Source: Microtetraspora sp. NBRC 16547
Lineage (GTDB): Bacteria > Actinomycetota > Actinomycetes > Streptosporangiales > Streptosporangiaceae
Reading direction: 5' to 3'
DNA: 64,000 nt
NCBI RefSeq assembly: GCF_030268965.1
Contig: NZ_BSSE01000016.1
Location: 1-64,000 of the forward strand
Positions 1-64,000 of the stretch are shown here, one piece after another. The number at the start of each line of letters is the position of its first letter. Position 1 is the first letter of the stretch. The notes under the pieces were generated by a model, which was not told the origin of the DNA, searched no databases, and saw only the letters and a list, made by a program, of their open reading frames with translations. Both the position numbers and the translations under genes were made by a program.

Positions 1-2
1 CT

Positions 3-767
3 TCCGCCAGTACGGTCGAGGATGTCGCCCGTGCGGGGCAGGCGATTTTCGAGACCATCGATCCTGAGGGGCGTCTGGCCCGGGCCGCGGCCAAGACCGA
101 GCGCCAGCACCTGACGATCGCCGACACTTTCGACGGGATGGGCCGCGTCAGCGGCCTGCTGGATCCTGAGCTGAAGATGCAGCTCAAAACGTGGCTGGAG
201 CCGTTGGCCGTCAAGACCGACAGCGCCGACACTCGCAGCCACGCCCGGCGGATGGCCGACGCCCTGGCCATCCGCCTCTCGGAGGGCGGACGCCGCACGG
301 TCATGCATGTGTCGGTTACCGAGCAGACCCTGACCGGTGAGTCCGATCAGCCCGCCCATCTGGAGGATGGCACCCCGATCCCGGCTGCCGACGCCCGCCG
401 GATGGCCTACAGCGCCGAGCTGCGCCGGGTGTTGCGTGACGCGCGGGGGATCGTCACCGACTTCGGTCGCTCCCGCCGTCTGGCTTCGGCCGACCAGCGG
501 GAGGCGATCATCGCCAAGTACGGCACCTGCTGCCGTGAGGGGTGTGACGTTCCCGCCTATCTGACGGAGATCGACCACATCGAGCCCTGGTATCCCACCG
601 GTCGCACCGATCTGGACAACCTGGCTCCGTTGTGTGCGCCGGACAACAAGTGGAAATCCCGTCATCCGGACAAGGTCGAGATCATCGATCAGGGCGACGG
701 CACTGTGTCCATGCGGTTCCATCGCTATCCCAAATTGCGTGCCCGGCCCTGGGTGAGCAGACGCTGA
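3..767 (+). CDS. HNH endonuclease with DUF222 (13E12-type), 5' end outside window
   Basis: The reading frame is already open at the window edge, so the start lies upstream; about 254 C-terminal residues are visible. The N-terminal part resembles the helical DUF222 domain that precedes HNH nucleases in actinobacterial 13E12-repeat proteins. The C-terminal part has the HNH signature: CCREGCDVP, then EIDHIEPW (the His/Asp metal and catalytic positions), then NLAPLCAPDNKWKSRH. These families cut DNA and are multicopy and mobile in actinomycetes; the biological target is unknown. The downstream DNA is low-complexity repeat, which fits a mobile or remnant locus. Family call is firm; role is not. 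Confidence 0.85.
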   Translation, partial: SASTVEDVARAGQAIFETIDPEGRLARAAAKTERQHLTIADTFDGMGRVSGLLDPELKMQLKTWLEPLAVKTDSADTRSHARRMADALAIRLSEGGRRTVMHVSVTEQTLTGESDQPAHLEDGTPIPAADARRMAYSAELRRVLRDARGIVTDFGRSRRLASADQREAIIAKYGTCCREGCDVPAYLTEIDHIEPWYPTGRTDLDNLAPLCAPDNKWKSRHPDKVEIIDQGDGTVSMRFHRYPKLRARPWVSRR

Positions 768-1406
768 TCACCAACCACCAACCACCAACCGCCGACGCCG
801 GCAACCGCCGACGCCGGCCACCACCACCACCGTCAACGCCGCCAACGACGTCGGCAACCACCGACGTCGGCAACCACCACCACCGTCGACCACCAATGAC
901 CAGCGCCAACGATCACCGGCAACCGCCGACGACGACCGCCGACGACGACCGCGGATCGCTGCTGATCAACCATGCTCGACGGCGGTCAACGATGGGCCAG
1001 TCGGTGACGGTGCTGGTTGACGATGGCCATCCGTGATCAATAGTCAGCAGCAGCGCCGTCAGTCCCAGGGGCAAGTAGTGAGGGGCAGCGGTCAATGATG
1101 GGTGCCGGTGGCCAGTCGATGGCCAGCGGCGTACGCGGCGATCAACGATGGCCGCTGGCGGGCTAGGTGATCAATTAGGAATTGATCGTCTAGCAGGGTA
1201 GGGCGGTGCTGCGGTGAGGCGGGCGGCCGTGACGACACCGGAGATGAGACGGAAAACGTGGGATCTCTCGGTAACATTGGCCGTTCACGACGGTGCGGAT
1301 CGACCGACGAGCGAGGAATGTTCATGGGGTTCAGCCCGGGTTCATTCGTCGTTGAGCGTGTCAGGGCAGAGTGAGCCCGGCCTCCCCCACCAACGAGGAA
1401 GTCGAG
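768..1406. repeat. Low-complexity and degenerate repeat intergenic region
   Basis: About 640 bp without a credible gene. From 768 to about 960 it is built from degenerate CCACCAAC / CCGACGCCGG / GACGACCGCC units. From about 965 to 1190 there are diverged copies of a GGTCAACGATGGCC-like unit (for example near 985, 1015, 1093 and 1140) interleaved with GATCAAT-type words. Open frames across it are compositional artefacts. The promoter of manA should lie in its right-hand 200 bp, but no clear -10/-35 pair was identified. Confidence 0.6.
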
Positions 1407-2507
1407 ATGGATCTGCTGACCAACCCGATCAAGCCCTACCCCTGGGGCTCCCGTACCGCCATCGCGGGGCTGACCGGGAGGGCCGCGTCGGGTCCCGAGG
1501 CCGAGATGTGGTTCGGCGCCCACCCCTCCGGCCCGTCGCGGCTCAGGCGGGACGGGACCGAGCTGACCCTCATCGACGCGATCGCCGCCGACCCGGTGTC
1601 CGAGCTGGGACGGCCGTCGGTCGAGCGGTTCGGCGAGCGCCTGCCGTACCTGCTGAAGCTGATCGCGGTGGACCGCCCGCTCTCCCTCCAGGTGCATCCG
1701 ACTGCGGAACAGGCGGCGGACGGCTACGCCAGGGGAGACCGGAACTACTGCGACCCCTGGCCGAAGCCGGAGCTGATCTGCGCGCTCACGCCGTTCTCCG
1801 CGCTCGCCGGCCTGCGCGCCCCCGAGCAGGCCGCGACGCTGGTCGAGCGGCTCGGCGTGCCGGCGCTGAACCCCGTTGTCGAACGGCTGGCCGATGGCGA
1901 CATGCTCGGCGGGTTGCGCGTGCTGCTCGACCTCCCCGGCTCCCGGGCGGAGCTGGTCAGGTCGATCGCGTGGGCCGCCTCGGCCGTCCAGCAGCCGGAC
2001 TTCGAGCTGATCGAGCGGCTGGCCCGGCTGTATCCCGAGGATCCCGTGGTCCTCGCGCCGCTGCTGATGCGCAGGCACGAGCTCGAACCCGGCCAGGCGA
2101 TGTACCTCGGGGCGGGCGTGCTCCACTGTTACATCTCCGGGTTCGGTGTCGAGATCATGGGGAGTTCGGACAACGTGCTGCGCGCCGGCCTGACCGGCAA
2201 GCCCATTGACGTGGACGAGCTGCTGCGGATCACTGACGCCTCCGCCGTTCCGCTGCCGGTCGAGCCGGACGAGGACGCCTACGTGCCGCCCTGTCCCGAG
2301 TTCCTGCTCCGGAGGATCATGTCGGGCACCGGCCGCACGCTGCCCGGAGCGCTGCCGCGGATCCTGCTCTGCGTTGACGGTGTGGTCCAGGCCGGAGACG
2401 AGGTGAAGCTGCGGCCCGGCGACTCGGTGTACGTCCCCGCTTCCGAGGGGCCGGTCACGATCTCCGGCGACGGCACCGTCTTCTGCGCGGAACCCCAGAT
2501 CTCATAG
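1407..2507 (+). CDS. manA: Mannose-6-phosphate isomerase, class I
   Basis: 366 aa. Interconverts mannose-6-phosphate and fructose-6-phosphate in the cytoplasm, feeding GDP-mannose for glycans. The N-terminus NPIKPYPWGSRTAI is typical of type I PMI. Zinc-site elements are visible in order: LQVHP (Gln/His), PKPELI (Glu), then AGVLHCYISGFGVEIM (His) with the family's downstream SSDNVLRAGLT. Length is slightly short of the usual 390-400 aa. I chose the ATG at 1407 because GAGGAA at 1395-1400 gives a good ribosome binding site; an upstream ATG at 1371 would add 12 residues that do not match the family. The 3' end overlaps the convergent FluC gene by 6 bp. Confidence 0.93.
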   Translation: MDLLTNPIKPYPWGSRTAIAGLTGRAASGPEAEMWFGAHPSGPSRLRRDGTELTLIDAIAADPVSELGRPSVERFGERLPYLLKLIAVDRPLSLQVHPTAEQAADGYARGDRNYCDPWPKPELICALTPFSALAGLRAPEQAATLVERLGVPALNPVVERLADGDMLGGLRVLLDLPGSRAELVRSIAWAASAVQQPDFELIERLARLYPEDPVVLAPLLMRRHELEPGQAMYLGAGVLHCYISGFGVEIMGSSDNVLRAGLTGKPIDVDELLRITDASAVPLPVEPDEDAYVPPCPEFLLRRIMSGTGRTLPGALPRILLCVDGVVQAGDEVKLRPGDSVYVPASEGPVTISGDGTVFCAEPQIS

Positions 2508-2861
2508 AACCTGTACGGCCAGACCGTACCCGCCGAACGCGGCGAGGACGCCGAGCAGCAGGCTGCCGACGGCGTTCATGGCCGCCTCCGCGAACGAGCC
2601 CTCCTCAAGCAGCCGCACGGTCTCGAAGCCGAAGGTGCTGAACGTCGTCAGCGCGCCGCAGAAGCCGGTCCCGGCCAGGGTCGCGATCATGTCGCCGGGT
2701 TGGGCCCCGACGAGGAAGCCGAGAACGAACGAGCCGAAGACGTTGACCGCGAACGTCCCCCACGGGAACACGGTGTCGTGCCACCGCTGGACCATCCGGT
2801 CGATCAGATATCTCGTGGGTGCGCCCACCGCGCCGCCGAGGAAGATCAGCAGGAGGGTCAC
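2502..2861 (-). CDS. fluC: Fluoride channel FluC/CrcB (subunit 1)
   Basis: 119 aa, four predicted membrane helices. Exports fluoride as a dual-topology dimer in the membrane. Family motifs are [14 protein letters not shown] at the start, [14 protein letters not shown] (the GTxxVN pore segment) and [12 protein letters not shown] (Na+ site and Phe-box helix). It is the last gene of a three-gene set with a DUF190 gene and a second FluC; its start overlaps the DUF190 stop by 4 bp, so translation is probably coupled. Two adjacent paralogues suggest a heterodimeric channel, as known in other Gram-positives. No fluoride riboswitch could be recognised. Confidence 0.95.
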
Positions 2862-3196
2862 GCCCGGCGCCCGACGTAGCGGTAGACCTCGACCGGCTCC
2901 ACGGTGACCAGCCCCTCGGTGAGGAGCTCGTCCAGATCCGACACGAAATCGGTGATCCGTTCCTCGGTGTCCACGATGACGATCGCCAGCGGCAGGTCCT
3001 CGCCGATGGAGAGCAGCCTGCTGGTGTGGATGAGCGAGGACGCACCGAATCCCTCGATGCCCCGGAACACGCTGGCCCCCGCCAGGCCCTTCCTGTGCGC
3101 GCGGTGCACGATCTCGGTGTAGAGCGGCCGGTGATGGTACTGGTCGGTCTCACCGATGTAGATCGTCAACCGGCAGGCGTCGCCGTGCAGTCTCAT
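2858..3196 (-). CDS. DUF190 family protein (PII-like fold)
   Basis: 112 aa. DUF190 proteins have a ferredoxin-like/PII-like fold and often sit beside FluC genes; the biochemical role is unsettled, probably nucleotide- or ligand-sensing control of the channel. Visible family features are [17 protein letters not shown] near the N-terminus, [21 protein letters not shown] in the middle and the [14 protein letters not shown] strand. The start at 3196 follows GAGGAGGCGAG and overlaps the stop of the upstream FluC gene (ATGA), and its own end overlaps the next FluC. The three genes are therefore one tightly coupled operon. Confidence 0.9.
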
Positions 3197-3660
3197 CTCG
3201 CCTCCTCGCGGGCGCTCCGCCGTGCCGGGACGCGGGCGGCGAGGCGGGCGATCGCCATGCCGCACCAGACCGCGGTCAGCCCGGCGGCGAGGCTGGCCGT
3301 CGCGTAGGCCGCCGCCGTCGGCGCGGGCAGTCGCGTGATCTCGACCGTGACGGTGGAGAAGGTGGTGTACCCGCCGAGGAACCCCACGCCCAGGAACGGC
3401 CGGACGTACCGGCGCGGCGGCCACACCTGGAGGACGAACACCATCAGCGCGCCCAGCGCGAAGCAGCCGGTCACGTTGGCCACCAGCGTGCCCCACGGGA
3501 AGCCGCTCGTCCCCGCTGGCACGGCGGAGCCCACGAGATAGCGCGCGATGCTGCCCAGCCCTCCGCCGACCGCGATCGCGCTCAGCACGCCGAACGTGCG
3601 CCATCGCGCTCGCGCGGGCCGCGTGCGGAACACGTCCCGACCGGCCTCGGATGGCGTCAT
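3193..3660 (-). CDS. fluC: Fluoride channel FluC/CrcB (subunit 2)
   Basis: 155 aa from the ATG at 3660. First gene of the FluC-DUF190-FluC operon. Core motifs are [28 protein letters not shown] and [15 protein letters not shown], with four membrane helices. It carries longer N- and C-terminal tails than its partner, including an Arg/Ala-rich C-terminus, a common asymmetry between paired FluC subunits. A start at 3714 would add 18 residues with no family counterpart. The two subunits are clearly diverged, so they are an old duplicate pair rather than a recent copy. Confidence 0.93.
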
Positions 3661-3853
3661 GGCTCCGATGCTATCGACCAGGGCAGATCGCACTTCCCGG
3701 CCCGGCAGAGGCACAGGACCAGGAGGTCCTGCCAGGCCGCGGCCTCACCACGCTGGGCCATGTACTGCCACCTCAGGCCCGCCCTCAGGCCCGCCAACTC
3801 AGACCCGCCACCGCAGGCATGCCGTCTCACGTACGTGGTCTCGGCACGCCACC

Positions 3854-4381
3854 TCAGTTGCGCGTCAGGCGCTGTGCCAGGCGCCGGGCGAGGCGCTGCG
3901 CGAGCCACCCGTGGGCCACGACCAGCACGCCGAAGGCCGTGGCGAGCGCGGCGAGCAGCGGCAGCCGCCCGTCGTCAGCGAGCAGGAGCGCCTGCGCGTC
4001 CGCGAAGCCGGTTCGTGCCGCGGCCCACCCCGTCACCGCCGCGGTGACCCACCGGCCCGCGCGCCGTACGGCGGGACGCGCGGTCGCGGTCGCGGCGGCC
4101 GGTAGGGCCAGCACGGCGAAGACGATGAAGATCCCGGCCGTTCCGGCGAGCGAGAAGGCGCTCTCGGTGCCGATGGTGACCGCGATCGCCCGCATGAGCA
4201 GGCGAGCGACGGCGCCGGTCAGTAGCCCGGAACACAGTGCGGCGGCCAACGCCGCTCCCGTCGCCGCTCCCATTGTTACGCCCGACGCCGCACCCGAGGC
4301 CGCCACCGTCGTCGCTTCCCCAGCTCCCCCGAGCTCCTCGGCCGCGGGGTCGCGTCGTTCCTTCTCCATGCCCGCCTCCAC
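3854..4381 (-). CDS. Hypothetical membrane protein
   Basis: 175 aa; not recognised. The first 25 residues are charged (EKERRDPAAEELGG). Three to four hydrophobic, Ala-rich stretches follow: about 30-75, 80-105, 115-135 and 142-160. The C-terminus is Arg-rich (QRLARRLAQRLTRN), consistent with a cytoplasmic tail. Start could be the ATG at 4381 or the one at 4369. The gene stands alone between the fluoride operon and a GntR-like regulator, with no indication of function. Confidence 0.6.
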   Translation of the reverse strand: MEAGMEKERRDPAAEELGGAGEATTVAASGAASGVTMGAATGAALAAALCSGLLTGAVARLLMRAIAVTIGTESAFSLAGTAGIFIVFAVLALPAAATATARPAVRRAGRWVTAAVTGWAAARTGFADAQALLLADDGRLPLLAALATAFGVLVVAHGWLAQRLARRLAQRLTRN

Positions 4382-4455
4382 GTCATACGACGAGAGGCTT
4401 TATAGGAGGGGACGTTTCACGGGGGCAATGCCGGAAGAGAAACGCCACCGGCTCG

Positions 4456-5061
4456 TTACCGATCGCGCCTGGGCCAGGGGGCCAGCCGGGTCGTGGAGAC
4501 GATCTCGGTCCGATCGCCGGGAAGGACGCACTCGGCCACCTCGACCACGCGTCCCATGGTGTCGATCGAGGTCTTGCGGAGCACCAGTACAGGCAGGTCG
4601 CCGGCCACGTCGAGGATCTCCGCCTCCTTGGGACGTGGGAGCCGTACGGTGACCTCGTCCACGACGCGGTCGATCTCGATGCCGATCGTGGAGAGCTGGT
4701 GCGGCGTCCCGCCCGGCCAGGGCTCGTTCTCCGGCGACAGGAGAGCGGGATTGGCGGCCACCATGTCGTACACGAGCCAGGATCTGGCCAGGCTCAGCGG
4801 CGCGCTCTCCCCGCGCGCCCGGGTCTGGTACGAGCGGCACAGCATCCGCGTGCCCTCGGGAACGCCGAACCACCGGGCCAGCTCAGCATCGGCCGGGACC
4901 GAGCCGAACTCCGTGGAGAACTCCAGCTCTTCACGGGTCAGCCCGGTGTCCCGTTCGGCCGCGCCGGCCCGGCGCCGCTCGTCCTCGGACAGGAGTGCGC
5001 GGTCTTTCTCCCACTGGTAGCGGTCCGTCGTCCGCCGGAGCCGCCGGCGACTTGCGGTCAC
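4456..5061 (-). CDS. UTRA-domain protein lacking the GntR DNA-binding domain
   Basis: 201 aa. The body (about residues 40-195) matches the UTRA ligand-binding domain of HutC-type GntR regulators: an SYQTRARGESAPLSLARSWL strand-loop, LSTIGIEIDRVVDEVTVRLP and a C-terminal LRKTSIDTMGRVVEVAECVLP. GntR proteins of this type normally have about 70 winged-helix residues before UTRA. Here only RRRLRRTTDRYQWEKDRA-type linker sequence is present. Start is a GTG at 5061, whose SD (GGGAAGGA) sits inside a 9-bp inverted repeat. Either the DNA-binding part was lost or the protein is a stand-alone effector-binding partner. Confidence 0.8.
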   Translation of the reverse strand: MTASRRRLRRTTDRYQWEKDRALLSEDERRRAGAAERDTGLTREELEFSTEFGSVPADAELARWFGVPEGTRMLCRSYQTRARGESAPLSLARSWLVYDMVAANPALLSPENEPWPGGTPHQLSTIGIEIDRVVDEVTVRLPRPKEAEILDVAGDLPVLVLRKTSIDTMGRVVEVAECVLPGDRTEIVSTTRLAPWPRRDR

Positions 5062-5081
5062 AGGGATTTCCTTCCCTGTGA
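5058..5081 (-). promoter_or_regulatory. Inverted repeat over the SD and start codon of the UTRA gene
   Basis: TCACAGGGA at 5058-5066 and TCCCTGTGA at 5073-5081 form a perfect 9-bp inverted repeat with a 6-nt spacer. It covers the GTG start and the Shine-Dalgarno sequence of the UTRA-only gene. As DNA it could be an operator; as RNA it could hide the start site. Confidence 0.5.
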
Positions 5082-5217
5082 GAGCGTTCTACGCCAGGCG
5101 CCCTGACGGGCTCACGACTCATGGCTCATGGAGTCCGGGCTTCATGATGTCCGGGCGTGCGGCGCGTAGGTTCGCGTAACTTCGGGGAGTTTCGGGTAGG
5201 TTCGGCGGCACCCGAGC

Positions 5218-5586
5218 TTACGGCACCGTCAGCACTGAAATGATCTTGTCGATGGTCTTCTCGCCGGGCTTGTGCTTGATCAGGTTCTTGCGCAGGGAGG
5301 TGAGCTTGGTGTCGTCCGCGGCGTAGGGCCGGTACTCGATCACCTCGTGCGCCCAGCGGTCGGGGTTGGACACCCCGGCCGCCTTGAGCGCCGCGGTGAT
5401 CTCGTTCTGCGCGGCGTTGTTCGCCGAGACCTTGCCGGGCTTGGCGTTCTTCTCGGATCCGTGCGTCGCCGCGGCCGGCGAGGCCGCCGTGTCCGACGAC
5501 CCGCTTGAGGAGCTCGCGCCGCAGGCGACGAGCGAGGCTGAGGCTGCGATCGACACCAGGGCCAACGTCAACTTGGCTGATCTCAC
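5218..5586 (-). CDS. Small secreted lipoprotein of unknown function
   Basis: 122 aa. The N-terminus MRSAKLTLALVSIAASA leads to a lipobox LVACG, so the protein should be lipid-anchored at Cys22 outside the membrane. A Ser/Ala-rich linker (about 23-45) is followed by a small domain (about 50-122) with NEITAALKAAGV and a DDTKLTSLRKNLIKHKPGEK helix. I do not recognise the domain. Transcribed alone; the neighbours are a regulator-like gene and metE. Confidence 0.8.
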   Translation of the reverse strand: MRSAKLTLALVSIAASASLVACGASSSSGSSDTAASPAAATHGSEKNAKPGKVSANNAAQNEITAALKAAGVSNPDRWAHEVIEYRPYAADDTKLTSLRKNLIKHKPGEKTIDKIISVLTVP

Positions 5587-5711
5587 TGTGTCCGTCCTTC
5601 ATGTTCGTGGTTGTGCACCTGAAGGCTGGGGGGACACGCCTTGTTGGATCTCTGCCGACCATGAATATCAGCTCGGAAACGCCGGATCCGGACCTTAATC
5701 TCGGTGTCGGG

Positions 5712-7976
5712 TCATTCCACGGTCAGGGGACGACATTGGTGATCTCCCCGCAGACGGTGCGCGGCCTCGACCACGTTCGCGAGCGCCGCCTCGACCTCCC
5801 CATATTTACGGGTTTTCAGCCCGCAGTCGGGATTGACCCAGAGCCGGTGCGCGGGCAGCACCCGCAGCGCCGCCCGGAGCGACTCCTCGACCTCGGCGAC
5901 GTCGGGCACGCGCGGCGAGTGGATGTCGTACACACCCGGGCCGAGCCCGCGCTCGAACCCACCGACCGCGGGCTCGCGCAACAGCCGAGCGTGCGACCGG
6001 GCCGACTCGACGCTGGTCACGTCGGCGTCCAGGGCGTCGACCGCGGCGAGGATCTCGTCGGCGTCGGAGTAGCACAGATGCGTGTGGATCTGCGTCCGGT
6101 CGCTCGCTCCCGACGTCGCCCGTCGGTACGCGTCCACGGCCCAGGCCAGGTAACCGTCCTGCGCGGTGCGGCGCAGCGGCAGCAGTTCACGGAGGGCGGG
6201 CTCGTCCACCTGGATGATGGAGACGCCCGCGGCTTCGAGATCCCGCACCTCGTCGCGTACGGCGTCGGCCACCTGGAAGACGACGTCACGCAGCGGCAGG
6301 TCGTCGCGGACGAACGACCACGCGACGATGGTGACCGGCCCGGTGAGCATCCCCTTGACCGGCCGGTCCGTCAGCGACCGGGCGTACCGCGCCCAGCGCA
6401 CGGTGATCGGTTCCGGGCGGTGGACGTCGCCGTGCAGGATCGGCGGCCGGGTGCAGCGGGAGCCGTACGACTGCACCCAGCCGTGGCGGGTGACCGCGAA
6501 GCCGTCGAGGTGCTCGGCGAAGTACTGCACCATGTCGTTGCGTTCGGGTTCGCCGTGCACGAGCACGTCCAGGCCGAGCCGCTCCTGCGACGCGATGGCC
6601 CGTGCGATCTCGCCCCGGACCAGGGACTCGTAACCGCTCTCGTCCAGCCGTCCGGAGGCGAGCGCGGCGCGCGCCTCCCGCAACTCTCCCGTCTGCGGGA
6701 ACGACCCGATCGTCGTGACGGGGAGCACAGGCAGCCGCAGGTGCTCCGCCTGCGCCGCCGCGCGCACCGCGTACGGGCTCCGGCCTTCCCGGGGGGCGGC
6801 GACCGGTTCCGGCGAGAGGGACGAGGAGGTGGCGCGGCTCCCGGCTCCTCGGCGCGCGCCGTCCGGGGCGGAGGTGAGGAGGGAGGCCAGCTCGACCACC
6901 TCGGCGACCTTCTGCTCGGCGAAGGCGAGGCGCTCCCGCAGCGCGGGATCGAGGTCGGTCTCCCGCTCCACGTCGTACGGCACGTGCAGCAGGGAGCAGG
7001 AGGTCCCGACGACGACCTGCGCGGCGCGCTCCCGCACGGCGAGGAGGGCGGCGAGCGCCCGGTCGTGGTCCGTCCGCCACACGTCGCGCCCGGACACCAC
7101 GCCCGCGACGATGGTCTTGCCGCTCAGATCGACGTCAGGGGCGGGCAGGGAGCCGCGCACGAGATCGAGGCCGATCGCCTCGACGGGCGTCTCGGCGAGG
7201 ACCGGCAGCGCCCCGCCCGGGTCCCCGAAGTACGTGGCGACGAGCAGGGCGGGCCGGGCCGCCGCCGCGCCGAGCTGCCGGTACGCGGTCCGTACGGCGG
7301 CGAGTTCCTCCGCCGAGCGGTCCGCCACGAGCGCGGGCTCGTCGAGCTGCACCCAGGCGACGCCCTCGGCGGCGAGCGCCGCCAGCAGCCGCTCGTACGC
7401 CGGGAGCAGGTCGGGCAGCCGGTCCAGCGGCGCAAACCCGGCCGGGGCGTCCAGGGCCGGTTCCGGCAGCAGCAGGAACGTCACCGGGCCGAGCAGGACG
7501 GGACGCGTGTCGAGGCCCAGCGCGCGGGCCTGCCGTACCTCGGCGAGAGGGGCGTCGCCCGCGAGACGGAACGCCGTGTCCGGGCCGATCTCCGGCACGA
7601 TGTAGTGGTAATTCGTGTCGAACCACTTGGTCATGCGCAGCGGCGCGATCCCGGCGGCGCCCCTCGCCATTGCGAAGTAGGCGTCCTCGGGGGCCGGCGC
7701 CCGATAGCGCTCCGGCACCGCGTCGAACAGCACGGCCGTGTCGAGCACCTGGTCGTAGTACGAGAACGTGCCGGACGGCAACGCGCCGAGGCCGAGGGCG
7801 TGGAGCCGCCGCCAGGTGTCCTCGCGGAGGCGGGCGCCGACCTTGTCCAGCTCGTCGTACGCGATCCGGCCGCTCCAGTAGGACTCGAGGGCGTGTTTCA
7901 GCTCGCGCCCCGGACCGATCCTCGGATAGCCGAGGACGGTGGAGGCGGGGAAGGGCGACGGGCGTACGGCGGTCAT
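5712..7976 (-). CDS. metE: Cobalamin-independent methionine synthase
   Basis: 754 aa, full length for MetE. Transfers methyl from 5-methyl-tetrahydropteroyltri-L-glutamate to homocysteine, the last step of methionine synthesis. The N-terminal half ([17 protein letters not shown]) and the C-terminal catalytic half ([14 protein letters not shown]) are the two barrel repeats. Zinc and homocysteine ligands are present: IHTHLCYSD (His and Cys), TSVESARS (Glu) and NPDCGLKTR (Cys). The 99 bp upstream is too short for a cobalamin riboswitch and none is visible. Instead a LysR-type T-N11-A box lies at 8060-8084, and the lysR gene at 8826 carries a better copy of that box in its own promoter, suggesting MetR-like control. 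Confidence 0.97.
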
Positions 7977-8059
7977 GGCGACTCCCTGACGAGACCGCGG
8001 GGAGCGGTCGGGCGGATCGGACGAGCCGCATCCTGCCCGCGCCGCCGTGTCCCGCCGCC

Positions 8060-8084
8060 GATCTATCGCCGTTCCTTATGGCTG
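8060..8084. promoter_or_regulatory. LysR-type box upstream of metE
   Basis: GATCTAT at 8060-8066 and ATGGCTG at 8078-8084 flank an 11-bp spacer. The spacer shares most positions with the perfect box at 8783-8807 (both contain GCCGT and CTT). It lies about 85-110 bp upstream of the metE start, the usual distance for a LysR activator site, and overlaps the stop of the methyltransferase gene. Confidence 0.5.
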
Positions 8085-8738
8085 GGCTTCGGCGCTCTTA
8101 CGGAGCAGCAGGTGCGCCTGCGGGAAGCGCCGCTTCGTGTCCTCGCGCCCGGCGAGGATCAGCCGGGCCACCTCGACCATCCCGATCTCCCGCAACAGGC
8201 CCGCGACGTGGTCCGGCGACCACCGGTAGGCGAGCGCCACCTGGTGGTCGAACGGCTCCGGCGGCGCCGTCGGCTCGTCGTGGGCCTGGAAGCTGAGCAG
8301 CAGGAGGCCGCCCGGGGCGAGCACCCGGTGGAACTCGGCGAATGTTTCCGGCACCCGCTCCGGCGGCGTGTGGATGATCGAGTAGCGGGCGAGCACGCCG
8401 CTGAGGGCGCCGTCCGCCAGGTCGAGCTCGGTCATCGAGCCGACGTCGAACCGCAGGTGCGGGTGGGTGCGGCGGGCCAGATCGATCATCTCGGGCGACA
8501 GGTCGACGCCGAAGGCGGTCAGCCCGAGCGCGTGCAGGTGGGCCGTCACGTGCCCCGGGCCGCAGCCGAGGTCGGCGACCGTGCCGTCGCCTCCGGCCCG
8601 TACGAACCCGGCGAACGCCGCGATCGCCGCGCGGTCCAGGTGCTCTTGCTCGAACAGCGGGCGGGCGAACTCGGCGTAGGTTTCGGCGAGCCGACCGTAG
8701 GACTCACGAGTGGTGCGCAGATGGTTGGCTTCGATCAT
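8076..8738 (-). CDS. SAM-dependent class I methyltransferase
   Basis: 220 aa from the ATG at 8738. Rossmann-fold methyltransferase with SAM motif I VADLGCGPGHVT (about residue 55), acidic loop GVDLSPEMIDLAR, motif post-I and the RVLAPGGLLLLSFQA strand. The substrate is unknown; the closest general type is Methyltransf_11/25. A GTG or ATG further upstream (8789) would run into the LysR operator, so I prefer 8738. It is divergent from lysR and upstream of metE on the same strand, and so may use the same regulator. A link to SAM or methionine supply is only suggested by position. Confidence 0.85.
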   Translation of the reverse strand: MIEANHLRTTRESYGRLAETYAEFARPLFEQEHLDRAAIAAFAGFVRAGGDGTVADLGCGPGHVTAHLHALGLTAFGVDLSPEMIDLARRTHPHLRFDVGSMTELDLADGALSGVLARYSIIHTPPERVPETFAEFHRVLAPGGLLLLSFQAHDEPTAPPEPFDHQVALAYRWSPDHVAGLLREIGMVEVARLILAGREDTKRRFPQAHLLLRKSAEAQP

Positions 8739-8782
8739 GGCTGCGCATCCTAGCCAGACCGCCTCGGGTGCGACGGCCGCTC

Positions 8783-8807
8783 GATCCATTGCCGTCGCTT
8801 ATGGATC
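8783..8807. promoter_or_regulatory. LysR-type operator between lysR and the methyltransferase gene
   Basis: GATCCAT (8783-8789), an 11-bp spacer, then ATGGATC (8801-8807): a perfect 7-bp dyad of T-N11-A type. It lies 19 bp before the lysR start and 45 bp before the methyltransferase start. The spacer sequence is largely shared with the metE-proximal box at 8060-8084. Confidence 0.7.
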
Positions 8808-8825
8808 AGCGGGCGATACTGGAGC

Positions 8826-9725
8826 ATGGATCCCAGCCCTCCCGTGCGCGATATCCGGTGCTTCGCGCTTGTCGCGCGGCACCGCAGCTTCTCGCGGGCG
8901 GCGGCGGAGATGGGCATGTCTCAGCCGGCGATGAGCCAGGCGATCGCCCGGCTCGAACGCGCGCTGCGGCTCCGCCTGTTCGAGCGGACCAGCCGGGAGG
9001 TACGGCTGTCGCCGTCCGGGGCCGCGCTCCTGCCGCGGGCGGAGGCGCTGCTGGAGACGGCGGACGCCTTCGGCGCCGAGGCCGTCCGGCTGGCGGCGGC
9101 GCAGCGGCCGGCGATCCGGCTGGCGTACGCGCCGCTCGTCGGCGGCCTCGCGGCACGGGTCGCCCGGCGGCTGGCCCGCCGCCGACCGGCGATCGGCGTG
9201 GAGCTGCGGGCCGCGGGCTGGAGCGCCGCCACCGCCGCCCTGGAGGCCGGAGACGTGTCCGCGGCGATCCTCGCGGCTCCGTTCCCGCTGGGGCTCACCA
9301 CCGCCGCGCGGTTCCACGTACCGGTCGGCCACCTGGCGGTCCCGGCGGGGGATCCGCTCGCGACGGCGGCGACGGTCCGTCCGGAGCGGCTGGCCGGGCG
9401 TCGCGTCCTGGCGCCGCGCGACCGCCCGCCGGGTGGCATGTGGTCCCGGCTCGCCAGCCTGCTGGGCGGGGCGCACCGGCTCCATGCGGTGGCGGACGAG
9501 ATCGACGACTTCGCCGCGGCGCTCGACCTCGTCGCGGCCGGCGTCGGGCTGCTGCCGGTGCCGCAGCTGGTCGTGGGCTCGATCCGCCGCCACGACGTGC
9601 GCTTCGTGCCGTTCGACGCCGGTGACCTGCGCATGACGTACGGGCTCGGGTGGCATCCGGACCGGGTCTCCGGCGAGCTGATGGCTCTGGCCCAGACGGT
9701 CCAGGAGTCGCTCTGGACGAGATAG
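8826..9725 (+). CDS. LysR-family transcriptional regulator, probably controlling metE
   Basis: 299 aa, standard LysR length. The N-terminal winged helix contains FALVARHRSFSRAAAEMGMS and QPAMSQAIARLERAL. The C-terminal part is a two-lobed substrate-binding domain (IRLAYAPLVGGLAARVARRL onward). It is divergent from the methyltransferase gene; their shared 87-bp gap holds a perfect T-N11-A dyad, and a related box precedes metE. In enterobacteria MetR, also LysR type, is divergently placed near metE and senses homocysteine. The same role here is inference from the operator pair, not from protein similarity. Confidence 0.88.
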   Translation: MDPSPPVRDIRCFALVARHRSFSRAAAEMGMSQPAMSQAIARLERALRLRLFERTSREVRLSPSGAALLPRAEALLETADAFGAEAVRLAAAQRPAIRLAYAPLVGGLAARVARRLARRRPAIGVELRAAGWSAATAALEAGDVSAAILAAPFPLGLTTAARFHVPVGHLAVPAGDPLATAATVRPERLAGRRVLAPRDRPPGGMWSRLASLLGGAHRLHAVADEIDDFAAALDLVAAGVGLLPVPQLVVGSIRRHDVRFVPFDAGDLRMTYGLGWHPDRVSGELMALAQTVQESLWTR

Positions 9726-9815
9726 CCGAGCCATGCCGGTACGCGCGGCGACGGTCGTCGTGCGGAGCCGCACTGAAAGCCGGAGCGACGGCGAGCGCCG
9801 GTCGCCGGTCGCCGG

Positions 9816-10322
9816 TCAGGGCAGCGGGAGCTCCAGGGTGATCGTCATGTGTTCGCTCGCCTCGACGCCGACGGAGTAGACCCCGCGCATCGCCGCGACC
9901 TGGGCGCGCAGGCGGCTCGCGGCGGCCTCGGCCTCGGCGGCGCCGCGGACGGAGCGTCCCCCGGCGCTGCCCCCGGCACTGCCCCTGGCCTTCGGCCTGG
10001 TGGAGGCCTGGTCGCCGCCCCGGCCGCCGGTGCCGCCGGTGTCCGTGCGGCCGTCGCGGGAGACCGTCAGCCTCAGCGTCCTGCCGGTGGTCATCGCGAC
10101 GGAGACCTCCCGCGCGTCCTCCACGCGGGCGAGCGCGTCCACCAGGATCCGGTAGGCGAGCCGGGCGAGCTCGTCCGGCACCTCCTTCGTCGGCAGCGCC
10201 CACACCTCGACGGGAACAGCCGCGCGTTCCGCCCACCCGGCCAGGAGCGATTCCACCGCCTGCCCGAGATCGCGTCCGGTGACGTCTCCTTCCGGTGCGG
10301 ACGCATCGAAGATCGATGTCAT
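9816..10322 (-). CDS. Degenerate histidine-kinase-like ATPase domain protein
   Basis: 168 aa. The order of segments follows the ATP-binding half of NarL-type sensor kinases: AYRILVDALARVEDAREVSV corresponds to the N-box helix (normally ..EALTNVxKHA), LRLTVSRDGRTD to the G1 strand, and the end (MRGVYSVGVEASEH..LELPLP) to the last strands. The N-box Asn and the glycine-rich G-boxes are missing, and the middle is a low-complexity Gly/Ser/Arg linker. Catalysis is therefore unlikely; it may be a binding partner. Start at 10322 is supported by AAAGGGA. No response regulator is adjacent. Confidence 0.65.
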   Translation of the reverse strand: MTSIFDASAPEGDVTGRDLGQAVESLLAGWAERAAVPVEVWALPTKEVPDELARLAYRILVDALARVEDAREVSVAMTTGRTLRLTVSRDGRTDTGGTGGRGGDQASTRPKARGSAGGSAGGRSVRGAAEAEAAASRLRAQVAAMRGVYSVGVEASEHMTITLELPLP

Positions 10323-10458
10323 GTCGTTCCCTTTCATGAGCACACCGCATGTGGTCGGCACGGGTGTCGTGCCAGAGCGTCACCGCCCCTTGGTCCGGTA
10401 TTCCGGAATTGAACGATTGTGCCGAATAGGGGTGATCTCGTGTGCGAAGTCCCGCTAA

Positions 10459-10908
10459 CTAGGGCGTATGGTCCCGACGATTTGGAACATGGCCGGGACG
10501 CGTTCCGGCGAGCCGGACCAGACGCAGTACCGCGGCCAGGCCGTCCGGGGTGCCCGGCCAGTGCCGTACGAGCGCGTCCGGGCCGGCCCGGCGGATGACG
10601 GAACGCAGCACGGCGGCGACCACGATGGCGTCGTCCGCGTAGCCGAGCACCGGGACGAAGTCGGGGATCAGGTCGATGGGCAGGGCCAGATAGGCCAGGA
10701 GCAGCCACAGGCGCACGCGCACACCGCGCGGCAGGTCGGGATCGCGGGCGAGGCGGGTGACCAGGCGGAGCAGGTCGGGAAGCAGGCGGACCGCCTCACC
10801 CAGAGTGCCGCCCTTCGGCCGGACGATCGCGAGGAAGATCACGAGGACCAGCCAGAGCAGCAGCAGGCCCCCGATGACACCGAGCATGACGATCACAGGG
10901 GTGGGCAC
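10459..10908 (-). CDS. YkvA-like DUF1232 membrane protein
   Basis: 149 aa. An N-terminal membrane helix (IVMLGVIGGLLLLWLVLVIF) is followed by the DUF1232 core: RVRLWLLLAYLALPIDLIPD and FVPVLGYADDAIVVAAVLR. The LPIDLIPD..P..G..DD signature is diagnostic of the YkvA family. Function is unknown; members are small membrane proteins in many bacteria. The last 20 residues are charged and variable. Monocistronic and divergent from the GDPD gene. Confidence 0.85.
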   Translation of the reverse strand: MPTPVIVMLGVIGGLLLLWLVLVIFLAIVRPKGGTLGEAVRLLPDLLRLVTRLARDPDLPRGVRVRLWLLLAYLALPIDLIPDFVPVLGYADDAIVVAAVLRSVIRRAGPDALVRHWPGTPDGLAAVLRLVRLAGTRPGHVPNRRDHTP

Positions 10909-11242
10909 GGCGCTGACCTCGCGATGGTGGATTCAGGCGGGCGGTGGTCCGATGGGGAGCGCCGTCACGGTGGTCCCGATACGCACCGTGCCGAGGGTAC
11001 GCGGCAGGGCCGGGTGCGGTCTCGGTCCTTTACGGCATGGCCTGGCCGGCGGCGGACCGGCCGCGCCACGCCGGCCGCTCCGCCCCGAGTCCGCTCCGTT
11101 CTCCTTGATCATCCGCGAGCCCGCCAACAGCCTGCCCCATGCGGATTTGGCGGACGTCCTCCGTTTGGGGGCACGCGTGAGGACGAACAGGGCGAGGATG
11201 GCCGACGCGGAGAGGACGACCAGGACGGAGAGGACGCTCACG
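10909..11242. other. Divergent intergenic region between YkvA-like gene and GDPD gene
   Basis: About 330 bp. Open frames on both strands run through it, but none has a ribosome binding site or a recognisable domain. The minus-strand frame at 10933-11289 owes its hydrophobic start to being antisense to Lys codons of the GDPD signal peptide. It should hold both promoters; no convincing -10/-35 was identified. Confidence 0.5.
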
Positions 11243-12112
11243 ATGAAGCCCGCGAACAAGCCCGCGAAGAAGCCCATGATGAAGCCCAAGATGACCGTCG
11301 GCGTGGCGGTGACGACGGCCGCCCTCGCGGCCGGGGCACTGGTGAACGTCTCACCCGCCGCGGCCTCCGGCGTACGGGCCTCTGGCGTACGGGCCGGGGC
11401 GGCCGCGCTGCCGTCCTGCCCGCTGGTCTTCGGGCATGGCGGTTACCCCGAGGGCGCGGACGCCTGGGCGAAGGACCAGGTGCGCCAGCCCAACAACATC
11501 CGCGCCGTCAATGACCAGAAGGCCTGGGGAGCCGACGGCGTCGAGGCCGACGTCCAGCTCACGCGGGAGGGGACCAAGGCCGTGATGTGGCACAACACCT
11601 CCACCAACGGGCTGACCGGTCCCAAGCAGAACATCACCGATATCTGGTGGGCGGCCGGCGCCGGGAACCTGCGTGATCGTCGCATCGCGCGTGGTCCGTA
11701 CAAGGGTGAGCAGGTCTACTCGCTCCGGCAGTGGCTGGACCACGTGCGATCCCAGGGGTTGATCGCCCTGCTGGAGATCAAGCCGGAGACGAGGGCCATC
11801 CTCAGCGCCCCCGCGTACTCGGCGAATGCCTGGAAGGAGATCTCGGATCCGATCAAGGAGCGGCAGGGATCCCAGCGGATCCTGGTCTATTCGCAGGACT
11901 CCTGGATTCAGGGGGAACTGGCGAAGCGCCACCCCACGCTTCTGAAGGGATCCGCTGCCCGGTGGACCGACAGCGTGGCCTGGAACGAGCCAGCCCCCGC
12001 CTGGAGCGGAAACGTGCTCCAGTGGCAGGCCGTGCTCAATCAGGCCCCGCAGAGCGTGATGACGAACTACACGAAGGACTATCGGGCCTGGCTGAAGGGC
12101 AAGTGCCGGTAA
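11243..12112 (+). CDS. Secreted glycerophosphodiester phosphodiesterase-like protein
   Basis: 289 aa. Signal peptide with an unusually Lys/Pro-rich n-region (MKPANKPAKKPMMKPKM), hydrophobic TVGVAVTTAALAAGALV and Ala-rich cleavage region. The mature part follows the GDPD TIM barrel: FGHGGYPEGAD in the position of the usual HRG, GADGVEADVQLTREG (metal-binding Glu/Asp), MWHN and LLEIKPET. GDPDs hydrolyse glycerophosphodiesters to glycerol-3-phosphate; secreted ones scavenge phosphate or turn over teichoic acids. The change of HRG to HGG at the first motif is unusual. Start at 11243 has GGAGAGGA at 11227-11234. Confidence 0.85.
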   Translation: MKPANKPAKKPMMKPKMTVGVAVTTAALAAGALVNVSPAAASGVRASGVRAGAAALPSCPLVFGHGGYPEGADAWAKDQVRQPNNIRAVNDQKAWGADGVEADVQLTREGTKAVMWHNTSTNGLTGPKQNITDIWWAAGAGNLRDRRIARGPYKGEQVYSLRQWLDHVRSQGLIALLEIKPETRAILSAPAYSANAWKEISDPIKERQGSQRILVYSQDSWIQGELAKRHPTLLKGSAARWTDSVAWNEPAPAWSGNVLQWQAVLNQAPQSVMTNYTKDYRAWLKGKCR

Positions 12113-12170
12113 CGGCTCCGCGGGTGATCTCGCACCGAACTATTTCCCGAGACGCGGCATCGAACAGTGC

Positions 12171-12896
12171 ATGATCGGAAAAATTGGTAAAGGTGCCGCA
12201 CTTGCCTCGGCGTTCGTGACCGCGTCAGTGATGGCGCCCGTGCTCGTCCCCGCGCTGGGCGGGGCGGGTACGGCGCAGGCGGAGACGATCAAGATCCCCA
12301 AGGGTTTCCTGCTGAGCGAACCCAGGGCCACCAGGTCGCTCTCCCCCGTAGAGGCGTTCGAAGAATGGTGGGAGATCAGCGACAAGCTGTCCAGGCCGCT
12401 TGAGCTCGACCCGTGCGGCTCCAAGAAGAAGCCCCGCGACGGCCGCGTCGCGATGCGCACCGTTGTGCAGGGGACCAGTGGTCCCTCATATTTCAGCGAG
12501 CAACTCGTGCTCTATCGGAACGTCGAGGCCGCCAAGGCCGCGCTCGACCGGCTCCGGGTGGATGTGAAGCGGTGTGCCAAGGGGAAGCCGCCGGTGCAGG
12601 CGCTCGTAGGGGTGCGACACCGCTATGTCGGCACGAGCATCCGCGTCGGCGACGAGGCACTGCTGGTCAAGGGATATTCCTATGACAAGGGATGGCGTGA
12701 GCCGGTCGGCGGAGGACGTTACGTCGTCGCCCGCAGAGGGAGCGCGCTGATCCTTTTCACCGCCGACGACTACTACCAGGTCGACGAAACGGTCAAGACG
12801 CTCGTCGGGGAGACGAAGAAGATGGCGAAGAAGGTCTGCGGCCTCCCCGGAGTGTGCGAACCGGAGCCGATCACGCTTCCCGACCAGACCGCGTAG
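12171..12896 (+). CDS. Secreted protein of unknown function
   Basis: 241 aa. Signal peptide MIGKIGKGAALASAFVTASV with cleavage near AQA-E (about residue 37). The mature domain has a PknH-sensor-like feel: a pair of Cys residues (DPCG, KRCAK, later KVCGLPGVCEP), the YRNVEAAKAALDRL helix, and GSALILFTADDYY before the last helix. I cannot name the family with confidence. No SD is obvious before the ATG. It lies 58 bp after the GDPD gene on the same strand. Confidence 0.7.
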   Translation: MIGKIGKGAALASAFVTASVMAPVLVPALGGAGTAQAETIKIPKGFLLSEPRATRSLSPVEAFEEWWEISDKLSRPLELDPCGSKKKPRDGRVAMRTVVQGTSGPSYFSEQLVLYRNVEAAKAALDRLRVDVKRCAKGKPPVQALVGVRHRYVGTSIRVGDEALLVKGYSYDKGWREPVGGGRYVVARRGSALILFTADDYYQVDETVKTLVGETKKMAKKVCGLPGVCEPEPITLPDQTA

Positions 12897-12944
12897 CTTT
12901 CCCGGACTCCGCACTTCACGCACCGGCGACCGATGCCGACCGAC

Positions 12945-13045
12945 CGGCGCGACCGGGTGAGCAGGAAGATGTTCGACACGGACGAGGGGAACCCGGCCAC
13001 CACCTGCGTGAAGATCAGGAGGGACATGCCGTTCCCGACGGCACG
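12945..13045 (-). pseudogene. Fragment of a SecY-like gene
   Basis: On the minus strand this stretch encodes AVGNGMSLLIFTQVVAGFP followed by SSVSNIFLLT. GVGNGMSLLIF is the conserved SecY segment. Only about 30 codons remain, without start, flanking domains or stop of their own. It is a relic lying between a secreted-protein gene and the CDP-alcohol phosphotransferase gene. Confidence 0.55.
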
Positions 13046-13062
13046 GCGGGAGGGGCGAGTGC

Positions 13063-13995
13063 TCAGTTCGCGGCCGGGGCCTCCACCTGAGCGGACGTCG
13101 CCCTGATCTCGGCGAGCGCTCGGACGAGGTCCCGGGACGACAGCCAGAGCTTGTACATGATCGCGGCCTCGAAGACGAGCAGAAGGGCCGCCGCGCCGAT
13201 GGTGACCGGGACGATGAGGCCGAGCAGCGGGCCGATGATGAACACCGCCATCTGGAACTCGATGCCGCTGACCAGGTGGGTGCGGACCCGGTGGTCGCGC
13301 AGCCACTCGCGGACGCCGATGTACCAGGCGAAGCGTGTGCGGAACTCCTCCTGCAGGTCGACGACGTCCAGCGTGCGAAGCCTGATCTCGTCGGCGTCGA
13401 GATCGGGATCGAGGTCGAGGTCCAGATCGGGGTCCTCACGGAGCAGGCGCGCAGGCAGGGACGATGAATTGGCCGTGGCCGACTCGTCGTACGCGTTCTT
13501 CAGCGTGCGGCGCATCTGGCGCCGGACCTTCGCCACCTGGAGAGCGTCGACATAGCGCAGCATGTCGAGGAAGACGATCCCGATGCCGAGGACCAGGTAG
13601 AGCGCCTGGTCGGTCGCCTGGTACTGCCCCCACATCAGGGCGAAAGCGCAGGTGAGCACCCGGATCCGGTCGAAGACGTAGTCCAGCCAGCCGCCCAGGA
13701 CGGTTCCCGTGCCCTTGAGGCGGGCGATCTTCCCGTCCATGCAGTCGAGCACGAAGCTCAGGTGGTAGAGGGCCGCCCCGGCGAGCAGCCAGGCCCGATC
13801 CGCCGTCAGGAAGCACCCGGCCGACCCCAGGCCGAGCAGGAAGGCACCCCAGGTGATCTGGTTGGGGGTGATCGAGGTACGGTTCGCGGTCCCGACCACC
13901 AGTCGGCCCGCGAGCGGGTCCACCAGGAACACCGTCCACCAGGCGTCCCGTGCCTTGTAGGTCCGCGACCGTACGTCGTCCAATGTGAACTTCAT
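13063..13995 (-). CDS. CDP-alcohol phosphatidyltransferase family protein
   Basis: 310 aa integral membrane enzyme. It carries the complete family motif D-x2-D-G-x2-A-R-x8-G-x3-D-x3-D: DCMDGKIARLKG, then GGWLDYVFDR (about residues 84-109). Such enzymes join a CDP-linked lipid or sugar alcohol to a second alcohol to make a phospholipid or phosphodiester polyol. An acidic insert (EDPDLDLDLDPDLDADE, about 187-203) before the C-terminal helices is unusual. The substrate cannot be read from the sequence. A small acidic ORF lies 130 bp upstream on the same strand. Confidence 0.88.
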   Translation of the reverse strand: MKFTLDDVRSRTYKARDAWWTVFLVDPLAGRLVVGTANRTSITPNQITWGAFLLGLGSAGCFLTADRAWLLAGAALYHLSFVLDCMDGKIARLKGTGTVLGGWLDYVFDRIRVLTCAFALMWGQYQATDQALYLVLGIGIVFLDMLRYVDALQVAKVRRQMRRTLKNAYDESATANSSSLPARLLREDPDLDLDLDPDLDADEIRLRTLDVVDLQEEFRTRFAWYIGVREWLRDHRVRTHLVSGIEFQMAVFIIGPLLGLIVPVTIGAAALLLVFEAAIMYKLWLSSRDLVRALAEIRATSAQVEAPAAN

Positions 13996-14125
13996 GCAGA
14001 GAAAACCTCTTGATCTGGTTCTGCCGCAGAGCTGCTGGGGGCCCAGGCGATCCGCGCGATTCCGTCGACGATGAAATGGCGATAAATTATGTCAATTCCC
14101 GTTGTGGTGGGATGGGTCGGGAATG

Positions 14126-14317
14126 TCAGAATTCATCATCCAGATCGTCCGGATCATCCGTCTCGTCCAGATATTCGTCCAGGTCGAGCGCGTGCGAGTC
14201 GTCCCCCAGGTGCGGGTCGTCGTCGGCTCCGAACAGCACTGCCATTTGCCGGAAAATCATCTTGAGCACCCAACTCGGTATCTTGGATGGCGTTTCGTTG
14301 AACTCTTCGCTATCCAT
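14126..14317 (-). CDS. Small very acidic protein, unknown
   Basis: 63 aa. The first 30 residues contain an amphipathic stretch SWVLKMIFRQMAVLFG. The second half is almost only Asp/Glu with Leu and Tyr (DDDPHLGDDSHALDLDEYL, then an Asp-rich end). Third-position GC is about 70%, lower than neighbours but above background for this AT-richer stretch. The SD is weak. It precedes the CDP-alcohol gene, which itself has an Asp-rich insert. Could be a real small protein or a chance frame; no family recognised. Confidence 0.45.
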   Translation of the reverse strand: MDSEEFNETPSKIPSWVLKMIFRQMAVLFGADDDPHLGDDSHALDLDEYLDETDDPDDLDDEF

Positions 14318-14595
14318 TCATTAGCTCACGGAATTTCGTCGCTCGCACGACGTTTCGCCGCGAACTCGCCCCTTTTTTCCGGCGAGCCCTTCCCGTGCCG
14401 GTCGCCACACCCGCCGCGGAAGGCCGTGGGAAGGCCGTGGGAGAGCCGGACGAGATCGCCGCGGGAAGCCGACGACCGTGCCGGCTCCCGATCAGCCGAA
14501 CCCACGGTCCCGTCCTGGTCCCGCGACCGCCCGGCAGCCTCTACACGCCGAAGGCCGGGGAAGGAATGTCGGCGCCCTGCACCAGACTGGGCGGA

Positions 14596-15054
14596 ATGAG
14601 CGATGATGTGCGGCTGAGGGACGTCGAAGACGCCGATCTGGAGCTGTTCTTCGAGCAGGAGCATGACCCCGAGACGGTCCGGCGGTCGAGGTTCACCCCC
14701 CGGGATCGGGAGGTCTTCATGACCCACTGGGCCACGAAGGTTCTCGGGGACTCCACCATTCTGGTGCAGACGGTCACCGTGGACGGCGAGCCGGCCGGCA
14801 ACGTCGTGTCCTGGTGGGAGCAGGACAGGCGCTTCATCGGATACGGCTTCGGCCGCCGGTTCTGGGGGCGAGGCATCGGCACCAAGGCGCTGACGCTCTT
14901 CCTGGAGCGGGAGCAGAGCCGGCCGCTCTACGCCGACCCCTTCACCGGGAACACCGGCTCGGTGCGGCTGCTGGAGAAGTGCGGCTTCGAGCGCGCCGGG
15001 ACGATCTGGCACGGCGAGAACGAGCACATCATGCTCGTGTTGCACGATAGCTAG
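14596..15054 (+). CDS. GNAT-family N-acetyltransferase
   Basis: 152 aa, normal length for a RimJ-type GNAT. Starts VRLRDVEDADLELFFEQEHD. The acetyl-CoA loop is GYGFGRRFWGRGIGTKAL (R/Q-x-x-G-x-G/A type), and the C-terminal part has FTGNTGSVRLLEKCGFER, typical of the RimJ/L subgroup. Transfers acetyl from acetyl-CoA to an amine; substrate unknown. The ATG at 14596 begins exactly where the family begins; an upstream in-frame start at 14395 would add 67 unrelated residues. It is convergent with thrS. Confidence 0.9.
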   Translation: MSDDVRLRDVEDADLELFFEQEHDPETVRRSRFTPRDREVFMTHWATKVLGDSTILVQTVTVDGEPAGNVVSWWEQDRRFIGYGFGRRFWGRGIGTKALTLFLEREQSRPLYADPFTGNTGSVRLLEKCGFERAGTIWHGENEHIMLVLHDS

Positions 15055-15101
15055 CCCGGCTCCCGGCGACGGCAGCGACGGCCTCCGCGGATCCCGTGTC
15101 T

Positions 15102-16331
15102 CTACGAGCAGGTGACGGTGTCCCACAGGTCGGTACGGCGAGCGTCGACGAGAGCGCCGATGCGGGCCAGGACCTCGGCGGCAGGCAGCGCGTCCAGGCG
15201 GCGTCCGTCACGCAGACGCAGGGCCACCTGGTCGTCGGCGGCCTCCTTCGCGCCGATCACCGCCTGGTAGGGCACGAGCCGGGCGGCCCTGACGCGGGCG
15301 CCCAGGCTGCCGTCGTCCGGCCCCGCGATCTGCGCGCGCAGCCCCAGGTCGGTGCATCGCCGTACGAGCGCCGCGGCCTGGGGCATCTCGGCGTCGGAGA
15401 CGGGGAGGACCACCAGTTGGGTGGGGGAGAGCCAGGCGGGGAAGGCGCCGCCGTGCAGTTCGATGAGATGCGCGACGACCCTTTCTATGCTGCCGATGAT
15501 GCTGCGGTGGACCATGACCGGCCGATGTTTGGCGCCGTCTGGGCCGATGTAGTGCAGATCGAACTGTTCGGGTTGGTGGAAGTCGACCTGAACGGTGGAC
15601 AAGGTGGCCTCGCGCCCGGCGCTGTCGGCGATCTGGATGTCGATCTTGGGACCGTAGAACGCCGCCTCTCCCTCGGCGGCCTCGTACGCCAGGCCGGAGC
15701 GGTCGAGGACATCGGTCAGCAGAGCGGCGGCCCGCTGCCACATCTCAGGGGCGGCGACGTACTTCCCGCCCGCCCCGGGGAGGGAGAGCCGGTAGCGGGC
15801 CGGGCGGATACCGAGGGCGTCGTATGCCCGGCGGATCATCTCCAGGGCCGCGGTCGCCTCACCGGCCACCTGGTCCAGGGTGCAGAAGATATGCGCGTCG
15901 TTCAGCTGGATCGCCCGTACGCGGGTCAGTCCGCCGAGCACGCCTGACAGCTCCGAGCGATACATCCCTCCCAACTCGGCGATCCGCAGGGGCAACTCGC
16001 GGTAACTGTGGGAGCGGGAGCGGTAGATCAGCGCGTGGTGGGGGCACAGGCTCGGCCGTAGGAGGACCTGCTCTCCCCCGAGGTCCATCGGGGGAAACAT
16101 GTCCTCGCTGTAGTGCGACCAGTGCCCGGAGATCTCGTACAGCTCCCGCTTGCCCAGCACGGGCGAGTACACGTGCCGGTAGCCCGCCCGACGCTCGGCG
16201 TCGCGGATGTACTCCTCCAGGGTGTGCCGCACGAGGGCGCCGTCGGGCAGCCAGTACGGCAGCCCCGCGCCGATCAAGGGGTCGGTGTCGAACAGGCCGA
16301 GCTCGCGACCGAGCTTGCGGTGATCATGCAT
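15102..16331 (-). CDS. thrS: Short (auxiliary) threonyl-tRNA synthetase
   Basis: 409 aa, against about 640-690 for housekeeping ThrRS. The TGS and editing (SAD) domains are absent. The class II catalytic core is intact: motif 1 GAGLPYWLPDGALVRHTLEE, motif 2 MYRSELSGVLGG..TRVRAIQ, motif 3 IERVVAHLIELHGG. All three zinc ligands are recognisable (LCPHH, NDAHIFC, PVMVHRSI). The C-terminal anticodon-binding domain follows (QLVVLPVSDAEMPQAAALV). Start at 16331 has GAGGAG. Upstream is a Thr-rich leader peptide and hairpin, so expression should rise when charged tRNA-Thr is short. A second, inducible, editing-free ThrRS suggests resistance to a ThrRS inhibitor or stress back-up. Confidence 0.93.
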   Translation of the reverse strand: MHDHRKLGRELGLFDTDPLIGAGLPYWLPDGALVRHTLEEYIRDAERRAGYRHVYSPVLGKRELYEISGHWSHYSEDMFPPMDLGGEQVLLRPSLCPHHALIYRSRSHSYRELPLRIAELGGMYRSELSGVLGGLTRVRAIQLNDAHIFCTLDQVAGEATAALEMIRRAYDALGIRPARYRLSLPGAGGKYVAAPEMWQRAAALLTDVLDRSGLAYEAAEGEAAFYGPKIDIQIADSAGREATLSTVQVDFHQPEQFDLHYIGPDGAKHRPVMVHRSIIGSIERVVAHLIELHGGAFPAWLSPTQLVVLPVSDAEMPQAAALVRRCTDLGLRAQIAGPDDGSLGARVRAARLVPYQAVIGAKEAADDQVALRLRDGRRLDALPAAEVLARIGALVDARRTDLWDTVTCS

Positions 16332-16371
16332 CGTGGTCTCCTCGCGGACGGTGAGGCGAGTGACCGAACGA

Positions 16372-16403
16372 CGAAGCCCCGGGGCACTCGCCCCGGGGCT
16401 TCG
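16372..16403 (-). terminator. Attenuator hairpin in the thrS leader
   Basis: CGAAGCCCCGGGGC and its exact complement form a 14-bp perfect stem with a 4-nt loop (GAGT on the transcript). It is followed by a T-containing stretch TCGTCGTTCGG-like rather than a long T-run. It sits 14 bp after the leader-peptide stop and 40 bp before the thrS start, the layout of a ribosome-controlled transcription attenuator. Confidence 0.8.
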
Positions 16404-16417
16404 GACTAAGGCATCTG

Positions 16418-16468
16418 TCAGCGCGCCGGGACACTCTCCGGCGTCGTCGTCATGGCAGCGCGCTTCAT
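16418..16468 (-). CDS. Threonine leader peptide of the thrS attenuator
   Basis: 16 codons, MKRAAMTTTPESVPAR, with three consecutive ACG threonine codons right after an internal Met. The stop is followed by the thrS hairpin. There is no SD, but a TAGCGT box ends 7 nt before the ATG, so the message is probably leaderless and begins at this ATG. When Thr-tRNA is short, ribosomes should stall on the Thr codons and favour an alternative fold over the terminator. Trp-rich versions of this design control the auxiliary, indolmycin-resistant trpS of Streptomyces. Confidence 0.75.
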   Translation of the reverse strand: MKRAAMTTTPESVPAR

Positions 16469-16475
16469 GTCGGCA

Positions 16476-16481
16476 ACGCTA
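16476..16481 (-). promoter_or_regulatory. -10 box of the thrS leader transcript
   Basis: TAGCGT on the minus strand (TANNNT consensus) with 7 nt to the leader ATG, predicting a leaderless start at the A of ATG. No clear -35 element was seen. Confidence 0.5.
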
Positions 16482-16644
16482 GCAGACGAATCGATCTCGA
16501 TGTGGTCGTTCTTCTCCCGGTCATCACCATCTTCGCGGCATCCGCCACCGTTCGCCGGGGGTCGTTTCACCGCGGTCAGTCAGCGATACGCGACTACTCC
16601 GGCCTGGCGGGATCGGGATGGGTAGAGAAGGGGCGCTTACCCTG

Positions 16645-18912
16645 TGCTACTGGGGCGGTTGGGGAGCCATCTGGCGCCGCTCACCGCTACCGGACTCCAC
16701 GCGACATTGCCGGGCAAGGTGCTTTTGGAGTTCGAAGTTCCGGAACTGATAGAAAGGCCCCTCGGTTCGCAGCAGGCCCAGACGGTGCGCGTCATCCAGG
16801 AAGCACATGGCCCGCAGCGGCAGCCGCCCTTTGGTGGCCAGCCGGGGAACCGTCAGGTTGTAGGCGAGCCACGCGTGATGGCTTCCGAGCATGAGCCCGA
16901 ACAGAAGTCCCAGCAGAAGCCCACCCACGAGCGCGGTCGGCGGGCTTATTCCGGCATACAGTCCGATGACTCCCCCCATGAGTCCGATGATCAGTCCGCT
17001 CAGTGCCCGGATGAGCGTGAGGTTTCTGTCGGCCTGCCAGGTTGAGCGTGGAGATCGTGCTTTGGCCGTATCGGTGGGATATTCCACCCACCGGATCAGG
17101 CCGACTGTGAACATGAATCCGAGCCAGGACAATAGCCCGATCATGAGTGCACCGCTGGCCTGACCGCGACTCATGAGCCAGCCCACGAGGGCGCCCAGGA
17201 GTCCGACGACCAACCCGTCCCTCAGGGAGCGGACGATGAACAAGAGCCTTCCGTGAAGCCGGAAATCGGCATAGCCGGGCAGTTCCGTGAACCATGATCT
17301 GATCATGATCATCACGGCGATCGCGGAAATGAGGCCGGTCGCCGCTCCGGCTACGGGCATCTCCGTCAGGACGCCGATCATGATCCCCACCACGAGTCCG
17401 CATGTCAGGCTGACCGCCGTCCGGACTGAACGCGTCGGGGTGTACCGCGCCAGGCGCCACCAGGCCACGTCATAGCTGTCCCTGCCGAGCAGCTGGGACA
17501 GGTAGGTCAGCCATTGGCGTACCTGTTCGGGATCCCAGGCATGGCGGGGCCGGAAAGGCTCGGTCGGGTCGTCAGCAGGAGGCCGTGAGCTGACAAGGGC
17601 GGGGATGAGCTGGTCGCACAGGTGATCGTTCAGGATGGATGGATCACCCCGTCCGAGCTCCAGCAGCGGACTCGGGTCCTGCCGGGAGGTGATGTAGGCG
17701 GCGCGGACCAGCCAGAGCCCGAGAGGTGTCGTCGCGACCTCGGCGAGGGCGGGCGCGGCGCCTCGCCGTAGCGCGTCCAGGACGCGCGGCCAGGTGGGAT
17801 GGAGGCGGGCGGGAAGGCACGCCTGCAGATAGTCGGCGGCCGCTCTGGTGGAAAGAGGGTGTGACTCGATGACCGCCGCCGCGGCGAGAACGTCACCGAC
17901 CGCTTCGACGGATTCCGCGAACTGTGTCGTACGGCAGGTGAGGATCAGCTGATCGCTGTCGCACATCGACCGGTTCAGCGCCGTCAGAATCCCGGCCCGG
18001 GCTTCGGCGGGCAGCTCGTCCAACCCGTCCAGAATGGGCAATACCTCGCTGCGGGTCGCGAGCGCTCGTGCGGTGTCCGGGCCGAATCCCTCGGCATGCA
18101 ATGCGGGGTAGTCCATACCGAGGCATTCCGCCAGCCAATCCTGGAGTCGAGGGTGGGTTTCGGTGTTCCAGCGTGTCGCGGACAGCAGTACCGGAACGGG
18201 CTCACCGGGGAGACGCGTTCTCAGAAGCTCCATGAGCAGCTGCACGGCCAGAGTCGTCTTTCCCGTCCCCGGCCCGCCGATGATCACCAGACGCCGGCAT
18301 CGCAGTGCGCGGAAATCTTTGGCCATGTTGGCGATGTGGTCGCTCAGGCTGGGAAAGCTCAGGGCGCCCTTGGCGATCAGGCGTGGGTGGTCCATGAGCT
18401 CTGCGTGTTCGGTCGATCGCCATGGGACCGGGATGGGCTGGGGATGCCCGAGCGACCGCAGGACCGTCTCGTTTCTCCACTGCTCGGTCACCAGGCCGGC
18501 CAGAACGTCCTTGGCTTTGTCGATGTCGGCAGGGGCGGGAGCGGGTGATGGTTTGGTCGACCTTCGCCACCAGGACGTCAGCTGCACCAACCCGTTCGCC
18601 ACTCCTACGACGCCGGTCGCCGTCGCCAGGACCTGCGCGATGTTCAGGACCTTGAGCCTGACCTCCCCGCTCGGCAGCGGCACCGCCTTCACCAGCAGAA
18701 GGATCAGGAGCGCCAAGAGCAGGAACAGGATCCCCACTGCCACCGAGGCCTTGGGATCAGTTCTCCGTTGCCGGTGAGTCCTTCCCACAAGACCAGCATG
18801 CGAGTGCGCGGTAACCGAAAGTAACAAGGAACCCTGAAATGAAGACTTGATTGAGCGGAAAACCTCGCGCATTCACTGATGCGCAGGTCAAGCCTCCGGC
18901 ATCAGCAGGCAC
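16645..18912. repeat. Tandem duplication unit A (partner 19293-21625)
   Basis: The unit runs from the CTACTGGGGCGG word at the NACHT stop to CATCAGCAGGCAC upstream of the start. Unit B spans 19293-21625. Outside these limits the flanks are unrelated. Identity is highest at both ends and in the NACHT core, lowest in the membrane-helix region. Confidence 0.8.
16647..18872 (-). CDS. Membrane NACHT-family NTPase, copy 1
   Basis: 741 aa. Order: charged N-terminus, two membrane helices (about 45-65 and 78-100), linker helix DIDKAKDVLAGLVTEQW, a NACHT NTPase with Walker A IIGGPGTGKTTLA (about 200), Walker B/NACHT LPILDGLDELP (about 280) and sensor ILTCRTTQFAE, helical middle, six or more membrane helices (about 475-650) and a soluble tail. 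NACHT STAND ATPases serve in signalling and in anti-phage defence; no effector domain is recognised here. Start may instead be GTG at 18788, aligned with an ATG in the paralogue. Tandem duplicate of the next gene. Confidence 0.85.
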   Translation of the reverse strand: MREVFRSIKSSFQGSLLLSVTAHSHAGLVGRTHRQRRTDPKASVAVGILFLLLALLILLLVKAVPLPSGEVRLKVLNIAQVLATATGVVGVANGLVQLTSWWRRSTKPSPAPAPADIDKAKDVLAGLVTEQWRNETVLRSLGHPQPIPVPWRSTEHAELMDHPRLIAKGALSFPSLSDHIANMAKDFRALRCRRLVIIGGPGTGKTTLAVQLLMELLRTRLPGEPVPVLLSATRWNTETHPRLQDWLAECLGMDYPALHAEGFGPDTARALATRSEVLPILDGLDELPAEARAGILTALNRSMCDSDQLILTCRTTQFAESVEAVGDVLAAAAVIESHPLSTRAAADYLQACLPARLHPTWPRVLDALRRGAAPALAEVATTPLGLWLVRAAYITSRQDPSPLLELGRGDPSILNDHLCDQLIPALVSSRPPADDPTEPFRPRHAWDPEQVRQWLTYLSQLLGRDSYDVAWWRLARYTPTRSVRTAVSLTCGLVVGIMIGVLTEMPVAGAATGLISAIAVMIMIRSWFTELPGYADFRLHGRLLFIVRSLRDGLVVGLLGALVGWLMSRGQASGALMIGLLSWLGFMFTVGLIRWVEYPTDTAKARSPRSTWQADRNLTLIRALSGLIIGLMGGVIGLYAGISPPTALVGGLLLGLLFGLMLGSHHAWLAYNLTVPRLATKGRLPLRAMCFLDDAHRLGLLRTEGPFYQFRNFELQKHLARQCRVESGSGERRQMAPQPPQ

Positions 18913-19293
18913 GGCCTGCCGGTCCCGGCCCCAGTGGATCACCAGCTGAACAGCGTTCCCAGTGATCCGGGATCGGATCACTCCATGGGAACCCCAGCGG
19001 TAGAAGTCGCATTGAGGTGCCGCATTCAGGGCGGCTGGCTGACGGCGCAACGGCGTGAGCGATCGGCGGACCGTCGTGATGGCCCGATCACGGGGGCCGA
19101 CCGGCGGGGCATTGGGCGGTTTCGCCGTTCCTCCCCGCACTCGGGAGGGTCTTCGCTCCGGGGTGCGAGACCGCCTTCGTAGCTTCCGGCGGCTCTCTGA
19201 CTCGCGTGATCCCGGACCTACTCGTCTCCGTCATCGCGTTGCGCGGCATTCAACAGTGATCGTTGGGCTTGGATTCAAGCGTCTGCCCCCGTG
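18873..19293. other. Intergenic region between the two NACHT genes
   Basis: About 420 bp. The first 40 bp (18873-18912) are identical to 21586-21625 upstream of copy 2, so both genes share the same upstream element; it includes TTCACTGATGCGCAGG. The rest (18913-19290) has no counterpart upstream of copy 2, no credible gene and no clear terminator. Confidence 0.6.
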
Positions 19294-21585
19294 TTACTGG
19301 GGCGGTTGGGGAGTCGTCTGGCGCCGCTCACCGCTACCGGACTCCACGCGACATTGTCGGGAGAGGTGCTTTTGGAGTTCGAGGTTCCGGAACTGATAGA
19401 AAGGCCCCTCGGTTCGCAGCAGGCCCAGACGGTGCGCGTCGTCCAGGAAGCACATGGCCCGCAGCGGCAGCCGCCCTTCGGTGGCCAGCCGGGGAACCGT
19501 CAGGTTGTAGGCGAGCCACGCGTGATGGCTTCCGAACCTGAGCCCGAACAGAAGTCCCAGCAGAAGCCCGCCCACGAGCGCGAGTGGCGCTACGAGTGCA
19601 AGGTGTGCGGACAGTACGGCTTTTAGTGCAATGCCTCCCACTACGAGTCCGATCATCAGACCGCAGAGCACCCGGAAGAGGGTGAGTTTTCTGTCGGCCT
19701 GCCAGGTTGAGCGTGGAGATCGTGCTGTAGCCGTGTCGGTGGGATACTCCACCCACTTGGTCATGCCGAAAATGGCCACGAATACGATCTCACACGCCAG
19801 CACGAGCATGACTGCAGCACCTGCAGCACGTGCAGCACCGGCTTCACTAATTGCGAGCAGCAACCCCACGAGTGCGGTCAAGAGTGCGATGATCAGCCCA
19901 GGTATCAGGAGGTGGACGAGAAGCGAGAGCCTTCCATGGAGCCGGAAAACGGCATAGCCGGGCAATTCCGTGAACCATGATCTGGTAATGATCATGATGA
20001 GAAGCGCGTATATGACGCCGGCCCCCGCTCCGGCTATCACGCTGGCGCACGCGCTGGCTACGGCATTTGTCAGGAAGCCGATCGTAATCGCCACCACAAG
20101 CCCACACGAAAGGCTGACCGCCAATCGGACTGAACGTGTCGGGGTGTGCCGTGCCAGGCGCCACCAGGCCACATCGCGGCTGTCCCTGTCGAGCAGTTGG
20201 GATAGATAGGTCAGCCATTGGCGTACGTGTTCGGGGTTCCAGGCATGGCGGGGCCGGAACGGCTGGGCTGGGTCGTCAGTAGGGAGCCGTGAGTTGACGA
20301 GGGCGGGGATGAGTTGGTCGTGCAGGTGATCGTTCAGGGTGGAAGGATCACCCTGCCCGAGGTCCAGTAGCGGACTCGGGTCTTGCTGGGGGGTGATGTA
20401 GGCGGCGCGGACCAGCCAGAGCTTGAGGGGCGTCGCTGCGACCCAGGCGAGGGCGGGAGTGGCGCCTTCCCGTAGAGCGTCGAGGACGCGAGGCCAGGTG
20501 TGATGGGGTCGGGGAGGAAGGCACGCCTGCAGGTAGTCGGCAACCGCTTCGGCGGAAAGAGGGGATGACTCGATGACTGCCGCTGCAGCAAGAGCACCGA
20601 CCGCATCGACGGATTCCGCGAACTCGGTCGTACGGCAGGTGAGGATCAGCTGATCGTCGTCGCACATCGACCGGTTCAGCGCCGTCAGAATCCCGGCCCG
20701 GGCTTCGGCGGGCAGCTCGTCCAACCCGTCCAGAATGGGCAATACCTCGCTGCGGGTCGCCAGCGTCCTTGCGGTGTCCGGGCCGAAGCCCTCGGCATGC
20801 AATGCGGGATAGTCCGAGCTGAGGCATTCCGCCAGCCAATCATGAAGTTGAGGGTGGGTTTCGGTGTCCCAGCGTGCCGCGGACAGCAGTACCGGAACCG
20901 GCTCACCAGGAAGTCGCGTTTTCAGAAGCTCCATGAGCAGTTGCACGGCCAGGGTCGTCTTTCCTGTTCCTGGCCCGCCGATGATGACCAGGCGCCGGCA
21001 TCGCAGTGCGCGGAAGTCGTTGGCCATGTTGGCCATGTGGTCGCTGAGGCTGGGAAAGCTCAGGGCACCCTTGGCGATCAGGCGTGGGTGGTCCATTAGT
21101 TCTTTATGTTCGGTCGATCGCCACGGGACCGGGATGGGCTCGGGATGCCCGAGCAACCGCAGGACCGTCTCATCTCCCCACTTCTCGGTCACCGAGCCGG
21201 CCAGAACGTCCTTGGCCTTGTCGATGTCGACAGAGGTGGGAGCGGGCGGTGGTTTGGTCGACCTTCGCCACCAGGACCACAGCAGCGCCAACGCGTTCGC
21301 CCATGCCACGAAGGCAGCTATGGTCGCCAGGACCTGTGCGATGTTCACGCCTATTTGCCAGGGGTCCTCGCTCGGCAGCGACAGTCTGGCGTCCAGCACC
21401 TTCCTCGCCAGCAGATAGAGCAAGATTGCCAAGACCGAGAACAAGATCGACACTGCCAAGGTCTTGATCTCAGGTCTCTGTTGCCACCCCGCCTTTCTCA
21501 TAAGACCAGCATGCGAGTGCGTGGTGGCCGAACGTAACAAGGAACCCTGAAACGAAAGCTTGATTGAGCGGAAAACCTCGCGCAT
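19294..21585 (-). CDS. Membrane NACHT-family NTPase, copy 2
   Basis: 763 aa, same architecture as copy 1: two N-terminal helices, NACHT core with IIGGPGTGKTTLA and LPILDGLDELP, C-terminal membrane bundle, and an almost identical last 75 residues (FLDDAHRLGLLRTEGPFYQF). The NACHT core and the tail are close to identical between copies; the C-terminal membrane helices have diverged strongly and are about 20 residues longer here. An alternative start is the ATG at 21501, just before the first membrane helix (MRKAGWQQRPEIKTLAV); neither start has an SD. Confidence 0.85.
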   Translation of the reverse strand: MREVFRSIKLSFQGSLLRSATTHSHAGLMRKAGWQQRPEIKTLAVSILFSVLAILLYLLARKVLDARLSLPSEDPWQIGVNIAQVLATIAAFVAWANALALLWSWWRRSTKPPPAPTSVDIDKAKDVLAGSVTEKWGDETVLRLLGHPEPIPVPWRSTEHKELMDHPRLIAKGALSFPSLSDHMANMANDFRALRCRRLVIIGGPGTGKTTLAVQLLMELLKTRLPGEPVPVLLSAARWDTETHPQLHDWLAECLSSDYPALHAEGFGPDTARTLATRSEVLPILDGLDELPAEARAGILTALNRSMCDDDQLILTCRTTEFAESVDAVGALAAAAVIESSPLSAEAVADYLQACLPPRPHHTWPRVLDALREGATPALAWVAATPLKLWLVRAAYITPQQDPSPLLDLGQGDPSTLNDHLHDQLIPALVNSRLPTDDPAQPFRPRHAWNPEHVRQWLTYLSQLLDRDSRDVAWWRLARHTPTRSVRLAVSLSCGLVVAITIGFLTNAVASACASVIAGAGAGVIYALLIMIITRSWFTELPGYAVFRLHGRLSLLVHLLIPGLIIALLTALVGLLLAISEAGAARAAGAAVMLVLACEIVFVAIFGMTKWVEYPTDTATARSPRSTWQADRKLTLFRVLCGLMIGLVVGGIALKAVLSAHLALVAPLALVGGLLLGLLFGLRFGSHHAWLAYNLTVPRLATEGRLPLRAMCFLDDAHRLGLLRTEGPFYQFRNLELQKHLSRQCRVESGSGERRQTTPQPPQ

Positions 21586-21639
21586 TCACTGATGCGCAGG
21601 TCAAGCCTCCGGCATCAGCAGGCACGTCACCATTAGGAG

Positions 21640-22962
21640 CTACGCGTACGGCTCGGCGCGTACGGCCCGCCGGGGAAGCGGGCGTCTGGACGTCACCCCG
21701 CAGAAACCGCGGTCGCGCGCGGCGGCCTGTCCGCGGGGGCCGGGCAGGACCAGGTTGCCATCCGTGATCAGCATGAAGCGCTCCAGGCCAGGCACGATGA
21801 CGTGTACCGCGGTGATCTCCTCTGTGACCGTGGCCACCGTCCGCCAGTAAGGCGTGTAGCCGTGCACGGTCAGGAGGGCGGACAGCTCGCGCAGCTGGCG
21901 ACGGGGGTGCTCCGGCACCCAGCCGTCCGATATGAAGGGAACCGTGCGGGCGCTCCGCAGGTGATCGATGAGGTCGAAGCGCCCGCATGCGTACAGCTCT
22001 GGATAGCCGGCGAGGCCCGCCAGCTCACCACGGTGTGTGGCGTCGGACCACGGCAGGGTTTCCGCCAGGGTGCTCTGAAGGAGTTCGGTGAGGGCCCGCC
22101 AGGCGGCGTAGGCGGGGCTGAGCGAGGTGCCCACGCCACGCCGGTGTGGCCGGGAGAGGGTCGGGGCGGCGTAGGCGAGCGTGGTGGGCACTCCCACGTC
22201 GCTGACGATGTCCAGCAGATACACCGGCGAGCCGATGAGCTGCTCGGTCGCCGCGTGTACGCGCTCCAGCTCGGTCGGGAGAGTCGCCGGGTCGATCACG
22301 GCGGGGCGGAAGTCGGCTGCGCCTAGGAAAGCCCGCAGCAGGAGTAGGGACAGCGCGTCGCGTTCGATGGTCTCGTTGAGCGCGTGCAGCAGTGCCTCAT
22401 CCGCGGTGACGCCGATGGCCGAGCCGCTGTTGCAGCTGTAGCGCATCAGGTTTGCGTAGTCGCAGGCGTCTCCCGCCTGCTCACGCAGCCGACCGGCATG
22501 GGTCTCCACATACCAGGGTGCCGACAAGAACAGCGGCACCGGCGTCCCGGGTCCTCCACCCAGGGGGCGATACCGCAGGCACGCCACACGCTCGGCGGGG
22601 GTCCGCGCCAGCAGCACCATGGATGCCTCATCCCGCAGCGGCCCGGCCGTGATCTCGGCTGCCTCGACCAGCTCCACGGTCGCGGGATCGAACACGGCCG
22701 GGCCGGTCAGATAGTGCTCAAGCGCCTCGAACAGCGCTCCTACGCGGGCCTCCTCGCGCCGCCCCTTGCCCGTCCCCAGGGCCATCGGCGGCACGTCCCC
22801 ATCGTGTGTGAGCAGGCGACACGCCCACGCGGTCGGATCGCGGCCCCGGCCCAGATCCGTCAGCTCCGGCTCCAGGCCCAGTTCCCCCAGCGCCGCCGTC
22901 ACCCGCCTCGCGGCCTCCGGCAGCGGCACCACACGCTCCACCCCGGACGGCGACCTACTCAT
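21640..22962 (-). CDS. Stand-alone YcaO-family cyclodehydratase-like protein
   Basis: 440 aa. YcaO enzymes use ATP to activate peptide amides, making azolines, thioamides or amidines in RiPPs. Visible YcaO features are GKGRREEARVGALFEALEHY (ATP-site Glu residues), YSCNSGSAIGVTADEALLHA then LNETIERDAL (the conserved NS..A....EA..H...E..ERDA block) and a late RALTELLQS helix. No E1-like or TfuA partner is nearby, and the C-terminus lacks a PxPxP tail. Start overlaps (ATGA) an upstream frame that continues a 44-codon small gene. Closest types are stand-alone or bottromycin-like YcaOs, but the product cannot be predicted. Confidence 0.88.
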   Translation of the reverse strand: MSRSPSGVERVVPLPEAARRVTAALGELGLEPELTDLGRGRDPTAWACRLLTHDGDVPPMALGTGKGRREEARVGALFEALEHYLTGPAVFDPATVELVEAAEITAGPLRDEASMVLLARTPAERVACLRYRPLGGGPGTPVPLFLSAPWYVETHAGRLREQAGDACDYANLMRYSCNSGSAIGVTADEALLHALNETIERDALSLLLLRAFLGAADFRPAVIDPATLPTELERVHAATEQLIGSPVYLLDIVSDVGVPTTLAYAAPTLSRPHRRGVGTSLSPAYAAWRALTELLQSTLAETLPWSDATHRGELAGLAGYPELYACGRFDLIDHLRSARTVPFISDGWVPEHPRRQLRELSALLTVHGYTPYWRTVATVTEEITAVHVIVPGLERFMLITDGNLVLPGPRGQAAARDRGFCGVTSRRPLPRRAVRAEPYA

Positions 22963-23078
22963 CCGGTTTCACGCAACTTCCGCATCAGCTCAGCGCGCCT
23001 TTTGCCTGCTTCACCCGCATTTGAGGCGCGAGAAAGGGATGATGGGCGCAGTTTGACGGTAGCGCAGATTTCCTGGAT
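22959..23078 (-). other. Open frame between the small peptide stop and YcaO start
   Basis: In the same frame as the 44-codon gene, beyond its TAG, 39 further sense codons run to a TGA that overlaps the YcaO ATG as ATGA. The encoded end, SNAGEAGKRRAELMRKLRET, looks like a charged helix. There is no good start codon inside except an ATG 8 codons from the end. Third-position GC is only about 55%, so coding status is uncertain. It could be the rest of a gene interrupted by a TAG. Confidence 0.35.
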
Positions 23079-23213
23079 CTATTTCGTAATTATTATCGTT
23101 TGCTCGTTATTCACATTCAGAAGTTCCTCCAGCTGCTCACGCTCGGCCTCGGTCAGTTCCTGGCCGGTTCCGTCCAGCGACTCGGCTCTTGTGTAGTCGA
23201 TACCGCGGCCCAT
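23079..23213 (-). CDS. RiPP-precursor-like small peptide upstream of YcaO
   Basis: 44 aa. The ATG at 23213 follows a very strong SD (GGAGGGAGGCGAG). The leader-like part, GTGQELTEAEREQLEELL (about 15-32), is an acidic amphipathic helix of the type RiPP enzymes recognise. The end, NVNNEQTIIITK, is short, polar and Thr/Ile-rich and could be a core. Third-position GC is about 80% in the first 30 codons and drops in the core part. It is co-directional with ycaO, 116 bp before it. The peptide belongs to no family I recognise. Confidence 0.65.
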   Translation of the reverse strand: MGRGIDYTRAESLDGTGQELTEAEREQLEELLNVNNEQTIIITK

Positions 23214-23401
23214 GAGGCTCGCCTCCCTCCAGATGTCGTCGCACTCACGATTCCCGGGAAAGTGTCTGACGAAAACTGTAAAGAGGGCATATGCGACAAA
23301 AGCTCAATCCATGCGTCGGATCAGATGTCGGTCGTCCGAGCGGGCGGGCGGCGACCAGGCACAGTAAGGACGCGGAGACGGGTCCGCCGGGGAGCGCGAG
23401 T

Positions 23402-24517
23402 TCATCGCTTTGACGGTCGACGCGGTCCTGCCGAAGCGCGGCGTCCAGCGGGTACGCGATCGCGCTCAGCGGCTGCCGGGGCAGGTCGGGCTGCCGGCGG
23501 CCGATAGCGGGCGCGGTACTCGTCCCAGTTCCAGCTGTCCAGGAAAGTCGAGGCGGCCACGCGGCCGTTGTTGTAGAGAAGCAGCTTCTGCTGGTCGCTC
23601 AGGTCGAAGTCGGTGATGCCGACCGTCTCCGTGTCGACTTCGATGGTGCGGGCCTTGACCCATGGCTGGTTGAGGCGGGTCTGGTCGTGACCGACGATCG
23701 CGGTGCCGATGAGGGACATCAGCAGCCGCACCGCGGGCACGCGGGGGGTGCCGACAAGAGGCAGTTTGAGCGCGTCGTCCTGGAACGCGGGCAGCAGCTT
23801 CACGCCGAAGGTGGGCCAGCGGGGCTCCTTCCCGTCAGGGCGATCCAGCGTGTCGATCGGGAAGTTGGACAGCACCCCGCCGTCGACCAGGGTCGAACGT
23901 AGTCCGGTCTCGGGATTGGTGATGGTGACCGGCTCGAAGAAGAACGGGATCGACATCGAGGCGCGGACCGCGTCGACAACCCGCTGCTTGCCGGGCTCTT
24001 TCACGCCATAAACCGTCCGGTAGTCCCATGGCAGGCGTACCAGCTGGCCCAGGGTGACGTCGGTGGCCATCACCACCAGGTTGTATCGCTGATCTTCGCT
24101 CATCCAGGGTGCCGGATTCTCAAGCGCCAGATCGTCGAATGTTTCGACACCCAGGTCCGCCAGCTGGTTTCCCAGCCATTCCCGCAGATAGTCACCCTCG
24201 TATATGCCCCGCTCGAACAGAAGGGACAGGAGGGAGAAGCCCTTACCGGCGAGCGGAATACGTTCCACAGCGGATTTATCCCGGAATTTGCTCCAATCGA
24301 CCTCCCCCATGATCTGCCGCATCCGCTCTGCGGGCATGCCTGCCGCGACCAGGGCTCCAGCCACCGCCCCGGCGGAGGTGCCGGCGACGCGGGTGTCGGC
24401 GGCACGCCCGAACCGGTACCCGGCCTTTTCGAGCTCATACAACGCCCCAACCAGGGCGAGACCTTTGACGCCTCCGCCTTCGAGTACCAAGTCAGCCGGC
24501 TTTTCTCTGTCAGCCAT
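23402..24517 (-). CDS. Patatin-like phospholipase
   Basis: 371 aa. Lipid acyl hydrolase with a Ser-Asp dyad. The oxyanion loop LVLEGGGVKGLALVGAL is at residues 9-25, the nucleophile elbow GTSAG near 50, and the catalytic Asp in LVDGGVLSNFPID near 213. The last 30 residues are Arg/Pro-rich and variable. Patatins release fatty acids from membrane lipids. The gene is divergent from the heme-oxygenase fusion gene across an 800-bp gap, so it could supply its fatty-acid substrate; it also lies 190 bp upstream of the small peptide/YcaO pair on the same strand. Confidence 0.92.
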   Translation of the reverse strand: MADREKPADLVLEGGGVKGLALVGALYELEKAGYRFGRAADTRVAGTSAGAVAGALVAAGMPAERMRQIMGEVDWSKFRDKSAVERIPLAGKGFSLLSLLFERGIYEGDYLREWLGNQLADLGVETFDDLALENPAPWMSEDQRYNLVVMATDVTLGQLVRLPWDYRTVYGVKEPGKQRVVDAVRASMSIPFFFEPVTITNPETGLRSTLVDGGVLSNFPIDTLDRPDGKEPRWPTFGVKLLPAFQDDALKLPLVGTPRVPAVRLLMSLIGTAIVGHDQTRLNQPWVKARTIEVDTETVGITDFDLSDQQKLLLYNNGRVAASTFLDSWNWDEYRARYRPPAARPAPAAAERDRVPAGRRASAGPRRPSKR

Positions 24518-25315
24518 TGGTCGTCGCCTTTCCTGGCTCTCTCCATCGCAACCGGGTATACCGCGATCCGGTCGCGTTCATCCCTGCCGGGTGGAGCCCT
24601 GGCGAGCCCGCCGGGCTGAGGCCGTATCTATTCCGGTAAATCCCTGCTCACGATGAAGTGGAGAAAATACGGGCACATGGGCGACCCTTGAGTCCCCTCT
24701 TCCAGCGGGACGGAATTCACGCCCCTGAACGGCAAAGATTCGGCATCTGCCATTTTGCTGAAGGAATGAGATCAGGTCGAGTGGCCACGTCCGCGTGATC
24801 GGCCGGGGATGATGCGCGTCCCAAGGGCCGGGCCACGGGTGCCCCGGGAACGGGTAAGCGCATGGAGCCGTCACCTGTCTCCGGAGTGAAGAGTCAACCA
24901 GCCCGTATTCGTGTTCCGGTAAATAGAGTGACATTCTTCGATCGGGTGGAAGTCTTTGAAAGAATGATATTTCCATCGCTTGTTCCGATATTGCCTGATT
25001 CTGTTCTCGTCTCATGGATGATGGAACGGTGGTGTGCTGGGGTGTGAACTGGCGTCCTGTGCGCCTACCGGCCGTACTGGTGATTCACACACCGCCCTGT
25101 GCGCTCGCGAGTTCGCGCTTCTATTCGCGCCTGGTGTTCCAAACGGAGGTTGCCGGTATTTCGAACAGGATGGCCGGCCCTGCGGCAAGAGGGCCGCGCT
25201 GTCGCCGGTTCCGGTGAACCACGGAATCGCGGAATCGGAATCACCGAAAGAGATCCTTGCGCCGCGCCCGAACGCCCTCGCGACCGATGAGGGCGAGCAC
25301 CGGTTGGAGAGTCAC
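24518..25315. other. Long AT-richer divergent promoter region
   Basis: About 800 bp between patatin and the heme-oxygenase fusion, less GC-rich than its flanks, especially 24900-25010. It contains two copies of TTCCGGTAAAT (24631-24641 and 24914-24924), each preceded by CCGTAT three to five bases earlier: a possible operator pair. Long open frames in it lack RBS and domains. The extension of the fusion-protein frame back to 25034 is not supported by a ribosome binding site. Confidence 0.5.
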
Positions 25316-28237
25316 ATGCACGAGACCAAGCGGCACGAGCGCCCTGTCGGCGAAGCTCCGGTGACGCCGGCAGCACCCAAGGCCGAGCTGTACGAGCGTT
25401 ATGTCGGCGGTTCTCCCGAGGTTGAACGACAGATCTTCGAGAAGCTCGCCCGCGACCTCATGCAGGTCCAGTTGAAGATCATGAAGCGCAGCGGTGCCGC
25501 CGGCATCGACCGGACCTTCCACGCGAAAGCGATCCTCGCCGTCGAGAACGCCAAGCTGCGGTTCCGCCCGGACCTTCCCGAAGACCTGCGGGTCGGCTTC
25601 GCCAAGCCCGGTGCCGAATACCCGGTCATCGTCCGGCTGTCCAACGCGAGCGGCGCCCGCCAACCGGACTTCGCACCTGATCTGCGAGGTGCGGCACTGC
25701 GGATACAGGCAGGGCCCGATCAGGCCCATGACCTCCTCATGACGAGCTATCCGGTCTCCCACGCGCGGAACGCGCGTGAGTTCGTCGCGTTCGCGGAGGC
25801 CATGGCAGGCGCGGACTCGACCCTGCGCAAAGGGGTCGCGCTGTTCGTCAAACTGCCCATGGCGGTGGGCTGGTCCACCGCCGCGCGCATGCGGCGGAAC
25901 GTGACCGCGGGCACCAGGCGCAAGGTGAGCAGCCTCGCGCTCGAGACGTACTGGAGCCGCGGCGCGATCCTGTGGGGGGACGCCGGACCGGTGCGTTACC
26001 GGCTCCGCCCCGTCGCGGGCGCGCCGGCGGCACCCCCTCCGTCGCAGAGCGATCCCGACTACCTGGGGCATGAGATCTCCGCGCGGCTGGCAAGGTCGGA
26101 CATCGTCTTCGAACTGTGCGTACAGCGCTACGAGGACGCCTGGCGCACGCCCATCGAGAACGGCGCGGCCGACTGGACGGAGGAGGACGCGCCCGTCATC
26201 CCGGTGGGGACGCTGACGATCCCGCGGCAGGACCTCGACACCGCGGACGCGCGTGCCATCGCGCTCCGCGTCGACCAGCTCGCCTTCGACCCGTGGAACA
26301 CCACGGACGAGTTCCGTCCCCTCGGCAACCTGAACCGCGCCCGCAAGGCCGCCTACGAGGCAAGCAGCGCCCATCGCCGGGGGTACCGCTTCATCACGCC
26401 GCGGCCGAAGCGCAACGTCGTCGTCGGAGGGCTCCTCGAGACCGGATTCAGCGCCCTCGACCGCGTCGTCCCCTGGCACAGGCTGCCGACCTGGCTCGGG
26501 CTCCTCAATCTCGAAGCGTTCCGGCAGGTGCTGCGCACCCACAACCTCATCGACACCGAGATACGCGAGGCTCCACCGAAGGCCCACCCGGTGCCGCCGC
26601 CCATCGACGAGCACCTGCGGGTCAGGCGCAGTTATGACGGCACCTACAACGACCTGTCCGCACCGATGATGGGAGCCCTCGGCGCGGCCTTCGGCCGCAA
26701 TCTGCCTCCCGTCTACCAGCCAGATCTCTTCGACACGCCCAATCCGGTGACCGTCAGCAGGGAACTGCTCCACCGCGACACCTTCATCCCGGCACGGTCG
26801 CTGAACATCATCGCCGCCGCGTGGATCCAGTTCCAGGTGCACGACTGGGTCAACCACAAGCGCTACCCGGCCGGGAAGAAGAGCGTCGAGGTGCCGCTGC
26901 CGCCCGGCATGACCTGGCGCAACAGCCCGGGTGGAAAGCCCGAGAAGGCCATGCGTTTCGCCGAGAACGAGGGCGTTTCCCCGGGCGGCGCTGAGCCGCC
27001 GATCCTGTTCGCCAACACCGCCTCCCACTGGTGGGACGGCTCGGAGGTCTACGGCGGGGACGAGGCCACCGCGAAGTCCCTGCGCGAGCCGGACGGCGGC
27101 GCGGCGCTGCACCTGGAGAACGGCCATCTGCTGCCCGGCCCGAACGGCATCCCGACCACCGGTTTCAGGGAGAACTGGTGGCTCGGCCTCAGCGTCATGC
27201 ACACGCTCTTCGCCCGTGAGCACAACGCCGTGTGCGAGGCCCTGCGGAGCGAGTACCCCCGCATGGACGAGGACAGCGTCTACCACACGGCGAGGCTCGT
27301 CGTCTCCGCCCTGATCGCCAAGATCCACACGGTGGAGTGGACCCCCGCGATCCTCGCGACCGAACTGATCGATATCTCGCTGACGGCCAACTGGGAGGGG
27401 CCGCCGAAGAACTGGCTGACCCAGCTCGGGCTGTGGCTGGTCGACGCGCACGCGCTCACCGGTATCCCCGAGACCCTGCCCGACCACCACGCCGCGCCCT
27501 ACTCGCTCACCGAGGACTTCGTCACCGTCTACCGGATGCACCCGCTGATCCCGGACGACTTCGAGATCGCCGACCACCGATTCGGCCAGACGCTCGACAC
27601 CCTGGGATTCAACGACGTGCAGGGCGGCGCCACGGAGGCTCTCATCCGCAAGGTCGGTCTCACGAACTCGCTGTACTCGCTCGGCATCGCCCACCCGGGT
27701 GCGATCACCTTGCATAACTATCCGCGCGCGCTCCAGGCGTTCGAGCGGGACGGAGAGGTGATCGACCTGTCCGTGGTCGACATCGTGCGTACCCGCCGTC
27801 GCGGTGTTCCGCGCTACAACGACTTCCGTGCCGGTCTGCACAAGCCGCGCATCCGGCGCTTCGAAGACCTCGCCTCCGACCCGGATACGGTGGCACGGCT
27901 CAAGGACGTCTACCGTACGGTCGACGACATCGACACGATGGTCGGGCTCTACGCGGAGAACCCGCCCAAAGGGTTCGGCTTCAGTGACACGGCCTTCCGT
28001 ATCTTCATCCTCATGGCCAGCCGGCGGCTGCAGAGCGACCGCTTCCTCACCGTCGACTTCAGGCCCGAGATCTACACCCCGCTGGGGCTGGACTGGATCA
28101 ACCGCAACGGCATGAAGAGCGTCATCCTGCGGCACTGTCCCGAACTGGCCGGCTTCCTGCCGAGAACGGCCAGCGCGTTCGCGCCGTGGCGCCCGAGCAC
28201 GCCCGACAAGCACGTTCCCGACGCCGGGCGCGACTGA
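25316..28237 (+). CDS. Catalase-like domain fused to alpha-dioxygenase/COX-like heme peroxidase
   Basis: 973 aa. Residues about 20-395 are a catalase-fold heme domain of the SrpA/allene-oxide-synthase type: distal RTFHAKA (His69), DLRGAALRIQ, proximal-side ETYWSRGAILWGD (Tyr212), FDPWNTTDEFRPLGNLNRAR. Residues about 430-973 are an animal-type heme peroxidase closest to alpha-dioxygenases: AAAWIQFQVHDWVNH (distal His509) and TVYRMHPLIPD (radical Tyr739, proximal His742). Such oxygenases make fatty-acid hydroperoxides; catalase-like domains can convert hydroperoxides. Start at 25316 has GGAGAG. First gene of an operon with a nitroreductase-like gene and two ThDP enzymes. Confidence 0.9.
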   Translation: MHETKRHERPVGEAPVTPAAPKAELYERYVGGSPEVERQIFEKLARDLMQVQLKIMKRSGAAGIDRTFHAKAILAVENAKLRFRPDLPEDLRVGFAKPGAEYPVIVRLSNASGARQPDFAPDLRGAALRIQAGPDQAHDLLMTSYPVSHARNAREFVAFAEAMAGADSTLRKGVALFVKLPMAVGWSTAARMRRNVTAGTRRKVSSLALETYWSRGAILWGDAGPVRYRLRPVAGAPAAPPPSQSDPDYLGHEISARLARSDIVFELCVQRYEDAWRTPIENGAADWTEEDAPVIPVGTLTIPRQDLDTADARAIALRVDQLAFDPWNTTDEFRPLGNLNRARKAAYEASSAHRRGYRFITPRPKRNVVVGGLLETGFSALDRVVPWHRLPTWLGLLNLEAFRQVLRTHNLIDTEIREAPPKAHPVPPPIDEHLRVRRSYDGTYNDLSAPMMGALGAAFGRNLPPVYQPDLFDTPNPVTVSRELLHRDTFIPARSLNIIAAAWIQFQVHDWVNHKRYPAGKKSVEVPLPPGMTWRNSPGGKPEKAMRFAENEGVSPGGAEPPILFANTASHWWDGSEVYGGDEATAKSLREPDGGAALHLENGHLLPGPNGIPTTGFRENWWLGLSVMHTLFAREHNAVCEALRSEYPRMDEDSVYHTARLVVSALIAKIHTVEWTPAILATELIDISLTANWEGPPKNWLTQLGLWLVDAHALTGIPETLPDHHAAPYSLTEDFVTVYRMHPLIPDDFEIADHRFGQTLDTLGFNDVQGGATEALIRKVGLTNSLYSLGIAHPGAITLHNYPRALQAFERDGEVIDLSVVDIVRTRRRGVPRYNDFRAGLHKPRIRRFEDLASDPDTVARLKDVYRTVDDIDTMVGLYAENPPKGFGFSDTAFRIFILMASRRLQSDRFLTVDFRPEIYTPLGLDWINRNGMKSVILRHCPELAGFLPRTASAFAPWRPSTPDKHVPDAGRD

Positions 28238-28263
28238 GCGCGACTGAGGAGAGCGAGGCCGAC

Positions 28264-29637
28264 ATGTCCGTGAAGCGAGAGGTCAAGCAGCAGGGGTTGG
28301 CAGATCTCCTCTCCCGGCCACTGCTGGAGACGATCTGGAAGCGACGCACCCACCGGATCAGCCGTGGCGCGTCCGTGCCGGCCGGTTCGATGAGCTACCG
28401 GTCCCCGCATCGGCCGATGCCGCTGGAGGAACTGGAGGAGGCGACGCTCATCGCTCTCACCGGCTGCTCCGGCCTGACCATGCCGGACCGGCCGTTCGAG
28501 GACCCGCGCGACGGGAAGCCCATCATGGCCAAGCCGAACCTCAACATGGGCGGGCGGACGGCGGGCAGCCCCGACAACGCGCAGGGCACCCACTTCTTCA
28601 TGATCAACGACACCGGCACCTACTACCTGAGGAAGCTGCCGCCCTCTCCGGACCTGCCCTTCAACGCCGACACGCTGGTCGAACGGGCGCGCCAGGCCAA
28701 GGTGAGGGTCCTGGACCACCGTCTCGACGTCGCCGAGGGGATGCGGGACTTCCCGGCCTACCTGGACTCCAACCGCTTCCTGTCCAACCTTCCGGGCACC
28801 ACGGTCTTCCTGCCGGTCGTCGACCTCTCCCACCAGTACATCAACGCGCTGATGTACCTGCTCACCCAGCCGGATGGGGCCAGGCCGACACTCGTGGACG
28901 ACCGCAACTTCTACCGGCCGGCCGGCGTGGGGAAATGGGTGAGGAGCGGGTTCCTGAACGCGGATCTCAAGCTGCCGCTGGGAGCCCTGGGGCCGATGCG
29001 TACCCAGATCGAGGCCGACCTGCTTCTGCAGAACATGATGCTGGTCGCGGACGCGATGGGGCTCGGCGCCTGGATCCACGCCGCGATCCATCCGCAGATC
29101 ATGTTGGGTGACCCGAAGTTCTCCCGGGCGTACGGCCGGATGCTGGGCTTCGACTTCGTCACGCCGCGCTTCCGGCCCGCCGACGTCCTGCGCTGGCACG
29201 TACCGCTACCCAAGTACGCCGCCCTGCGCTCCCACCCGGTCGGGCTCCGGGTCGACGGAGAGCACCTCATCAAGGCCGCCTGCCCGCCCAACTTCCCTTC
29301 CATGGAGAAGGCCGTCGAGGCCGTCGTGCAGGCGAAGTTCGGTCCGGACGGCATCTACACCGATACGGAGACCTTCGCCCGCATCTACAACGGTGACTAC
29401 GGGCGGCGCTACCTGGCCGAGGCGAGCGAGTACGACCAGCGGGTGGTCGACTGCGCGCGGGACATCTGCGTGTACATCCACACGACTCACGGGCGGTTCC
29501 CCGCGCATGCGGATGCCATTCACGTGCCCGGCATATGGCTGCAGACGCACCATGTCGAGTCGGAGTATTACGAGCAGTTCTTCGTGAACGGAACGACCAG
29601 CGCGCACGCCCGGCATGCCGCCCAGTGGCACGCGTAG
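28264..29637 (+). CDS. Nitroreductase-fold flavoprotein-like protein
   Basis: 457 aa, much longer than simple nitroreductases (about 200). The N-terminal SYRSPHRPMPLEELEEATLI resembles the FMN-binding start of nitroreductases, and LLLQNMMLVADAMGLGAWI (about 255-275) is the family's central helix. Between them a long insert carries RTAGSPDNAQGTHFFMINDT. The C-terminal third (about 340-457) is unknown. Starts 26 bp after the fusion gene with GGAGAGCGAGG, so it is co-translated with it. A redox partner, or an enzyme acting on the hydroperoxide product, is plausible; activity is not predictable. Confidence 0.7.
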   Translation: MSVKREVKQQGLADLLSRPLLETIWKRRTHRISRGASVPAGSMSYRSPHRPMPLEELEEATLIALTGCSGLTMPDRPFEDPRDGKPIMAKPNLNMGGRTAGSPDNAQGTHFFMINDTGTYYLRKLPPSPDLPFNADTLVERARQAKVRVLDHRLDVAEGMRDFPAYLDSNRFLSNLPGTTVFLPVVDLSHQYINALMYLLTQPDGARPTLVDDRNFYRPAGVGKWVRSGFLNADLKLPLGALGPMRTQIEADLLLQNMMLVADAMGLGAWIHAAIHPQIMLGDPKFSRAYGRMLGFDFVTPRFRPADVLRWHVPLPKYAALRSHPVGLRVDGEHLIKAACPPNFPSMEKAVEAVVQAKFGPDGIYTDTETFARIYNGDYGRRYLAEASEYDQRVVDCARDICVYIHTTHGRFPAHADAIHVPGIWLQTHHVESEYYEQFFVNGTTSAHARHAAQWHA

Positions 29638-29774
29638 CCGCATCCGACCGTGAGATCCCGGCGTGAATCCACCGACGGCCGGGTGTCCGGAGGAAAGGCG
29701 ACCGAAGGGGACGCAATCGGGTCCATCGAAGTCCGACCGACCACGCCTCGCCTGGGAGTGATTGAGGGGGCGAT

Positions 29775-31484
29775 ATGCAGGTCTACGAAGCTCTCGTCAA
29801 GGGGCTCGAAAGCGCGGGAGTCGACACCGCGTTCGGCGGTAATGGCGAGAACATCGCCAGTTTGACGCTGGCGCTGCGGCGTTCGCGGAAGATCCGGCCG
29901 ATCATGACGCGGCATGAGCAGGCGGCGTCGTTCATGGCGTGCGGCTACGCGATGTACACGAACCGGCTGGGTGTCTGCTTCGCGACGGTCGGTCCCGGAG
30001 CGTTCAACCTGTTTTCCGGCCTTGCGGTCGCACTGTCGGACTCCTATCCGGTCTTGGCCATAACAGGCTTCGTCTCTCTCGATTGGCGCGGACGCGGCGC
30101 GGTGAACGACACGTCCGGATTGAACCGCACACCCGACTCGCAGGCGATGTTCGCTGCGACGACCAAGAGGTCATACCTGCTCACCGACGTCGCCGACACG
30201 TGCGACGTGCTCGAGGAGGCCGTGAACGTCGCGTTCGAAGGGCGGCCGGGGCCGGTGCACATTCACGTGCCGCAGAACCTCACCAACCGCGGGGTGACTG
30301 TGGACAACTACCATGACGTCGGTATCGATGTGGCGCCGGTGCGGCCCGACCCGGAACAGGTCGAGATGATCGCGGACGTGCTGGCTGACGCGTTGCGAGA
30401 CGGGCGCCGGGTCGTCCTCCTCGCCGGCTTCGGCGCGATCCGCAGTCACGCGGAGGCGGCGGTGCTGCGCTTTGTCGAGCGATTCCAGGTGCCGCTGGTG
30501 ACCACCCTGGACGGCAAGGGGGCCATCGCCGAAACCCACCCGCTGGCGTTCGGGGTGTTCTCGGAGAGCGGTCACGCGAGTGCCTTGAAGGCATTCCGCG
30601 AGGCCGATGTGGTCCTGGCCGTCGGCAACTCCTTCAGCCAGCATGCGACCTTCGGGCTGCGGAAGGAGCTGTTCGACGGCAAGGTGCTCATCCAGGTCAA
30701 CATCGCGGCGAGCGAGATCGGCAAGACCTACGTCCCTGAACGCCTGCTCGTCTCCGACGCGTGTCTGGCGATCGAGGCGATCACCGACGCCCTGGAGAGG
30801 AGGGTCGGTCCGGTCAGGTCCGCGCCCGTCGTCGGCCGGGACGACGAGGCGCGACGCATCGTGCGTCTTCCCGGCGAGATCCACCCAGGGCAGCTGGCGC
30901 AGACGATCGGCCGGATGCTGCCGGAGCGCGGCGTCGTCCTCGCTGACGCCGGCGCACATCTGGCCTGGCTGGGCTACTACGTGGACCTCGAAAGCGGCCA
31001 GAACTTCCGCAAGACGGGTACCTTCGGGCCGATGAGCGGGCACGTCAACGGCGCGATCGGGGTGAAGCTGGCCCAGCCTGACCGGACGGTCGTCGTCGGC
31101 TGCGGCGATGGCTGCTACTCGATGGCCGGCTTCGAACTGATGACCGCCGTGGAGAACGACGTGCCGGTCATCTGGGTGATCTTCAACGACGATGAGTACA
31201 AGATCGTGAAGCTCTACCAGCTCGCAAACTACGGCGAATCAGGCCTGGTGAACTTCAAAAACCCCGACTTCGCCGCGTACGCGCGAATGTGCGGCGCGGA
31301 CGGCTACCGCGTGAAGACCATCGAGGAGTTCGAAGACGCGTTCCGTGCGGCATTGGCCTCGGGCCGACCCACGGTGATCGACGCCAAGATCACCCGGTGG
31401 GCACTTCCGCACTACAGCTCCTCGCCTGAAGGCACGATCCCCGGCGTCTGGGAGGCGCTCGAGAATCGGCTCCGCCATGAGTGA
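29775..31484 (+). CDS. ThDP-dependent lyase/synthase (acetolactate synthase-like), paralogue 1
   Basis: 569 aa, three-domain POX/AHAS fold. N-terminal PYR domain with the activating Glu in TRHEQAASFMACGYAMY; central domain LVTTLDGKGAIAETHPLAFG; C-terminal PP domain with the ThDP/Mg motif VVGCGDGCYSMAGFE..VIFNDDEY. The family includes acetolactate synthase, oxalyl-CoA decarboxylase and 2-hydroxyacyl-CoA lyase. Behind a fatty-acid alpha-oxygenase, a 2-hydroxyacyl lyase role is attractive, but substrate residues were not assigned. The SD GAGGGGG precedes the ATG. Its neighbour at 31549 is a close paralogue (roughly three quarters of residues shared by eye). Confidence 0.85.
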   Translation: MQVYEALVKGLESAGVDTAFGGNGENIASLTLALRRSRKIRPIMTRHEQAASFMACGYAMYTNRLGVCFATVGPGAFNLFSGLAVALSDSYPVLAITGFVSLDWRGRGAVNDTSGLNRTPDSQAMFAATTKRSYLLTDVADTCDVLEEAVNVAFEGRPGPVHIHVPQNLTNRGVTVDNYHDVGIDVAPVRPDPEQVEMIADVLADALRDGRRVVLLAGFGAIRSHAEAAVLRFVERFQVPLVTTLDGKGAIAETHPLAFGVFSESGHASALKAFREADVVLAVGNSFSQHATFGLRKELFDGKVLIQVNIAASEIGKTYVPERLLVSDACLAIEAITDALERRVGPVRSAPVVGRDDEARRIVRLPGEIHPGQLAQTIGRMLPERGVVLADAGAHLAWLGYYVDLESGQNFRKTGTFGPMSGHVNGAIGVKLAQPDRTVVVGCGDGCYSMAGFELMTAVENDVPVIWVIFNDDEYKIVKLYQLANYGESGLVNFKNPDFAAYARMCGADGYRVKTIEEFEDAFRAALASGRPTVIDAKITRWALPHYSSSPEGTIPGVWEALENRLRHE

Positions 31485-31548
31485 CGCATGACGATTTCGC
31501 CGTGCGTCACCGGTCCGGGCGGCTCGGGGACGAGGGAGGGGAGGAGAG

Positions 31549-33258
31549 ATGAAGGTTTACGAAGCCATCGTCAAGGGGCTGGAAGACATCGGGGTGCGGG
31601 CCGCTTTCGGTGGCGCCGGGGAGAACGCCGCCGGGCTGATGCTGGCGCTGAAGCATTCGCGGCAGATCCGGCCGATCATCACGCGACACGAGCAGGCCGC
31701 GTCCTTCATGGCCTGCGGGTACGCGATGTACACGAACAGGCTGGGCTTCTGCTTCGCCACGGCCGGGCCGGGGGCGTTCAACCTGTTCTCCGGGCTGGCC
31801 GTGGCGATGTCCGACTCCTACCCGGTCCTCGCCGTCTCCGGATACGCGTCGAGGAAATGGCAGGGATGGGGCTCACTCAACGAGACCTCGGGGGTGAACC
31901 GGACGCCCGACTCGCAGGCCATGTTCGCGGCCACGACCAAGAAGTCCTTCCTGCTCACCGACATCGCGGACACGTTCGACGTGCTCGAGGAAGCGGTCAA
32001 CATCGCGTTCGAGGGGCGGCCCGGGCCGGTGCACATCCACGTTCCCGAGGACCTGACCGAACGCGGTGTCGAGGTCAGGAACACCCGGCCCCTCCGGCTC
32101 GACGTCGCGTCGGCCCTGCCCGATCCGGCACGCGTGGAGGAGATCGCATCGGTACTGGCGGACGCCATCGCGAGCCGGAAACGCATCGTGGCGCTCGTGG
32201 GCTTCGGGGCCGTCCGGAGCGGAGCGGGAACGGAGATCAGGCGGTTGATCGAGCGGTTCCAAATCCCGCTGCTCACCACTCTCGACGGCAAGGGCATCGT
32301 GTCCGAGGGGCACCCGCTGTCGGTAGGCGTCTTCGCCGACAGCGGCCACGCGAGTGCCTGGAAGGCCTTCCGCGAGGCCGACGTCGTGCTGTGCGTCGGG
32401 AACTCCCTCAACCAGCACGCCACGTTCAACTACCGCGAGGGGCTGTTCGACGGCAAGCTGCTCATTCACGTGAACATCTCCGAGACCGAGTTCCAGAAGG
32501 CCTACCCGCCCGACTACGCGCTCCTGTCCGACGCGCGCCCGGCGGTGGCGGCCCTCATCGACGCGCTGGAGAAGAAGGTCGGCGAGGTACCGGCCGTCGA
32601 GGTCGACGGCAAGGACTACGAGGCCCGGCACATCACCCACCTGACCGGGAAGATCCACCCGGGAGAGCTCGCGCAGGCGATCGGCCGGATGCTGCCGGAG
32701 CGCGGCGTCCTCCTCGCCGACGCCGGCGCGCATCTGGCCTGGCTGGGCTACTACGTGGAGCTCGAGGAAGGCCAGAACTTCCGCAAGGCCGGTTCGTTCG
32801 GGCCGATGGCCGGGCACGTCAACGGCGCCATCGGGTTGAAGGTCGCACATCCGGAGCGGACGGTCGTCGTCGGCTGCGGCGACGGGTGTTACTCGCTGTC
32901 CGGCTTCGAGCTGATGACTGCCGTCGAGCACGAAATCCCCGTCATCTGGGTCATCTTCGACGACGAGGAATTCAAGTTGATCAAGCTCTACCAGATCTCG
33001 GCGTATGGAGAGACCGGGCTCGTCGAGTTCCGGAACCCGGACTTCGCGGCGTACGCGCGTGCGTGCGGCGCGGACGGCTACCGAGTGGAGACGATCGAGG
33101 AGTTCGAAGACGCGTTCCGCGACGCCCTGGCCTCCGGCCGTCCCACGGTCATCGACGCCAGGATCACTCGATGGGCCGTCCCTCACTACAGCCCCTCGCC
33201 CGACGGCGTGATCGCCGGTCTGGTTGAGACCGTTGAAGCCCGCTTCCGTGACCGCTGA
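31549..33258 (+). CDS. ThDP-dependent lyase/synthase, paralogue 2
   Basis: 569 aa, same length and order as paralogue 1: TRHEQAASFMACGYAMY, LLTTLDGKGIVSEGHPL, GCGDGCYSLSGFELMTAV and VIFDDEEFKLIKLYQ. Differences cluster in the middle domain and in the cofactor loop (FNDDEYKIVK versus FDDEEFKLIK). This may mean divergence of substrate or formation of a heteromer. SD GGGGAGGAGAG; 64 bp after paralogue 1. Last gene of the operon; a perfect inverted repeat follows at 33296. Confidence 0.85.
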   Translation: MKVYEAIVKGLEDIGVRAAFGGAGENAAGLMLALKHSRQIRPIITRHEQAASFMACGYAMYTNRLGFCFATAGPGAFNLFSGLAVAMSDSYPVLAVSGYASRKWQGWGSLNETSGVNRTPDSQAMFAATTKKSFLLTDIADTFDVLEEAVNIAFEGRPGPVHIHVPEDLTERGVEVRNTRPLRLDVASALPDPARVEEIASVLADAIASRKRIVALVGFGAVRSGAGTEIRRLIERFQIPLLTTLDGKGIVSEGHPLSVGVFADSGHASAWKAFREADVVLCVGNSLNQHATFNYREGLFDGKLLIHVNISETEFQKAYPPDYALLSDARPAVAALIDALEKKVGEVPAVEVDGKDYEARHITHLTGKIHPGELAQAIGRMLPERGVLLADAGAHLAWLGYYVELEEGQNFRKAGSFGPMAGHVNGAIGLKVAHPERTVVVGCGDGCYSLSGFELMTAVEHEIPVIWVIFDDEEFKLIKLYQISAYGETGLVEFRNPDFAAYARACGADGYRVETIEEFEDAFRDALASGRPTVIDARITRWAVPHYSPSPDGVIAGLVETVEARFRDR

Positions 33259-33295
33259 CCGGCACCTCGTCCCATCACCGGCGCACCGAGAAAGC

Positions 33296-33313
33296 TTGGC
33301 CGGGACCGGCCAA
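33296..33313. terminator. Perfect inverted repeat after the ThDP operon
   Basis: TTGGCCGG, GA, CCGGCCAA: an 8-bp stem 38 bp after the ThDP stop. There is no T-run, so it may be a weak terminator or a protein-binding dyad. Confidence 0.4.
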
Positions 33314-33438
33314 CGCCGTATGGCGGCTGATCACGCTGAGGAGCCGGTCACCGAAGGTGAGGCCGGTTCCGCCGCCGACGACGGCGAGCCGTACGGGCAG
33401 ATGTCGTGATCACGACGCTACGGAGGACCGCGGGGCGC

Positions 33439-33451
33439 GGAATCAGTCATC
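33439..33451 (+). promoter_or_regulatory. GGAATCAGTCATC motif upstream of the LAL regulator
   Basis: An exact 13-bp match to 37560-37572, which lies upstream of the FAD monooxygenase and ECF genes. It sits 33 bp before the -10 box TACGAT (33484-33489), near -45. Confidence 0.5.
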
Positions 33452-33483
33452 TTCCCGGTTGGTCATGCCTGAGCGGGCGTAAG

Positions 33484-33489
33484 TACGAT
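33484..33489 (+). promoter_or_regulatory. -10 box of the LAL regulator gene
   Basis: TACGAT fits TANNNT and ends 6 nt before the GTG at 33496, predicting leaderless mRNA. A TTGGTC word 19 bp upstream is a possible -35. Confidence 0.5.
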
Positions 33490-33495
33490 CGCGGG

Positions 33496-36129
33496 GTGCT
33501 GCACGGGCGAGACGGCGAACGACGAACGGTTGACCGCCTGCTGCAGGAGGCCCGCACGGGCACCAGTGGCGTCCTGCTGATCCGCGGAGAGCCGGGCATC
33601 GGCAAGTCCGCGCTCCTCGATCATGCCGCCACGACGGCCGACGGGTTCACCGTGCTGAGGGGCGCCGGTGTCGAGTCGGAGGCGGAGCTGCCCTTCGCCG
33701 GGCTGCACTTGCTTCTGCTGCCCGTACTCGACCACGTCGAAGGGCTGCCCCCGGTGCAGGCCGCGGCCCTGCGCGGTGCACTGGGCATGGCCGACGGCCC
33801 GGCCGCGGACCGGTTCCTCGTCGGCGTGGCCACCCTGTCGCTCCTGGCGGAGGCCGCGGGGCAGCGCCCGCTGCTGTGCCTGGTCGACGACATGCAATGG
33901 CTCGACAAGGCGTCCGCTGACGCCCTGCTGTTCGCCGCGCGCAGGCTCAGGGCGGAGGGCGTCGTGCTGCTGCTGGCGGCACGCGAGGAGTTCGCGCCCG
34001 CGGGCCTGCCCGAACTGCCACTGTCCGGGCTGGAGGACAGGGCGGCGGCGGCGCTGCTCGACGAGCACGTCCCCGGCCTCGCCGGCGAGGCGCGCGAACG
34101 TGTTCTGGCCGAGGCGGGCGGCAATCCGCTCGCCCTCATCGAACTGCCGGTGACCGCCGACCAGGCGCACTCCCCGCTGGGCCCGCTGCCGCTCACCCGG
34201 CGCCTGCAGGACGCCTTCTACGACAAGGTCGCCGGACTGCCGGACGGGGCACGGACGCTGCTGCTCGTCGCCTCGGCTGAGGACACCGGCGAGGTCGCGC
34301 TCATCCTGCGCGCCGCGCGCCGATTCGGCGTGGACGACGACGCGCTGGAGGTGTGCGAGCAGGCAGGCCTTGTCCGTGTGATCGGGACGACCCTGGTCTT
34401 CCGGCATTCGTTGGCTCGCTCTGCGGTCTACCAGGCCGCCGGTTTCGCTCGCCGCTGTGCCGTACACCGGGTGCTGGCCGAGGTCGGCGACGCCGAGCGG
34501 CGCGTCTGGCACCTGGTCGCGGCGGCGACGGAGCCCGACGAGCGGCTCGCCGCAGACCTGGAGAGCTCGGCCGAGCGCTTCCGCGACCGCACGGGCCACG
34601 CCGCCGCCGCGGCCGCGCTGGAACGGGCCGCCGAGCTCACCCCCGACGAGAGCGCGCGCACCCGCCGCCTGGCCGCCGCCGCGCAGGCGGCGCTCGACTC
34701 CGGCCAGCTCGAACGAGGACGGCTGCTGGCCGAGCAGGTCGCCGCACGCACCGCCGACCCGCGCCTGTCGGCGGAGATGGCCATGGTGAGAGCCGATGTC
34801 GAGTTCGAGCGCGGGGCGCTGGAGGCAGCCAGCGCCATGCTGATGGCCGCCGCGGAGTCCGTTGTCGCGACCGACCCGGCGCCGGCGAGGACGATGCTGC
34901 TGCAGGTGATCCGCAATAGCTGGTACGCCGGGGACCCGATGCCGGCCGCGGACGCCACCGCCCGGCTGGGTGGGCTCCCGTACGACAACGACCCCCGCCG
35001 TCCGGCGCCGGCCATGGCGCAGGGCATGTCGGCCCTGCTCGCCGGTCGGCCGGCGGTCGCGCTGCCCCTGCTGCGCGAGGTGGTCGAGGGCGGCAGGCAG
35101 GTTCGGCAGGGCATGCACGGCCTGCGGAACAACGCGGCCCAGATGGCGCTGCTCATCGGCGATCACAGCACCGCGCTGGACATCGCACGGTCGCTGTCCG
35201 AGGAGTGCGCCTCGCTCGGCATGATCACCTGGCTCCCGCACGTCCACCTCGTGCTGGCCGCCGCGGAGCTGCACCTGGGCCGCCATCTGGATGCGATCGC
35301 CACCGCCGCTTCGGGCGAGAGCATCGCCACGCAGACAGGCCAGTCCCACCTGGAGGCTCAGCTCTGCGGGGTGCGGGCCTGGCTGTCCGCGGCGGCGGGC
35401 GATGAGTCGTCCTGCAGGGAGCTGGCCGGGCGCGCCGGGAGCCTGCCGTACGGGGCGGCCTGGGCACAGTGGGCGCTCGCCCTCCTGGATCTCGGGCTCG
35501 GCCGCTACGACCAGGCGCTGGATCGGCTCGACTCGGTGACGAGGCATCAGGCGGCCGCTGTCCCCGATCAGGTGGAAGCCGCGGTACGGCTCGGCCTTCC
35601 TCATCGGGCGGAGCGTTCGCTCGCGCTGTTCGAGGAGTGGACCGCGGCGGCGGACCAGCCGTGGGCGCGTGCCGCGCTCATGCGCTGTCACGCGCTCCTC
35701 TCCGACGACGAGGAGAGCTTCATCCGCGCGCTGGCGATGCACGAGCGGCCCTTCGACCGCGCCCGCACCCAGCTGCTCTACGGCGAATGGCTCCGCCGTG
35801 AGCGGCGCAAGCACGACGCCAGGACGCCTCTGCGCGACGCGGCCGAGACGTTCGAGCGGCTCGGCGCCCGGCCCTGGGCCGAGCGGGCGTGCGGTGAGTT
35901 GCGTGCCACCGGCGAGACCTTGACGAGGGCTCCGGGGAGTGACCTGCTCGGACGGCTCACACCTCAGGAGCTCCAAGTGGTACGGCTGGCCGCGACGGGC
36001 GCCACCAACAAGGAGATCGCCGCCCAGCTCTTCCTCAGCCCACGCACGGTCGGCCACCACTTGTACAAGGTCTACCCGAAGCTGGGCGTGACCACCAGGA
36101 CCGAGCTGGCCGGGCTCAGCCTGCCGTGA
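33496..36129 (+). CDS. LAL-type (MalT-like) LuxR-family ATP-dependent regulator
   Basis: 877 aa from the GTG at 33496. N-terminal AAA-type ATPase begins LHGRDGERRTVDRLL, with Walker A LIRGEPGIGKSALLDHA and Walker B LLCLVDDMQWLDKAS. A long TPR-like helical middle follows. The C-terminal LuxR helix-turn-helix is LTPQELQVVRLAATGATNKE then IAAQLFLSPRTVGHHLYKVY. LAL proteins are ligand-gated activators of secondary metabolism or catabolism. The frame opens earlier (33406), but the TACGAT box and family start favour 33496. It lies between the ThDP operon and an FAD monooxygenase that shares its 13-bp upstream motif. Confidence 0.92.
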   Translation: MLHGRDGERRTVDRLLQEARTGTSGVLLIRGEPGIGKSALLDHAATTADGFTVLRGAGVESEAELPFAGLHLLLLPVLDHVEGLPPVQAAALRGALGMADGPAADRFLVGVATLSLLAEAAGQRPLLCLVDDMQWLDKASADALLFAARRLRAEGVVLLLAAREEFAPAGLPELPLSGLEDRAAAALLDEHVPGLAGEARERVLAEAGGNPLALIELPVTADQAHSPLGPLPLTRRLQDAFYDKVAGLPDGARTLLLVASAEDTGEVALILRAARRFGVDDDALEVCEQAGLVRVIGTTLVFRHSLARSAVYQAAGFARRCAVHRVLAEVGDAERRVWHLVAAATEPDERLAADLESSAERFRDRTGHAAAAAALERAAELTPDESARTRRLAAAAQAALDSGQLERGRLLAEQVAARTADPRLSAEMAMVRADVEFERGALEAASAMLMAAAESVVATDPAPARTMLLQVIRNSWYAGDPMPAADATARLGGLPYDNDPRRPAPAMAQGMSALLAGRPAVALPLLREVVEGGRQVRQGMHGLRNNAAQMALLIGDHSTALDIARSLSEECASLGMITWLPHVHLVLAAAELHLGRHLDAIATAASGESIATQTGQSHLEAQLCGVRAWLSAAAGDESSCRELAGRAGSLPYGAAWAQWALALLDLGLGRYDQALDRLDSVTRHQAAAVPDQVEAAVRLGLPHRAERSLALFEEWTAAADQPWARAALMRCHALLSDDEESFIRALAMHERPFDRARTQLLYGEWLRRERRKHDARTPLRDAAETFERLGARPWAERACGELRATGETLTRAPGSDLLGRLTPQELQVVRLAATGATNKEIAAQLFLSPRTVGHHLYKVYPKLGVTTRTELAGLSLP

Positions 36130-36219
36130 TCCGCGAAGACGCCTCGATGAACGGACCGGCCGCCGCGACAGCCGCGACAGCCACGACCGTCGTGATCACA
36201 TCAAGCATCAGGACGTGGC

Positions 36220-37494
36220 CTACTTCATCATCGTGGCGGTCATCCGCTCGCGGATCGGGGGCACCGCGTCGAAGAAGCGGAAGAGCGTCTTGGTGAAGGC
36301 CCGCTGCAGCGAGCCGGCGCTGACACCCATCTTCAGATTGCGCATGGCCAGGGCGACCGCCTTGAACGCGTAGTCACGCATCTCGGCCTCGTAGCCACCG
36401 ACGGCTTCCACCAGCGACATCGTGCCCTTGGTGTACTCGACGAGGTTGCGGGACAACAGCCGCGCGTCGAGGATCGCGGTGTTCGCGCCCACGCCCGCGG
36501 TCGGGGGCATGTTGTGGATCGCGTCACCGATGAGCGTGATGTTGCCGGTCTCCCAGCCGTCGACCGGGGTCGAGGTCTTCAGGGGGAAGATCGAGATGCT
36601 GCCGAGGTCACTGCGCGCGATCAGCTCGTGCAGCCGTGGGCTCCAGCCCTCGGTCGCCTCGAAGGCGACCTGCCGCAGCTCCGCGCCGTCCATGCGCTCC
36701 AGCTTGTCCCTGTCGCCGAGCCGCTCCCAGGTGGTGACGAGGTTCCACATGATGTAGTCAGAGGTGTTGTCCATGAGCAGGCCGTCCGCCGGCTCGCGGG
36801 CGACCGAGCTGCGGGAGCGGAATTCGTGCGCGGCCATGAACACCGTCTTGCCCTGTGGCCCGAACAGGAAGCCGGAGCCGGCGAACAGCTGGGGTGGCAG
36901 CAGGCTACGCGTCTCCTCGTCGAGGGGTACCTTGGCCGACACCGACAGGGCGCCGGTGTCCAGCCGCTTCGCCTGCGGCAGGAACTGCTCACGCACCCGG
37001 GAGTTGACGCCGTCGGCGGCCACCAGCAGGTCACCGTCGGCGTGCGTGCCGTCCTCGAAGTGCGCGCGTACCCGCCCGCCGGGCAGTGGCTCATAGCCGG
37101 TGAACGTCTTGCCGAAGTTGACGACGTCTTCGAGACCGGACAGCAAGACCTCACGCAAGGAGATGCGGCTGACGGACTTGAAGCTGTCGATGTAGTGCTC
37201 GGGAGCGTTCGCATCGCCGATGACCAGCAGCTTGCGCATTTGGTCGTCATAGAAGCCGAGCGTGGTGTTGGGCTTGCCCGACGTGGCGACGAAACGGTCG
37301 TACAGCTCAGGCGGCAGGCAGTCATGAAGGGCTCTGCAGCCCTTGGGCGTGATGTGGATGCGGTAGCCCTGCAGCCGGTCGTCCTTGGCGCGGTCACGCT
37401 CGTAGAGCGCGACGCTGACACCGGACCTGCGCAGACCTTGGGCGAGCGTGAGCCCACCGATCCCACCACCGATGACCAGCACACGGAACGGCAT
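36220..37494 (-). CDS. FAD-dependent aromatic-hydroxylase-like monooxygenase
   Basis: 424 aa of the PHBH fold. FAD-binding VLVIGGGIGGLTLAQGLRRS at residues 5-24; the DG motif LLVAADGVNSRVRE (about 155-168); GD motif NITLIGDAIHNMPPTAGVGA (about 315-335). Such enzymes hydroxylate aromatic or polyketide substrates with NAD(P)H and O2. Length and ends are normal. Convergent with the LAL gene; its upstream region carries GGAATCAGTCATC, also present before the LAL gene, so control by that regulator is plausible. Substrate unknown. Confidence 0.9.
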   Translation of the reverse strand: MPFRVLVIGGGIGGLTLAQGLRRSGVSVALYERDRAKDDRLQGYRIHITPKGCRALHDCLPPELYDRFVATSGKPNTTLGFYDDQMRKLLVIGDANAPEHYIDSFKSVSRISLREVLLSGLEDVVNFGKTFTGYEPLPGGRVRAHFEDGTHADGDLLVAADGVNSRVREQFLPQAKRLDTGALSVSAKVPLDEETRSLLPPQLFAGSGFLFGPQGKTVFMAAHEFRSRSSVAREPADGLLMDNTSDYIMWNLVTTWERLGDRDKLERMDGAELRQVAFEATEGWSPRLHELIARSDLGSISIFPLKTSTPVDGWETGNITLIGDAIHNMPPTAGVGANTAILDARLLSRNLVEYTKGTMSLVEAVGGYEAEMRDYAFKAVALAMRNLKMGVSAGSLQRAFTKTLFRFFDAVPPIRERMTATMMK

Positions 37495-37559
37495 GGTTTT
37501 CCTCCTGCGAGACGAGGGTGATCCCGACCCCCTTCACGCTAGGAAGCCGCCGGAATCGT

Positions 37560-37572
37560 GGAATCAGTCATC
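37560..37572. promoter_or_regulatory. Second GGAATCAGTCATC motif
   Basis: Exact copy of 33439-33451. It lies 66 bp before the FAD monooxygenase start (minus strand) and about 155 bp before the ECF sigma gene (plus strand). Candidate site for the LAL regulator. Confidence 0.5.
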
Positions 37573-37725
37573 CGACTGGGGTGCGACACGTGTTTCCCTA
37601 CCTTGGCTGCTCAGCCGGCGCACACTGTGCGGCGCAACGCTCGGCCGAGAACATCTGCGGCGGTCGCGGCAAGACATAGCTGACCACATTGCAGAAAGGG
37701 CTCTCATGACCGGACAAGGTCCCCC

Positions 37726-38313
37726 ATGGTGACTGACACGCTTGACGCGGTGGACGATGCCGGGACCATCGCGCGCTCTCTCGACGACCCAGAGGCGTTC
37801 GCGCCCCTGTTCGACCGCTACAGCACGATGCTCTATCGGTACGTTTCCTTCCGGCTCGGCGCAGAAGTCGCTGAGGACCTCGTCGGAGAGACGTTCCTGA
37901 TCGCCTTCCGGAGGCGTGGGTCGTACGACCTCTCCTACCGCGACGCCCGGCCGTGGTTGCTCGGAATCGCGACCAAGCTCGTCACCCGGCACCGCAGGGC
38001 CGAAGTGAGCCGCTATCGCGCCCTGGAACGGCAGGCCCCTGTCCAGACCGTCGACGGGCCGGAGGAAGCGGTCACGCACGACCTCACCGCTGAGGGGTCA
38101 CGGCCGGCTCTGCTCCACGCGCTCGCGCAGCTGTCGCGAGGCGACCGGGATGTGCTGCTCCTCATCGTCTGGAGCGACATGACCTACGAAGAGGCGGCCC
38201 GAGCACTCGACATCCCGATCGGCACGGTGAAATCGCGGCTCAACCGAGCCCGCCGCAAGGTGCGCGACGCCCTGGGCGGCGTCAACCCGTTGAAGGAGGA
38301 CCTCGATGGATGA
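37726..38313 (+). CDS. ECF-type RNA polymerase sigma factor
   Basis: 195 aa. Region 2: FAPLFDRYSTMLYRYVSFRL then EDLVGETFLIAFRRRGSYD; region 4: ALAQLSRGDRDVLLLIVWSD then AARALDIPIGTVKSRLNRA. Two-domain extracytoplasmic-function sigma factor. It overlaps the next gene by 8 bp; that gene encodes a membrane protein with a short cytoplasmic N-terminus, which is the usual place of an anti-sigma or signal-transducing partner. No self-promoter with an obvious AAC/CGT pair was found. Confidence 0.92.
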   Translation: MVTDTLDAVDDAGTIARSLDDPEAFAPLFDRYSTMLYRYVSFRLGAEVAEDLVGETFLIAFRRRGSYDLSYRDARPWLLGIATKLVTRHRRAEVSRYRALERQAPVQTVDGPEEAVTHDLTAEGSRPALLHALAQLSRGDRDVLLLIVWSDMTYEEAARALDIPIGTVKSRLNRARRKVRDALGGVNPLKEDLDG

Positions 38314-38983
38314 GCTGAAGACCCTCATCAAAGAGCTGGAACATCAGCCTCCCCAGTCCCTGGCCCGGCAACGGCTCCGGCTTCTTGAAGAGGCCAGGAC
38401 CCGCAAGCCCCGATGGAGGCGGTTCCTCCTCCCCGGTCGGGCAGCGCGGGGGCTTGCGCGAACGCGAGGACTGTCAGGACTGTCAGGACCGTCAGGACTT
38501 CGCGGACGACGACTCGCGCTGACCGGCGCCCTGGCGGGGATGGCCTTCGGGGCAAGCCTGGTCGCCCCGACACTGATCGGATCCACAGCACCCGCCTACG
38601 CGGTGACCGAGAATCCAGACGGCACGATCACCGTCGAGATCAGGAACAGGTTCTACATCAAGGACTTCAACGAGAAGCTGGAGACGGAGTTGCGCGCCTT
38701 CGGCGTCCCGGCGGTAGTGGACGTCGTGCCGTATGGCAAGAAGTGCAAGGAACCACGCGCTCGATACCGGCCGTGGGAGGAGACCCAGGACCTGACCAGT
38801 TGGAACCCCAGCCCGGACGCACTCGGATTCACCCTCCACCGCGACCAGATCAAGTCCGGCCAGACTCTGGTGATCACGTACTTGCTCAGTGACGACGACG
38901 CCTCCTCCGCCGCGCTGCGTTACGAGGTCGCGGACGGCCCCGTAGCCGCGTGCCAACTGGAAGCAGACCCCGACAACCTCTGA
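38306..38983 (+). CDS. Membrane-anchored sigma partner (CU044_5270-like), unknown
   Basis: 225 aa. A cytoplasmic head MDELKTLIKELEHQPPQSLA, a basic linker, one membrane helix (LALTGALAGMAFGASLVAPT, about 75-95) and an extracytoplasmic domain with two Cys residues (YGKKCKEP, VAACQLE). A small in-gene tandem repeat (GACTGTCAG units near 38470-38500) encodes LSGLSGPSGL in the linker. The translational overlap with the sigma gene suggests it senses a signal and controls the sigma factor, but no zinc-type anti-sigma HxxxCxxC motif is present. Confidence 0.75.
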   Translation: MDELKTLIKELEHQPPQSLARQRLRLLEEARTRKPRWRRFLLPGRAARGLARTRGLSGLSGPSGLRGRRLALTGALAGMAFGASLVAPTLIGSTAPAYAVTENPDGTITVEIRNRFYIKDFNEKLETELRAFGVPAVVDVVPYGKKCKEPRARYRPWEETQDLTSWNPSPDALGFTLHRDQIKSGQTLVITYLLSDDDASSAALRYEVADGPVAACQLEADPDNL

Positions 38984-39144
38984 TGGCACCCGAACCGCCC
39001 GCGCGAGTGATCGTGCTGCGGTGCCGCACCGTGGCGAACGTCGACTCGATCCAAGGGGAGCTGCTGGTGCTCCCTCTTGCCGGGGAGGTGCCTCCCTCGC
39101 TTTCGGGAGTCGGCGCCCGATATGCGGTGGCTACGGTCGCAGCC

Positions 39145-39597
39145 ATGGTTGATTCTTTTCGCCCACGACGCTGGCCGGCGTACGCGGTGGCCGTGCTGTT
39201 CCTCGGTTACGCCGCGGGGAAGGCCGCCTTTGCCCTGCAGGCCCGGCTCGGGTTTCCTGGCGGCCCGCCCGTATCGGCCGCCGAGAGCGCCGGCTACTTC
39301 ATGGAAGCGGCCACGGCACAGTGGCTCGCGACCGCGTCTGGCGTGTTGGGTGCGTGCGTCGCCGTCGCCACGGTCACGGCGCTGGGGCGCAGGGTGCCGA
39401 GGATGTTGATGCTGCTGGTACTGGTCGGCATGCTGCTGGCCGTCGGCGGCGGCGCGGGGATCATGATCGTGGATGGGTTCGTCGGCATCGGTGTGGGCTG
39501 GCAGTGGTACCACGGGGTCCTCGGGGTCGTCGTGATCGGGCTGTTCCTGGAGATGATCCGGTCCTACGCGGTGGCGACGAGACGTGTCGCGGGATGA
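39145..39597 (+). CDS. Small membrane protein, unknown
   Basis: 150 aa with four predicted helices (about 12-30, 60-80, 92-112, 120-140). A TACGGT box (39132-39137) ends 7 nt before the ATG, so the gene is probably leaderless; this decides the start against an earlier ATG at 38950. It overlaps the following membrane-protein gene by 14 bp; the two are likely co-expressed. DUF3995-like character is possible, but I am not certain. Confidence 0.7.
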   Translation: MVDSFRPRRWPAYAVAVLFLGYAAGKAAFALQARLGFPGGPPVSAAESAGYFMEAATAQWLATASGVLGACVAVATVTALGRRVPRMLMLLVLVGMLLAVGGGAGIMIVDGFVGIGVGWQWYHGVLGVVVIGLFLEMIRSYAVATRRVAG

Positions 39598-40114
39598 ACG
39601 GGCGTGGGGCGCGTACGGGGCGGCGGCGTGCGCGGTGGCCTACGGATCGATGAAGCTCGCGCAGGCGCTGGGGGCCAATGCGCTGGCCGACAAGGACCCG
39701 CTGCCCCCGGAGCTGCGCGAACGGCTGCTCGCGCGTGATCCGCTGTTCGTGGCGAGCCACTGGGTGCTGGCGGGTGCCGCGATGGTCGGCGTAATCGTCG
39801 CGCTGGCCACCGTCCGCCCCCGGAGTGCGGTCGTCCCGCGACGGCTGCTGCTCGCGATCGCCTGGACGCTGGGGGTCTTCATGATCGCCCGGTCGATCGG
39901 CGTTCTGGGGTTCGGCTTCGCCGGTGACGTGCTGCTGCTGACCGGGGTCCGCCCGCCACCCGTCGAGCACGCCGCGCTCGCTCGCAACCTGGCACGCTGG
40001 GATCTGCTGCTGTGGTCGCCGTTCTTCCTGCTCTGGGGAGTGTGCTGGACGATGGCGGGATGGCGGCTGGGCAGGCGCGGGCCCGCTCGCCAACAGGAGG
40101 CGGAACGTCGGTGA
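39584..40114 (+). CDS. Membrane protein, DUF3995-like
   Basis: 176 aa, four helices. N-terminal helix AWGAYGAAACAVAYGSMKLA, a charged loop (LPPELRERLLARDPLF), then three helices ending in LLLWSPFFLLWGVCWTMAGW and a basic tail. Overlaps the previous gene by 14 bp. Function unknown. Confidence 0.7.
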   Translation: MSRDERAWGAYGAAACAVAYGSMKLAQALGANALADKDPLPPELRERLLARDPLFVASHWVLAGAAMVGVIVALATVRPRSAVVPRRLLLAIAWTLGVFMIARSIGVLGFGFAGDVLLLTGVRPPPVEHAALARNLARWDLLLWSPFFLLWGVCWTMAGWRLGRRGPARQQEAERR

Positions 40115-40216
40115 CTCCTGGCTACTCGGGTCGAAGTCGTCGAGAAGATCGCCTGATCAGAGGCGGTATCCGGTTCCGGAGATTCCAGAGGCGTCCATGG
40201 TCGTCCAGGGCTGTTG

Positions 40217-40489
40217 TCAGCCAGTACGGGCCTCACTGCGCCGCCATTCGCACCAGACAACGTGCGACTCAAGCCGCATCAGGCGGGCGGCATCGGCCAG
40301 CAGAGTCCAGAACTCGGTCGGCTGGGGGTGCGAGTCACCGAGATCCTCAAGCAGGAGAAGGGCCATCTCCCATTCGTCGTGTTCCAGGTATTCCAGCACA
40401 TCGGCCACGCTGATGCCGGCTTCCTCGGTTCGGAAGTCAGCCGGACAGAACTGGGCGGCCTTCAGAAGCAAGGCATCCTGGAACTCCAC
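40217..40489 (-). CDS. Small acidic helical protein, immunity-protein-like
   Basis: 90 aa, starting at a GTG. All-helical prediction, acidic, with VADVLEYLEHDEWEMALLLL, EDLGDSHPQPTEFWTLLADA and ending EWRRSEARTG. The pattern resembles small immunity proteins such as the MafI-like group, but I cannot assign a family. No toxin gene is next to it, so it may be an orphan immunity gene. The surrounding 40.2-42.2 kb is AT-richer than the rest. Confidence 0.6.
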   Translation of the reverse strand: MEFQDALLLKAAQFCPADFRTEEAGISVADVLEYLEHDEWEMALLLLEDLGDSHPQPTEFWTLLADAARLMRLESHVVWCEWRRSEARTG

Positions 40490-40666
40490 AGCCTGATCGT
40501 GGCAGGCTCTCGAACTCTAACCCTACGGATTAAAAGCTCGATCTCGCGCTGTTCTGGATAGTTCAATGCAGGTCAGGAGGCATGTGTGGTTCCCCTTGAA
40601 CGCCCTTGGACGGCATGGAACTGCAACGGAAACTGCAACTGGCCACGGCAGTGCAGCGTCCGTTGA

Positions 40667-40954
40667 TCAGCGCGGTGAACGCTTACCTAGAGCCGCCAGC
40701 AGAATGCCGACTGGCGTAGTGACGGCCATCAGCGCCAGGAAGGGCAGCATATCGATACGGATATTCATTTGCGGTTGGTAGGTGCTCATGTACCACTCGT
40801 CAAGGGCAGCCAGGAACCAAGCCGCAGCCGGTAACAGCAGATAGTGAGAGCCCGGTCGTGTGCAGCGTAGGCCCAGGTGGAGCGCCGCAAATATCAACCC
40901 GCCGAGAGTTAAAGGCAGAGTCTGATACAGCATGCCGATCACGTCGTAGATCAT
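40667..40954 (-). CDS. Small membrane protein, unknown
   Basis: 95 aa from the ATG at 40954, which has AGGATGGAAG just upstream. Three hydrophobic helices: MLYQTLPLTLGGLIFAALHL, YLLLPAAAWFLAALDEWY and LPFLALMAVTTPVGILLAAL. An upstream GTG (40993) is possible. No family recognised; lies in the AT-richer stretch between small hypothetical genes. Confidence 0.55.
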   Translation of the reverse strand: MIYDVIGMLYQTLPLTLGGLIFAALHLGLRCTRPGSHYLLLPAAAWFLAALDEWYMSTYQPQMNIRIDMLPFLALMAVTTPVGILLAALGKRSPR

Positions 40955-41079
40955 ACATCTTCCATCCTGGTAGATTAAGCGGAGCTGTACCAATATAGGC
41001 TGAAATCGGCTCTCTTGATGCTCGACCTGACATGTAACATCATCTGCCTGCGACGATTCCGGACCTCATCTTAAAACCA

Positions 41080-41427
41080 TCAGTAAGAGGTACCTCTGAC
41101 GCGAGAGTGCAACACCTCGAACCAGTCGGCGGCCATATCTGTTTCCGTGACCCGTCCGATGAGCGCCAATGCCGAACTAATGCTCTCGTCCGGTTCCACG
41201 TGATTTTCGTGGACTTCTGGACCGCTGATTTCAAAGCGCAGCCCCTCCATCATTCGGTCGAGTGCGTATGGATGACTGCCGACCCGGTCGTCGGGCCACC
41301 TGGGGTCGAAGGCGACGACCATGCGCTTGTCGCGGGAAGGCCGTTGCCTGTAGCTGTCCCACTCAAGAGGGCCAATACCGGGCGGGAAGAGCCTTCTCGC
41401 GGTACCGCCCCGCTCCGTCTGGCTCAA
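41080..41427 (-). CDS. Hypothetical protein
   Basis: Up to 115 aa; the ATG at 41322 would give 80 aa and remove the 65-bp overlap with the upstream peptidase gene. Sequence is protein-like through SSALALIGRVTETDMAADWF and ends EVLHSRVRGTSY. Upstream residues GPLEWDSYRQRPSRDKR also look natural, so the start is open. No domain recognised. Confidence 0.5.
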   Translation of the reverse strand: MSQTERGGTARRLFPPGIGPLEWDSYRQRPSRDKRMVVAFDPRWPDDRVGSHPYALDRMMEGLRFEISGPEVHENHVEPDESISSALALIGRVTETDMAADWFEVLHSRVRGTSY

Positions 41428-42103
41428 CGAACCATGCGTTCCGGTCAGGAAGGACGCTGAGCACGTCGTGGAGTTGGGTGCCTACGTAGTGAAGAGCAAC
41501 GCCATCCTCGGTCGCGTGGCCCGGTGGGAGTTCACCGAGGGTGATGAGTTCCCGGTAACGCTCACGCCTTGGCTGGTCGCCGAGGTCGTCGTGGACTCCG
41601 TTGCTGAACGGAAGGAAGCCCAGTCCGTTGTCAACGGCATCGAGATCGTCGCCGAAGGAGTCGGTGACTCCGCCCAGGTGCCAGCACAGGCTCCCCGCAC
41701 TCTGTCCGGACAGCACCACCCCGGCTTCCCAGCACTCCCGCAAAATCTCATCGACGTGATGCGCGCGCCACACCGCCAGCAGGTTGACCACGCTCCCACC
41801 GGACACGAAGATCACATCTTGGGCGCGCAGATGAGCCCGGACATCGGCCACATTCGGCCTGACGAACAACTCCAGATGCGACAGATCAGCATTCCCAAGC
41901 GACGCGGCGCGCTCATACCAGCGAGCGATGTACTCCCTGGAGTCACCGACTGCCGTGGCGATGAGACACACCCGGGGTCGCCGCATATCGGCAAGCTGCA
42001 CGGCCTGCCATAGCTGGGAACCCATCCGCTCCGGAGGGAAGCCGTCGGGCGGGTACAAAACCCCCGAGCACGCCAGAATCTGCCGTTCTCTCACCACGAA
42101 CAC
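41363..42103 (-). CDS. Peptidase E-like (S51) hydrolase
   Basis: 246 aa, class I glutamine-amidotransferase-like fold. The nucleophile is the Ser in VVLSGQSAGSLCWH; the preceding strand is DVIFVSGGSVVNLLAVW. LGFLPFSNGVHDDLGDQPRR supplies the His/Asp region. Peptidase E cleaves Asp-Xaa dipeptides; many actinobacterial homologues have no known substrate. Start is a GTG; the SD is poor. Overlaps the following hypothetical gene. Confidence 0.85.
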   Translation of the reverse strand: MFVVRERQILACSGVLYPPDGFPPERMGSQLWQAVQLADMRRPRVCLIATAVGDSREYIARWYERAASLGNADLSHLELFVRPNVADVRAHLRAQDVIFVSGGSVVNLLAVWRAHHVDEILRECWEAGVVLSGQSAGSLCWHLGGVTDSFGDDLDAVDNGLGFLPFSNGVHDDLGDQPRRERYRELITLGELPPGHATEDGVALHYVGTQLHDVLSVLPDRNAWFVEPDGAGRYREKALPARYWPS

Positions 42104-42237
42104 ATGATCGTGCCTGGCGGAGGCCTCTCACAAGAGATCTTGAATCTTCCTGCACGATTGATCGTCAGGCATGCCGCCGAGGAACGGGGGTCCGGATTGT
42201 CGATCGCTCCCAAGCCCGTACGGACCGTCATCAGGCG

Positions 42238-43413
42238 ATGGTAAGGGCGGCATACGAAAGCGCTCTCTATTCGTTCCGAAACGCAGCAGGTGAGACGGAT
42301 AAGCGGGTGCTATTCCGTAACTCGCAGTGGCAGTATGCCGGTGTGGATGCGATCTTGTGTGCGGCAGGCGATTTGTTGAACACCGAGCTGTTCGATCCGG
42401 TCGATCTGGGGGGCAGCACGCGCAGCACCGTGTTGCGTTGCCGGGTGGCCGGCGGCGGCTGCGTGATCGTTAAGTCGTTCTCCAGTGAGCTGGAGGGCCT
42501 GCGTTCCTTCGCGTCTGAGGCGGCAGGACTCTCGCTGCGACTGGCCGGCCCTGAGCTACTGGGCGTGGACCCCGCGGTACCGCTGCTGGTGATGGAGGAT
42601 CTCGGGGGTGCCCCGACGTTGGCGGATGTGTTGCTCGGGGACGATCCGGAAGCCGCCGCCACGGGCTTGGTGACCTGGGCCCGCGGGCTTGGGCGATTGG
42701 CTGCCGGCTCGGTGCACAGGCGCGCCGATCTTGTGCGTCTGCGCGACCGCTATGACAAAGGCGTGCCGTCCTGGGAGGACGAACCGTGGATCGAACGGAA
42801 CTTCACTGACCTGCTCACGCTGCTCGGCGAGGCCGGAATCGATGCGCCGGAGGGACTGGCCGAGGAACTGAATGGGATCGGAACGGCGATCGGGAAGGAA
42901 TATCCGGCGTTCACTCCGGGAGACACCTGCCCGGACAATGCCCTGCTCACTTCGGAGGGCCTGCGGCTGATCGACTTCGAGGCCGCCTGCTTTCAGTCGG
43001 TCTTCCTGACGGCCGCATACTGCCGTATGCCGTTCTCCACCTGCTGGTGCGTCTTCGGAATGCCGGCTGATTTGGCGGACGACATCGAGCGCGCCTTTCG
43101 CACGGAAATCGTGACGGCATACCCGGTGCTGGCTGAGGACCTGGTGTGGCAAACCGGGATACGGCGGGCGATCGCCGTCTGGACCGCGGACGCGACGGTG
43201 GCGCTGCTGCCGCGCACTCTGGAGGACGGGCCGCTTCACCGGACCCGCCGACCGGTTCCGACGAGGCGGCAACTGCTGAGGCATCGCTGGGAGGTCGCGA
43301 GCGCACTTGAGGAGTTTCCAGCGTTCGCGGAGACGATGCGGCTCCTGCTGCGGGAGGTTGCCGGACGGTGGGGGGTGGCCCCGCTGCCAAGGTATCCAGC
43401 CTTCGCGGATTGA
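42238..43413 (+). CDS. APH/choline-kinase-fold phosphotransferase-like protein
   Basis: 391 aa (355 if it starts at the GTG 42343). Kinase-like features in order: RCRVAGGGCVIVKSF (nucleotide-binding Lys), LLVMEDLGGAPTLADVLL, the catalytic loop FTPGDTCPDNALLTSEGL (Asp and Asn in the usual HGDxxxxN position, with T-P-G-D replacing H-G-D), and LIDFEAACF (Mg-binding Asp). This is the aminoglycoside phosphotransferase fold, but the His of the Brenner motif is missing, so the substrate and activity are unclear. Confidence 0.75.
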   Translation: MVRAAYESALYSFRNAAGETDKRVLFRNSQWQYAGVDAILCAAGDLLNTELFDPVDLGGSTRSTVLRCRVAGGGCVIVKSFSSELEGLRSFASEAAGLSLRLAGPELLGVDPAVPLLVMEDLGGAPTLADVLLGDDPEAAATGLVTWARGLGRLAAGSVHRRADLVRLRDRYDKGVPSWEDEPWIERNFTDLLTLLGEAGIDAPEGLAEELNGIGTAIGKEYPAFTPGDTCPDNALLTSEGLRLIDFEAACFQSVFLTAAYCRMPFSTCWCVFGMPADLADDIERAFRTEIVTAYPVLAEDLVWQTGIRRAIAVWTADATVALLPRTLEDGPLHRTRRPVPTRRQLLRHRWEVASALEEFPAFAETMRLLLREVAGRWGVAPLPRYPAFAD

Positions 43414-43572
43414 GAGGTCGTCTGAGGTCCGGCGCGCAGGAGAAGCGATCTGTGGGCTGACACCGCCGCTTCCATGAGGCGGCGAACTCTTGATCATCCT
43501 CCATAGGCGTCTACGCACAGCCCAAGATCGGCGTCTTGGAACGCATCCCCAGGATTCACCCACTGTCGACCC

Positions 43573-43597
43573 AACCTTTGGTCTCCTCTCCGGCGTC
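43573..43597 (+). promoter_or_regulatory. ECF-type promoter of the SigE-family sigma gene
   Basis: AACC (43573-43576), 17-bp spacer, CGTC (43594-43597): matches the AAC/CGT pattern of ECF promoters, 24 bp before the start. Suggests autoregulation. Confidence 0.55.
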
Positions 43598-43620
43598 GGT
43601 AACGGTTGAGAGGAGTCACG

Positions 43621-44145
43621 TTGGACCGCAATGACAGCTTCCGTGAGTTCGTCACGGCGCATCAGCAGTCGCTGATGCGCACGTCATACCTGCTCACGGG
43701 AGACGCCCACCTCGCCGAGGACCTGCTGCAGAGTGTTCTGCTCAAGGTGCTCCGACGCTGGCCCAAGCTCTCGCGCATCGACAGCCCGGAGGCGTACGCG
43801 CGCAAGGCTTTGCTGAACCAGCACATCTCGTGGCGGCGGCGCCGGGCAAGCACCGAGCTCCCGAGCACCGCGCCGCCGGAACGGTCCTACTCAAGCGAGA
43901 ACTCCACGGTCGTACGGCTCGCCGTGCGCCAGGCGCTCATGCGGTTGCCTCCGCGGCAGCGGGCGGTGATCGTACTGCGCTTCTACGAGGACCGCACTGA
44001 GCGCGAGACCGCCGAGTTGCTCAACTGCTCGATCGGCACCGTGAAGAGCCAGGCCCACGACGCGCTGGCCCGCTTACGCGGTCTAGCGCCCGACCTGGCG
44101 CCGAAGTTCGTTGAATTGGACGACATCCAGGAGGCGCACCGATGA
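43621..44145 (+). CDS. ECF sigma factor, SigE family
   Basis: 174 aa. Region 2: SFREFVTAHQQSLMRTSYLL then HLAEDLLQSVLLKVLRRWP; region 4: QALMRLPPRQRAVIVLRFYE then ETAELLNCSIGTVKSQAHDA. Start at the TTG 43621 is set by GAGAGGAG at 43608-43615; the TTG at 43606 lies in that SD. An ECF-like promoter precedes it. It overlaps the next gene (ATGA), which encodes its probable membrane partner. Confidence 0.9.
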   Translation: MDRNDSFREFVTAHQQSLMRTSYLLTGDAHLAEDLLQSVLLKVLRRWPKLSRIDSPEAYARKALLNQHISWRRRRASTELPSTAPPERSYSSENSTVVRLAVRQALMRLPPRQRAVIVLRFYEDRTERETAELLNCSIGTVKSQAHDALARLRGLAPDLAPKFVELDDIQEAHR

Positions 44146-45356
44146 CCTGGCTACGGGGAGTGCTGAACGACCTGGCCGACGACTCTCCTGAGGTAGACCT
44201 GGCCGAACAGACCATCAACATCTACGAGCGCAGGCGGCAAACCGGCATCTCACTGGTCGCGGCCGCGCTGGTGGTCGTCACCGCGCTCGGCGCGACAGCC
44301 GTCGTACGGCTGCTGCCCACCCAGCCGGACGCTGCGACCAGCCCAGGTATGGTCGCCGACCTCCCAACCCGGGGGGTCGGCCCGCTGAGCTACGCCTACA
44401 AGACGTTCTGCCAGCCGGACGACGGCAAGGCCCCGCCGCACTGCAGGGAGGGCGGCTGGAGGGTGGTCACCCAGACCGGCGGGACCTACCACGTGCCGCA
44501 GGCGCTTCCCAGCCTCAGCGCGTACCGCGGCGTGGGACTGCGGGACAGTCCACTGGCGATCAGCCAGGACGGTCGCAAGATCGCTTACTACAGTGCCAAG
44601 GAGAGCACCTTCGTGGTCCGCGACCTGGCCTCGGGTGAGCAGCTGACGGCGCCGACCAAGATCCCGGAGGCGTGGCTCGGCAGCATCTCCCACCTGCTGC
44701 TGTCCGGCGACGGCCGCTTCCTGGCCTTCACCAAGAACCCGGCGTTGAAAGATCCGGCCATGCTCATCGACATGCGCGAGCGCATGGTCCGACCCCTGCC
44801 GAACGGCTGGAGCCCCATCGGCCTCTCAGGCGACGGCAACACGATCACGCTCGCGGAGTACGCGCCCAAATCGCGGCTGCAGACGATATCGAGGCTGTGG
44901 ACGACCTCCACGGCAAGCAACGCCACCACCGTCGACCTGTCACAGAGCTACTTCTTCAGCCCACTCGCCCCCGACGGAAAGACCGTCATGGCGATCGAGA
45001 ATCGCAGCACGCCCTCCGATCCCTGCCGTAAAGGCGACCTCGTACGTCTCGACGTGCGGACGGGTAAGGCGCTCCAGACGGTCACCGTGAGCGGTCTGCC
45101 CGCAGACGTCCACCAGATCTCATTGCGCACGTGGCTCAACGCCACCGAGGTAACAGCCCTGACCACCCCCACCCGATGCAGGCCGGCGCCCGAGCAGGAC
45201 GACCCCGGCCCACTCAAGGAACAGGGAGACCCGCCCTACGTGACCATGACCGCCTATGCGGTGAACATTAAAACCGGCAAGGCCCGACAAATCGCCACCC
45301 ACACCGCGCAGAGCTTCTTCGACATCGTCCTCCCCGGCCCCACAGGGGCATTCTGA
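44142..45356 (+). CDS. Membrane-anchored beta-propeller-like protein, sigma-factor partner
   Basis: 404 aa. Short cytoplasmic N-terminus with MTWLRGVLNDLADDSPEVDL, one membrane helix (GISLVAAALVVVTALGATAV, about 36-56), then a WD40/TolB-like extracytoplasmic part with repeats such as SPLAISQDGRKIAYY, LLLSGDGRFLAFT and FSPLAPDGKTVMA. Translationally coupled to the SigE-family gene. In this arrangement such proteins are thought to modulate the sigma factor; no anti-sigma zinc motif is visible. A hairpin at 45367-45402 follows the stop. Confidence 0.8.
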   Translation: MTWLRGVLNDLADDSPEVDLAEQTINIYERRRQTGISLVAAALVVVTALGATAVVRLLPTQPDAATSPGMVADLPTRGVGPLSYAYKTFCQPDDGKAPPHCREGGWRVVTQTGGTYHVPQALPSLSAYRGVGLRDSPLAISQDGRKIAYYSAKESTFVVRDLASGEQLTAPTKIPEAWLGSISHLLLSGDGRFLAFTKNPALKDPAMLIDMRERMVRPLPNGWSPIGLSGDGNTITLAEYAPKSRLQTISRLWTTSTASNATTVDLSQSYFFSPLAPDGKTVMAIENRSTPSDPCRKGDLVRLDVRTGKALQTVTVSGLPADVHQISLRTWLNATEVTALTTPTRCRPAPEQDDPGPLKEQGDPPYVTMTAYAVNIKTGKARQIATHTAQSFFDIVLPGPTGAF

Positions 45357-45366
45357 CCTTCAGGCG

Positions 45367-45402
45367 GGGGAGGAGCGGACCGAACACGGGCCGATCCTCC
45401 CC
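45367..45402 (+). terminator. Probable terminator after the sigma/propeller pair
   Basis: GGGGAGGA and TCCTCCCC form an 8-bp stem with an imperfect 20-nt loop, 10 bp after the stop. No T-run follows. Confidence 0.45.
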
Positions 45403-45612
45403 ACGGCGTTCGGCAATCCGTCGCAAGATCACATGCTGGTGCGCAATCAACCAGGACGATGCCGCTGGAGATCCCGGATGCGTTGGCGCGGGGAGGAAGA
45501 TCCGCTTTGTTCCGGTCTGCGGCCTCCGGAACAGCGATGCTCCAGCAGGCTTCGAAGACCGGGAATCCATAATGGCAAGCCTGCTGCAAGCGGGCTTCGC
45601 ACAATGGCTGGC

Positions 45613-46518
45613 ATGAAAGCCTCCCCCGCCGGACGCCTCGGCGTGCCCCTCCGGCTTGCCGCCGGCGCAACCCTCGTGCTCCTGACCATCACCGGATGCG
45701 GTGCCGGCGTTGACACGCTCCGGAACGATCAGCCCGTTCCGGAACGCGTAATCAGCACAGCGACCGCCGAGACCACCCCGACCGCCGAGACCGCCCAACC
45801 CACGGAGGACAGCGAGCCGGCCAAGACCAAGACCGAGACGGGCGACCCGACCCAGGCCCAGACGGCAGTGCAGCCGGGTGGAGCCCTCGTTGACGGCAGC
45901 ACCGTCGCGGCCGAGCTCACCCGCGCCGGGCAGAGGGACAAGTTCACCCTGGACCTGGGCGATGCGAGGGAGTTCTACGTCACCGATATGGCCGGCGACG
46001 ACATCCAGTTCCAGGTGTTCTCCGAGGTCGACGGCCAGCCGGTCAGCCCGTCCGGCACCGCTCTCAGTTGGGGCACATCGGTCGTCAAGTTGACCAAGGC
46101 GGGCAAGCACCGGCTGGAGGTCTTCGGGAACACGAACGTCATCGGGCCGTACAGCTTCAGGATCGCGACGGTGAAGGTCCGCACGTTCCCGGCGACGATC
46201 GGCCTGAAGATCGGCGAAGGCAGCCCGCCCGGCGCGGGGCGGCTGGACGTCCCAGGACGCATCGACCGCTTCGAGTTCGACGCGGACGGTGCGTCGGCCA
46301 TCAAGATCCTCGGTGGGACCGGGGCGTGCACGGTTATCGAACTGGAGCTCACAGAGGCCGCAGAGAAGAACATCGCCAGTCCACGGCAGCCCGTCCCACT
46401 CTGCGGATACGAGTTCGACATCCCGCTCTCCAATGGAGACGGCCGGTACGCGCTCGTGGTCAGATCAGGCACGGCGAAGACCGGGGCCTACTCGTTCCAG
46501 ATCGCGCGGGCGGGTTGA
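45613..46518 (+). CDS. Lipoprotein of unknown function
   Basis: 301 aa from the ATG at 45613 (another ATG 9 bp earlier is possible). Signal MKASPAGRLGVPLRLAAGAT and a lipobox TITGCGAG, giving a lipid-anchored outer-surface protein. A Thr/Glu/Pro-rich linker (about 40-85) leads to two similar beta-rich modules, each ending in a YSF motif (IGPYSFRIATV and TGAYSFQIARA). They suggest PPC/C-terminal bacterial pre-peptidase-like repeats. Convergent with the kinase gene. Confidence 0.8.
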   Translation: MKASPAGRLGVPLRLAAGATLVLLTITGCGAGVDTLRNDQPVPERVISTATAETTPTAETAQPTEDSEPAKTKTETGDPTQAQTAVQPGGALVDGSTVAAELTRAGQRDKFTLDLGDAREFYVTDMAGDDIQFQVFSEVDGQPVSPSGTALSWGTSVVKLTKAGKHRLEVFGNTNVIGPYSFRIATVKVRTFPATIGLKIGEGSPPGAGRLDVPGRIDRFEFDADGASAIKILGGTGACTVIELELTEAAEKNIASPRQPVPLCGYEFDIPLSNGDGRYALVVRSGTAKTGAYSFQIARAG

Positions 46519-46579
46519 GCCTTGACCGGGCGTCTGGTCGTGGTGCCGAGCGTGGTCACGTGCCGGTGCCGATCCCGCG

Positions 46580-48163
46580 TCAGGACCGGCTCAGGCTCCC
46601 GTGATACTCCAGCGCGCCGGCGCCCTCCTGGCCCACGAAGTCCAGCGTCGCCGGGTCTTTCAGGGTGAGGGTCATGTCTCCACCGACACACTGATTCCGC
46701 TGTACGCGGGTCAGGTCGAGCACGTTCCCGGTCCTGACCTGGGTCAGCATGACCTGCTGCTCGCACGCACCGACCCGCCACGTCCCTGTCGGCTGGTCAC
46801 GCAGCAGGGTGAGCGTGACGTCGGCGGTCTTCTTCCGATCGTCCTGCGAGACGACCTGGCCCGTCCACGTTCCGGCGAACGACTCCGGGACTCCGCGGGC
46901 CGAGGGCGGCGTCGATGGTGCCGCGGAAGCCGGGTGCCCCTCGGAGTCACTGCCGCTGTCGATGCCGCTTCCGGTGCTCGTGCCGGTGCCGGTGCCGGTG
47001 CTCGTGCCGGTGCTGGTGCCGGCCTCCGGCCGCGCCGCGCCGTCGCCGGAGGAGCCGCCGAGTGTCCCTGTGCCGTACAGCACCGCCGCCGCCGCGAGCA
47101 CCGCGGTGACGCCGGTGACCGCGATCAGTACGGCACGGCTCCGCCGGGACGCCGTATCGGAACCGCCAAGCCGGTGGGTGGGGGCAGGGCCGTACGCGGG
47201 GCCGGGTGGACTCTGGGTCTGGGACGAATCGGTGGGGAGCGGTCTGGTCGGCGCGGGACCGGTCGCGACCGGAACCTGATCCGCCGCGCCGCTCCAGTCG
47301 GAGGGAAGGTAGGCGGTGGGCACGGGCCCGACGTCGGGGACCGTGACGGTGGAGGCTTCGGGGTCGACCAGGCGGATCATGAGCGCCCGGGCGGAGGGGC
47401 GTACCTCGGGATCCTTGGCCAGGCAGACGGCCAGCGTCTCCCGCAGCGGCGACGGAACGTCCGTGAGGTCGGGCTCCTCGTTGAGGATCCGGCCGAAGAC
47501 CGCGGCGACGGTGTCGCTGCCGAACGGCGCCCGCCCCGTGGCGGCGTAGACCATGGTCGCGGCCCAGGAGAACACGTCCGCCGCGGGCGATCCGTGCACA
47601 CCCTTGAGCTGCTCGGGAGCCATGTACGGCGGGGTGCCGGACAGCGCCGAGGGCATCGTGCTCGCGTCGAGCAACTGGGCGATGCCGAAGTCGACCACCC
47701 GTGGGCCGCCCGGGCCGAGCAGCACGTTGGCCGGTTTGAAATCCCGATGGATGACCCTCGCACTGTGGATGGCGGTGAGTGCGGCAGCCGTGGCGACCGC
47801 GAGGCGATCGAGGTCTCCCTCACGCAGGGGACCTTCGTCGCGCACCCGATCCTGCAGTGAGGGACCCGCGATGAACTCGCTCACGATGTACGGGTCTGGC
47901 CGGTCGGTCTCCGCCGCCCACACCCGGGCCGTGCAGAAGGGGGCCACCCGCAGTGTCGACTGCAACTCCCTGGCCAACCGGCGGCGCGAGGCGGGATCCG
48001 CGCCGCTACGAAGTACTTTGATCGCCACCCGCTCGCCGGACCGGCTCTGCCCTTCGAAGACGATCCCCTGCCCGCCCTCGCCCAGGCGCCCGACGACCTC
48101 GAACTCTCCCAGCACGCGCGGGTCTCCCGGCTGCAGCGGGCCAGCGGGCATCGGCTCCTCCAT
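46580..48163 (-). CDS. Membrane Ser/Thr protein kinase (Pkn family)
   Basis: 527 aa from the ATG at 48163. Kinase domain (about 15-270): LGEGGQGIVFEGQ, VAIKVL (Lys), HRDFKPANVLL (catalytic Asp), VDFGIAQLL (DFG) and GTPPYMAPEQL. The catalytic loop reads HRDFKPAN with the usual Asp-Lys-Asn. A Pro/Thr linker, one membrane helix (AVLIAVTGVTAVLAAAAVLY), an STGTGT-rich stretch and an extracellular domain (about 430-527) with two Cys follow; no PASTA repeats. Presumably a surface sensor acting on cytoplasmic targets. Confidence 0.92.
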   Translation of the reverse strand: MEEPMPAGPLQPGDPRVLGEFEVVGRLGEGGQGIVFEGQSRSGERVAIKVLRSGADPASRRRLARELQSTLRVAPFCTARVWAAETDRPDPYIVSEFIAGPSLQDRVRDEGPLREGDLDRLAVATAAALTAIHSARVIHRDFKPANVLLGPGGPRVVDFGIAQLLDASTMPSALSGTPPYMAPEQLKGVHGSPAADVFSWAATMVYAATGRAPFGSDTVAAVFGRILNEEPDLTDVPSPLRETLAVCLAKDPEVRPSARALMIRLVDPEASTVTVPDVGPVPTAYLPSDWSGAADQVPVATGPAPTRPLPTDSSQTQSPPGPAYGPAPTHRLGGSDTASRRSRAVLIAVTGVTAVLAAAAVLYGTGTLGGSSGDGAARPEAGTSTGTSTGTGTGTSTGSGIDSGSDSEGHPASAAPSTPPSARGVPESFAGTWTGQVVSQDDRKKTADVTLTLLRDQPTGTWRVGACEQQVMLTQVRTGNVLDLTRVQRNQCVGGDMTLTLKDPATLDFVGQEGAGALEYHGSLSRS

Positions 48164-48317
48164 GCGCGGTGATCTCTTCACAGTAGCGATGCGAGACCCG
48201 ACCCACCATGGTCCTAATCAGGGCGATGGCCAAGGAACCGGAATGGCAGGGGCTCGGGCTACTGGCGCTTCGCCGCGGCGGCCACGAGACATGGGAGTCA
48301 TCCGTGTTGGCAAAGGT

Positions 48318-48367
48318 CTGGATGATCTAGGAAGCAATAAGGTCCGCACCCAGGTTTTCCCTGGTCA
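48318..48367. repeat. Copy of the tRNA-Arg terminator segment, without tRNA
   Basis: Matches 52381-52430 at 44 of 50 positions by eye (CTGGATGATCTAGGAAGCAA, then CCAGGTT.TCCCTGGTCA). At 52.4 kb this segment is the terminator region following the 3' fragment of tRNA-Arg; here the tRNA part is missing. Confidence 0.7.
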
Positions 48368-48426
48368 AACTCGATCTGTGGCTTGCGGAGAAACCACGCC
48401 TCCCCAAAGAGATGCGCGACCTTTAG

Positions 48427-48609
48427 AGGTCGGGTGTCAGGCCCGACTGGGAGAACACCACAGTGGTCGGTGGCGACGACGTGTATGACCAGTTGCGCGC
48501 TCTTAAGGCCGATCAGAACCTGGGCATCACCGGCAGCGGGACGCTGGTGCGATCGCTGCTGGCGGAGGGGCTGCTTGACGAGCTGCACCTGTTGGTAATT
48601 ACGCTGATC
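48427..48609 (+). pseudogene. Fragment of a dihydrofolate-reductase/RibD-C-like gene
   Basis: The open frame encodes DWENTTVVGGDDVYDQLRAL followed by LGITGSGTLVRSLLAEGLLD and ELHLLVI: the C-terminal half of the DHFR/RibD-like family (NTTV.GGD, GSGTLV..LL..GL.DELHL). The N-terminal half and the last strands are missing and a TAG stands just upstream (48424). It is a decayed gene. Confidence 0.75.
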
Positions 48610-48709
48610 CACAAAGGGCGCTCGACATCAAATTGTTACGTTGAGCCGGGCTCCAGGGCCCGCCGAATTGAACGCCCACTACTAAATTATGGTCAGCTAT
48701 GGTGACCGC

Positions 48710-49543
48710 ATGAGCCCACCGCCGGATCGCGGAAACTGGCGGCGCGAGGATGCCATCGGCCGATTTTCGCGCCAGATCGATCGTGCCCGATCGGGCGCGC
48801 TTGTCAGAGGCGTGCGGGGGCGCCCCGCCGTGCTCGTTGAAGTGATTGTTCTGCTGCTCGGGTTTCTGTTCTTCACGTACTTTCACGCCCTCGCCGGCAA
48901 GGACATTGCGTCTGCCACCGCCAACGCTCTTGCCCTGCAGTCCGTGGAACGCGCCCTCCACGTGGACATCGAGCAGATGGCGAACGAGTGGCTCACCGAA
49001 CATCCGGCCCTGATCCAGCCGGCGGTGTACTACTACCGCTTCTACTACGTCGTGCTTGTCGGTGTGCTGCTATGGGTTTTCGTCTGGCACGCCGATATCT
49101 ACGTCAAGGTCCGCCGGACCCTTCTCGCGATAATCGTCCTCGTTCTGCCGGTCTTCTGGGCGCTGCCCATGTCGCCCCCGAGGTTCGCCCTGCCGGGTGT
49201 CGTCGACATCATCGCTCAATACGACATCCTGGGGAGCCATCCCTCACCGGGGGCCGGGAGCGGCCAGAATATCTACTCGGCCATGCCCAGTCTGCACGTG
49301 GGGTGGTCGGCGTGGTGCGCGTATGCCGCGTGGTCCGCGCTCCGGGCCTCTCACCCGCGATTGGCGCTGTTGTCGTGGGTGTTCCCGCTCGGCATGGCAG
49401 CAAATGTGCTCGTCACGGGAAACCACTACGTGCTCGACATTGCTGGAAGCGGCGTGTTGCTTATCGCCTCCATCGCTGCCGCATCAGTGTGGGGCCGCCT
49501 CGTCGAACGATGGCGCAGGGCGAGATCCGGCATTCGGGCTTAA
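48710..49543 (+). CDS. PAP2/Aur1-like membrane phosphatase or phosphotransferase
   Basis: 277 aa with six predicted helices. Active-site motifs of the PAP2/inositolphosphotransferase family: SAMPSLHVGWSAW (Ser/His) and GNHYVLDIAGSGVL (His/Asp). In actinomycetes such proteins are often annotated phosphatase PAP2 family or inositol phosphorylceramide synthase-like. A TATGGT box (48698-48703) ends 6 nt before this ATG, predicting leaderless expression and deciding the start over 48689. Confidence 0.85.
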   Translation: MSPPPDRGNWRREDAIGRFSRQIDRARSGALVRGVRGRPAVLVEVIVLLLGFLFFTYFHALAGKDIASATANALALQSVERALHVDIEQMANEWLTEHPALIQPAVYYYRFYYVVLVGVLLWVFVWHADIYVKVRRTLLAIIVLVLPVFWALPMSPPRFALPGVVDIIAQYDILGSHPSPGAGSGQNIYSAMPSLHVGWSAWCAYAAWSALRASHPRLALLSWVFPLGMAANVLVTGNHYVLDIAGSGVLLIASIAAASVWGRLVERWRRARSGIRA

Positions 49544-49715
49544 GACTGCACGCTCAGTGGTCCTGGGCGCTAATTCATTTCCTCCCCTGCAAACGGGCTC
49601 GTTCGGCCTTCGCTCCCCGTCAAGATGCAGGCTAACGCCGGTCACCGCCAGCCGGTATGCGCGGGTTGCGGGGGGAGTCTGATCATTCTGTGCTTGTTGA
49701 GTCTATGATTCCCAT

Positions 49716-50330
49716 ATGTCCCGATCTGCTATTCCGCCTCTGCTGGTCCTCGGTCTCGTCGCTGGCTGTGGGGTGGCCCAAGGCGGCAGCGCGGACGGCA
49801 TCGTGTTTTCGAAGCCGGAGGTCTCGGCGTCGGAGAACATCCAGGGACGTTGGTGGACGTGGGCGGCCTCCGAGGACGAGAGCACGAACCCTGTGATGGA
49901 CACGACCGGAGAGTTCTGCGAACGAAACCAGCCAGAGGATGTGTGGTTTCTCGCTGGGACCTTCGGCGGTACCTATCGGCGGACATGCAGGGTGCCCGTG
50001 GGACGACCGGTGGTCTTCCCGCTGGTGAATCAGATTTGTACCGAGGAACAATGCAGGGAGTTCATGGCCACGGCGACGGGCAAGGCGACTCTTGATGGCA
50101 AGGTGATAACGCCAGAACGGATGGAAGGCGACAACGTCGCCGTGACGGGTGTAGCGGGTAATCCTCTGACCGCTGAGGAGGGAACTACCACCTCCTACGC
50201 TTGTGGCGTCTGGGTGCGCCTCCCACCGCTGAAGCCCGGCCGTCACAAACTGACCATTCGCGGGTCCTCCGGCGACTTCCGCACGGGCGTTGACTACACG
50301 CTCATCGTCCAGCCCGCCCAGCAAGCATGA
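49716..50330 (+). CDS. Lipoprotein of unknown function
   Basis: 204 aa. Signal SAIPPLLVLGLVAGCGVAQG with lipobox VAGC. The mature part contains GRWWTWAASE, CERNQPEDVWFLAGTFGG, four Cys residues that could pair, and a final strand LKPGRHKLTIRGSSGDFRTG, typical of a small beta-sandwich. A TATGAT box (49704-49709) ends 6 nt before the ATG, so it is probably leaderless. Function unknown. Confidence 0.8.
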   Translation: MSRSAIPPLLVLGLVAGCGVAQGGSADGIVFSKPEVSASENIQGRWWTWAASEDESTNPVMDTTGEFCERNQPEDVWFLAGTFGGTYRRTCRVPVGRPVVFPLVNQICTEEQCREFMATATGKATLDGKVITPERMEGDNVAVTGVAGNPLTAEEGTTTSYACGVWVRLPPLKPGRHKLTIRGSSGDFRTGVDYTLIVQPAQQA

Positions 50331-50541
50331 GTACACATGAAAGTTCGGCGAGTGGTAAGCAAGGCTCACCGGCTACGACCCTGCCGGCTCCTGTGTCGGC
50401 TTTGCCCACAACAAGGATGACCATCTGTACCGCGTGACAGTGAGGCGCGGTACAGGCGGGAGTTTCGGCGATGCCGTGACTCGGTCGGCGGTGACCAGCA
50501 ACAACTGGTCCCCACGCACACAGCACCTCAGGAAAGATCCG

Positions 50542-51546
50542 TTATCGTGCGTTGCGTAGCTTGAGAATGTATGTCGCAGTAAGCGCAACGGCACGGTCTT
50601 CGTCATGTGACAGATCTGCGAGGGCACGTGATGCCGTGATCCCCGGGATATCGGCGAGCGCCTGTGTCAGCCGTCGACGTGCAGACGATTCAACGGTGCC
50701 GTGGGTGAGGCAGTCGACGAGCCTGGTGGCGATCTGATCCGCCAACGCGGGATCACTTGCCAGGGCGCTCAGTGCATCGGCTGCATCGACGTCGTTCGTC
50801 CCCTTGACGATCATGTCGACGAGCGTCGGGACCGCGTCGGCTACTCCACGTGCCCCGAGTGCCAGAGCTGCACACCTGCGGACCACGATGTCGGCGTTCG
50901 TGAGGGCGTCCTGCAGCAGTGCGGTCGCCTCACCGTTCGAAATCTCGGCGATGGACTGGATGGCACGTTTCCGCACCTCGGCTACTGGTGAGCCGAGGCC
51001 CTCCGCCAGCGGTGCCAATCCGGCATCGCCCGATTGCGCCAGAGCCCATCGAAGGGCTCCGGCGACGTTCGGGTCCGTCTCGCTCAACGCTGCCTCTACC
51101 AGGGCTTCCACTGGCACCGGAACCTCTTCGACTGAGGACAAGGCCGCGCGTTGGCGCTTCCCAGCGCTCTCCGACCCCAAGGCCTGGAGGAGCGCAACGA
51201 TCTGGAGGACGTCCTCCCAGTCGGCGGGTTCCGCGGCACCGACCCGACGGAGTCGCGTGAGCAGCTCCGTCTCACCCGCAATACGTTCTCGCGTCTGGCG
51301 GATGAGGTCGTCGACGAGCTCCGAGGGCGTGAAGCCGGGATCATCCAGCGCGCGCCCGACTTCCCGCAGCGACAGCCCCAATGACCGCAGGCTCTCGACA
51401 TGGAAGATTCGCCGGATGTCCTCGCTGGAGTACTCGCGATAGCCAGCCTCGGTACGACCCGTTGGCCGCACCAGGCCGAGCGAGTCGTAATGCCTGAGCA
51501 TGCGGGCGCTGACCCCGGACCGTCGTGCCACATCACCGATCAACAC
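50542..51546 (-). CDS. MerR-family regulator with C-terminal HEAT repeats
   Basis: 334 aa. MerR winged helix LIGDVARRSGVSARMLRHYD then GLVRPTGRTEAGYREYSSED, dimerisation coil to about 120. About 140-330 is made of HEAT-like helix pairs (VAGALRWALAQSGDAGLAPL, VRRCAALALGARGVADAVPT), with ALADLSHDEDRAVALTATYI at the end. Effector domains of MerR proteins vary; HEAT repeats suggest protein binding. It lies 6 bp after a separate HEAT-repeat gene in the same operon, and the promoter has a MerR-type 19-bp spacer dyad. Confidence 0.9.
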   Translation of the reverse strand: MLIGDVARRSGVSARMLRHYDSLGLVRPTGRTEAGYREYSSEDIRRIFHVESLRSLGLSLREVGRALDDPGFTPSELVDDLIRQTRERIAGETELLTRLRRVGAAEPADWEDVLQIVALLQALGSESAGKRQRAALSSVEEVPVPVEALVEAALSETDPNVAGALRWALAQSGDAGLAPLAEGLGSPVAEVRKRAIQSIAEISNGEATALLQDALTNADIVVRRCAALALGARGVADAVPTLVDMIVKGTNDVDAADALSALASDPALADQIATRLVDCLTHGTVESSARRRLTQALADIPGITASRALADLSHDEDRAVALTATYILKLRNAR

Positions 51547-51552
51547 TGCCTA

Positions 51553-52221
51553 TCACCTCTCCTGGCTGGTCGTGCCGAGGGCCACGATGCGCTTCGCCTC
51601 CTCGATCGCGAACTCGAATCCGGCATCCGGGTTGCGCAACAGCCGTTCCGTGGCGATCGCGTGCTGACGCACGCGAGGGTCGAGATCCATCATCGCGGCG
51701 CGCAGGGTCGGCATGATCGCCTCACCGAGCGCGATCAGCGCCCGGCTGAGGCTCAACTGCGTCTCACGCTCGCCGCGCCCGAGCTGTGTCGCCAACACTC
51801 CGGCCAACTCGGGTTCTTCACCTTCGGGCACGAGTACGACCGCTGCTCGCCAGGCGCTCCGCGCCACCTCGTCGTCGGCGTCGGTCAGAAGCGCCCGTGT
51901 GATCGCCGGCCACGCTTGCCGATCCCCGATCTTGGACAGCGTGTGCAACGCCTGGCTTCGTGCCTGCGCACGCTCCGAGCGGAGTTCATCGATGAGCTTT
52001 GGGACCGTCATTGATGATGAGTGGCGGGTGAGTGCCCACGTAAGCATGTCGCGCACGTAAAAGTCGGGCTCGATCGCGCATCGTTCGATGAGCTTGTCGA
52101 TGAACCGCGGGTCTTGGGTCGTGCCGACCGCCAGCGCTGCCTGCAGCCGCACCGACGAGCTGCTGTTCTCCAGCCCCTGGAGAGCTCGCATCGTGTTCGT
52201 GTCCTCTTTCGGCATGGTCAT
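51553..52221 (-). CDS. HEAT-repeat protein
   Basis: 222 aa. Six or so HEAT-like repeats: VRLQAALAVGTTQDPRFIDK, VRDMLTWALTRHSSSMTVPK, ARSQALHTLSKIGDRQAWPA, VARSAWRAAVVLVP. It has no DNA-binding domain and is the first gene of a two-gene operon with a MerR-HEAT regulator. It could bind the regulator's HEAT domain. The SD AAGGAGG precedes the ATG. Homologues are often annotated HEAT repeat domain-containing protein only. Confidence 0.85.
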   Translation of the reverse strand: MTMPKEDTNTMRALQGLENSSSSVRLQAALAVGTTQDPRFIDKLIERCAIEPDFYVRDMLTWALTRHSSSMTVPKLIDELRSERAQARSQALHTLSKIGDRQAWPAITRALLTDADDEVARSAWRAAVVLVPEGEEPELAGVLATQLGRGERETQLSLSRALIALGEAIMPTLRAAMMDLDPRVRQHAIATERLLRNPDAGFEFAIEEAKRIVALGTTSQER

Positions 52222-52245
52222 CGGGACCTCCTTGGCTGCAGTGAA

Positions 52246-52268
52246 GACCTTGTCACTGTGTCAAGGTC
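52246..52268 (-). promoter_or_regulatory. MerR-type operator-promoter of the HEAT/merR operon
   Basis: GACCTTG and CAAGGTC form a 7-bp dyad with a 9-bp centre. On the minus strand it lies between a TTGACC -35 and a TTCACT -10 with exactly 19 bp between them, the lengthened spacer that MerR proteins untwist. Suggests autoregulation. Confidence 0.65.
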
Positions 52269-52398
52269 AAGCGGGGCCACGCAGAAGAAACTGGTCCTGA
52301 ACAGCTTGTGAGCTGCAACTACAGAGAGCGCCGAGCGAACAGAAATGGACGAATTTCGATCACTCTAGTCCGCGAACGGCCTGGATGATCTAGGAAGC

Positions 52399-52441
52399 AA
52401 GAAGGCTCGTTCCCAGGTTCTCCCTGGTCACGGGCCTTCTT
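52399..52441 (-). terminator. Terminator following the tRNA-Arg 3' fragment
   Basis: AAGAAGGC and GCCTTCTT form an 8-bp stem; inside it CCAGG/CCTGG makes a second stem, a branched hairpin typical of tRNA terminators. It follows the tRNA fragment on the minus strand and has a degenerate copy at 48318-48367. Confidence 0.65.
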
Positions 52442-52447
52442 TGTCTG

Positions 52448-52490
52448 GCGCGGCCGGGAGGACTCGAACCCCCAACCTTCTGATCCGTAG
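52448..52490 (-). repeat. attachment-site-like 3' fragment of tRNA-Arg(ACG)
   Basis: 43 bp identical to 62729-62771, covering the T-arm, variable loop and 3' anticodon arm of tRNA-Arg plus the acceptor strand. The 5' half of a tRNA is absent. This is the usual footprint of tRNA-targeted integration; the element would lie between it and the intact tRNA. Confidence 0.85.
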
Positions 52491-52710
52491 GGAAGGGCAG
52501 GCCCCTCTTTGATGGCTCGCCGCCCTGCTCGACCGGTAGATACGGGCCGGTGAGGTGTGATCGCGTCCCCACCGGACCCACACGAAGCCCGAAGCGCCAT
52601 TCGGAAGATGACCATCTTGTGCGCTTGATCGCCGGCCAGCAGGTTGATCCGGTCAGGCTTCCGCCTTGGTGAACTCTTGAACAATTCATGACCGAGCTGT
52701 TACCTTCACC

Positions 52711-52731
52711 AACCAACCCTAAAGGTTGGTT
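52711..52731. promoter_or_regulatory. Inverted repeat upstream of the subtilase gene
   Basis: AACCAACC, CTAAA, GGTTGGTT: perfect 8-bp arms, 85 bp before the protease start. Candidate operator or 5' UTR hairpin. Confidence 0.4.
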
Positions 52732-52815
52732 TCGGGGCGATTTCGGGCTTTCGGAATCGGGGCCAGCCAGACCGCGGCGATGGATGCCGCGGCATCACCG
52801 TTCAAGGAGCAACGC

Positions 52816-54351
52816 ATGCAGCATTCCCTGCCCAAGCGACGCCTCGCGGCCACCGCCGCGGCGTTCGCCATGGTGGGTGCCGTCTTCCTTGGAGGCGCGA
52901 CCGGCTCGGCCAGCGCGGCCGCCACCGACGAGCCGACGTCGACACCGGTCAACGTGGACATCCCCGACGGGATGCTCATGAGCTACGTCGTCAACGCCCG
53001 AATCGCCAACCCCGGCCAAACTCGTCTCGTTGAGCGCGCGGTCGAGGCCGCCGGAGGCGTCGTCGTCCAGTCCTGGCCCCAGATTGGCGTGGTCGTCGCC
53101 CACTCCGACCGCGCGGCCTTCCGCGCGAACGTCACCGCCGAGGGGGGCAACGCGGTCGCCTCCGTCGGCGCCACCCGCACGGCCGGGGTCTCCGAGGGGA
53201 CGCCGACCGACCTGGCCCCGCCGTGGGGCCCCGGCGCCAACGGGTACAAGAAGGGTGCCAAGAAGCCGGACAACGGCGACATCCCGTCCGACCCGCAGCC
53301 TGGCGAGGGCCTCGACCCCAACGAGGGCGTCCAGTGGGACATGCAAATGATCAAGGCCCCGCAGGCGCAGGCGATCTCCGACGGCAACCGCAACGTCCTC
53401 GTCGGGGTGCTCGACAGCGGCATCTCGCCGACACACCCGGACCTCAAGGCCAACATCGACGTCGCGAACTCGGTCAACTGCACTAACGTCGGCCGTCCGG
53501 ACCAGACGCCGTTGGCTTGGGGCCCGACGACGAGCGACCACGGTACGCACGTCGCCGGCACCATCGCCGCCGCCCGCAACAACATCGGCATCGTCGGTGT
53601 CGCGCCGAACGTGCGTATGGCGTCCGTCAAGGTCGTCAACAACGACGGCTTCATCTACCCGGAGTACGCCATCTGCGGCTTCGTGTGGGCGGGCCTGAAG
53701 CACATGGACGTCACGAACAACTCCTACTACGTCGACCCGTTCGAGTTCTGGTGTGACGACCAGCCCGACCAGGCCGCCAGCAAGGAGGCCGTCCGGCGCG
53801 CCGTGAAGTGGGCCACCGAGCAGGGCGTCGTCCACGTCGCTGCGGCGGGCAACTCCAACTACGACATGGCCAACAAGACCGTGGACAGGGGCAGCCCCAA
53901 CGACGCGCCGAGGCCGACGGTGCGCACGATCAACAACCGCTGCAACGACATCCCGGCTGAGTTCGAGGGTGTCGTGACGGTCGCATCCCTGCAGCGCGTG
54001 GGCACCACGCTGGACAGCGTCCGGTCGTCCTTCTCCAACTACGGCCTCGGCAAGATCGACGTCGCGGCTCCCGGCTCGTCGATCTACTCGACGACGTGGA
54101 ACACCCGGACGGGGGCCGACGGCTACGGCACCAAGAGCGGTACGTCGATGGCGAGCCCGCACGTCGCCGGCGTCATGGCGCAGATGAAGTCGGCGCACCC
54201 GTCCTGGTCGCCTGCCGAGATGGTCAGCGAGCTCAAGGCGCGGGCCGAATCCAAGCCGTGCCCGCAGAACACCGCGGCCTGCGTCGGCACCGTCGACGAC
54301 AACAGCTTCTTCGGCGCTGGTGTCGTCGACGCACTCGCAGTCATCAAGTGA
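52816..54351 (+). CDS. Secreted S8 family serine protease (subtilase)
   Basis: 511 aa. Signal peptide MQHSLPKRRLAATAAAFAMV to about residue 35. Propeptide-like region to about 160, then the subtilisin domain with the complete triad: Asp in VGVLDSGISPTHPDL (about 200), His in DHGTHVAGTIAA (about 243), Ser in GTSMASPHVAGVMA (about 445); the oxyanion Asn is in AAGNSNYD. Extracellular protease. Start at 52816 has AAGGAG. A 16-bp perfect hairpin follows. It is the first gene inside the tRNA-flanked island. Confidence 0.95.
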   Translation: MQHSLPKRRLAATAAAFAMVGAVFLGGATGSASAAATDEPTSTPVNVDIPDGMLMSYVVNARIANPGQTRLVERAVEAAGGVVVQSWPQIGVVVAHSDRAAFRANVTAEGGNAVASVGATRTAGVSEGTPTDLAPPWGPGANGYKKGAKKPDNGDIPSDPQPGEGLDPNEGVQWDMQMIKAPQAQAISDGNRNVLVGVLDSGISPTHPDLKANIDVANSVNCTNVGRPDQTPLAWGPTTSDHGTHVAGTIAAARNNIGIVGVAPNVRMASVKVVNNDGFIYPEYAICGFVWAGLKHMDVTNNSYYVDPFEFWCDDQPDQAASKEAVRRAVKWATEQGVVHVAAAGNSNYDMANKTVDRGSPNDAPRPTVRTINNRCNDIPAEFEGVVTVASLQRVGTTLDSVRSSFSNYGLGKIDVAAPGSSIYSTTWNTRTGADGYGTKSGTSMASPHVAGVMAQMKSAHPSWSPAEMVSELKARAESKPCPQNTAACVGTVDDNSFFGAGVVDALAVIK

Positions 54352-54385
54352 GCTGACCCTGGTAGCACCTAAGTGACACCACCAC

Positions 54386-54421
54386 GCTGGGCCTGCACCG
54401 TCATGACGGTGCAGGCCCAGC
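54386..54421 (+). terminator. Strong terminator after the subtilase gene
   Basis: A perfect 16-bp stem, GCTGGGCCTGCACCGT with its complement, and a CATG loop, 35 bp after the stop. No T-run, as is common in actinomycetes. Confidence 0.8.
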
Positions 54422-54450
54422 GCCATACGGCGGCCAGGAGTTGGACCGGT

Positions 54451-54479
54451 GTCCTCCCCACGCCCGTGGGGGTGAGCCG
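54451..54479. CRISPR. Solitary type I-E-like CRISPR repeat
   Basis: A 29-nt element beginning GTCCTCCCCACGCCC and ending GTGGGGGTGAGCCG. Length and sequence match the I-E consensus of actinomycetes (GT.CTCCCC..GC..G.GGGGGTGA.CCG with an internal CCCCAC/GTGGGG dyad). No second repeat is found at about 61-nt spacing on either side, and there are no cas genes in the window. Confidence 0.6.
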
Positions 54480-54672
54480 CGGCGGCGCACCTGGCCGATC
54501 AAGCAGGGCGGCCTCGCTGAGCCATCGTGCGTCGTGGCCGGGGCCCAGCGCGCCTGGGCGGCCTGCCGTACGGCGTGCGCCTGCCGTTCCAGCGCCCGCC
54601 TGGCCGCAAGGTCACGGGTTTGCGCGATCTTGGCTCCAACGCGCCCCAGATGGCCGTCTTACGGCGACCCCA

Positions 54673-56541
54673 TCAGCGCACGCGCCGTGCTGCGGGGATC
54701 CCTCCTTCGGGGGTGTCGCGGAGCAGCCAGACGGGGTTGGACAGAGCGAGGACGGTCCCCGTACGATTCCGCACCTCGACCCTCACGAACCGGGGCGCGG
54801 TGGTGTCGATGGGCAGGTCGACGAAGCCCTTAGTGCTCCATGCGGCTGAGGACATCTCGGTGTAGGTGGTGCCGGGTTCGGGCTTCGACGGTCCGGCGAG
54901 GTCGACCGTTCCCTGCACGATGCGCACGACGCTGTCGGCCGGAAGGCCGGTGAGGATGGCGCGAACGGTGCGGGTCGCGGCGGTCGAGACGGTAACGGAT
55001 CCCATGGGTGCGGCTCCGTCGACCAGCAGGTCGATGATGCCAGAGAAGCGCGCGGGGTCGCCGAAATAGACCTGGCCCGCGGACAGGCTGGTGAGCAGGT
55101 CGGCCAGTTCACGGGTGGGCGCGTGCGCCCACGTGACGAAGTTGGAGTCCTGGCCGAGCCAGTTCTGGCCGGAGTGGTCGTCGCTGACACCGGTGCCGGT
55201 GAGGAAGATCCCGTTGCGGGAGCAGACGTCCCAGAGCTGTGAGTGCCGGTCGAGGTCGACCCCGCCGCGGCTGGGGTAACCGACTTCAAGGATGTCGCAG
55301 CCCATGGCCCGGTCGGCGAGAACGGTCTTCGCGACGGACGCGCGGAGTGCGTCCTGCTGGGCAGGCGGGAGTTCGGCAGGGTGAGAGGTGCCGAAGGGGT
55401 GGTTGTAGGAGGCGAGGCCACCCATCGATTGGATCATCGAGACGACGGCAAGCCCGGCCGCGGGGTTGGGGTCGGCGACCGGCCCGGATTGGCTGAAAGT
55501 CGGCATGGTGATCTTGGGGCCGAACCAGTTGACGTGCGTGGGCTTGACGAGTGAGACCTCGAGGCCCTGGTACTGGCGCACCGCGGGGAACTTCGCGGAG
55601 TAGCCGGCCATCAGCGCCGCCTGCACCTGCAGAACGGCGTCATCCGAGCGTGCCGGGCGGGAGATACGCAGCAGGTCGAACCACCCGTCGGCAAGACGTT
55701 CCTTCTCGCTGACCGCACCCAGGGTCAGGGCCAGCATCGCGGCGTCGCGGCTTTCCAGGTCCGGCCAGAACCGCGCGATGTCGTCGGCCGGAGACATCCG
55801 CAGAGTGGTCCACTGCCCTTGCCTCGCGGGCAGGTGCACCACGGCGTTCAGCCCTGTGCACGTACGGGACTTGCCCTGGGTGCCATCCACGATGTAGGTC
55901 AGCGTGTACTTGCCCGCAGGCCGGCCAGCCGTCGCCGGTCGCCAGCTGGTGGTGACCACCACGGCGAGGTAGGCGTGTGGCGACACCTCGGCGGGGAAAA
56001 CATCGACCTCGATGGTCTGGTCGTACAGCGAACGCTGCAGCACGGTGTTCGTGGCGCTTCCCGAGATGCGCACCGCCGCCGCGTCGCGGCCGGTGGAGGT
56101 CGCCGAGAGCCGCACCGAGCCACGCGTGGACGCGTCGCCGGGGGAGGCCATTGTTTTGTCCCAGAGGACCTGGGAGGAGGCAAGGGTTCCTTCGCGCTTC
56201 TCGGCCCAGGAGCACGCCACACCGTTCACCTTCTCCGATGGGCCGTCCATGTGGATCACGCCGGGGTAACCGTGCTCGGCCATCCGGAAGTCGTGCTCGG
56301 TCCACCACATCACGTCGATGCCACTGCGGGTCGCCTGCTCGAGGTGGCCCTGCATGCTGCCGGCGCCCTCGCTCCAGGAGGCGTGGATATGCATCGCCAT
56401 CGAGATCGGACGAGCGGCGGAGCCGTCCGTGGTGGCAGCCGCAAGCGCGGGCTGAGGCCCTAGCGCTAGACGCCCAGCTCCAAGGGCGGTGACCGCCGCA
56501 GTCGCCTTCAACAGATTGCGCCGTGATAGCGGGCTCATCAT
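54673..56541 (-). CDS. Tat-exported PHP-domain (CehA/McbA-like) metallohydrolase
   Basis: 622 aa. Twin-arginine signal SPLSRRNLLKATAAVTALGA. The PHP-type metal motifs are SMAMHIHASWSEG (HxH), VMWWTEHDFRM (EHD), ASYNHPFGTSH, then GTGVSDDHSGQNW (late Asp/His). A beta-rich domain (about 130-290) is inserted between the first and later motifs. CehA/McbA-like PHP proteins hydrolyse phospho- or carbamate esters; the substrate here is unknown. The promoter has a perfect TCGTGAT dyad at 56551. Folded before export, as expected for a metalloenzyme. Confidence 0.85.
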   Translation of the reverse strand: MMSPLSRRNLLKATAAVTALGAGRLALGPQPALAAATTDGSAARPISMAMHIHASWSEGAGSMQGHLEQATRSGIDVMWWTEHDFRMAEHGYPGVIHMDGPSEKVNGVACSWAEKREGTLASSQVLWDKTMASPGDASTRGSVRLSATSTGRDAAAVRISGSATNTVLQRSLYDQTIEVDVFPAEVSPHAYLAVVVTTSWRPATAGRPAGKYTLTYIVDGTQGKSRTCTGLNAVVHLPARQGQWTTLRMSPADDIARFWPDLESRDAAMLALTLGAVSEKERLADGWFDLLRISRPARSDDAVLQVQAALMAGYSAKFPAVRQYQGLEVSLVKPTHVNWFGPKITMPTFSQSGPVADPNPAAGLAVVSMIQSMGGLASYNHPFGTSHPAELPPAQQDALRASVAKTVLADRAMGCDILEVGYPSRGGVDLDRHSQLWDVCSRNGIFLTGTGVSDDHSGQNWLGQDSNFVTWAHAPTRELADLLTSLSAGQVYFGDPARFSGIIDLLVDGAAPMGSVTVSTAATRTVRAILTGLPADSVVRIVQGTVDLAGPSKPEPGTTYTEMSSAAWSTKGFVDLPIDTTAPRFVRVEVRNRTGTVLALSNPVWLLRDTPEGGIPAARRVR

Positions 56542-56550
56542 GCTCCATCC

Positions 56551-56568
56551 TCGTGATACGAATCACGA
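56551..56568. promoter_or_regulatory. Inverted repeat upstream of the PHP hydrolase gene
   Basis: TCGTGAT, ACGA, ATCACGA: perfect 7-bp arms, about 10 bp before the start. Likely operator. Confidence 0.5.
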
Positions 56569-57061
56569 CAAAGGTGTTGTATATGGATGAAGCGGACATG
56601 GCCGTTCGAAGAAGCACATCGCAAATCGGGGGAAACGCGTGTCCTGCCCCCGGGACAACTTCACTCCCGGTACTCTACGGAACCGCCTTCATGAGGCAGA
56701 GCGCCGCATTGGCGGGGTGTCCACGCATTGGGGCGTTGGTATCCGACCGGAACGATGGCGGAGCTTCTGCGTGAAGTCGTCCGGCGTGAACTTGCTATGC
56801 GCGAGGAGTGTCAGGCATTCGTGCTGCGCATGAAACGTCGCTTCTCGTGAGTGTCGTGTTCGAGATTTGAATCGTCCGTATCCCGTCGTTCACGGTCATG
56901 CCAGGTACAGGCAAGCCGCAAAGAGCGGTGTGCGGGCCGATACCACCCCAGCCAACGCCCGCCGCCCCGACCGGAAGCACAGGACACGCGATGGCCACGC
57001 CGGCCTCGATCAGCCGGGAGTTCGCCATCGGCCAGACTCCCACAGTCATGGCCCTGGGGGA
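56569..57061. other. Gene-poor region with remnant-like frames
   Basis: About 490 bp. A short frame near 56753-56848 (MAELLREVVRRELAMREECQ) looks protein-like but has no SD and no family. The rest shows no gene, repeat or clear promoter. It adjoins two frameshifted genes, so it is probably decayed island DNA. Confidence 0.45.
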
Positions 57062-58095
57062 TCAAGGCAGCGAGGCGGGCAACGCGAAGGGTGGGAAGTG
57101 GTCGGGGCCGAGGAATGAGACGATCTCGGATATATGTTCGCCACGCAACGTGAAAACGGTGATCGACCAGGCGACGTGCGGTCCGGTAGCGTCGCCGCCG
57201 ACGTAGAACGCCACGGCGGGCTGGCCGTTCGCGCTGGTCGCAAGAGCGCCAGCTTGGGCATCTGGTCATCGGGACCTGCACGGCAAAGTCGATCACGGTT
57301 TCCAAGCCGTGATACCAGTGCGCCAGCGGCGGCATCGGCATCCTTGGTCAGCAGCGCCACCAGGGCGTCGGCATCGCCGTGTTCCAGCGCCGCCGCGAAC
57401 CCGGCCGCGAGCCTCCGCACATGGGCATCGCCGATCTTCCGCAGCGCCTGCTGCTGGGTGCGCGAGGGAACCTTCTCCGCCACGAGCTTTCGGGCCCGCG
57501 CCAAGGCGGAGTTCACCGACGTGGCCGAGGTGCCCATCATGGCGGCGTTCTCGGCGGCGGAGAAGCCGAGAACGTCGAACAGCAGCAGCGCGGCCCGCTG
57601 GTTGCCCGGCAGGTGCTGCAGGGCGGCGACGAAGGCGAGTTCGACGGACTCACGCTGCTCGTTACGTGCGTCAGGTGCAGGCGGGCCGTCGGTCAGGCCC
57701 GCATCGGGGTAGGGGCCCAGCCAGGCGGTATCAGCCAGCGGGGCGGCGTCGAGTACGGCTCGGTCACTGGACGGGCCGAGGTCGGTGGGCAAGGCACGCC
57801 TACCGCGGGATTCGATGAGATCCAGGCAGGTGCGGGTGGCCACGGTGTAGAGCCACGAGCGTAGCGGGCTGCGGCCCTCAAACCGCGCGAGTCCCCGCCA
57901 GGCGCGCAGCAGGGCGTCGTCGGCGTCGTGGGTTGAACCCAGCATGCGGTAGCAGTGGGCATGCAGTTCACGGCGCAGTGGTCCCACCAGGCGGGCGAAG
58001 GCGGCATCGTCCCCCTGGCGGGCCCGGGCCAGGTCGGCGTCCGGGGCGCCCGGTACTGCCGTATCTGGTGAGAGTTCGACAGAAAATTCCCGCAC
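57062..58095 (-). pseudogene. ECF sigma factor with SnoaL-like C-terminus (SigJ/SigG type), frameshifted
   Basis: Sigma regions are clear: LRRELHAHCYRMLGSTHDAD, ALQHLPGNQRAALLLFDVLG and MMGTSATSVNSALARARKL. The C-terminal SnoaL-like domain is spread over three frames. The sigma frame is lost at about 57335. MPPLAHWYHGLETVIDFAVQ and MTRCPSWRS then read in the next frame. From about 57236 ATSANGQPAVAFYVGGDATG to SFLGPDHFPPFALPASLP reads in the third. Two frameshifts are therefore needed to restore the protein. The gene is either a pseudogene or carries assembly errors. Start near the GTG at 58095. Confidence 0.8.
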
Positions 58096-58168
58096 AAGCG
58101 ACGATTTTGCCCCCACAGCGGCAGTCCGAGATCGAGGCGCTCGCCGGCCTCGCTGAGGAGGCCGCACG

Positions 58169-58462
58169 GTGAGCCGCACGCACCCGAAGGGCCGCCACCG
58201 CATCGGCATCGAGCAGACGGGAGTCCCGCGCCGTTTCTGGGACGGCCAGGCGCGCGGCGCGGCCCGACGCCTGGACGAGCGGTGGCAGGGCTGGATCGTG
58301 ATGTACGGCATGGGCAGTCGGCCTGTTCCACGCGGTCGCCGCCTGGCCGGTGCCGGAGCTGCTCATCCTGTCCGCCGCCACGGGGGCGAGCTGGAGAAGC
58401 TGATGTACGAGGCCGAAATGGCGTTGATCCGGCGCGAGGCCCTCGGCCGGGCCACGTCATGA
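58169..58462 (+). pseudogene. Small actinomycete protein gene with two compensating frameshifts
   Basis: The frame begins SRTHPKGRHRIGIEQTGVPR and WQGWIVMYGMGSR. It then turns to Arg/Gly-rich nonsense for about 20 codons and recovers as GELEKLMYEAEMALIRREAL. In another frame the middle reads LFHAVAAWPVPELLILSAAT, which joins the two ends naturally. Two frameshifts are implied. The upstream stretch ending EIEALAGLAEEAAR (stop at 58172) may be a preceding gene remnant. Divergent from the broken sigma gene. Confidence 0.65.
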
Positions 58463-58656
58463 GCACGACGCCCGGCCGTTGCGCCACCATCCACACCCGC
58501 GCGGTGCGTGCCCGCCGTCCACCTGGGCCCGCACCGCGCTGGCATGTCCGCCACTGCCGACACCGCGACCGCTACGTAGCGAACCTGAAACATTACATAT
58601 AGTTGCTTTTTGGCTGGTGTTGACACAGTCGGGCGGGAACTCGACATGAAGGGGGC

Positions 58657-59235
58657 GTGAGTATCCACGACACGGGCCCGCCGGTGCGGGAGCGACAGTT
58701 CACTGATCTCTTCGCGGCGACCTATCCAGCGGTTCTGCGTTTTGCCGAGCGTCGGGTCCATCTGAGCCACGCCGAGGACATCGCAGCCGAAGTGTTCGTT
58801 GTGGCCTGGCGCCGTCTCGAAGACGTCCCGACCCATGCGGACGACGCACGCGCCTGGCTGTTCGGCGTCGCCCGCCTGACCCTGATGGCCGGCATGAGAG
58901 GCGAGCGGAGACGACAGGCGCTGGCTGTGCGCATCTCCGAGGACCCGACGGCTCACGGCCACGTCGGAGTGCTCGACGCCGATCTGGTTGCCTGGCGAGT
59001 CGATCTGGCCCGGGCGTGGTCTCGACTGTCCGCGGTACATCAGGAGGCGCTGGCCCTGACCGTGTGGGACGGGCTGGACGCGCCCCGGGCGGCCCGGGTT
59101 CTGGGCATCTCTCCGGTCGCCTACCGCCTGCGCCTGAGCCGTGCCCGCAAGGCCCTGCGCGCCCATACCAAGGCCTTGCCCCAGACGCCTACCACCCGGG
59201 CAGCCACCGCCACGCCCCGAGGGAGTTCGACATGA
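58657..59235 (+). CDS. ECF sigma factor
   Basis: 192 aa from a GTG with GAAGGGGGC upstream. Region 2: FTDLFAATYPAVLRFAERRV then HAEDIAAEVFVVAWRRLEDV; region 4: WSRLSAVHQEALALTVWDGL then AARVLGISPVAYRLRLSRAR. The last 30 residues are an Ala/Thr-rich tail. Overlaps the next gene by ATGA, a translational coupling to its membrane partner. Confidence 0.9.
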   Translation: MSIHDTGPPVRERQFTDLFAATYPAVLRFAERRVHLSHAEDIAAEVFVVAWRRLEDVPTHADDARAWLFGVARLTLMAGMRGERRRQALAVRISEDPTAHGHVGVLDADLVAWRVDLARAWSRLSAVHQEALALTVWDGLDAPRAARVLGISPVAYRLRLSRARKALRAHTKALPQTPTTRAATATPRGSST

Positions 59236-60146
59236 ACAACACCAAGACCACGCTCACCAACGGCCAACTCGACCAGATCCTTGTCAGCCTCGATGCGGCC
59301 GTGACAAGCCCCGACCTCGTCACCGGCTCTGACGCGAAGGCGCAGACTGTGCTGCGTCGGGCGCTTTCCGGGGCCGGCGACCAGATGTCCGTCCCGACGG
59401 CGACGCCCTCGCAGCCCCGACGGCGGCTAACGGCGGCACGACGAGCAGCCGCCTTCGGCGCCGTCGCAGCCACCATCACCATCGGCTTCGTGGCCGTCCC
59501 GCCCTTGTTCGGCGGCGGTCAGGCGTTGGCCTGGTCGGCGACACCACAAGCCCTGTCCACAAGCGCAGCACGCCAGGCCGAGGCGGCGTGCGTCAAGGCA
59601 GTCCTCGACGACCACAGGCACGCCAAGGACGTGGACCAGTCGAGGATGCGTCCGGTGATCATCGAGGCGCGCGGTTCCTTGGTCCTGGTCTACCTGACCG
59701 ATCGCGCGCCAAGCCCGAGCGAGTCGACGTGCTACGTGCGCGACGGGTCGGTCGTGGGAATGTCTGGCAGCCTCGCGACTCCGCAGTCACCCCCAGAGCC
59801 GGCCGTGGCGCCGAAGTCGGTGCTCGTCGCCCTGGGAGAGGTGATGAGCACGTCCTCGGGCAGCATCCGAGGCGTCCGCGGGCGCGTCGGCGCCGATGTC
59901 ATCGGTGTCGTCTTCGACACCGTGGCCAAGGGGCCGGTGACCGCGACCGTCCGAGAGGGACACGTAGCCGTATGGTGGCCCGACGCCCCAACGACCGAAC
60001 AGCAGGAGAACGCGGCGACCACACCGGAGATCCGCGGCGCCACCCTGACGCTGCGCGACGGGTCGACCCGGAAGGTCGGCGTTGAGGAACTCACGGGCCG
60101 TACAACTGAGGAGCTGACTCGGCCTGCCTCGGGCGGATCCGCCTAA
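59232..60146 (+). CDS. Membrane-anchored sigma partner, unknown
   Basis: 304 aa. Cytoplasmic N-terminus (MNNTKTTLTNGQLDQILVSL, to about 65), one membrane helix (AAAFGAVAATITIGFVAVPP), then an extracytoplasmic domain with two Cys (EAACVKAV, SESTCYVRDGS) and a beta-rich end (ATVREGHVAVWWPD). The ATG overlaps the sigma-gene stop, which suggests they act together. No known anti-sigma motif. Confidence 0.75.
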   Translation: MNNTKTTLTNGQLDQILVSLDAAVTSPDLVTGSDAKAQTVLRRALSGAGDQMSVPTATPSQPRRRLTAARRAAAFGAVAATITIGFVAVPPLFGGGQALAWSATPQALSTSAARQAEAACVKAVLDDHRHAKDVDQSRMRPVIIEARGSLVLVYLTDRAPSPSESTCYVRDGSVVGMSGSLATPQSPPEPAVAPKSVLVALGEVMSTSSGSIRGVRGRVGADVIGVVFDTVAKGPVTATVREGHVAVWWPDAPTTEQQENAATTPEIRGATLTLRDGSTRKVGVEELTGRTTEELTRPASGGSA

Positions 60147-60331
60147 CCGCGGGCGTTGACCACCGCCAGGACCACAACCGCGACGGTGGCGGCGACGACC
60201 AGGGCCAGGCCGTCAAGACGACGCGCCAGGCCCATCCCCACCAGCAGCAGACTCGGACCGACACGCACCCGGTAGCGGCGGCCGCCGCCAAGACGCTCGA
60301 CCCGGCGGTCGCCGCGGGGGCCGCCGCGCAA
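60143..60331 (-). CDS. Possible small membrane protein
   Basis: At most 62 aa, with a TTG start at best. A basic first half (GGPRGDRRVERLGGGRRYRV) and one good hydrophobic helix (LDGLALVVAATVAVVVLAVV). Overlaps the convergent gene stop. No SD. Could also be compositional; the whole 60147-60476 gap (330 bp) holds nothing better. Confidence 0.3.
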   Translation of the reverse strand: MRGGPRGDRRVERLGGGRRYRVRVGPSLLLVGMGLARRLDGLALVVAATVAVVVLAVVNARG

Positions 60332-60476
60332 CAGGACCCGGGAACCCGAACAGATCCGGCCCGGATCGGGTGGACGTCGAGCGGATCCGCGGAATAGCGG
60401 GAGGGGGCTGCGGTCCCGCCCGCATTTCGCGGCGGTGGCCTGGTGTGCGTCTTTGGGGCCGGCAGGGGTTCCAGCG

Positions 60477-61829
60477 TCATGGCGCCGCGATACCTTTCAC
60501 GATTCGCCGTAGATCATGTGCGGGAGCGGTGACCACGATGGCCAGGCCGAACTCTGGAGTCCAGGTGAACTTCCGGCTGGGTGTGGAGGCCCCCGTGTCG
60601 AGCAGATTCCCTTGTACCCCGGCGATGGTCGCCGGCTTCGGCTCGCCTCTGGACACGCTGCTCCACCAGGTGGCGCTCGGAACCGCCGCGCCACGCTGGA
60701 TGGAGACAGTGACGGTGTCTTCGCCGTCCGGGCCGATCCATCGCCGGGCGGTGGAACGCCAGCGTGCTGTCATGGCGGTCTCCACAGGACCCGGCCGCAG
60801 ATCTGGACCAGCGAGGGAGATCTCGATGCCGTCGAGGGACTCGCCCTGCCCTTCGGGAGGCGACTGGATGCCCTCGGCGATCCGTACCAGGTCCCCCTCC
60901 GGCAGGTGGTCCCCCCGGACCCGCACGCCGATTCCCGGCTTGACCAGCCACAGCAACACCCGGCCTGCCTGTCCGGTGGCTCCCACGTAGGCCGGCTGGC
61001 CGTGCACCGAGGCCGGACGCACATCGGTCAGAACCTCCTGCGGCGGTCCGGCGGCACGCAACTTCTCCAGTGTCGCCGCGGCCCGGCCGTATACGACCTC
61101 GATGGAGACGCGCTGGCCGGACTCACCTTGCCAGAGCCGGGTCAGCGCGTCGAGATTCGCGCCGACCGTTCCCGAGACCCACATGCCGGCCGGCATGTGC
61201 GTGATGCGGAGTCCGGCGAAGGCGGGACTCCAACCGGCCACTCGCAGCCCACCGGCGATTCGGTCGCGCTCTCCCTTCAGAGTCGCCGAGACCGTGACTT
61301 TCAGTACAAGGCGGTGGTCAGCGACCCACATGGCGCTGGTGCCGTCGCCGGACAACACCGGATCGTTGATGGATCGCGGCTCGACCGGTGAGTCGACAAC
61401 ATTCATGGCCATGATGTCCATCGCGTCGCGCATGACGCCGTCCGTGCGGTAGGCCGAAACCTGGACGAAATCGCTGCCGGCCTGCCATCTCAGCGCCTCA
61501 CCGCGCAGCCGGATCTCTCCTTTGACGTCTTTCTCCTGCGCCCGCAGGCGTTGCGGGGCACCCAGCCCCTCCGGGATGTAGCCGATCCGCACGCCATCCA
61601 GTTCCGGGGAGGCGGCGACCGGGTCGGGCCGGGTGACGATGTACGGCGACACGACACCGATCGCCACCAGCACGGCGGCGGCGGCCGCGGCGACACTCGC
61701 CGCCAGTCTGCGCCGCCTTCTGCGCAGCGCCACTCGGGCCGTCACCCGTACGGCCAGTTCCGGCGCCCCCAGCACTGGCTGGGTCGCGTCGATCATTCCC
61801 TGGCGTAGTCGTTCCTCAATATCGCGCAC
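60477..61829 (-). CDS. Membrane-anchored sigma partner, unknown
   Basis: 450 aa from the GTG at 61829, chosen because GAGGAGG lies 9 nt upstream and overlap with the sigma gene is then 14 bp. Cytoplasmic head RDIEERLRQGMIDATQPVLG, an Arg run (ALRRRRRRLAASVAA), one helix (AAAAAAVLVAIGVVSPYIV), then a large extracytoplasmic domain with two related halves (RIGYIPEGLGAPQRL; LRITHMPAGMWVSG). Together with the upstream SigE-family gene it forms a sigma/partner module. Confidence 0.78.
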   Translation of the reverse strand: MRDIEERLRQGMIDATQPVLGAPELAVRVTARVALRRRRRRLAASVAAAAAAVLVAIGVVSPYIVTRPDPVAASPELDGVRIGYIPEGLGAPQRLRAQEKDVKGEIRLRGEALRWQAGSDFVQVSAYRTDGVMRDAMDIMAMNVVDSPVEPRSINDPVLSGDGTSAMWVADHRLVLKVTVSATLKGERDRIAGGLRVAGWSPAFAGLRITHMPAGMWVSGTVGANLDALTRLWQGESGQRVSIEVVYGRAAATLEKLRAAGPPQEVLTDVRPASVHGQPAYVGATGQAGRVLLWLVKPGIGVRVRGDHLPEGDLVRIAEGIQSPPEGQGESLDGIEISLAGPDLRPGPVETAMTARWRSTARRWIGPDGEDTVTVSIQRGAAVPSATWWSSVSRGEPKPATIAGVQGNLLDTGASTPSRKFTWTPEFGLAIVVTAPAHDLRRIVKGIAAP

Positions 61830-62319
61830 TGTTCGCCACCTCCTCACCCAGCAGCGCCCGCAGGCGTTTCAGCGCCTTGGACATCTGGCTCTTGACCGTG
61901 CCGACGGAGCAGCCGAGCATCTTCGCGGTCTGGACCTCAGTCATGTCATCCCAGAACCTGAGCACCACCACAGCCCGCTGACGGGGTGGCAACGCCCGTA
62001 ACGCGTCCATGACGACGTGCCGTAACTCGACGTCCTCCCGCGCGGCGGGCAGTTCGGGAGGGGTATGCGTCGGAATCAATCGCATGATTGCCAGACGCCG
62101 CGCCCGGCTGATCGCTAGGTTGACGATGATCCGCCGGATGTAGGGCTCGGGGTCGCCGCCACGGCACAGCCTGTCCCAATGCAGACACGCCCGCTCCAGC
62201 GCGGTCTGCAGCAAATCTTCGGCTTCCCCAAACGAACCGCAGGTCAGGTACGCCGTGCGCAACAGGCTTGTACTGCGGGCGGCCACGAACTCCGTGAACC
62301 CGTCCGTATGCGGCGTCAC
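61816..62319 (-). CDS. ECF sigma factor, SigE family
   Basis: 167 aa from the GTG at 62319 (GAAGGGCG upstream). Region 2: GFTEFVAARSTSLLRTAYLT then GEAEDLLQTALERACLHWDR; region 4: DALRALPPRQRAVVVLRFWD then TAKMLGCSVGTVKSQMSKAL. Same subfamily as the gene at 43621. An AACC-N16-CGTG promoter lies 30 bp upstream, suggesting autoregulation. Coupled to the membrane partner downstream. Confidence 0.9.
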   Translation of the reverse strand: MTPHTDGFTEFVAARSTSLLRTAYLTCGSFGEAEDLLQTALERACLHWDRLCRGGDPEPYIRRIIVNLAISRARRLAIMRLIPTHTPPELPAAREDVELRHVVMDALRALPPRQRAVVVLRFWDDMTEVQTAKMLGCSVGTVKSQMSKALKRLRALLGEEVANSARY

Positions 62320-62348
62320 TGAACGCCCTTCGAAATCATGACCCCATA

Positions 62349-62372
62349 CACGCACAGCACGCCGCGAAGGTT
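62349..62372 (-). promoter_or_regulatory. ECF-type promoter of the second SigE-family gene
   Basis: On the minus strand: AACC (62372-62369), 16-bp spacer, CGTG (62352-62349). Very similar to the promoter of the other SigE-family gene (AACCTT context in both). The rest of 62373-62687 holds no gene that I can support. Confidence 0.5.
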
Positions 62373-62687
62373 GCCTTGGTCTCCCAGCTCCACCGCAGGA
62401 GGGAGAACACGTGATGGGGACCCGGCATGCACCGGGACCGGACGGCGAGCGCGCAGAAGCCACCGACCCGGTGGAGACGGGAGACCTCGCTGAGCAACGT
62501 TCGGGAGAAGACTCCCCATACGTCGCGACTCGTTGCCCTGGCAGTAACCCCTGCGGTGTCGGTGCAGGCGCCTGCCCGCAGCCGCTCAGCGTTCCTGCTG
62601 TGCGACCCAGGCCAGCTATGGACTCGCAGCCACCACAAGACGTCTGTGAGGGGCGGCTGGTGTATTTCGCTGCTGTATAGGCACGAG

Positions 62688-62720
62688 AAAGGCCCCCCGA
62701 GATGATCCCGGAGGGCCTTT
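62688..62720 (-). terminator. Terminator of tRNA-Arg
   Basis: AAAGGCCC and GGGCCTTT pair as an 8-bp stem with an inner CCGAGATGATCCCGG part. It lies 10 bp after the tRNA 3' end and differs from the terminator attached to the 3' fragment at 52.4 kb, as expected if this side came with the inserted element. Confidence 0.75.
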
Positions 62721-62729
62721 CACCTGCTG

Positions 62730-62802
62730 CGCGGCCGGGAGGACTCGAACCCCCAACCTTCTGATCCGTAGTCAGATGCTCTATCCATTGAGCTACGGCC
62801 GC
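62730..62802 (-). tRNA. tRNA-Arg(ACG)
   Basis: 73 nt, full cloverleaf: acceptor GCGGCCG/CGGCCGC with discriminator G, D-arm GCTC..GAGC, anticodon arm TCTGA/TCAGA with loop CTACGGA (anticodon ACG), T-arm GGGGG-TTCGAGT-CCTCC. No encoded CCA. Its last 43 nt are duplicated at 52448-52490, marking it as an integration target. Confidence 0.95.
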
Positions 62803-63098
62803 TCGCTGACGTCAGTAAGCATAGCGGGTTCTGCGGCGTGCTCCGAACTGGAATTGCGGCGTGCCGTCCTGAGTCCGCTCCGGCGCGCCGCCCTCACGCC
62901 TGGCGCCGCCGTACGGCCGGGCGCCCCGGGCCTGGTCGGGTGCCGTACGGCGGGTGCGGGAACGGCGATGTGGGCAGGACAAACCGGATCACAGATGTGA
63001 AGGAACCGGACGGGGAAAGCCACGGAGGAGCCGGAGAACATGGGCAGGGCCTCTCGTGGGCGCAGCCGCGTCGTTTGAGGACACGGCTGAGGGCGCGG

Positions 63099-63608
63099 TC
63101 ACGCCGAGGTGGAGACGCCGACGCCGCCCCGCGTCTCCGCGCCGTATCGCTCCAGCTCCTTGGCCAGGTCCAGTGGCCTGACGCGCGCGCGGCCGGCGAG
63201 GGTCTCGTCGTCGATCAGGTTGAGCGGGACCAGCCAGGACACCTCGAACTCCAGCCCGTCGGGGTCCTTGGCATAGAGGGCCTTGGTCGTGGAGTGGTCC
63301 GACGCGCCGGCCAGGGCGCCCATCTCGCTCAGCTTCACCGCGATGCGCTGCAGTTCGGCGAGCGTGTCCACCTCCCACGCGAGGTGGTAGAGCCCGACGG
63401 TCGAACGGCCGGCGGGGGACGGCCCCGCCTGCGGGCCCAGCTCGAAGAGCCCGAGGTCGTGGTCGTTCGCCGAACCGGACGCCTGCAAGAACGCGGCCCC
63501 GGGGCCGCCCATGACGACCCGGAAGCCGAGAGCCTCCTGATAGAACGCGACGCTGGCCGAGACGTCCCTTACGTACAGCACCGCGTGATTGAGCCGCTGA
63601 ACCGGCAT
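63099..63608 (-). CDS. VOC-family (glyoxalase/extradiol dioxygenase-like) protein
   Basis: 169 aa, one complete beta-alpha-beta-beta-beta pair. RLNHAVLYVRDVSASVAFYQ starts the first module with the metal His; LYHLAWEVDTLAELQRIAVK is the second module with the next His; KDPDGLEFEVSW carries the Glu. The three metal ligands fit a catechol-2,3-dioxygenase-type VOC. The last 45 residues (NLIDDETLAGRARVRPLDLA) resemble the tail of that subgroup. Substrate unknown; single gene next to the tRNA. Confidence 0.88.
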   Translation of the reverse strand: MPVQRLNHAVLYVRDVSASVAFYQEALGFRVVMGGPGAAFLQASGSANDHDLGLFELGPQAGPSPAGRSTVGLYHLAWEVDTLAELQRIAVKLSEMGALAGASDHSTTKALYAKDPDGLEFEVSWLVPLNLIDDETLAGRARVRPLDLAKELERYGAETRGGVGVSTSA

Positions 63609-63724
63609 GACCCCTCCTAGATAATTGAACTCTCAATCATTCTACGCGACGCGGCGTTCACGGAAACTGTCGGCGGCAGGTCGTACGGTGGCCTGCGGAC
63701 TGGAGCCGACGGAGGGGGCGTTTC

Positions 63725-63937
63725 ATGATCGCTGACCGGGTCACCCAGGAGCGCGAGGCCAATCTGATCCTGTTCCGGGTCGTCCACGAGGTGGCGGTCC
63801 GCCATGCCGGGCAGCCGTTCCACGAGGTGCTCTCCATTCTCCGGCGGGCCCTTCCCTCCGTCCCCGGCCTGGACGAGCCGGAGGTCCGCCGCATCGCCGA
63901 GCAGATCAGCGTCGGACGCGATCCCTCGGGTCTCTGA
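63725..63937 (+). CDS. Small hypothetical protein
   Basis: 70 aa, with GGAGGGGG before the ATG. Helical: TQEREANLILFRVVHEVAVR, HEVLSILRRALPSV and EPEVRRIAEQISVGRDPSGL. No family recognised; codon use looks coding. Confidence 0.65.
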   Translation: MIADRVTQEREANLILFRVVHEVAVRHAGQPFHEVLSILRRALPSVPGLDEPEVRRIAEQISVGRDPSGL

Positions 63938-64000
63938 TCCTCAGGACCAGGCGGTCCGAGCCCCGGCACGCACTCGCCGAGCCCCGGCACGCAGTCTCCG

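Follow-up and report, generated by a model that had tools for sequence, protein, structure and literature searches.

A catalase-like heme domain joined to a predicted fatty-acid alpha-dioxygenase in a single bacterial protein

The window, by which we mean the whole stretch of 64,000 nucleotides of Microtetraspora sp. NBRC 16547 DNA that was analysed, contains a gene for a 973-aa protein in which a catalase-like domain is followed by a predicted alpha-dioxygenase (alpha-DOX), supporting the conclusion that one chain in soil bacteria carries two heme-type domains. We consider it probable that this fusion is a bifunctional bacterial enzyme of fatty-acid alpha-oxidation, in which the N-terminal half handles the 2-hydroperoxide and the neighbouring genes supply the substrate or use the product. 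Together with a second pairing in the opposite order and a set of recurring neighbours, the two-heme fusion provides a testable hypothesis for the fate of the 2-hydroperoxide and for its use by bacteria.

The fusion gene and its two halves

An earlier note on this DNA had described the frame as a catalase-like half joined to a peroxidase half, and this was borne out by the ORF and by Pfam, which gave on the 973-aa protein an An_peroxidase match at residues 438-944 (E 1e-98) and a weak Catalase match at residues 95-358 (E 8.9e-6), the latter, at 25.5 bits, barely over the threshold of 25 bits. In the host genome the fusion is the sole An_peroxidase match, and no relative was matched in the three other genomes of the genus that were searched (one positive out of four). 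The wider search for the same architecture across genomes, which the note had proposed, returned whole-protein relatives at 192 places in the genome collection, and the best 80 of the 192 were kept (by record title, 64 from Actinomycetota and 16 from Rhizobiales), ruling out a chance or assembly artefact. The window fusion and 79 of these best 80 relatives can be aligned over their full length and keep the ligands; all residue counts refer to these 80 rows, from which one locus (L066, 863 aa, thus under 900 aa) was left out. Annotated plasmid records name the fusion 'peroxidase family protein'. The features are collected in Table 1.

Table 1. Positions in the window of the fusion gene, its predicted functional residues and its neighbours
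Feature	Position	Strand	Evidence or remark
Shine-Dalgarno-like GGAGAG ahead of ATG 25316	25306..25311	+	sequence
Gene for the 973-aa fusion of a catalase-like heme domain and a predicted alpha-dioxygenase	25316..28237	+	ORF, Pfam, PDB search, homologue alignment
Catalase-like domain, N-terminal, residues 1-370	25316..26425	+	fold and ligands
Distal His69 codon	25520..25522	+	79/80 rows
Codon of the predicted proximal heme ligand Tyr347 (in R343xxxY347), corrected from Tyr212	26354..26356	+	80/80 rows; aligns with RxxxY of catalase-fold relatives
Predicted alpha-dioxygenase domain, C-terminal, residues 380-960	26453..28195	+	4hhr E 1.9e-111; CalDOX 268/572 identical
Distal His509 codon (CalDOX H131)	26840..26842	+	80/80 rows
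His671...Thr676, predicted carboxylate / alpha-carbon positioning (CalDOX H290, T295)	27326..27343	+	80/80 rows
YRMH with predicted radical Tyr739 and proximal His742 (CalDOX Y358, H361)	27530..27541	+	80/80 rows
Arg904, predicted carboxylate partner (CalDOX R529)	28025..28027	+	80/80 rows
hyp457, 457 aa, conserved partner, weakly nitroreductase-like	28264..29637	+	61/80 loci
ThDP-dependent enzyme 1, acetolactate-synthase-like	29775..31484	+	three TPP Pfam domains
ThDP-dependent enzyme 2; BbmA and CsmA are its closest chains of solved structure	31549..33258	+	Pfam, PDB search; homologue in 36/80 loci
Patatin-like phospholipase, divergent, likely fatty-acid supplier	23402..24517	-	PF01734 E 3.1e-35
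Large LuxR-type regulator that may act locally; membership uncertain	33406..36129	+	AAA_16 + GerE

The N-terminal half has the catalase beta-barrel fold together with the distal His and the RxxxY proximal Tyr of catalase-related heme proteins. His69, His509, Tyr739 and His742 are present as the note had stated and are conserved in 79-80 of the 80 rows. The proximal ligand, on the other hand, had been placed at Tyr212, which we rejected, the column holding 60 Tyr, 19 Phe and 1 Val; the ligand is instead assigned to Tyr347 in R343-K-A-A-Y347, where both R343 and Y347 are found in all 80 rows and the motif lies within the model helix 338-354. The nearest solved relative by sequence is 3e4w, which we take to be MAP-2744c, a 33-kDa catalase-related protein of Mycobacterium avium subsp. 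paratuberculosis and, unlike the fusion N-half, a stand-alone protein; by fold it is tied with coral allene oxide synthase, which lies within 1 Z unit. The description of this half as SrpA/allene-oxide-synthase-type is corrected in that the nearest relative is of the 3e4w type, and allene-oxide chemistry would be unsuited to a saturated 2-hydroperoxide. The residue preceding the distal His, where a Thr is presumably the mark of coral allene oxide synthase, is Phe68 in the window, and the column has 63 F, 8 Q, 4 L, 2 V, 2 I, 1 P and no Thr.

At the position that we assign, from catalases, to the distal Asn of a true H2O2 catalase, the window chain has Ser144 (column 48 N, 29 S, 2 G, 1 A). This column bears on the main rival to the bifunctional enzyme, namely that the N-terminal half clears H2O2 or excess lipid peroxide, shielding the alpha-DOX or setting its activating peroxide tone, and stands outside the product route, which we regard as unlikely. 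The catalase-related protein 3e4w, nearest in fold and active as a peroxidase, would suit such a guard; the lack of conservation at the Asn position and the dedicated catalases that bacteria own speak against it. The priming of alpha-DOX by H2O2, mentioned in the text of PMC9305512, would also favour guarding, but the fact that the pairing with a single oxygenase family recurs, and in both orders, as described below, suggests that the oxygenase product is used.

The assignment of the C-terminal half as an alpha-dioxygenase, as the note had proposed, is well supported by sequence comparison. Its nearest solved chains are the plant alpha-dioxygenases 4hhr (E 1.9e-111) and 4kvj (E 7.6e-109), with lactoperoxidase (E 2.7e-23) and cyclooxygenases (E 1.7e-10) as runners-up far behind in the PDB search. 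An ORF on a plasmid of Calothrix sp. PCC 6303 (L085) is identical to the window protein at 268 of 572 aligned residues, and its positions 131, 290, 295, 354, 358, 361, 522 and 529 match the residues named for CalDOX in the available text of PMC8720084, from which we infer that it is CalDOX. All eight sites are identical in the window (H509, H671, T676, F735, Y739, H742, F897, R904), so that the half has the Tyr and His of YR.H, the supporting Phe pair F735 and F897 (CalDOX F354 and F522), and the carboxylate His/Arg plus Thr that characterise alpha-dioxygenases. H509, H671, T676, Y739, H742 and R904 are invariant in the 80 rows. The distance of 233 between the two heme His, which the note had likened to alpha-dioxygenases, compares with 230 in CalDOX (H131/H361, according to the available text of PMC8720084). 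The stand-alone alpha-dioxygenases CalDOX, LepDOX and those of rice and Arabidopsis resemble this half, with all eight CalDOX-named residues, and differ in being free of a fused partner.

The domain search and AlphaFold model that the note had suggested gave both Pfam domains and the N-terminal helix with Tyr347, but the C-terminal half was modelled poorly, mostly with pLDDT <50, and is thus supported by its sequence only; VIA was uninformative on it, since the 50 rows shown for the fusion model are catalase-fold chains throughout. The Catalase score close to its cut-off would leave a very slim chance that one of the halves is catalytically dead and has a structural or regulatory role only; the conservation of H69 in 79 rows and of R343, Y347 and the alpha-DOX residues in 80 argues against it.

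A pairing in the opposite order and its relation to known systems

A reverse arrangement, with the dioxygenase followed by the catalase-like domain, was found in the genus of the actinobacterial genome G388, where 30 of 118 genomes gave a match. Both halves lie in one open frame in eight of them (G388, G475, G417, G462, G456, G505, G451, G450; 961-1048 codons, stop to stop), in adjacent genes on one strand in six (G328, G405, G498, G476, G453, G415) and as divergent neighbours in three (G443, G477, G481). The remaining 13 comprise five with the dioxygenase alone, three with the catalase-like gene alone (besides weak peroxidase matches), two with both apart or on unresolved contigs, and three with weak matches only. 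The radical Tyr, both His, the Thr and the Arg are also invariant in the 9 reverse-type rows. A third catalase-like lineage stands side by side with alpha-DOX in G534 (on a 5.8 kb contig) and about 4 kb from it in G632, and lacks the distal His in both.

When 46 catalase-like domains were placed in a tree, the 20 rows of the window type formed one clade with support of 100/99, and the reverse type was placed elsewhere, amid stand-alone genes; a single clade of all 29 partner domains, including the fused-type L181 (from G417), was rejected (AU p 9.3e-57). The alpha-DOX tree (44 rows), made by a quick method with a very long outgroup branch and with L130, L171 and L186 left out, likewise put the 20 window-type rows and the 9 reverse-type rows in separate groups, each with support of 100. 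Since the two types are separate in both trees, the sequences indicate that the joining of alpha-DOX and catalase-like domain, if not each acquaintance, occurred at least twice. The logic put forward in the earlier note, in which one half makes a hydroperoxide that the other transforms, is strengthened by this second, phylogenetically separate pairing of opposite order with its eight one-frame fusions. In L169 and L171 an alpha-DOX gene was observed nearby.

Many alpha-DOX genes are found without such a partner, from which we conclude that it is not needed for alpha-oxygenation. Fifteen alpha-DOX regions were fetched, and in 11 of them the retrieved sequence gave no catalase-like match. A class sample of 394 genomes contained 34 alpha-DOX places, of which six are of the window type, one is a reverse fusion (G388) and three have a neighbour (G328, G534, G632); none was shown beside the other 24, with the window N-terminal half being a weak probe, as the catalase-like neighbour in G328 was not listed by that search. 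A 938-aa peroxidase of Acaryochloris (L186) was rejected as a further fusion, having no catalase domain by Pfam.

One of the closest precedents is in Nostoc punctiforme, for which Brash reportedly described in 2014 a linoleate 10S-dioxygenase working with a catalase-related 10S-hydroperoxide lyase. The likeness lies in a COX-superfamily heme dioxygenase and a catalase-related enzyme acting on its hydroperoxide; the Nostoc pair differs from the fusion in its separate genes and its in-chain 10S oxygenation, and the motif of its dioxygenase is, we assume, YRWH. In Paracoccus yeei a YRWH-type peroxidase adjoins a catalase (L086) and has V, I and A at the alpha-DOX carboxylate sites; this pair belongs to a different dioxygenase branch and was rejected as one of the same kind, its YRWH motif and its lack of the carboxylate set placing it nearer, we infer, to the Nostoc kind. 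The same sites weigh on the proposal that the C-terminal half of the fusion oxygenates unsaturated acids in-chain and that the N-terminal half forms allene oxides or cuts the chain, in the manner of the coral and Nostoc systems: the set H671/T676/R904 is complete in all 80 rows, in contrast to the Paracoccus peroxidase, and we hold this proposal to be very improbable.

The cooperation of the Nostoc heme dioxygenase with a catalase-related hydroperoxide lyase from separate genes is mentioned in PMC13049297 and PMC9579011; PMC11719350 mentions a catalase-heme dioxygenase fusion protein of 2012 and PMC13049297 a separate gene. Catalase-fold domains joined to lipoxygenases are reported in excerpts on corals (PMC3925239) and cyanobacteria (PMC11719350), and share with the fusion the N-terminal catalase fold and C-terminal fatty acid oxygenase, the oxygenase being a lipoxygenase there and a heme dioxygenase here. 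Fusions of heme dioxygenase and P450 are described for fungi in part of PMC13049297; in these enzymes (LDS, PpoA), too, the hydroperoxide made by a COX-like heme dioxygenase is transformed by another heme enzyme fused to it, and they differ in having a P450 as partner, at the C-end, and in-chain oxygenation. The first characterised prokaryotic alpha-dioxygenases were three stand-alone cyanobacterial enzymes, according to the text of PMC9305512, and no catalase fusion is mentioned for alpha-DOX in the text seen of the phylogeny paper and review (PMC8720084, PMC9305512). The earlier note knew of no described enzyme with this combination; this stands for fusions of an alpha-DOX with a catalase-like domain, whichever half comes first, of which we found no description in open-licence PMC papers, but it does not extend to the pairing of dioxygenase and catalase-related enzyme as such, which is already described for separate genes of Nostoc. 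What appears new here is hence the alpha-DOX version and its fusion, extending the theme of coral AOS-LOX, fungal DOX-P450 and Nostoc to the alpha-DOX branch.

The proposed course of the reaction

In the reaction that we propose, the heme of the C-terminal half would generate a radical on Tyr739, which would abstract H at the alpha-carbon of a free fatty acid; His671, Thr676 and Arg904 would hold this substrate, and the addition of O2 would give the 2-hydroperoxy acid. The N-terminal half, with His69 and Tyr347, would then capture the unstable 2-hydroperoxide before it decays and convert it in a controlled manner; cleavage of the O-O bond is the most likely route, with the Cn-1 aldehyde and CO2, or the 2-oxo or 2-hydroxy acid, as the products. 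Analogy with the coral and Nostoc enzymes, which need no external reductant to cleave or rearrange lipid hydroperoxides, would suggest aldehyde plus CO2 or 2-oxo acid, and with a reductant the 2-hydroxy acid. According to PMC8720084 and PMC9305512, the products of alpha-DOX are 2R-hydroperoxides, which either lose CO2 spontaneously to Cn-1 aldehydes or yield 2-hydroxy acids; capture would have a reason because that product decarboxylates spontaneously. A catalase-fold domain tied to an oxygenase is probably best read as the receiver of its hydroperoxide. The fusion could also be of use as an all-in-one catalyst that yields shortened aldehydes or 2-oxo acids.

Recurring neighbours of the fusion gene

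The hyp457 gene follows the fusion after 26 bp in the window, and among the 80 loci, whose related strains make these and the following neighbour counts not independent, it is directly downstream on the same strand in 57 (gaps of 14-247 bp), near the fusion in four more and missing in 19. Hosts with both genes are Streptosporangiales, Streptomyces, rhizobia, Mycobacterium and Geodermatophilus. The 16 plasmid records carrying >=80% of the fusion, many of them near-identical Rhizobium phaseoli, are the same 16 that carry hyp457 at >=60% identity. In the class sample a close hyp457 occurs in three genomes, all with the fusion, and three of the six fusion genomes are without it. A trace of the nitroreductase family PF00881 was seen in 15 of 20 hyp457 members at E<=1 (best 0.003), and the window protein scored 15.6 bits, under the cut-off of 23.5; in hhalign comparisons with host nitroreductase frames, one gave E 0.006 but a probability of 6% and the other gave nothing. 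The structure model of hyp457 has a pLDDT of 40, and the gene contexts of its distant relatives (Haladaptatus, Rhizobium SL42, Rhodobacter) had no common theme.

Aldehydes and 2-oxo acids are usual substrates of ThDP-dependent enzymes. A homologue of the window-type ThDP enzyme (>=55% identity over >400 aa) is present in 36 of the 80 loci, 35 of which also have hyp457, and is missing in 44, some of which end at a contig edge. Another ThDP enzyme is near the fusion in eight loci, and was of the PRK07586 type in the one member scanned. As a control, the host genome has 11 ThDP C-domain matches in 7.8 Mb, of which two lie beside the fusion gene.

Lipid hydrolases are near the fusion in 22 of 83 loci and neither family is present in 61 of 83. 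In 10 Streptomyces loci a divergent Lipase_3 (one member scanned) adjoins the fusion; nine rhizobial loci have an 839-aa patatin two genes upstream, and three loci have patatins farther away. The two unrelated hydrolase families, Lipase_3 and patatin, likely point the same way, towards a supply of fatty acid. A YcaO neighbour was rejected as a core partner, being detected by tblastn in 4 of 80 loci (L006, L009, L010, L015) and in L087, from related hosts.

From this gene order, the free acid for the bifunctional enzyme would come from lipases or patatins, and hyp457 and the ThDP enzyme would use the aldehyde or 2-oxo acid, plausibly by decarboxylation or carbon-carbon joining. More tentatively, and as a possibility that we think rather doubtful in its entirety, a lipase or patatin might feed the two-heme fusion, which would yield, within its one chain and with no hydroperoxide set free, a 2-oxo acid or Cn-1 aldehyde, and a hyp457 oxidoreductase and a BbmA/CsmA-like ThDP carboligase might turn this into acyloin-type lipids, in an unrecognised lipid-signal or natural-product pathway common to actinomycetes and rhizobia; the N-terminal half would then perform a new catalase-fold reaction, as a 2-hydroperoxy acid dehydratase or decarboxylating lyase. 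A stand-alone alpha-DOX on a Streptomyces plasmid lies near genes annotated as benzoylformate decarboxylase, FAD-linked oxidase, P450 and alpha/beta hydrolase.

Neighbouring genes of the catalase-dioxygenase fusion

The ThDP-dependent enzyme gene that recurs near the fusion of a catalase-like domain with an alpha-dioxygenase (alpha-DOX) is present as a single copy in most of the loci that have a gene of the window type, and as two tandem copies in L056; the tandem pair in the window apparently arose by local duplication. In Phyllobacterium sp. A18/5-2 (L083), this gene and hyp457, the conserved partner gene downstream of the fusion, are each broken into two annotated frames, unlike the fusion itself, which lies in one frame.

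Features at the compared loci
Feature	Locus and position	Strand	Remark
Split ThDP and hyp457 genes	L083 7165-8873 and 11889-13236		Phyllobacterium sp. A18/5-2
RoxA-like cytochrome c genes	L084 11816-13474; L086 2109-3971		
YcaO-domain protein	window 21640-22962	-	upstream of fusion
Two ThDP enzymes, tandem	window 29775-33258	+	569 aa each
Two NACHT-domain proteins, tandem, very similar	window 16647-21585	-	741 and 763 aa

Other neighbouring genes

A YcaO homologue was also found near the fusion in five further loci (L006, L009, L010, L015 and L087), and a TOMM leader-binding protein is encoded near the Calothrix alpha-DOX (L085). RoxA-like cytochrome c genes adjoin both a Rhizobium fusion (L084) and the Paracoccus catalase/peroxidase pair (L086), and their products are possibly further lipid-oxidising heme enzymes. 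The two NACHT-domain proteins of the window, both with hydrophobic stretches as judged by eye, are likely the result of a duplication.

Other catalase-like lineages

Stand-alone catalase-family proteins, matching at about 40% the catalase-like domain of the reverse type (dioxygenase first), are encoded on Agrobacterium and Novosphingobium plasmids (L182, L183), adjoined by genes for oleate hydratase, acyl-CoA thioesterase and DyP peroxidase. In a third catalase-like lineage, located near alpha-DOX genes (L169 and L171; genomes G632 and G534), the distal His (His69 in the window protein) is replaced by Asn.
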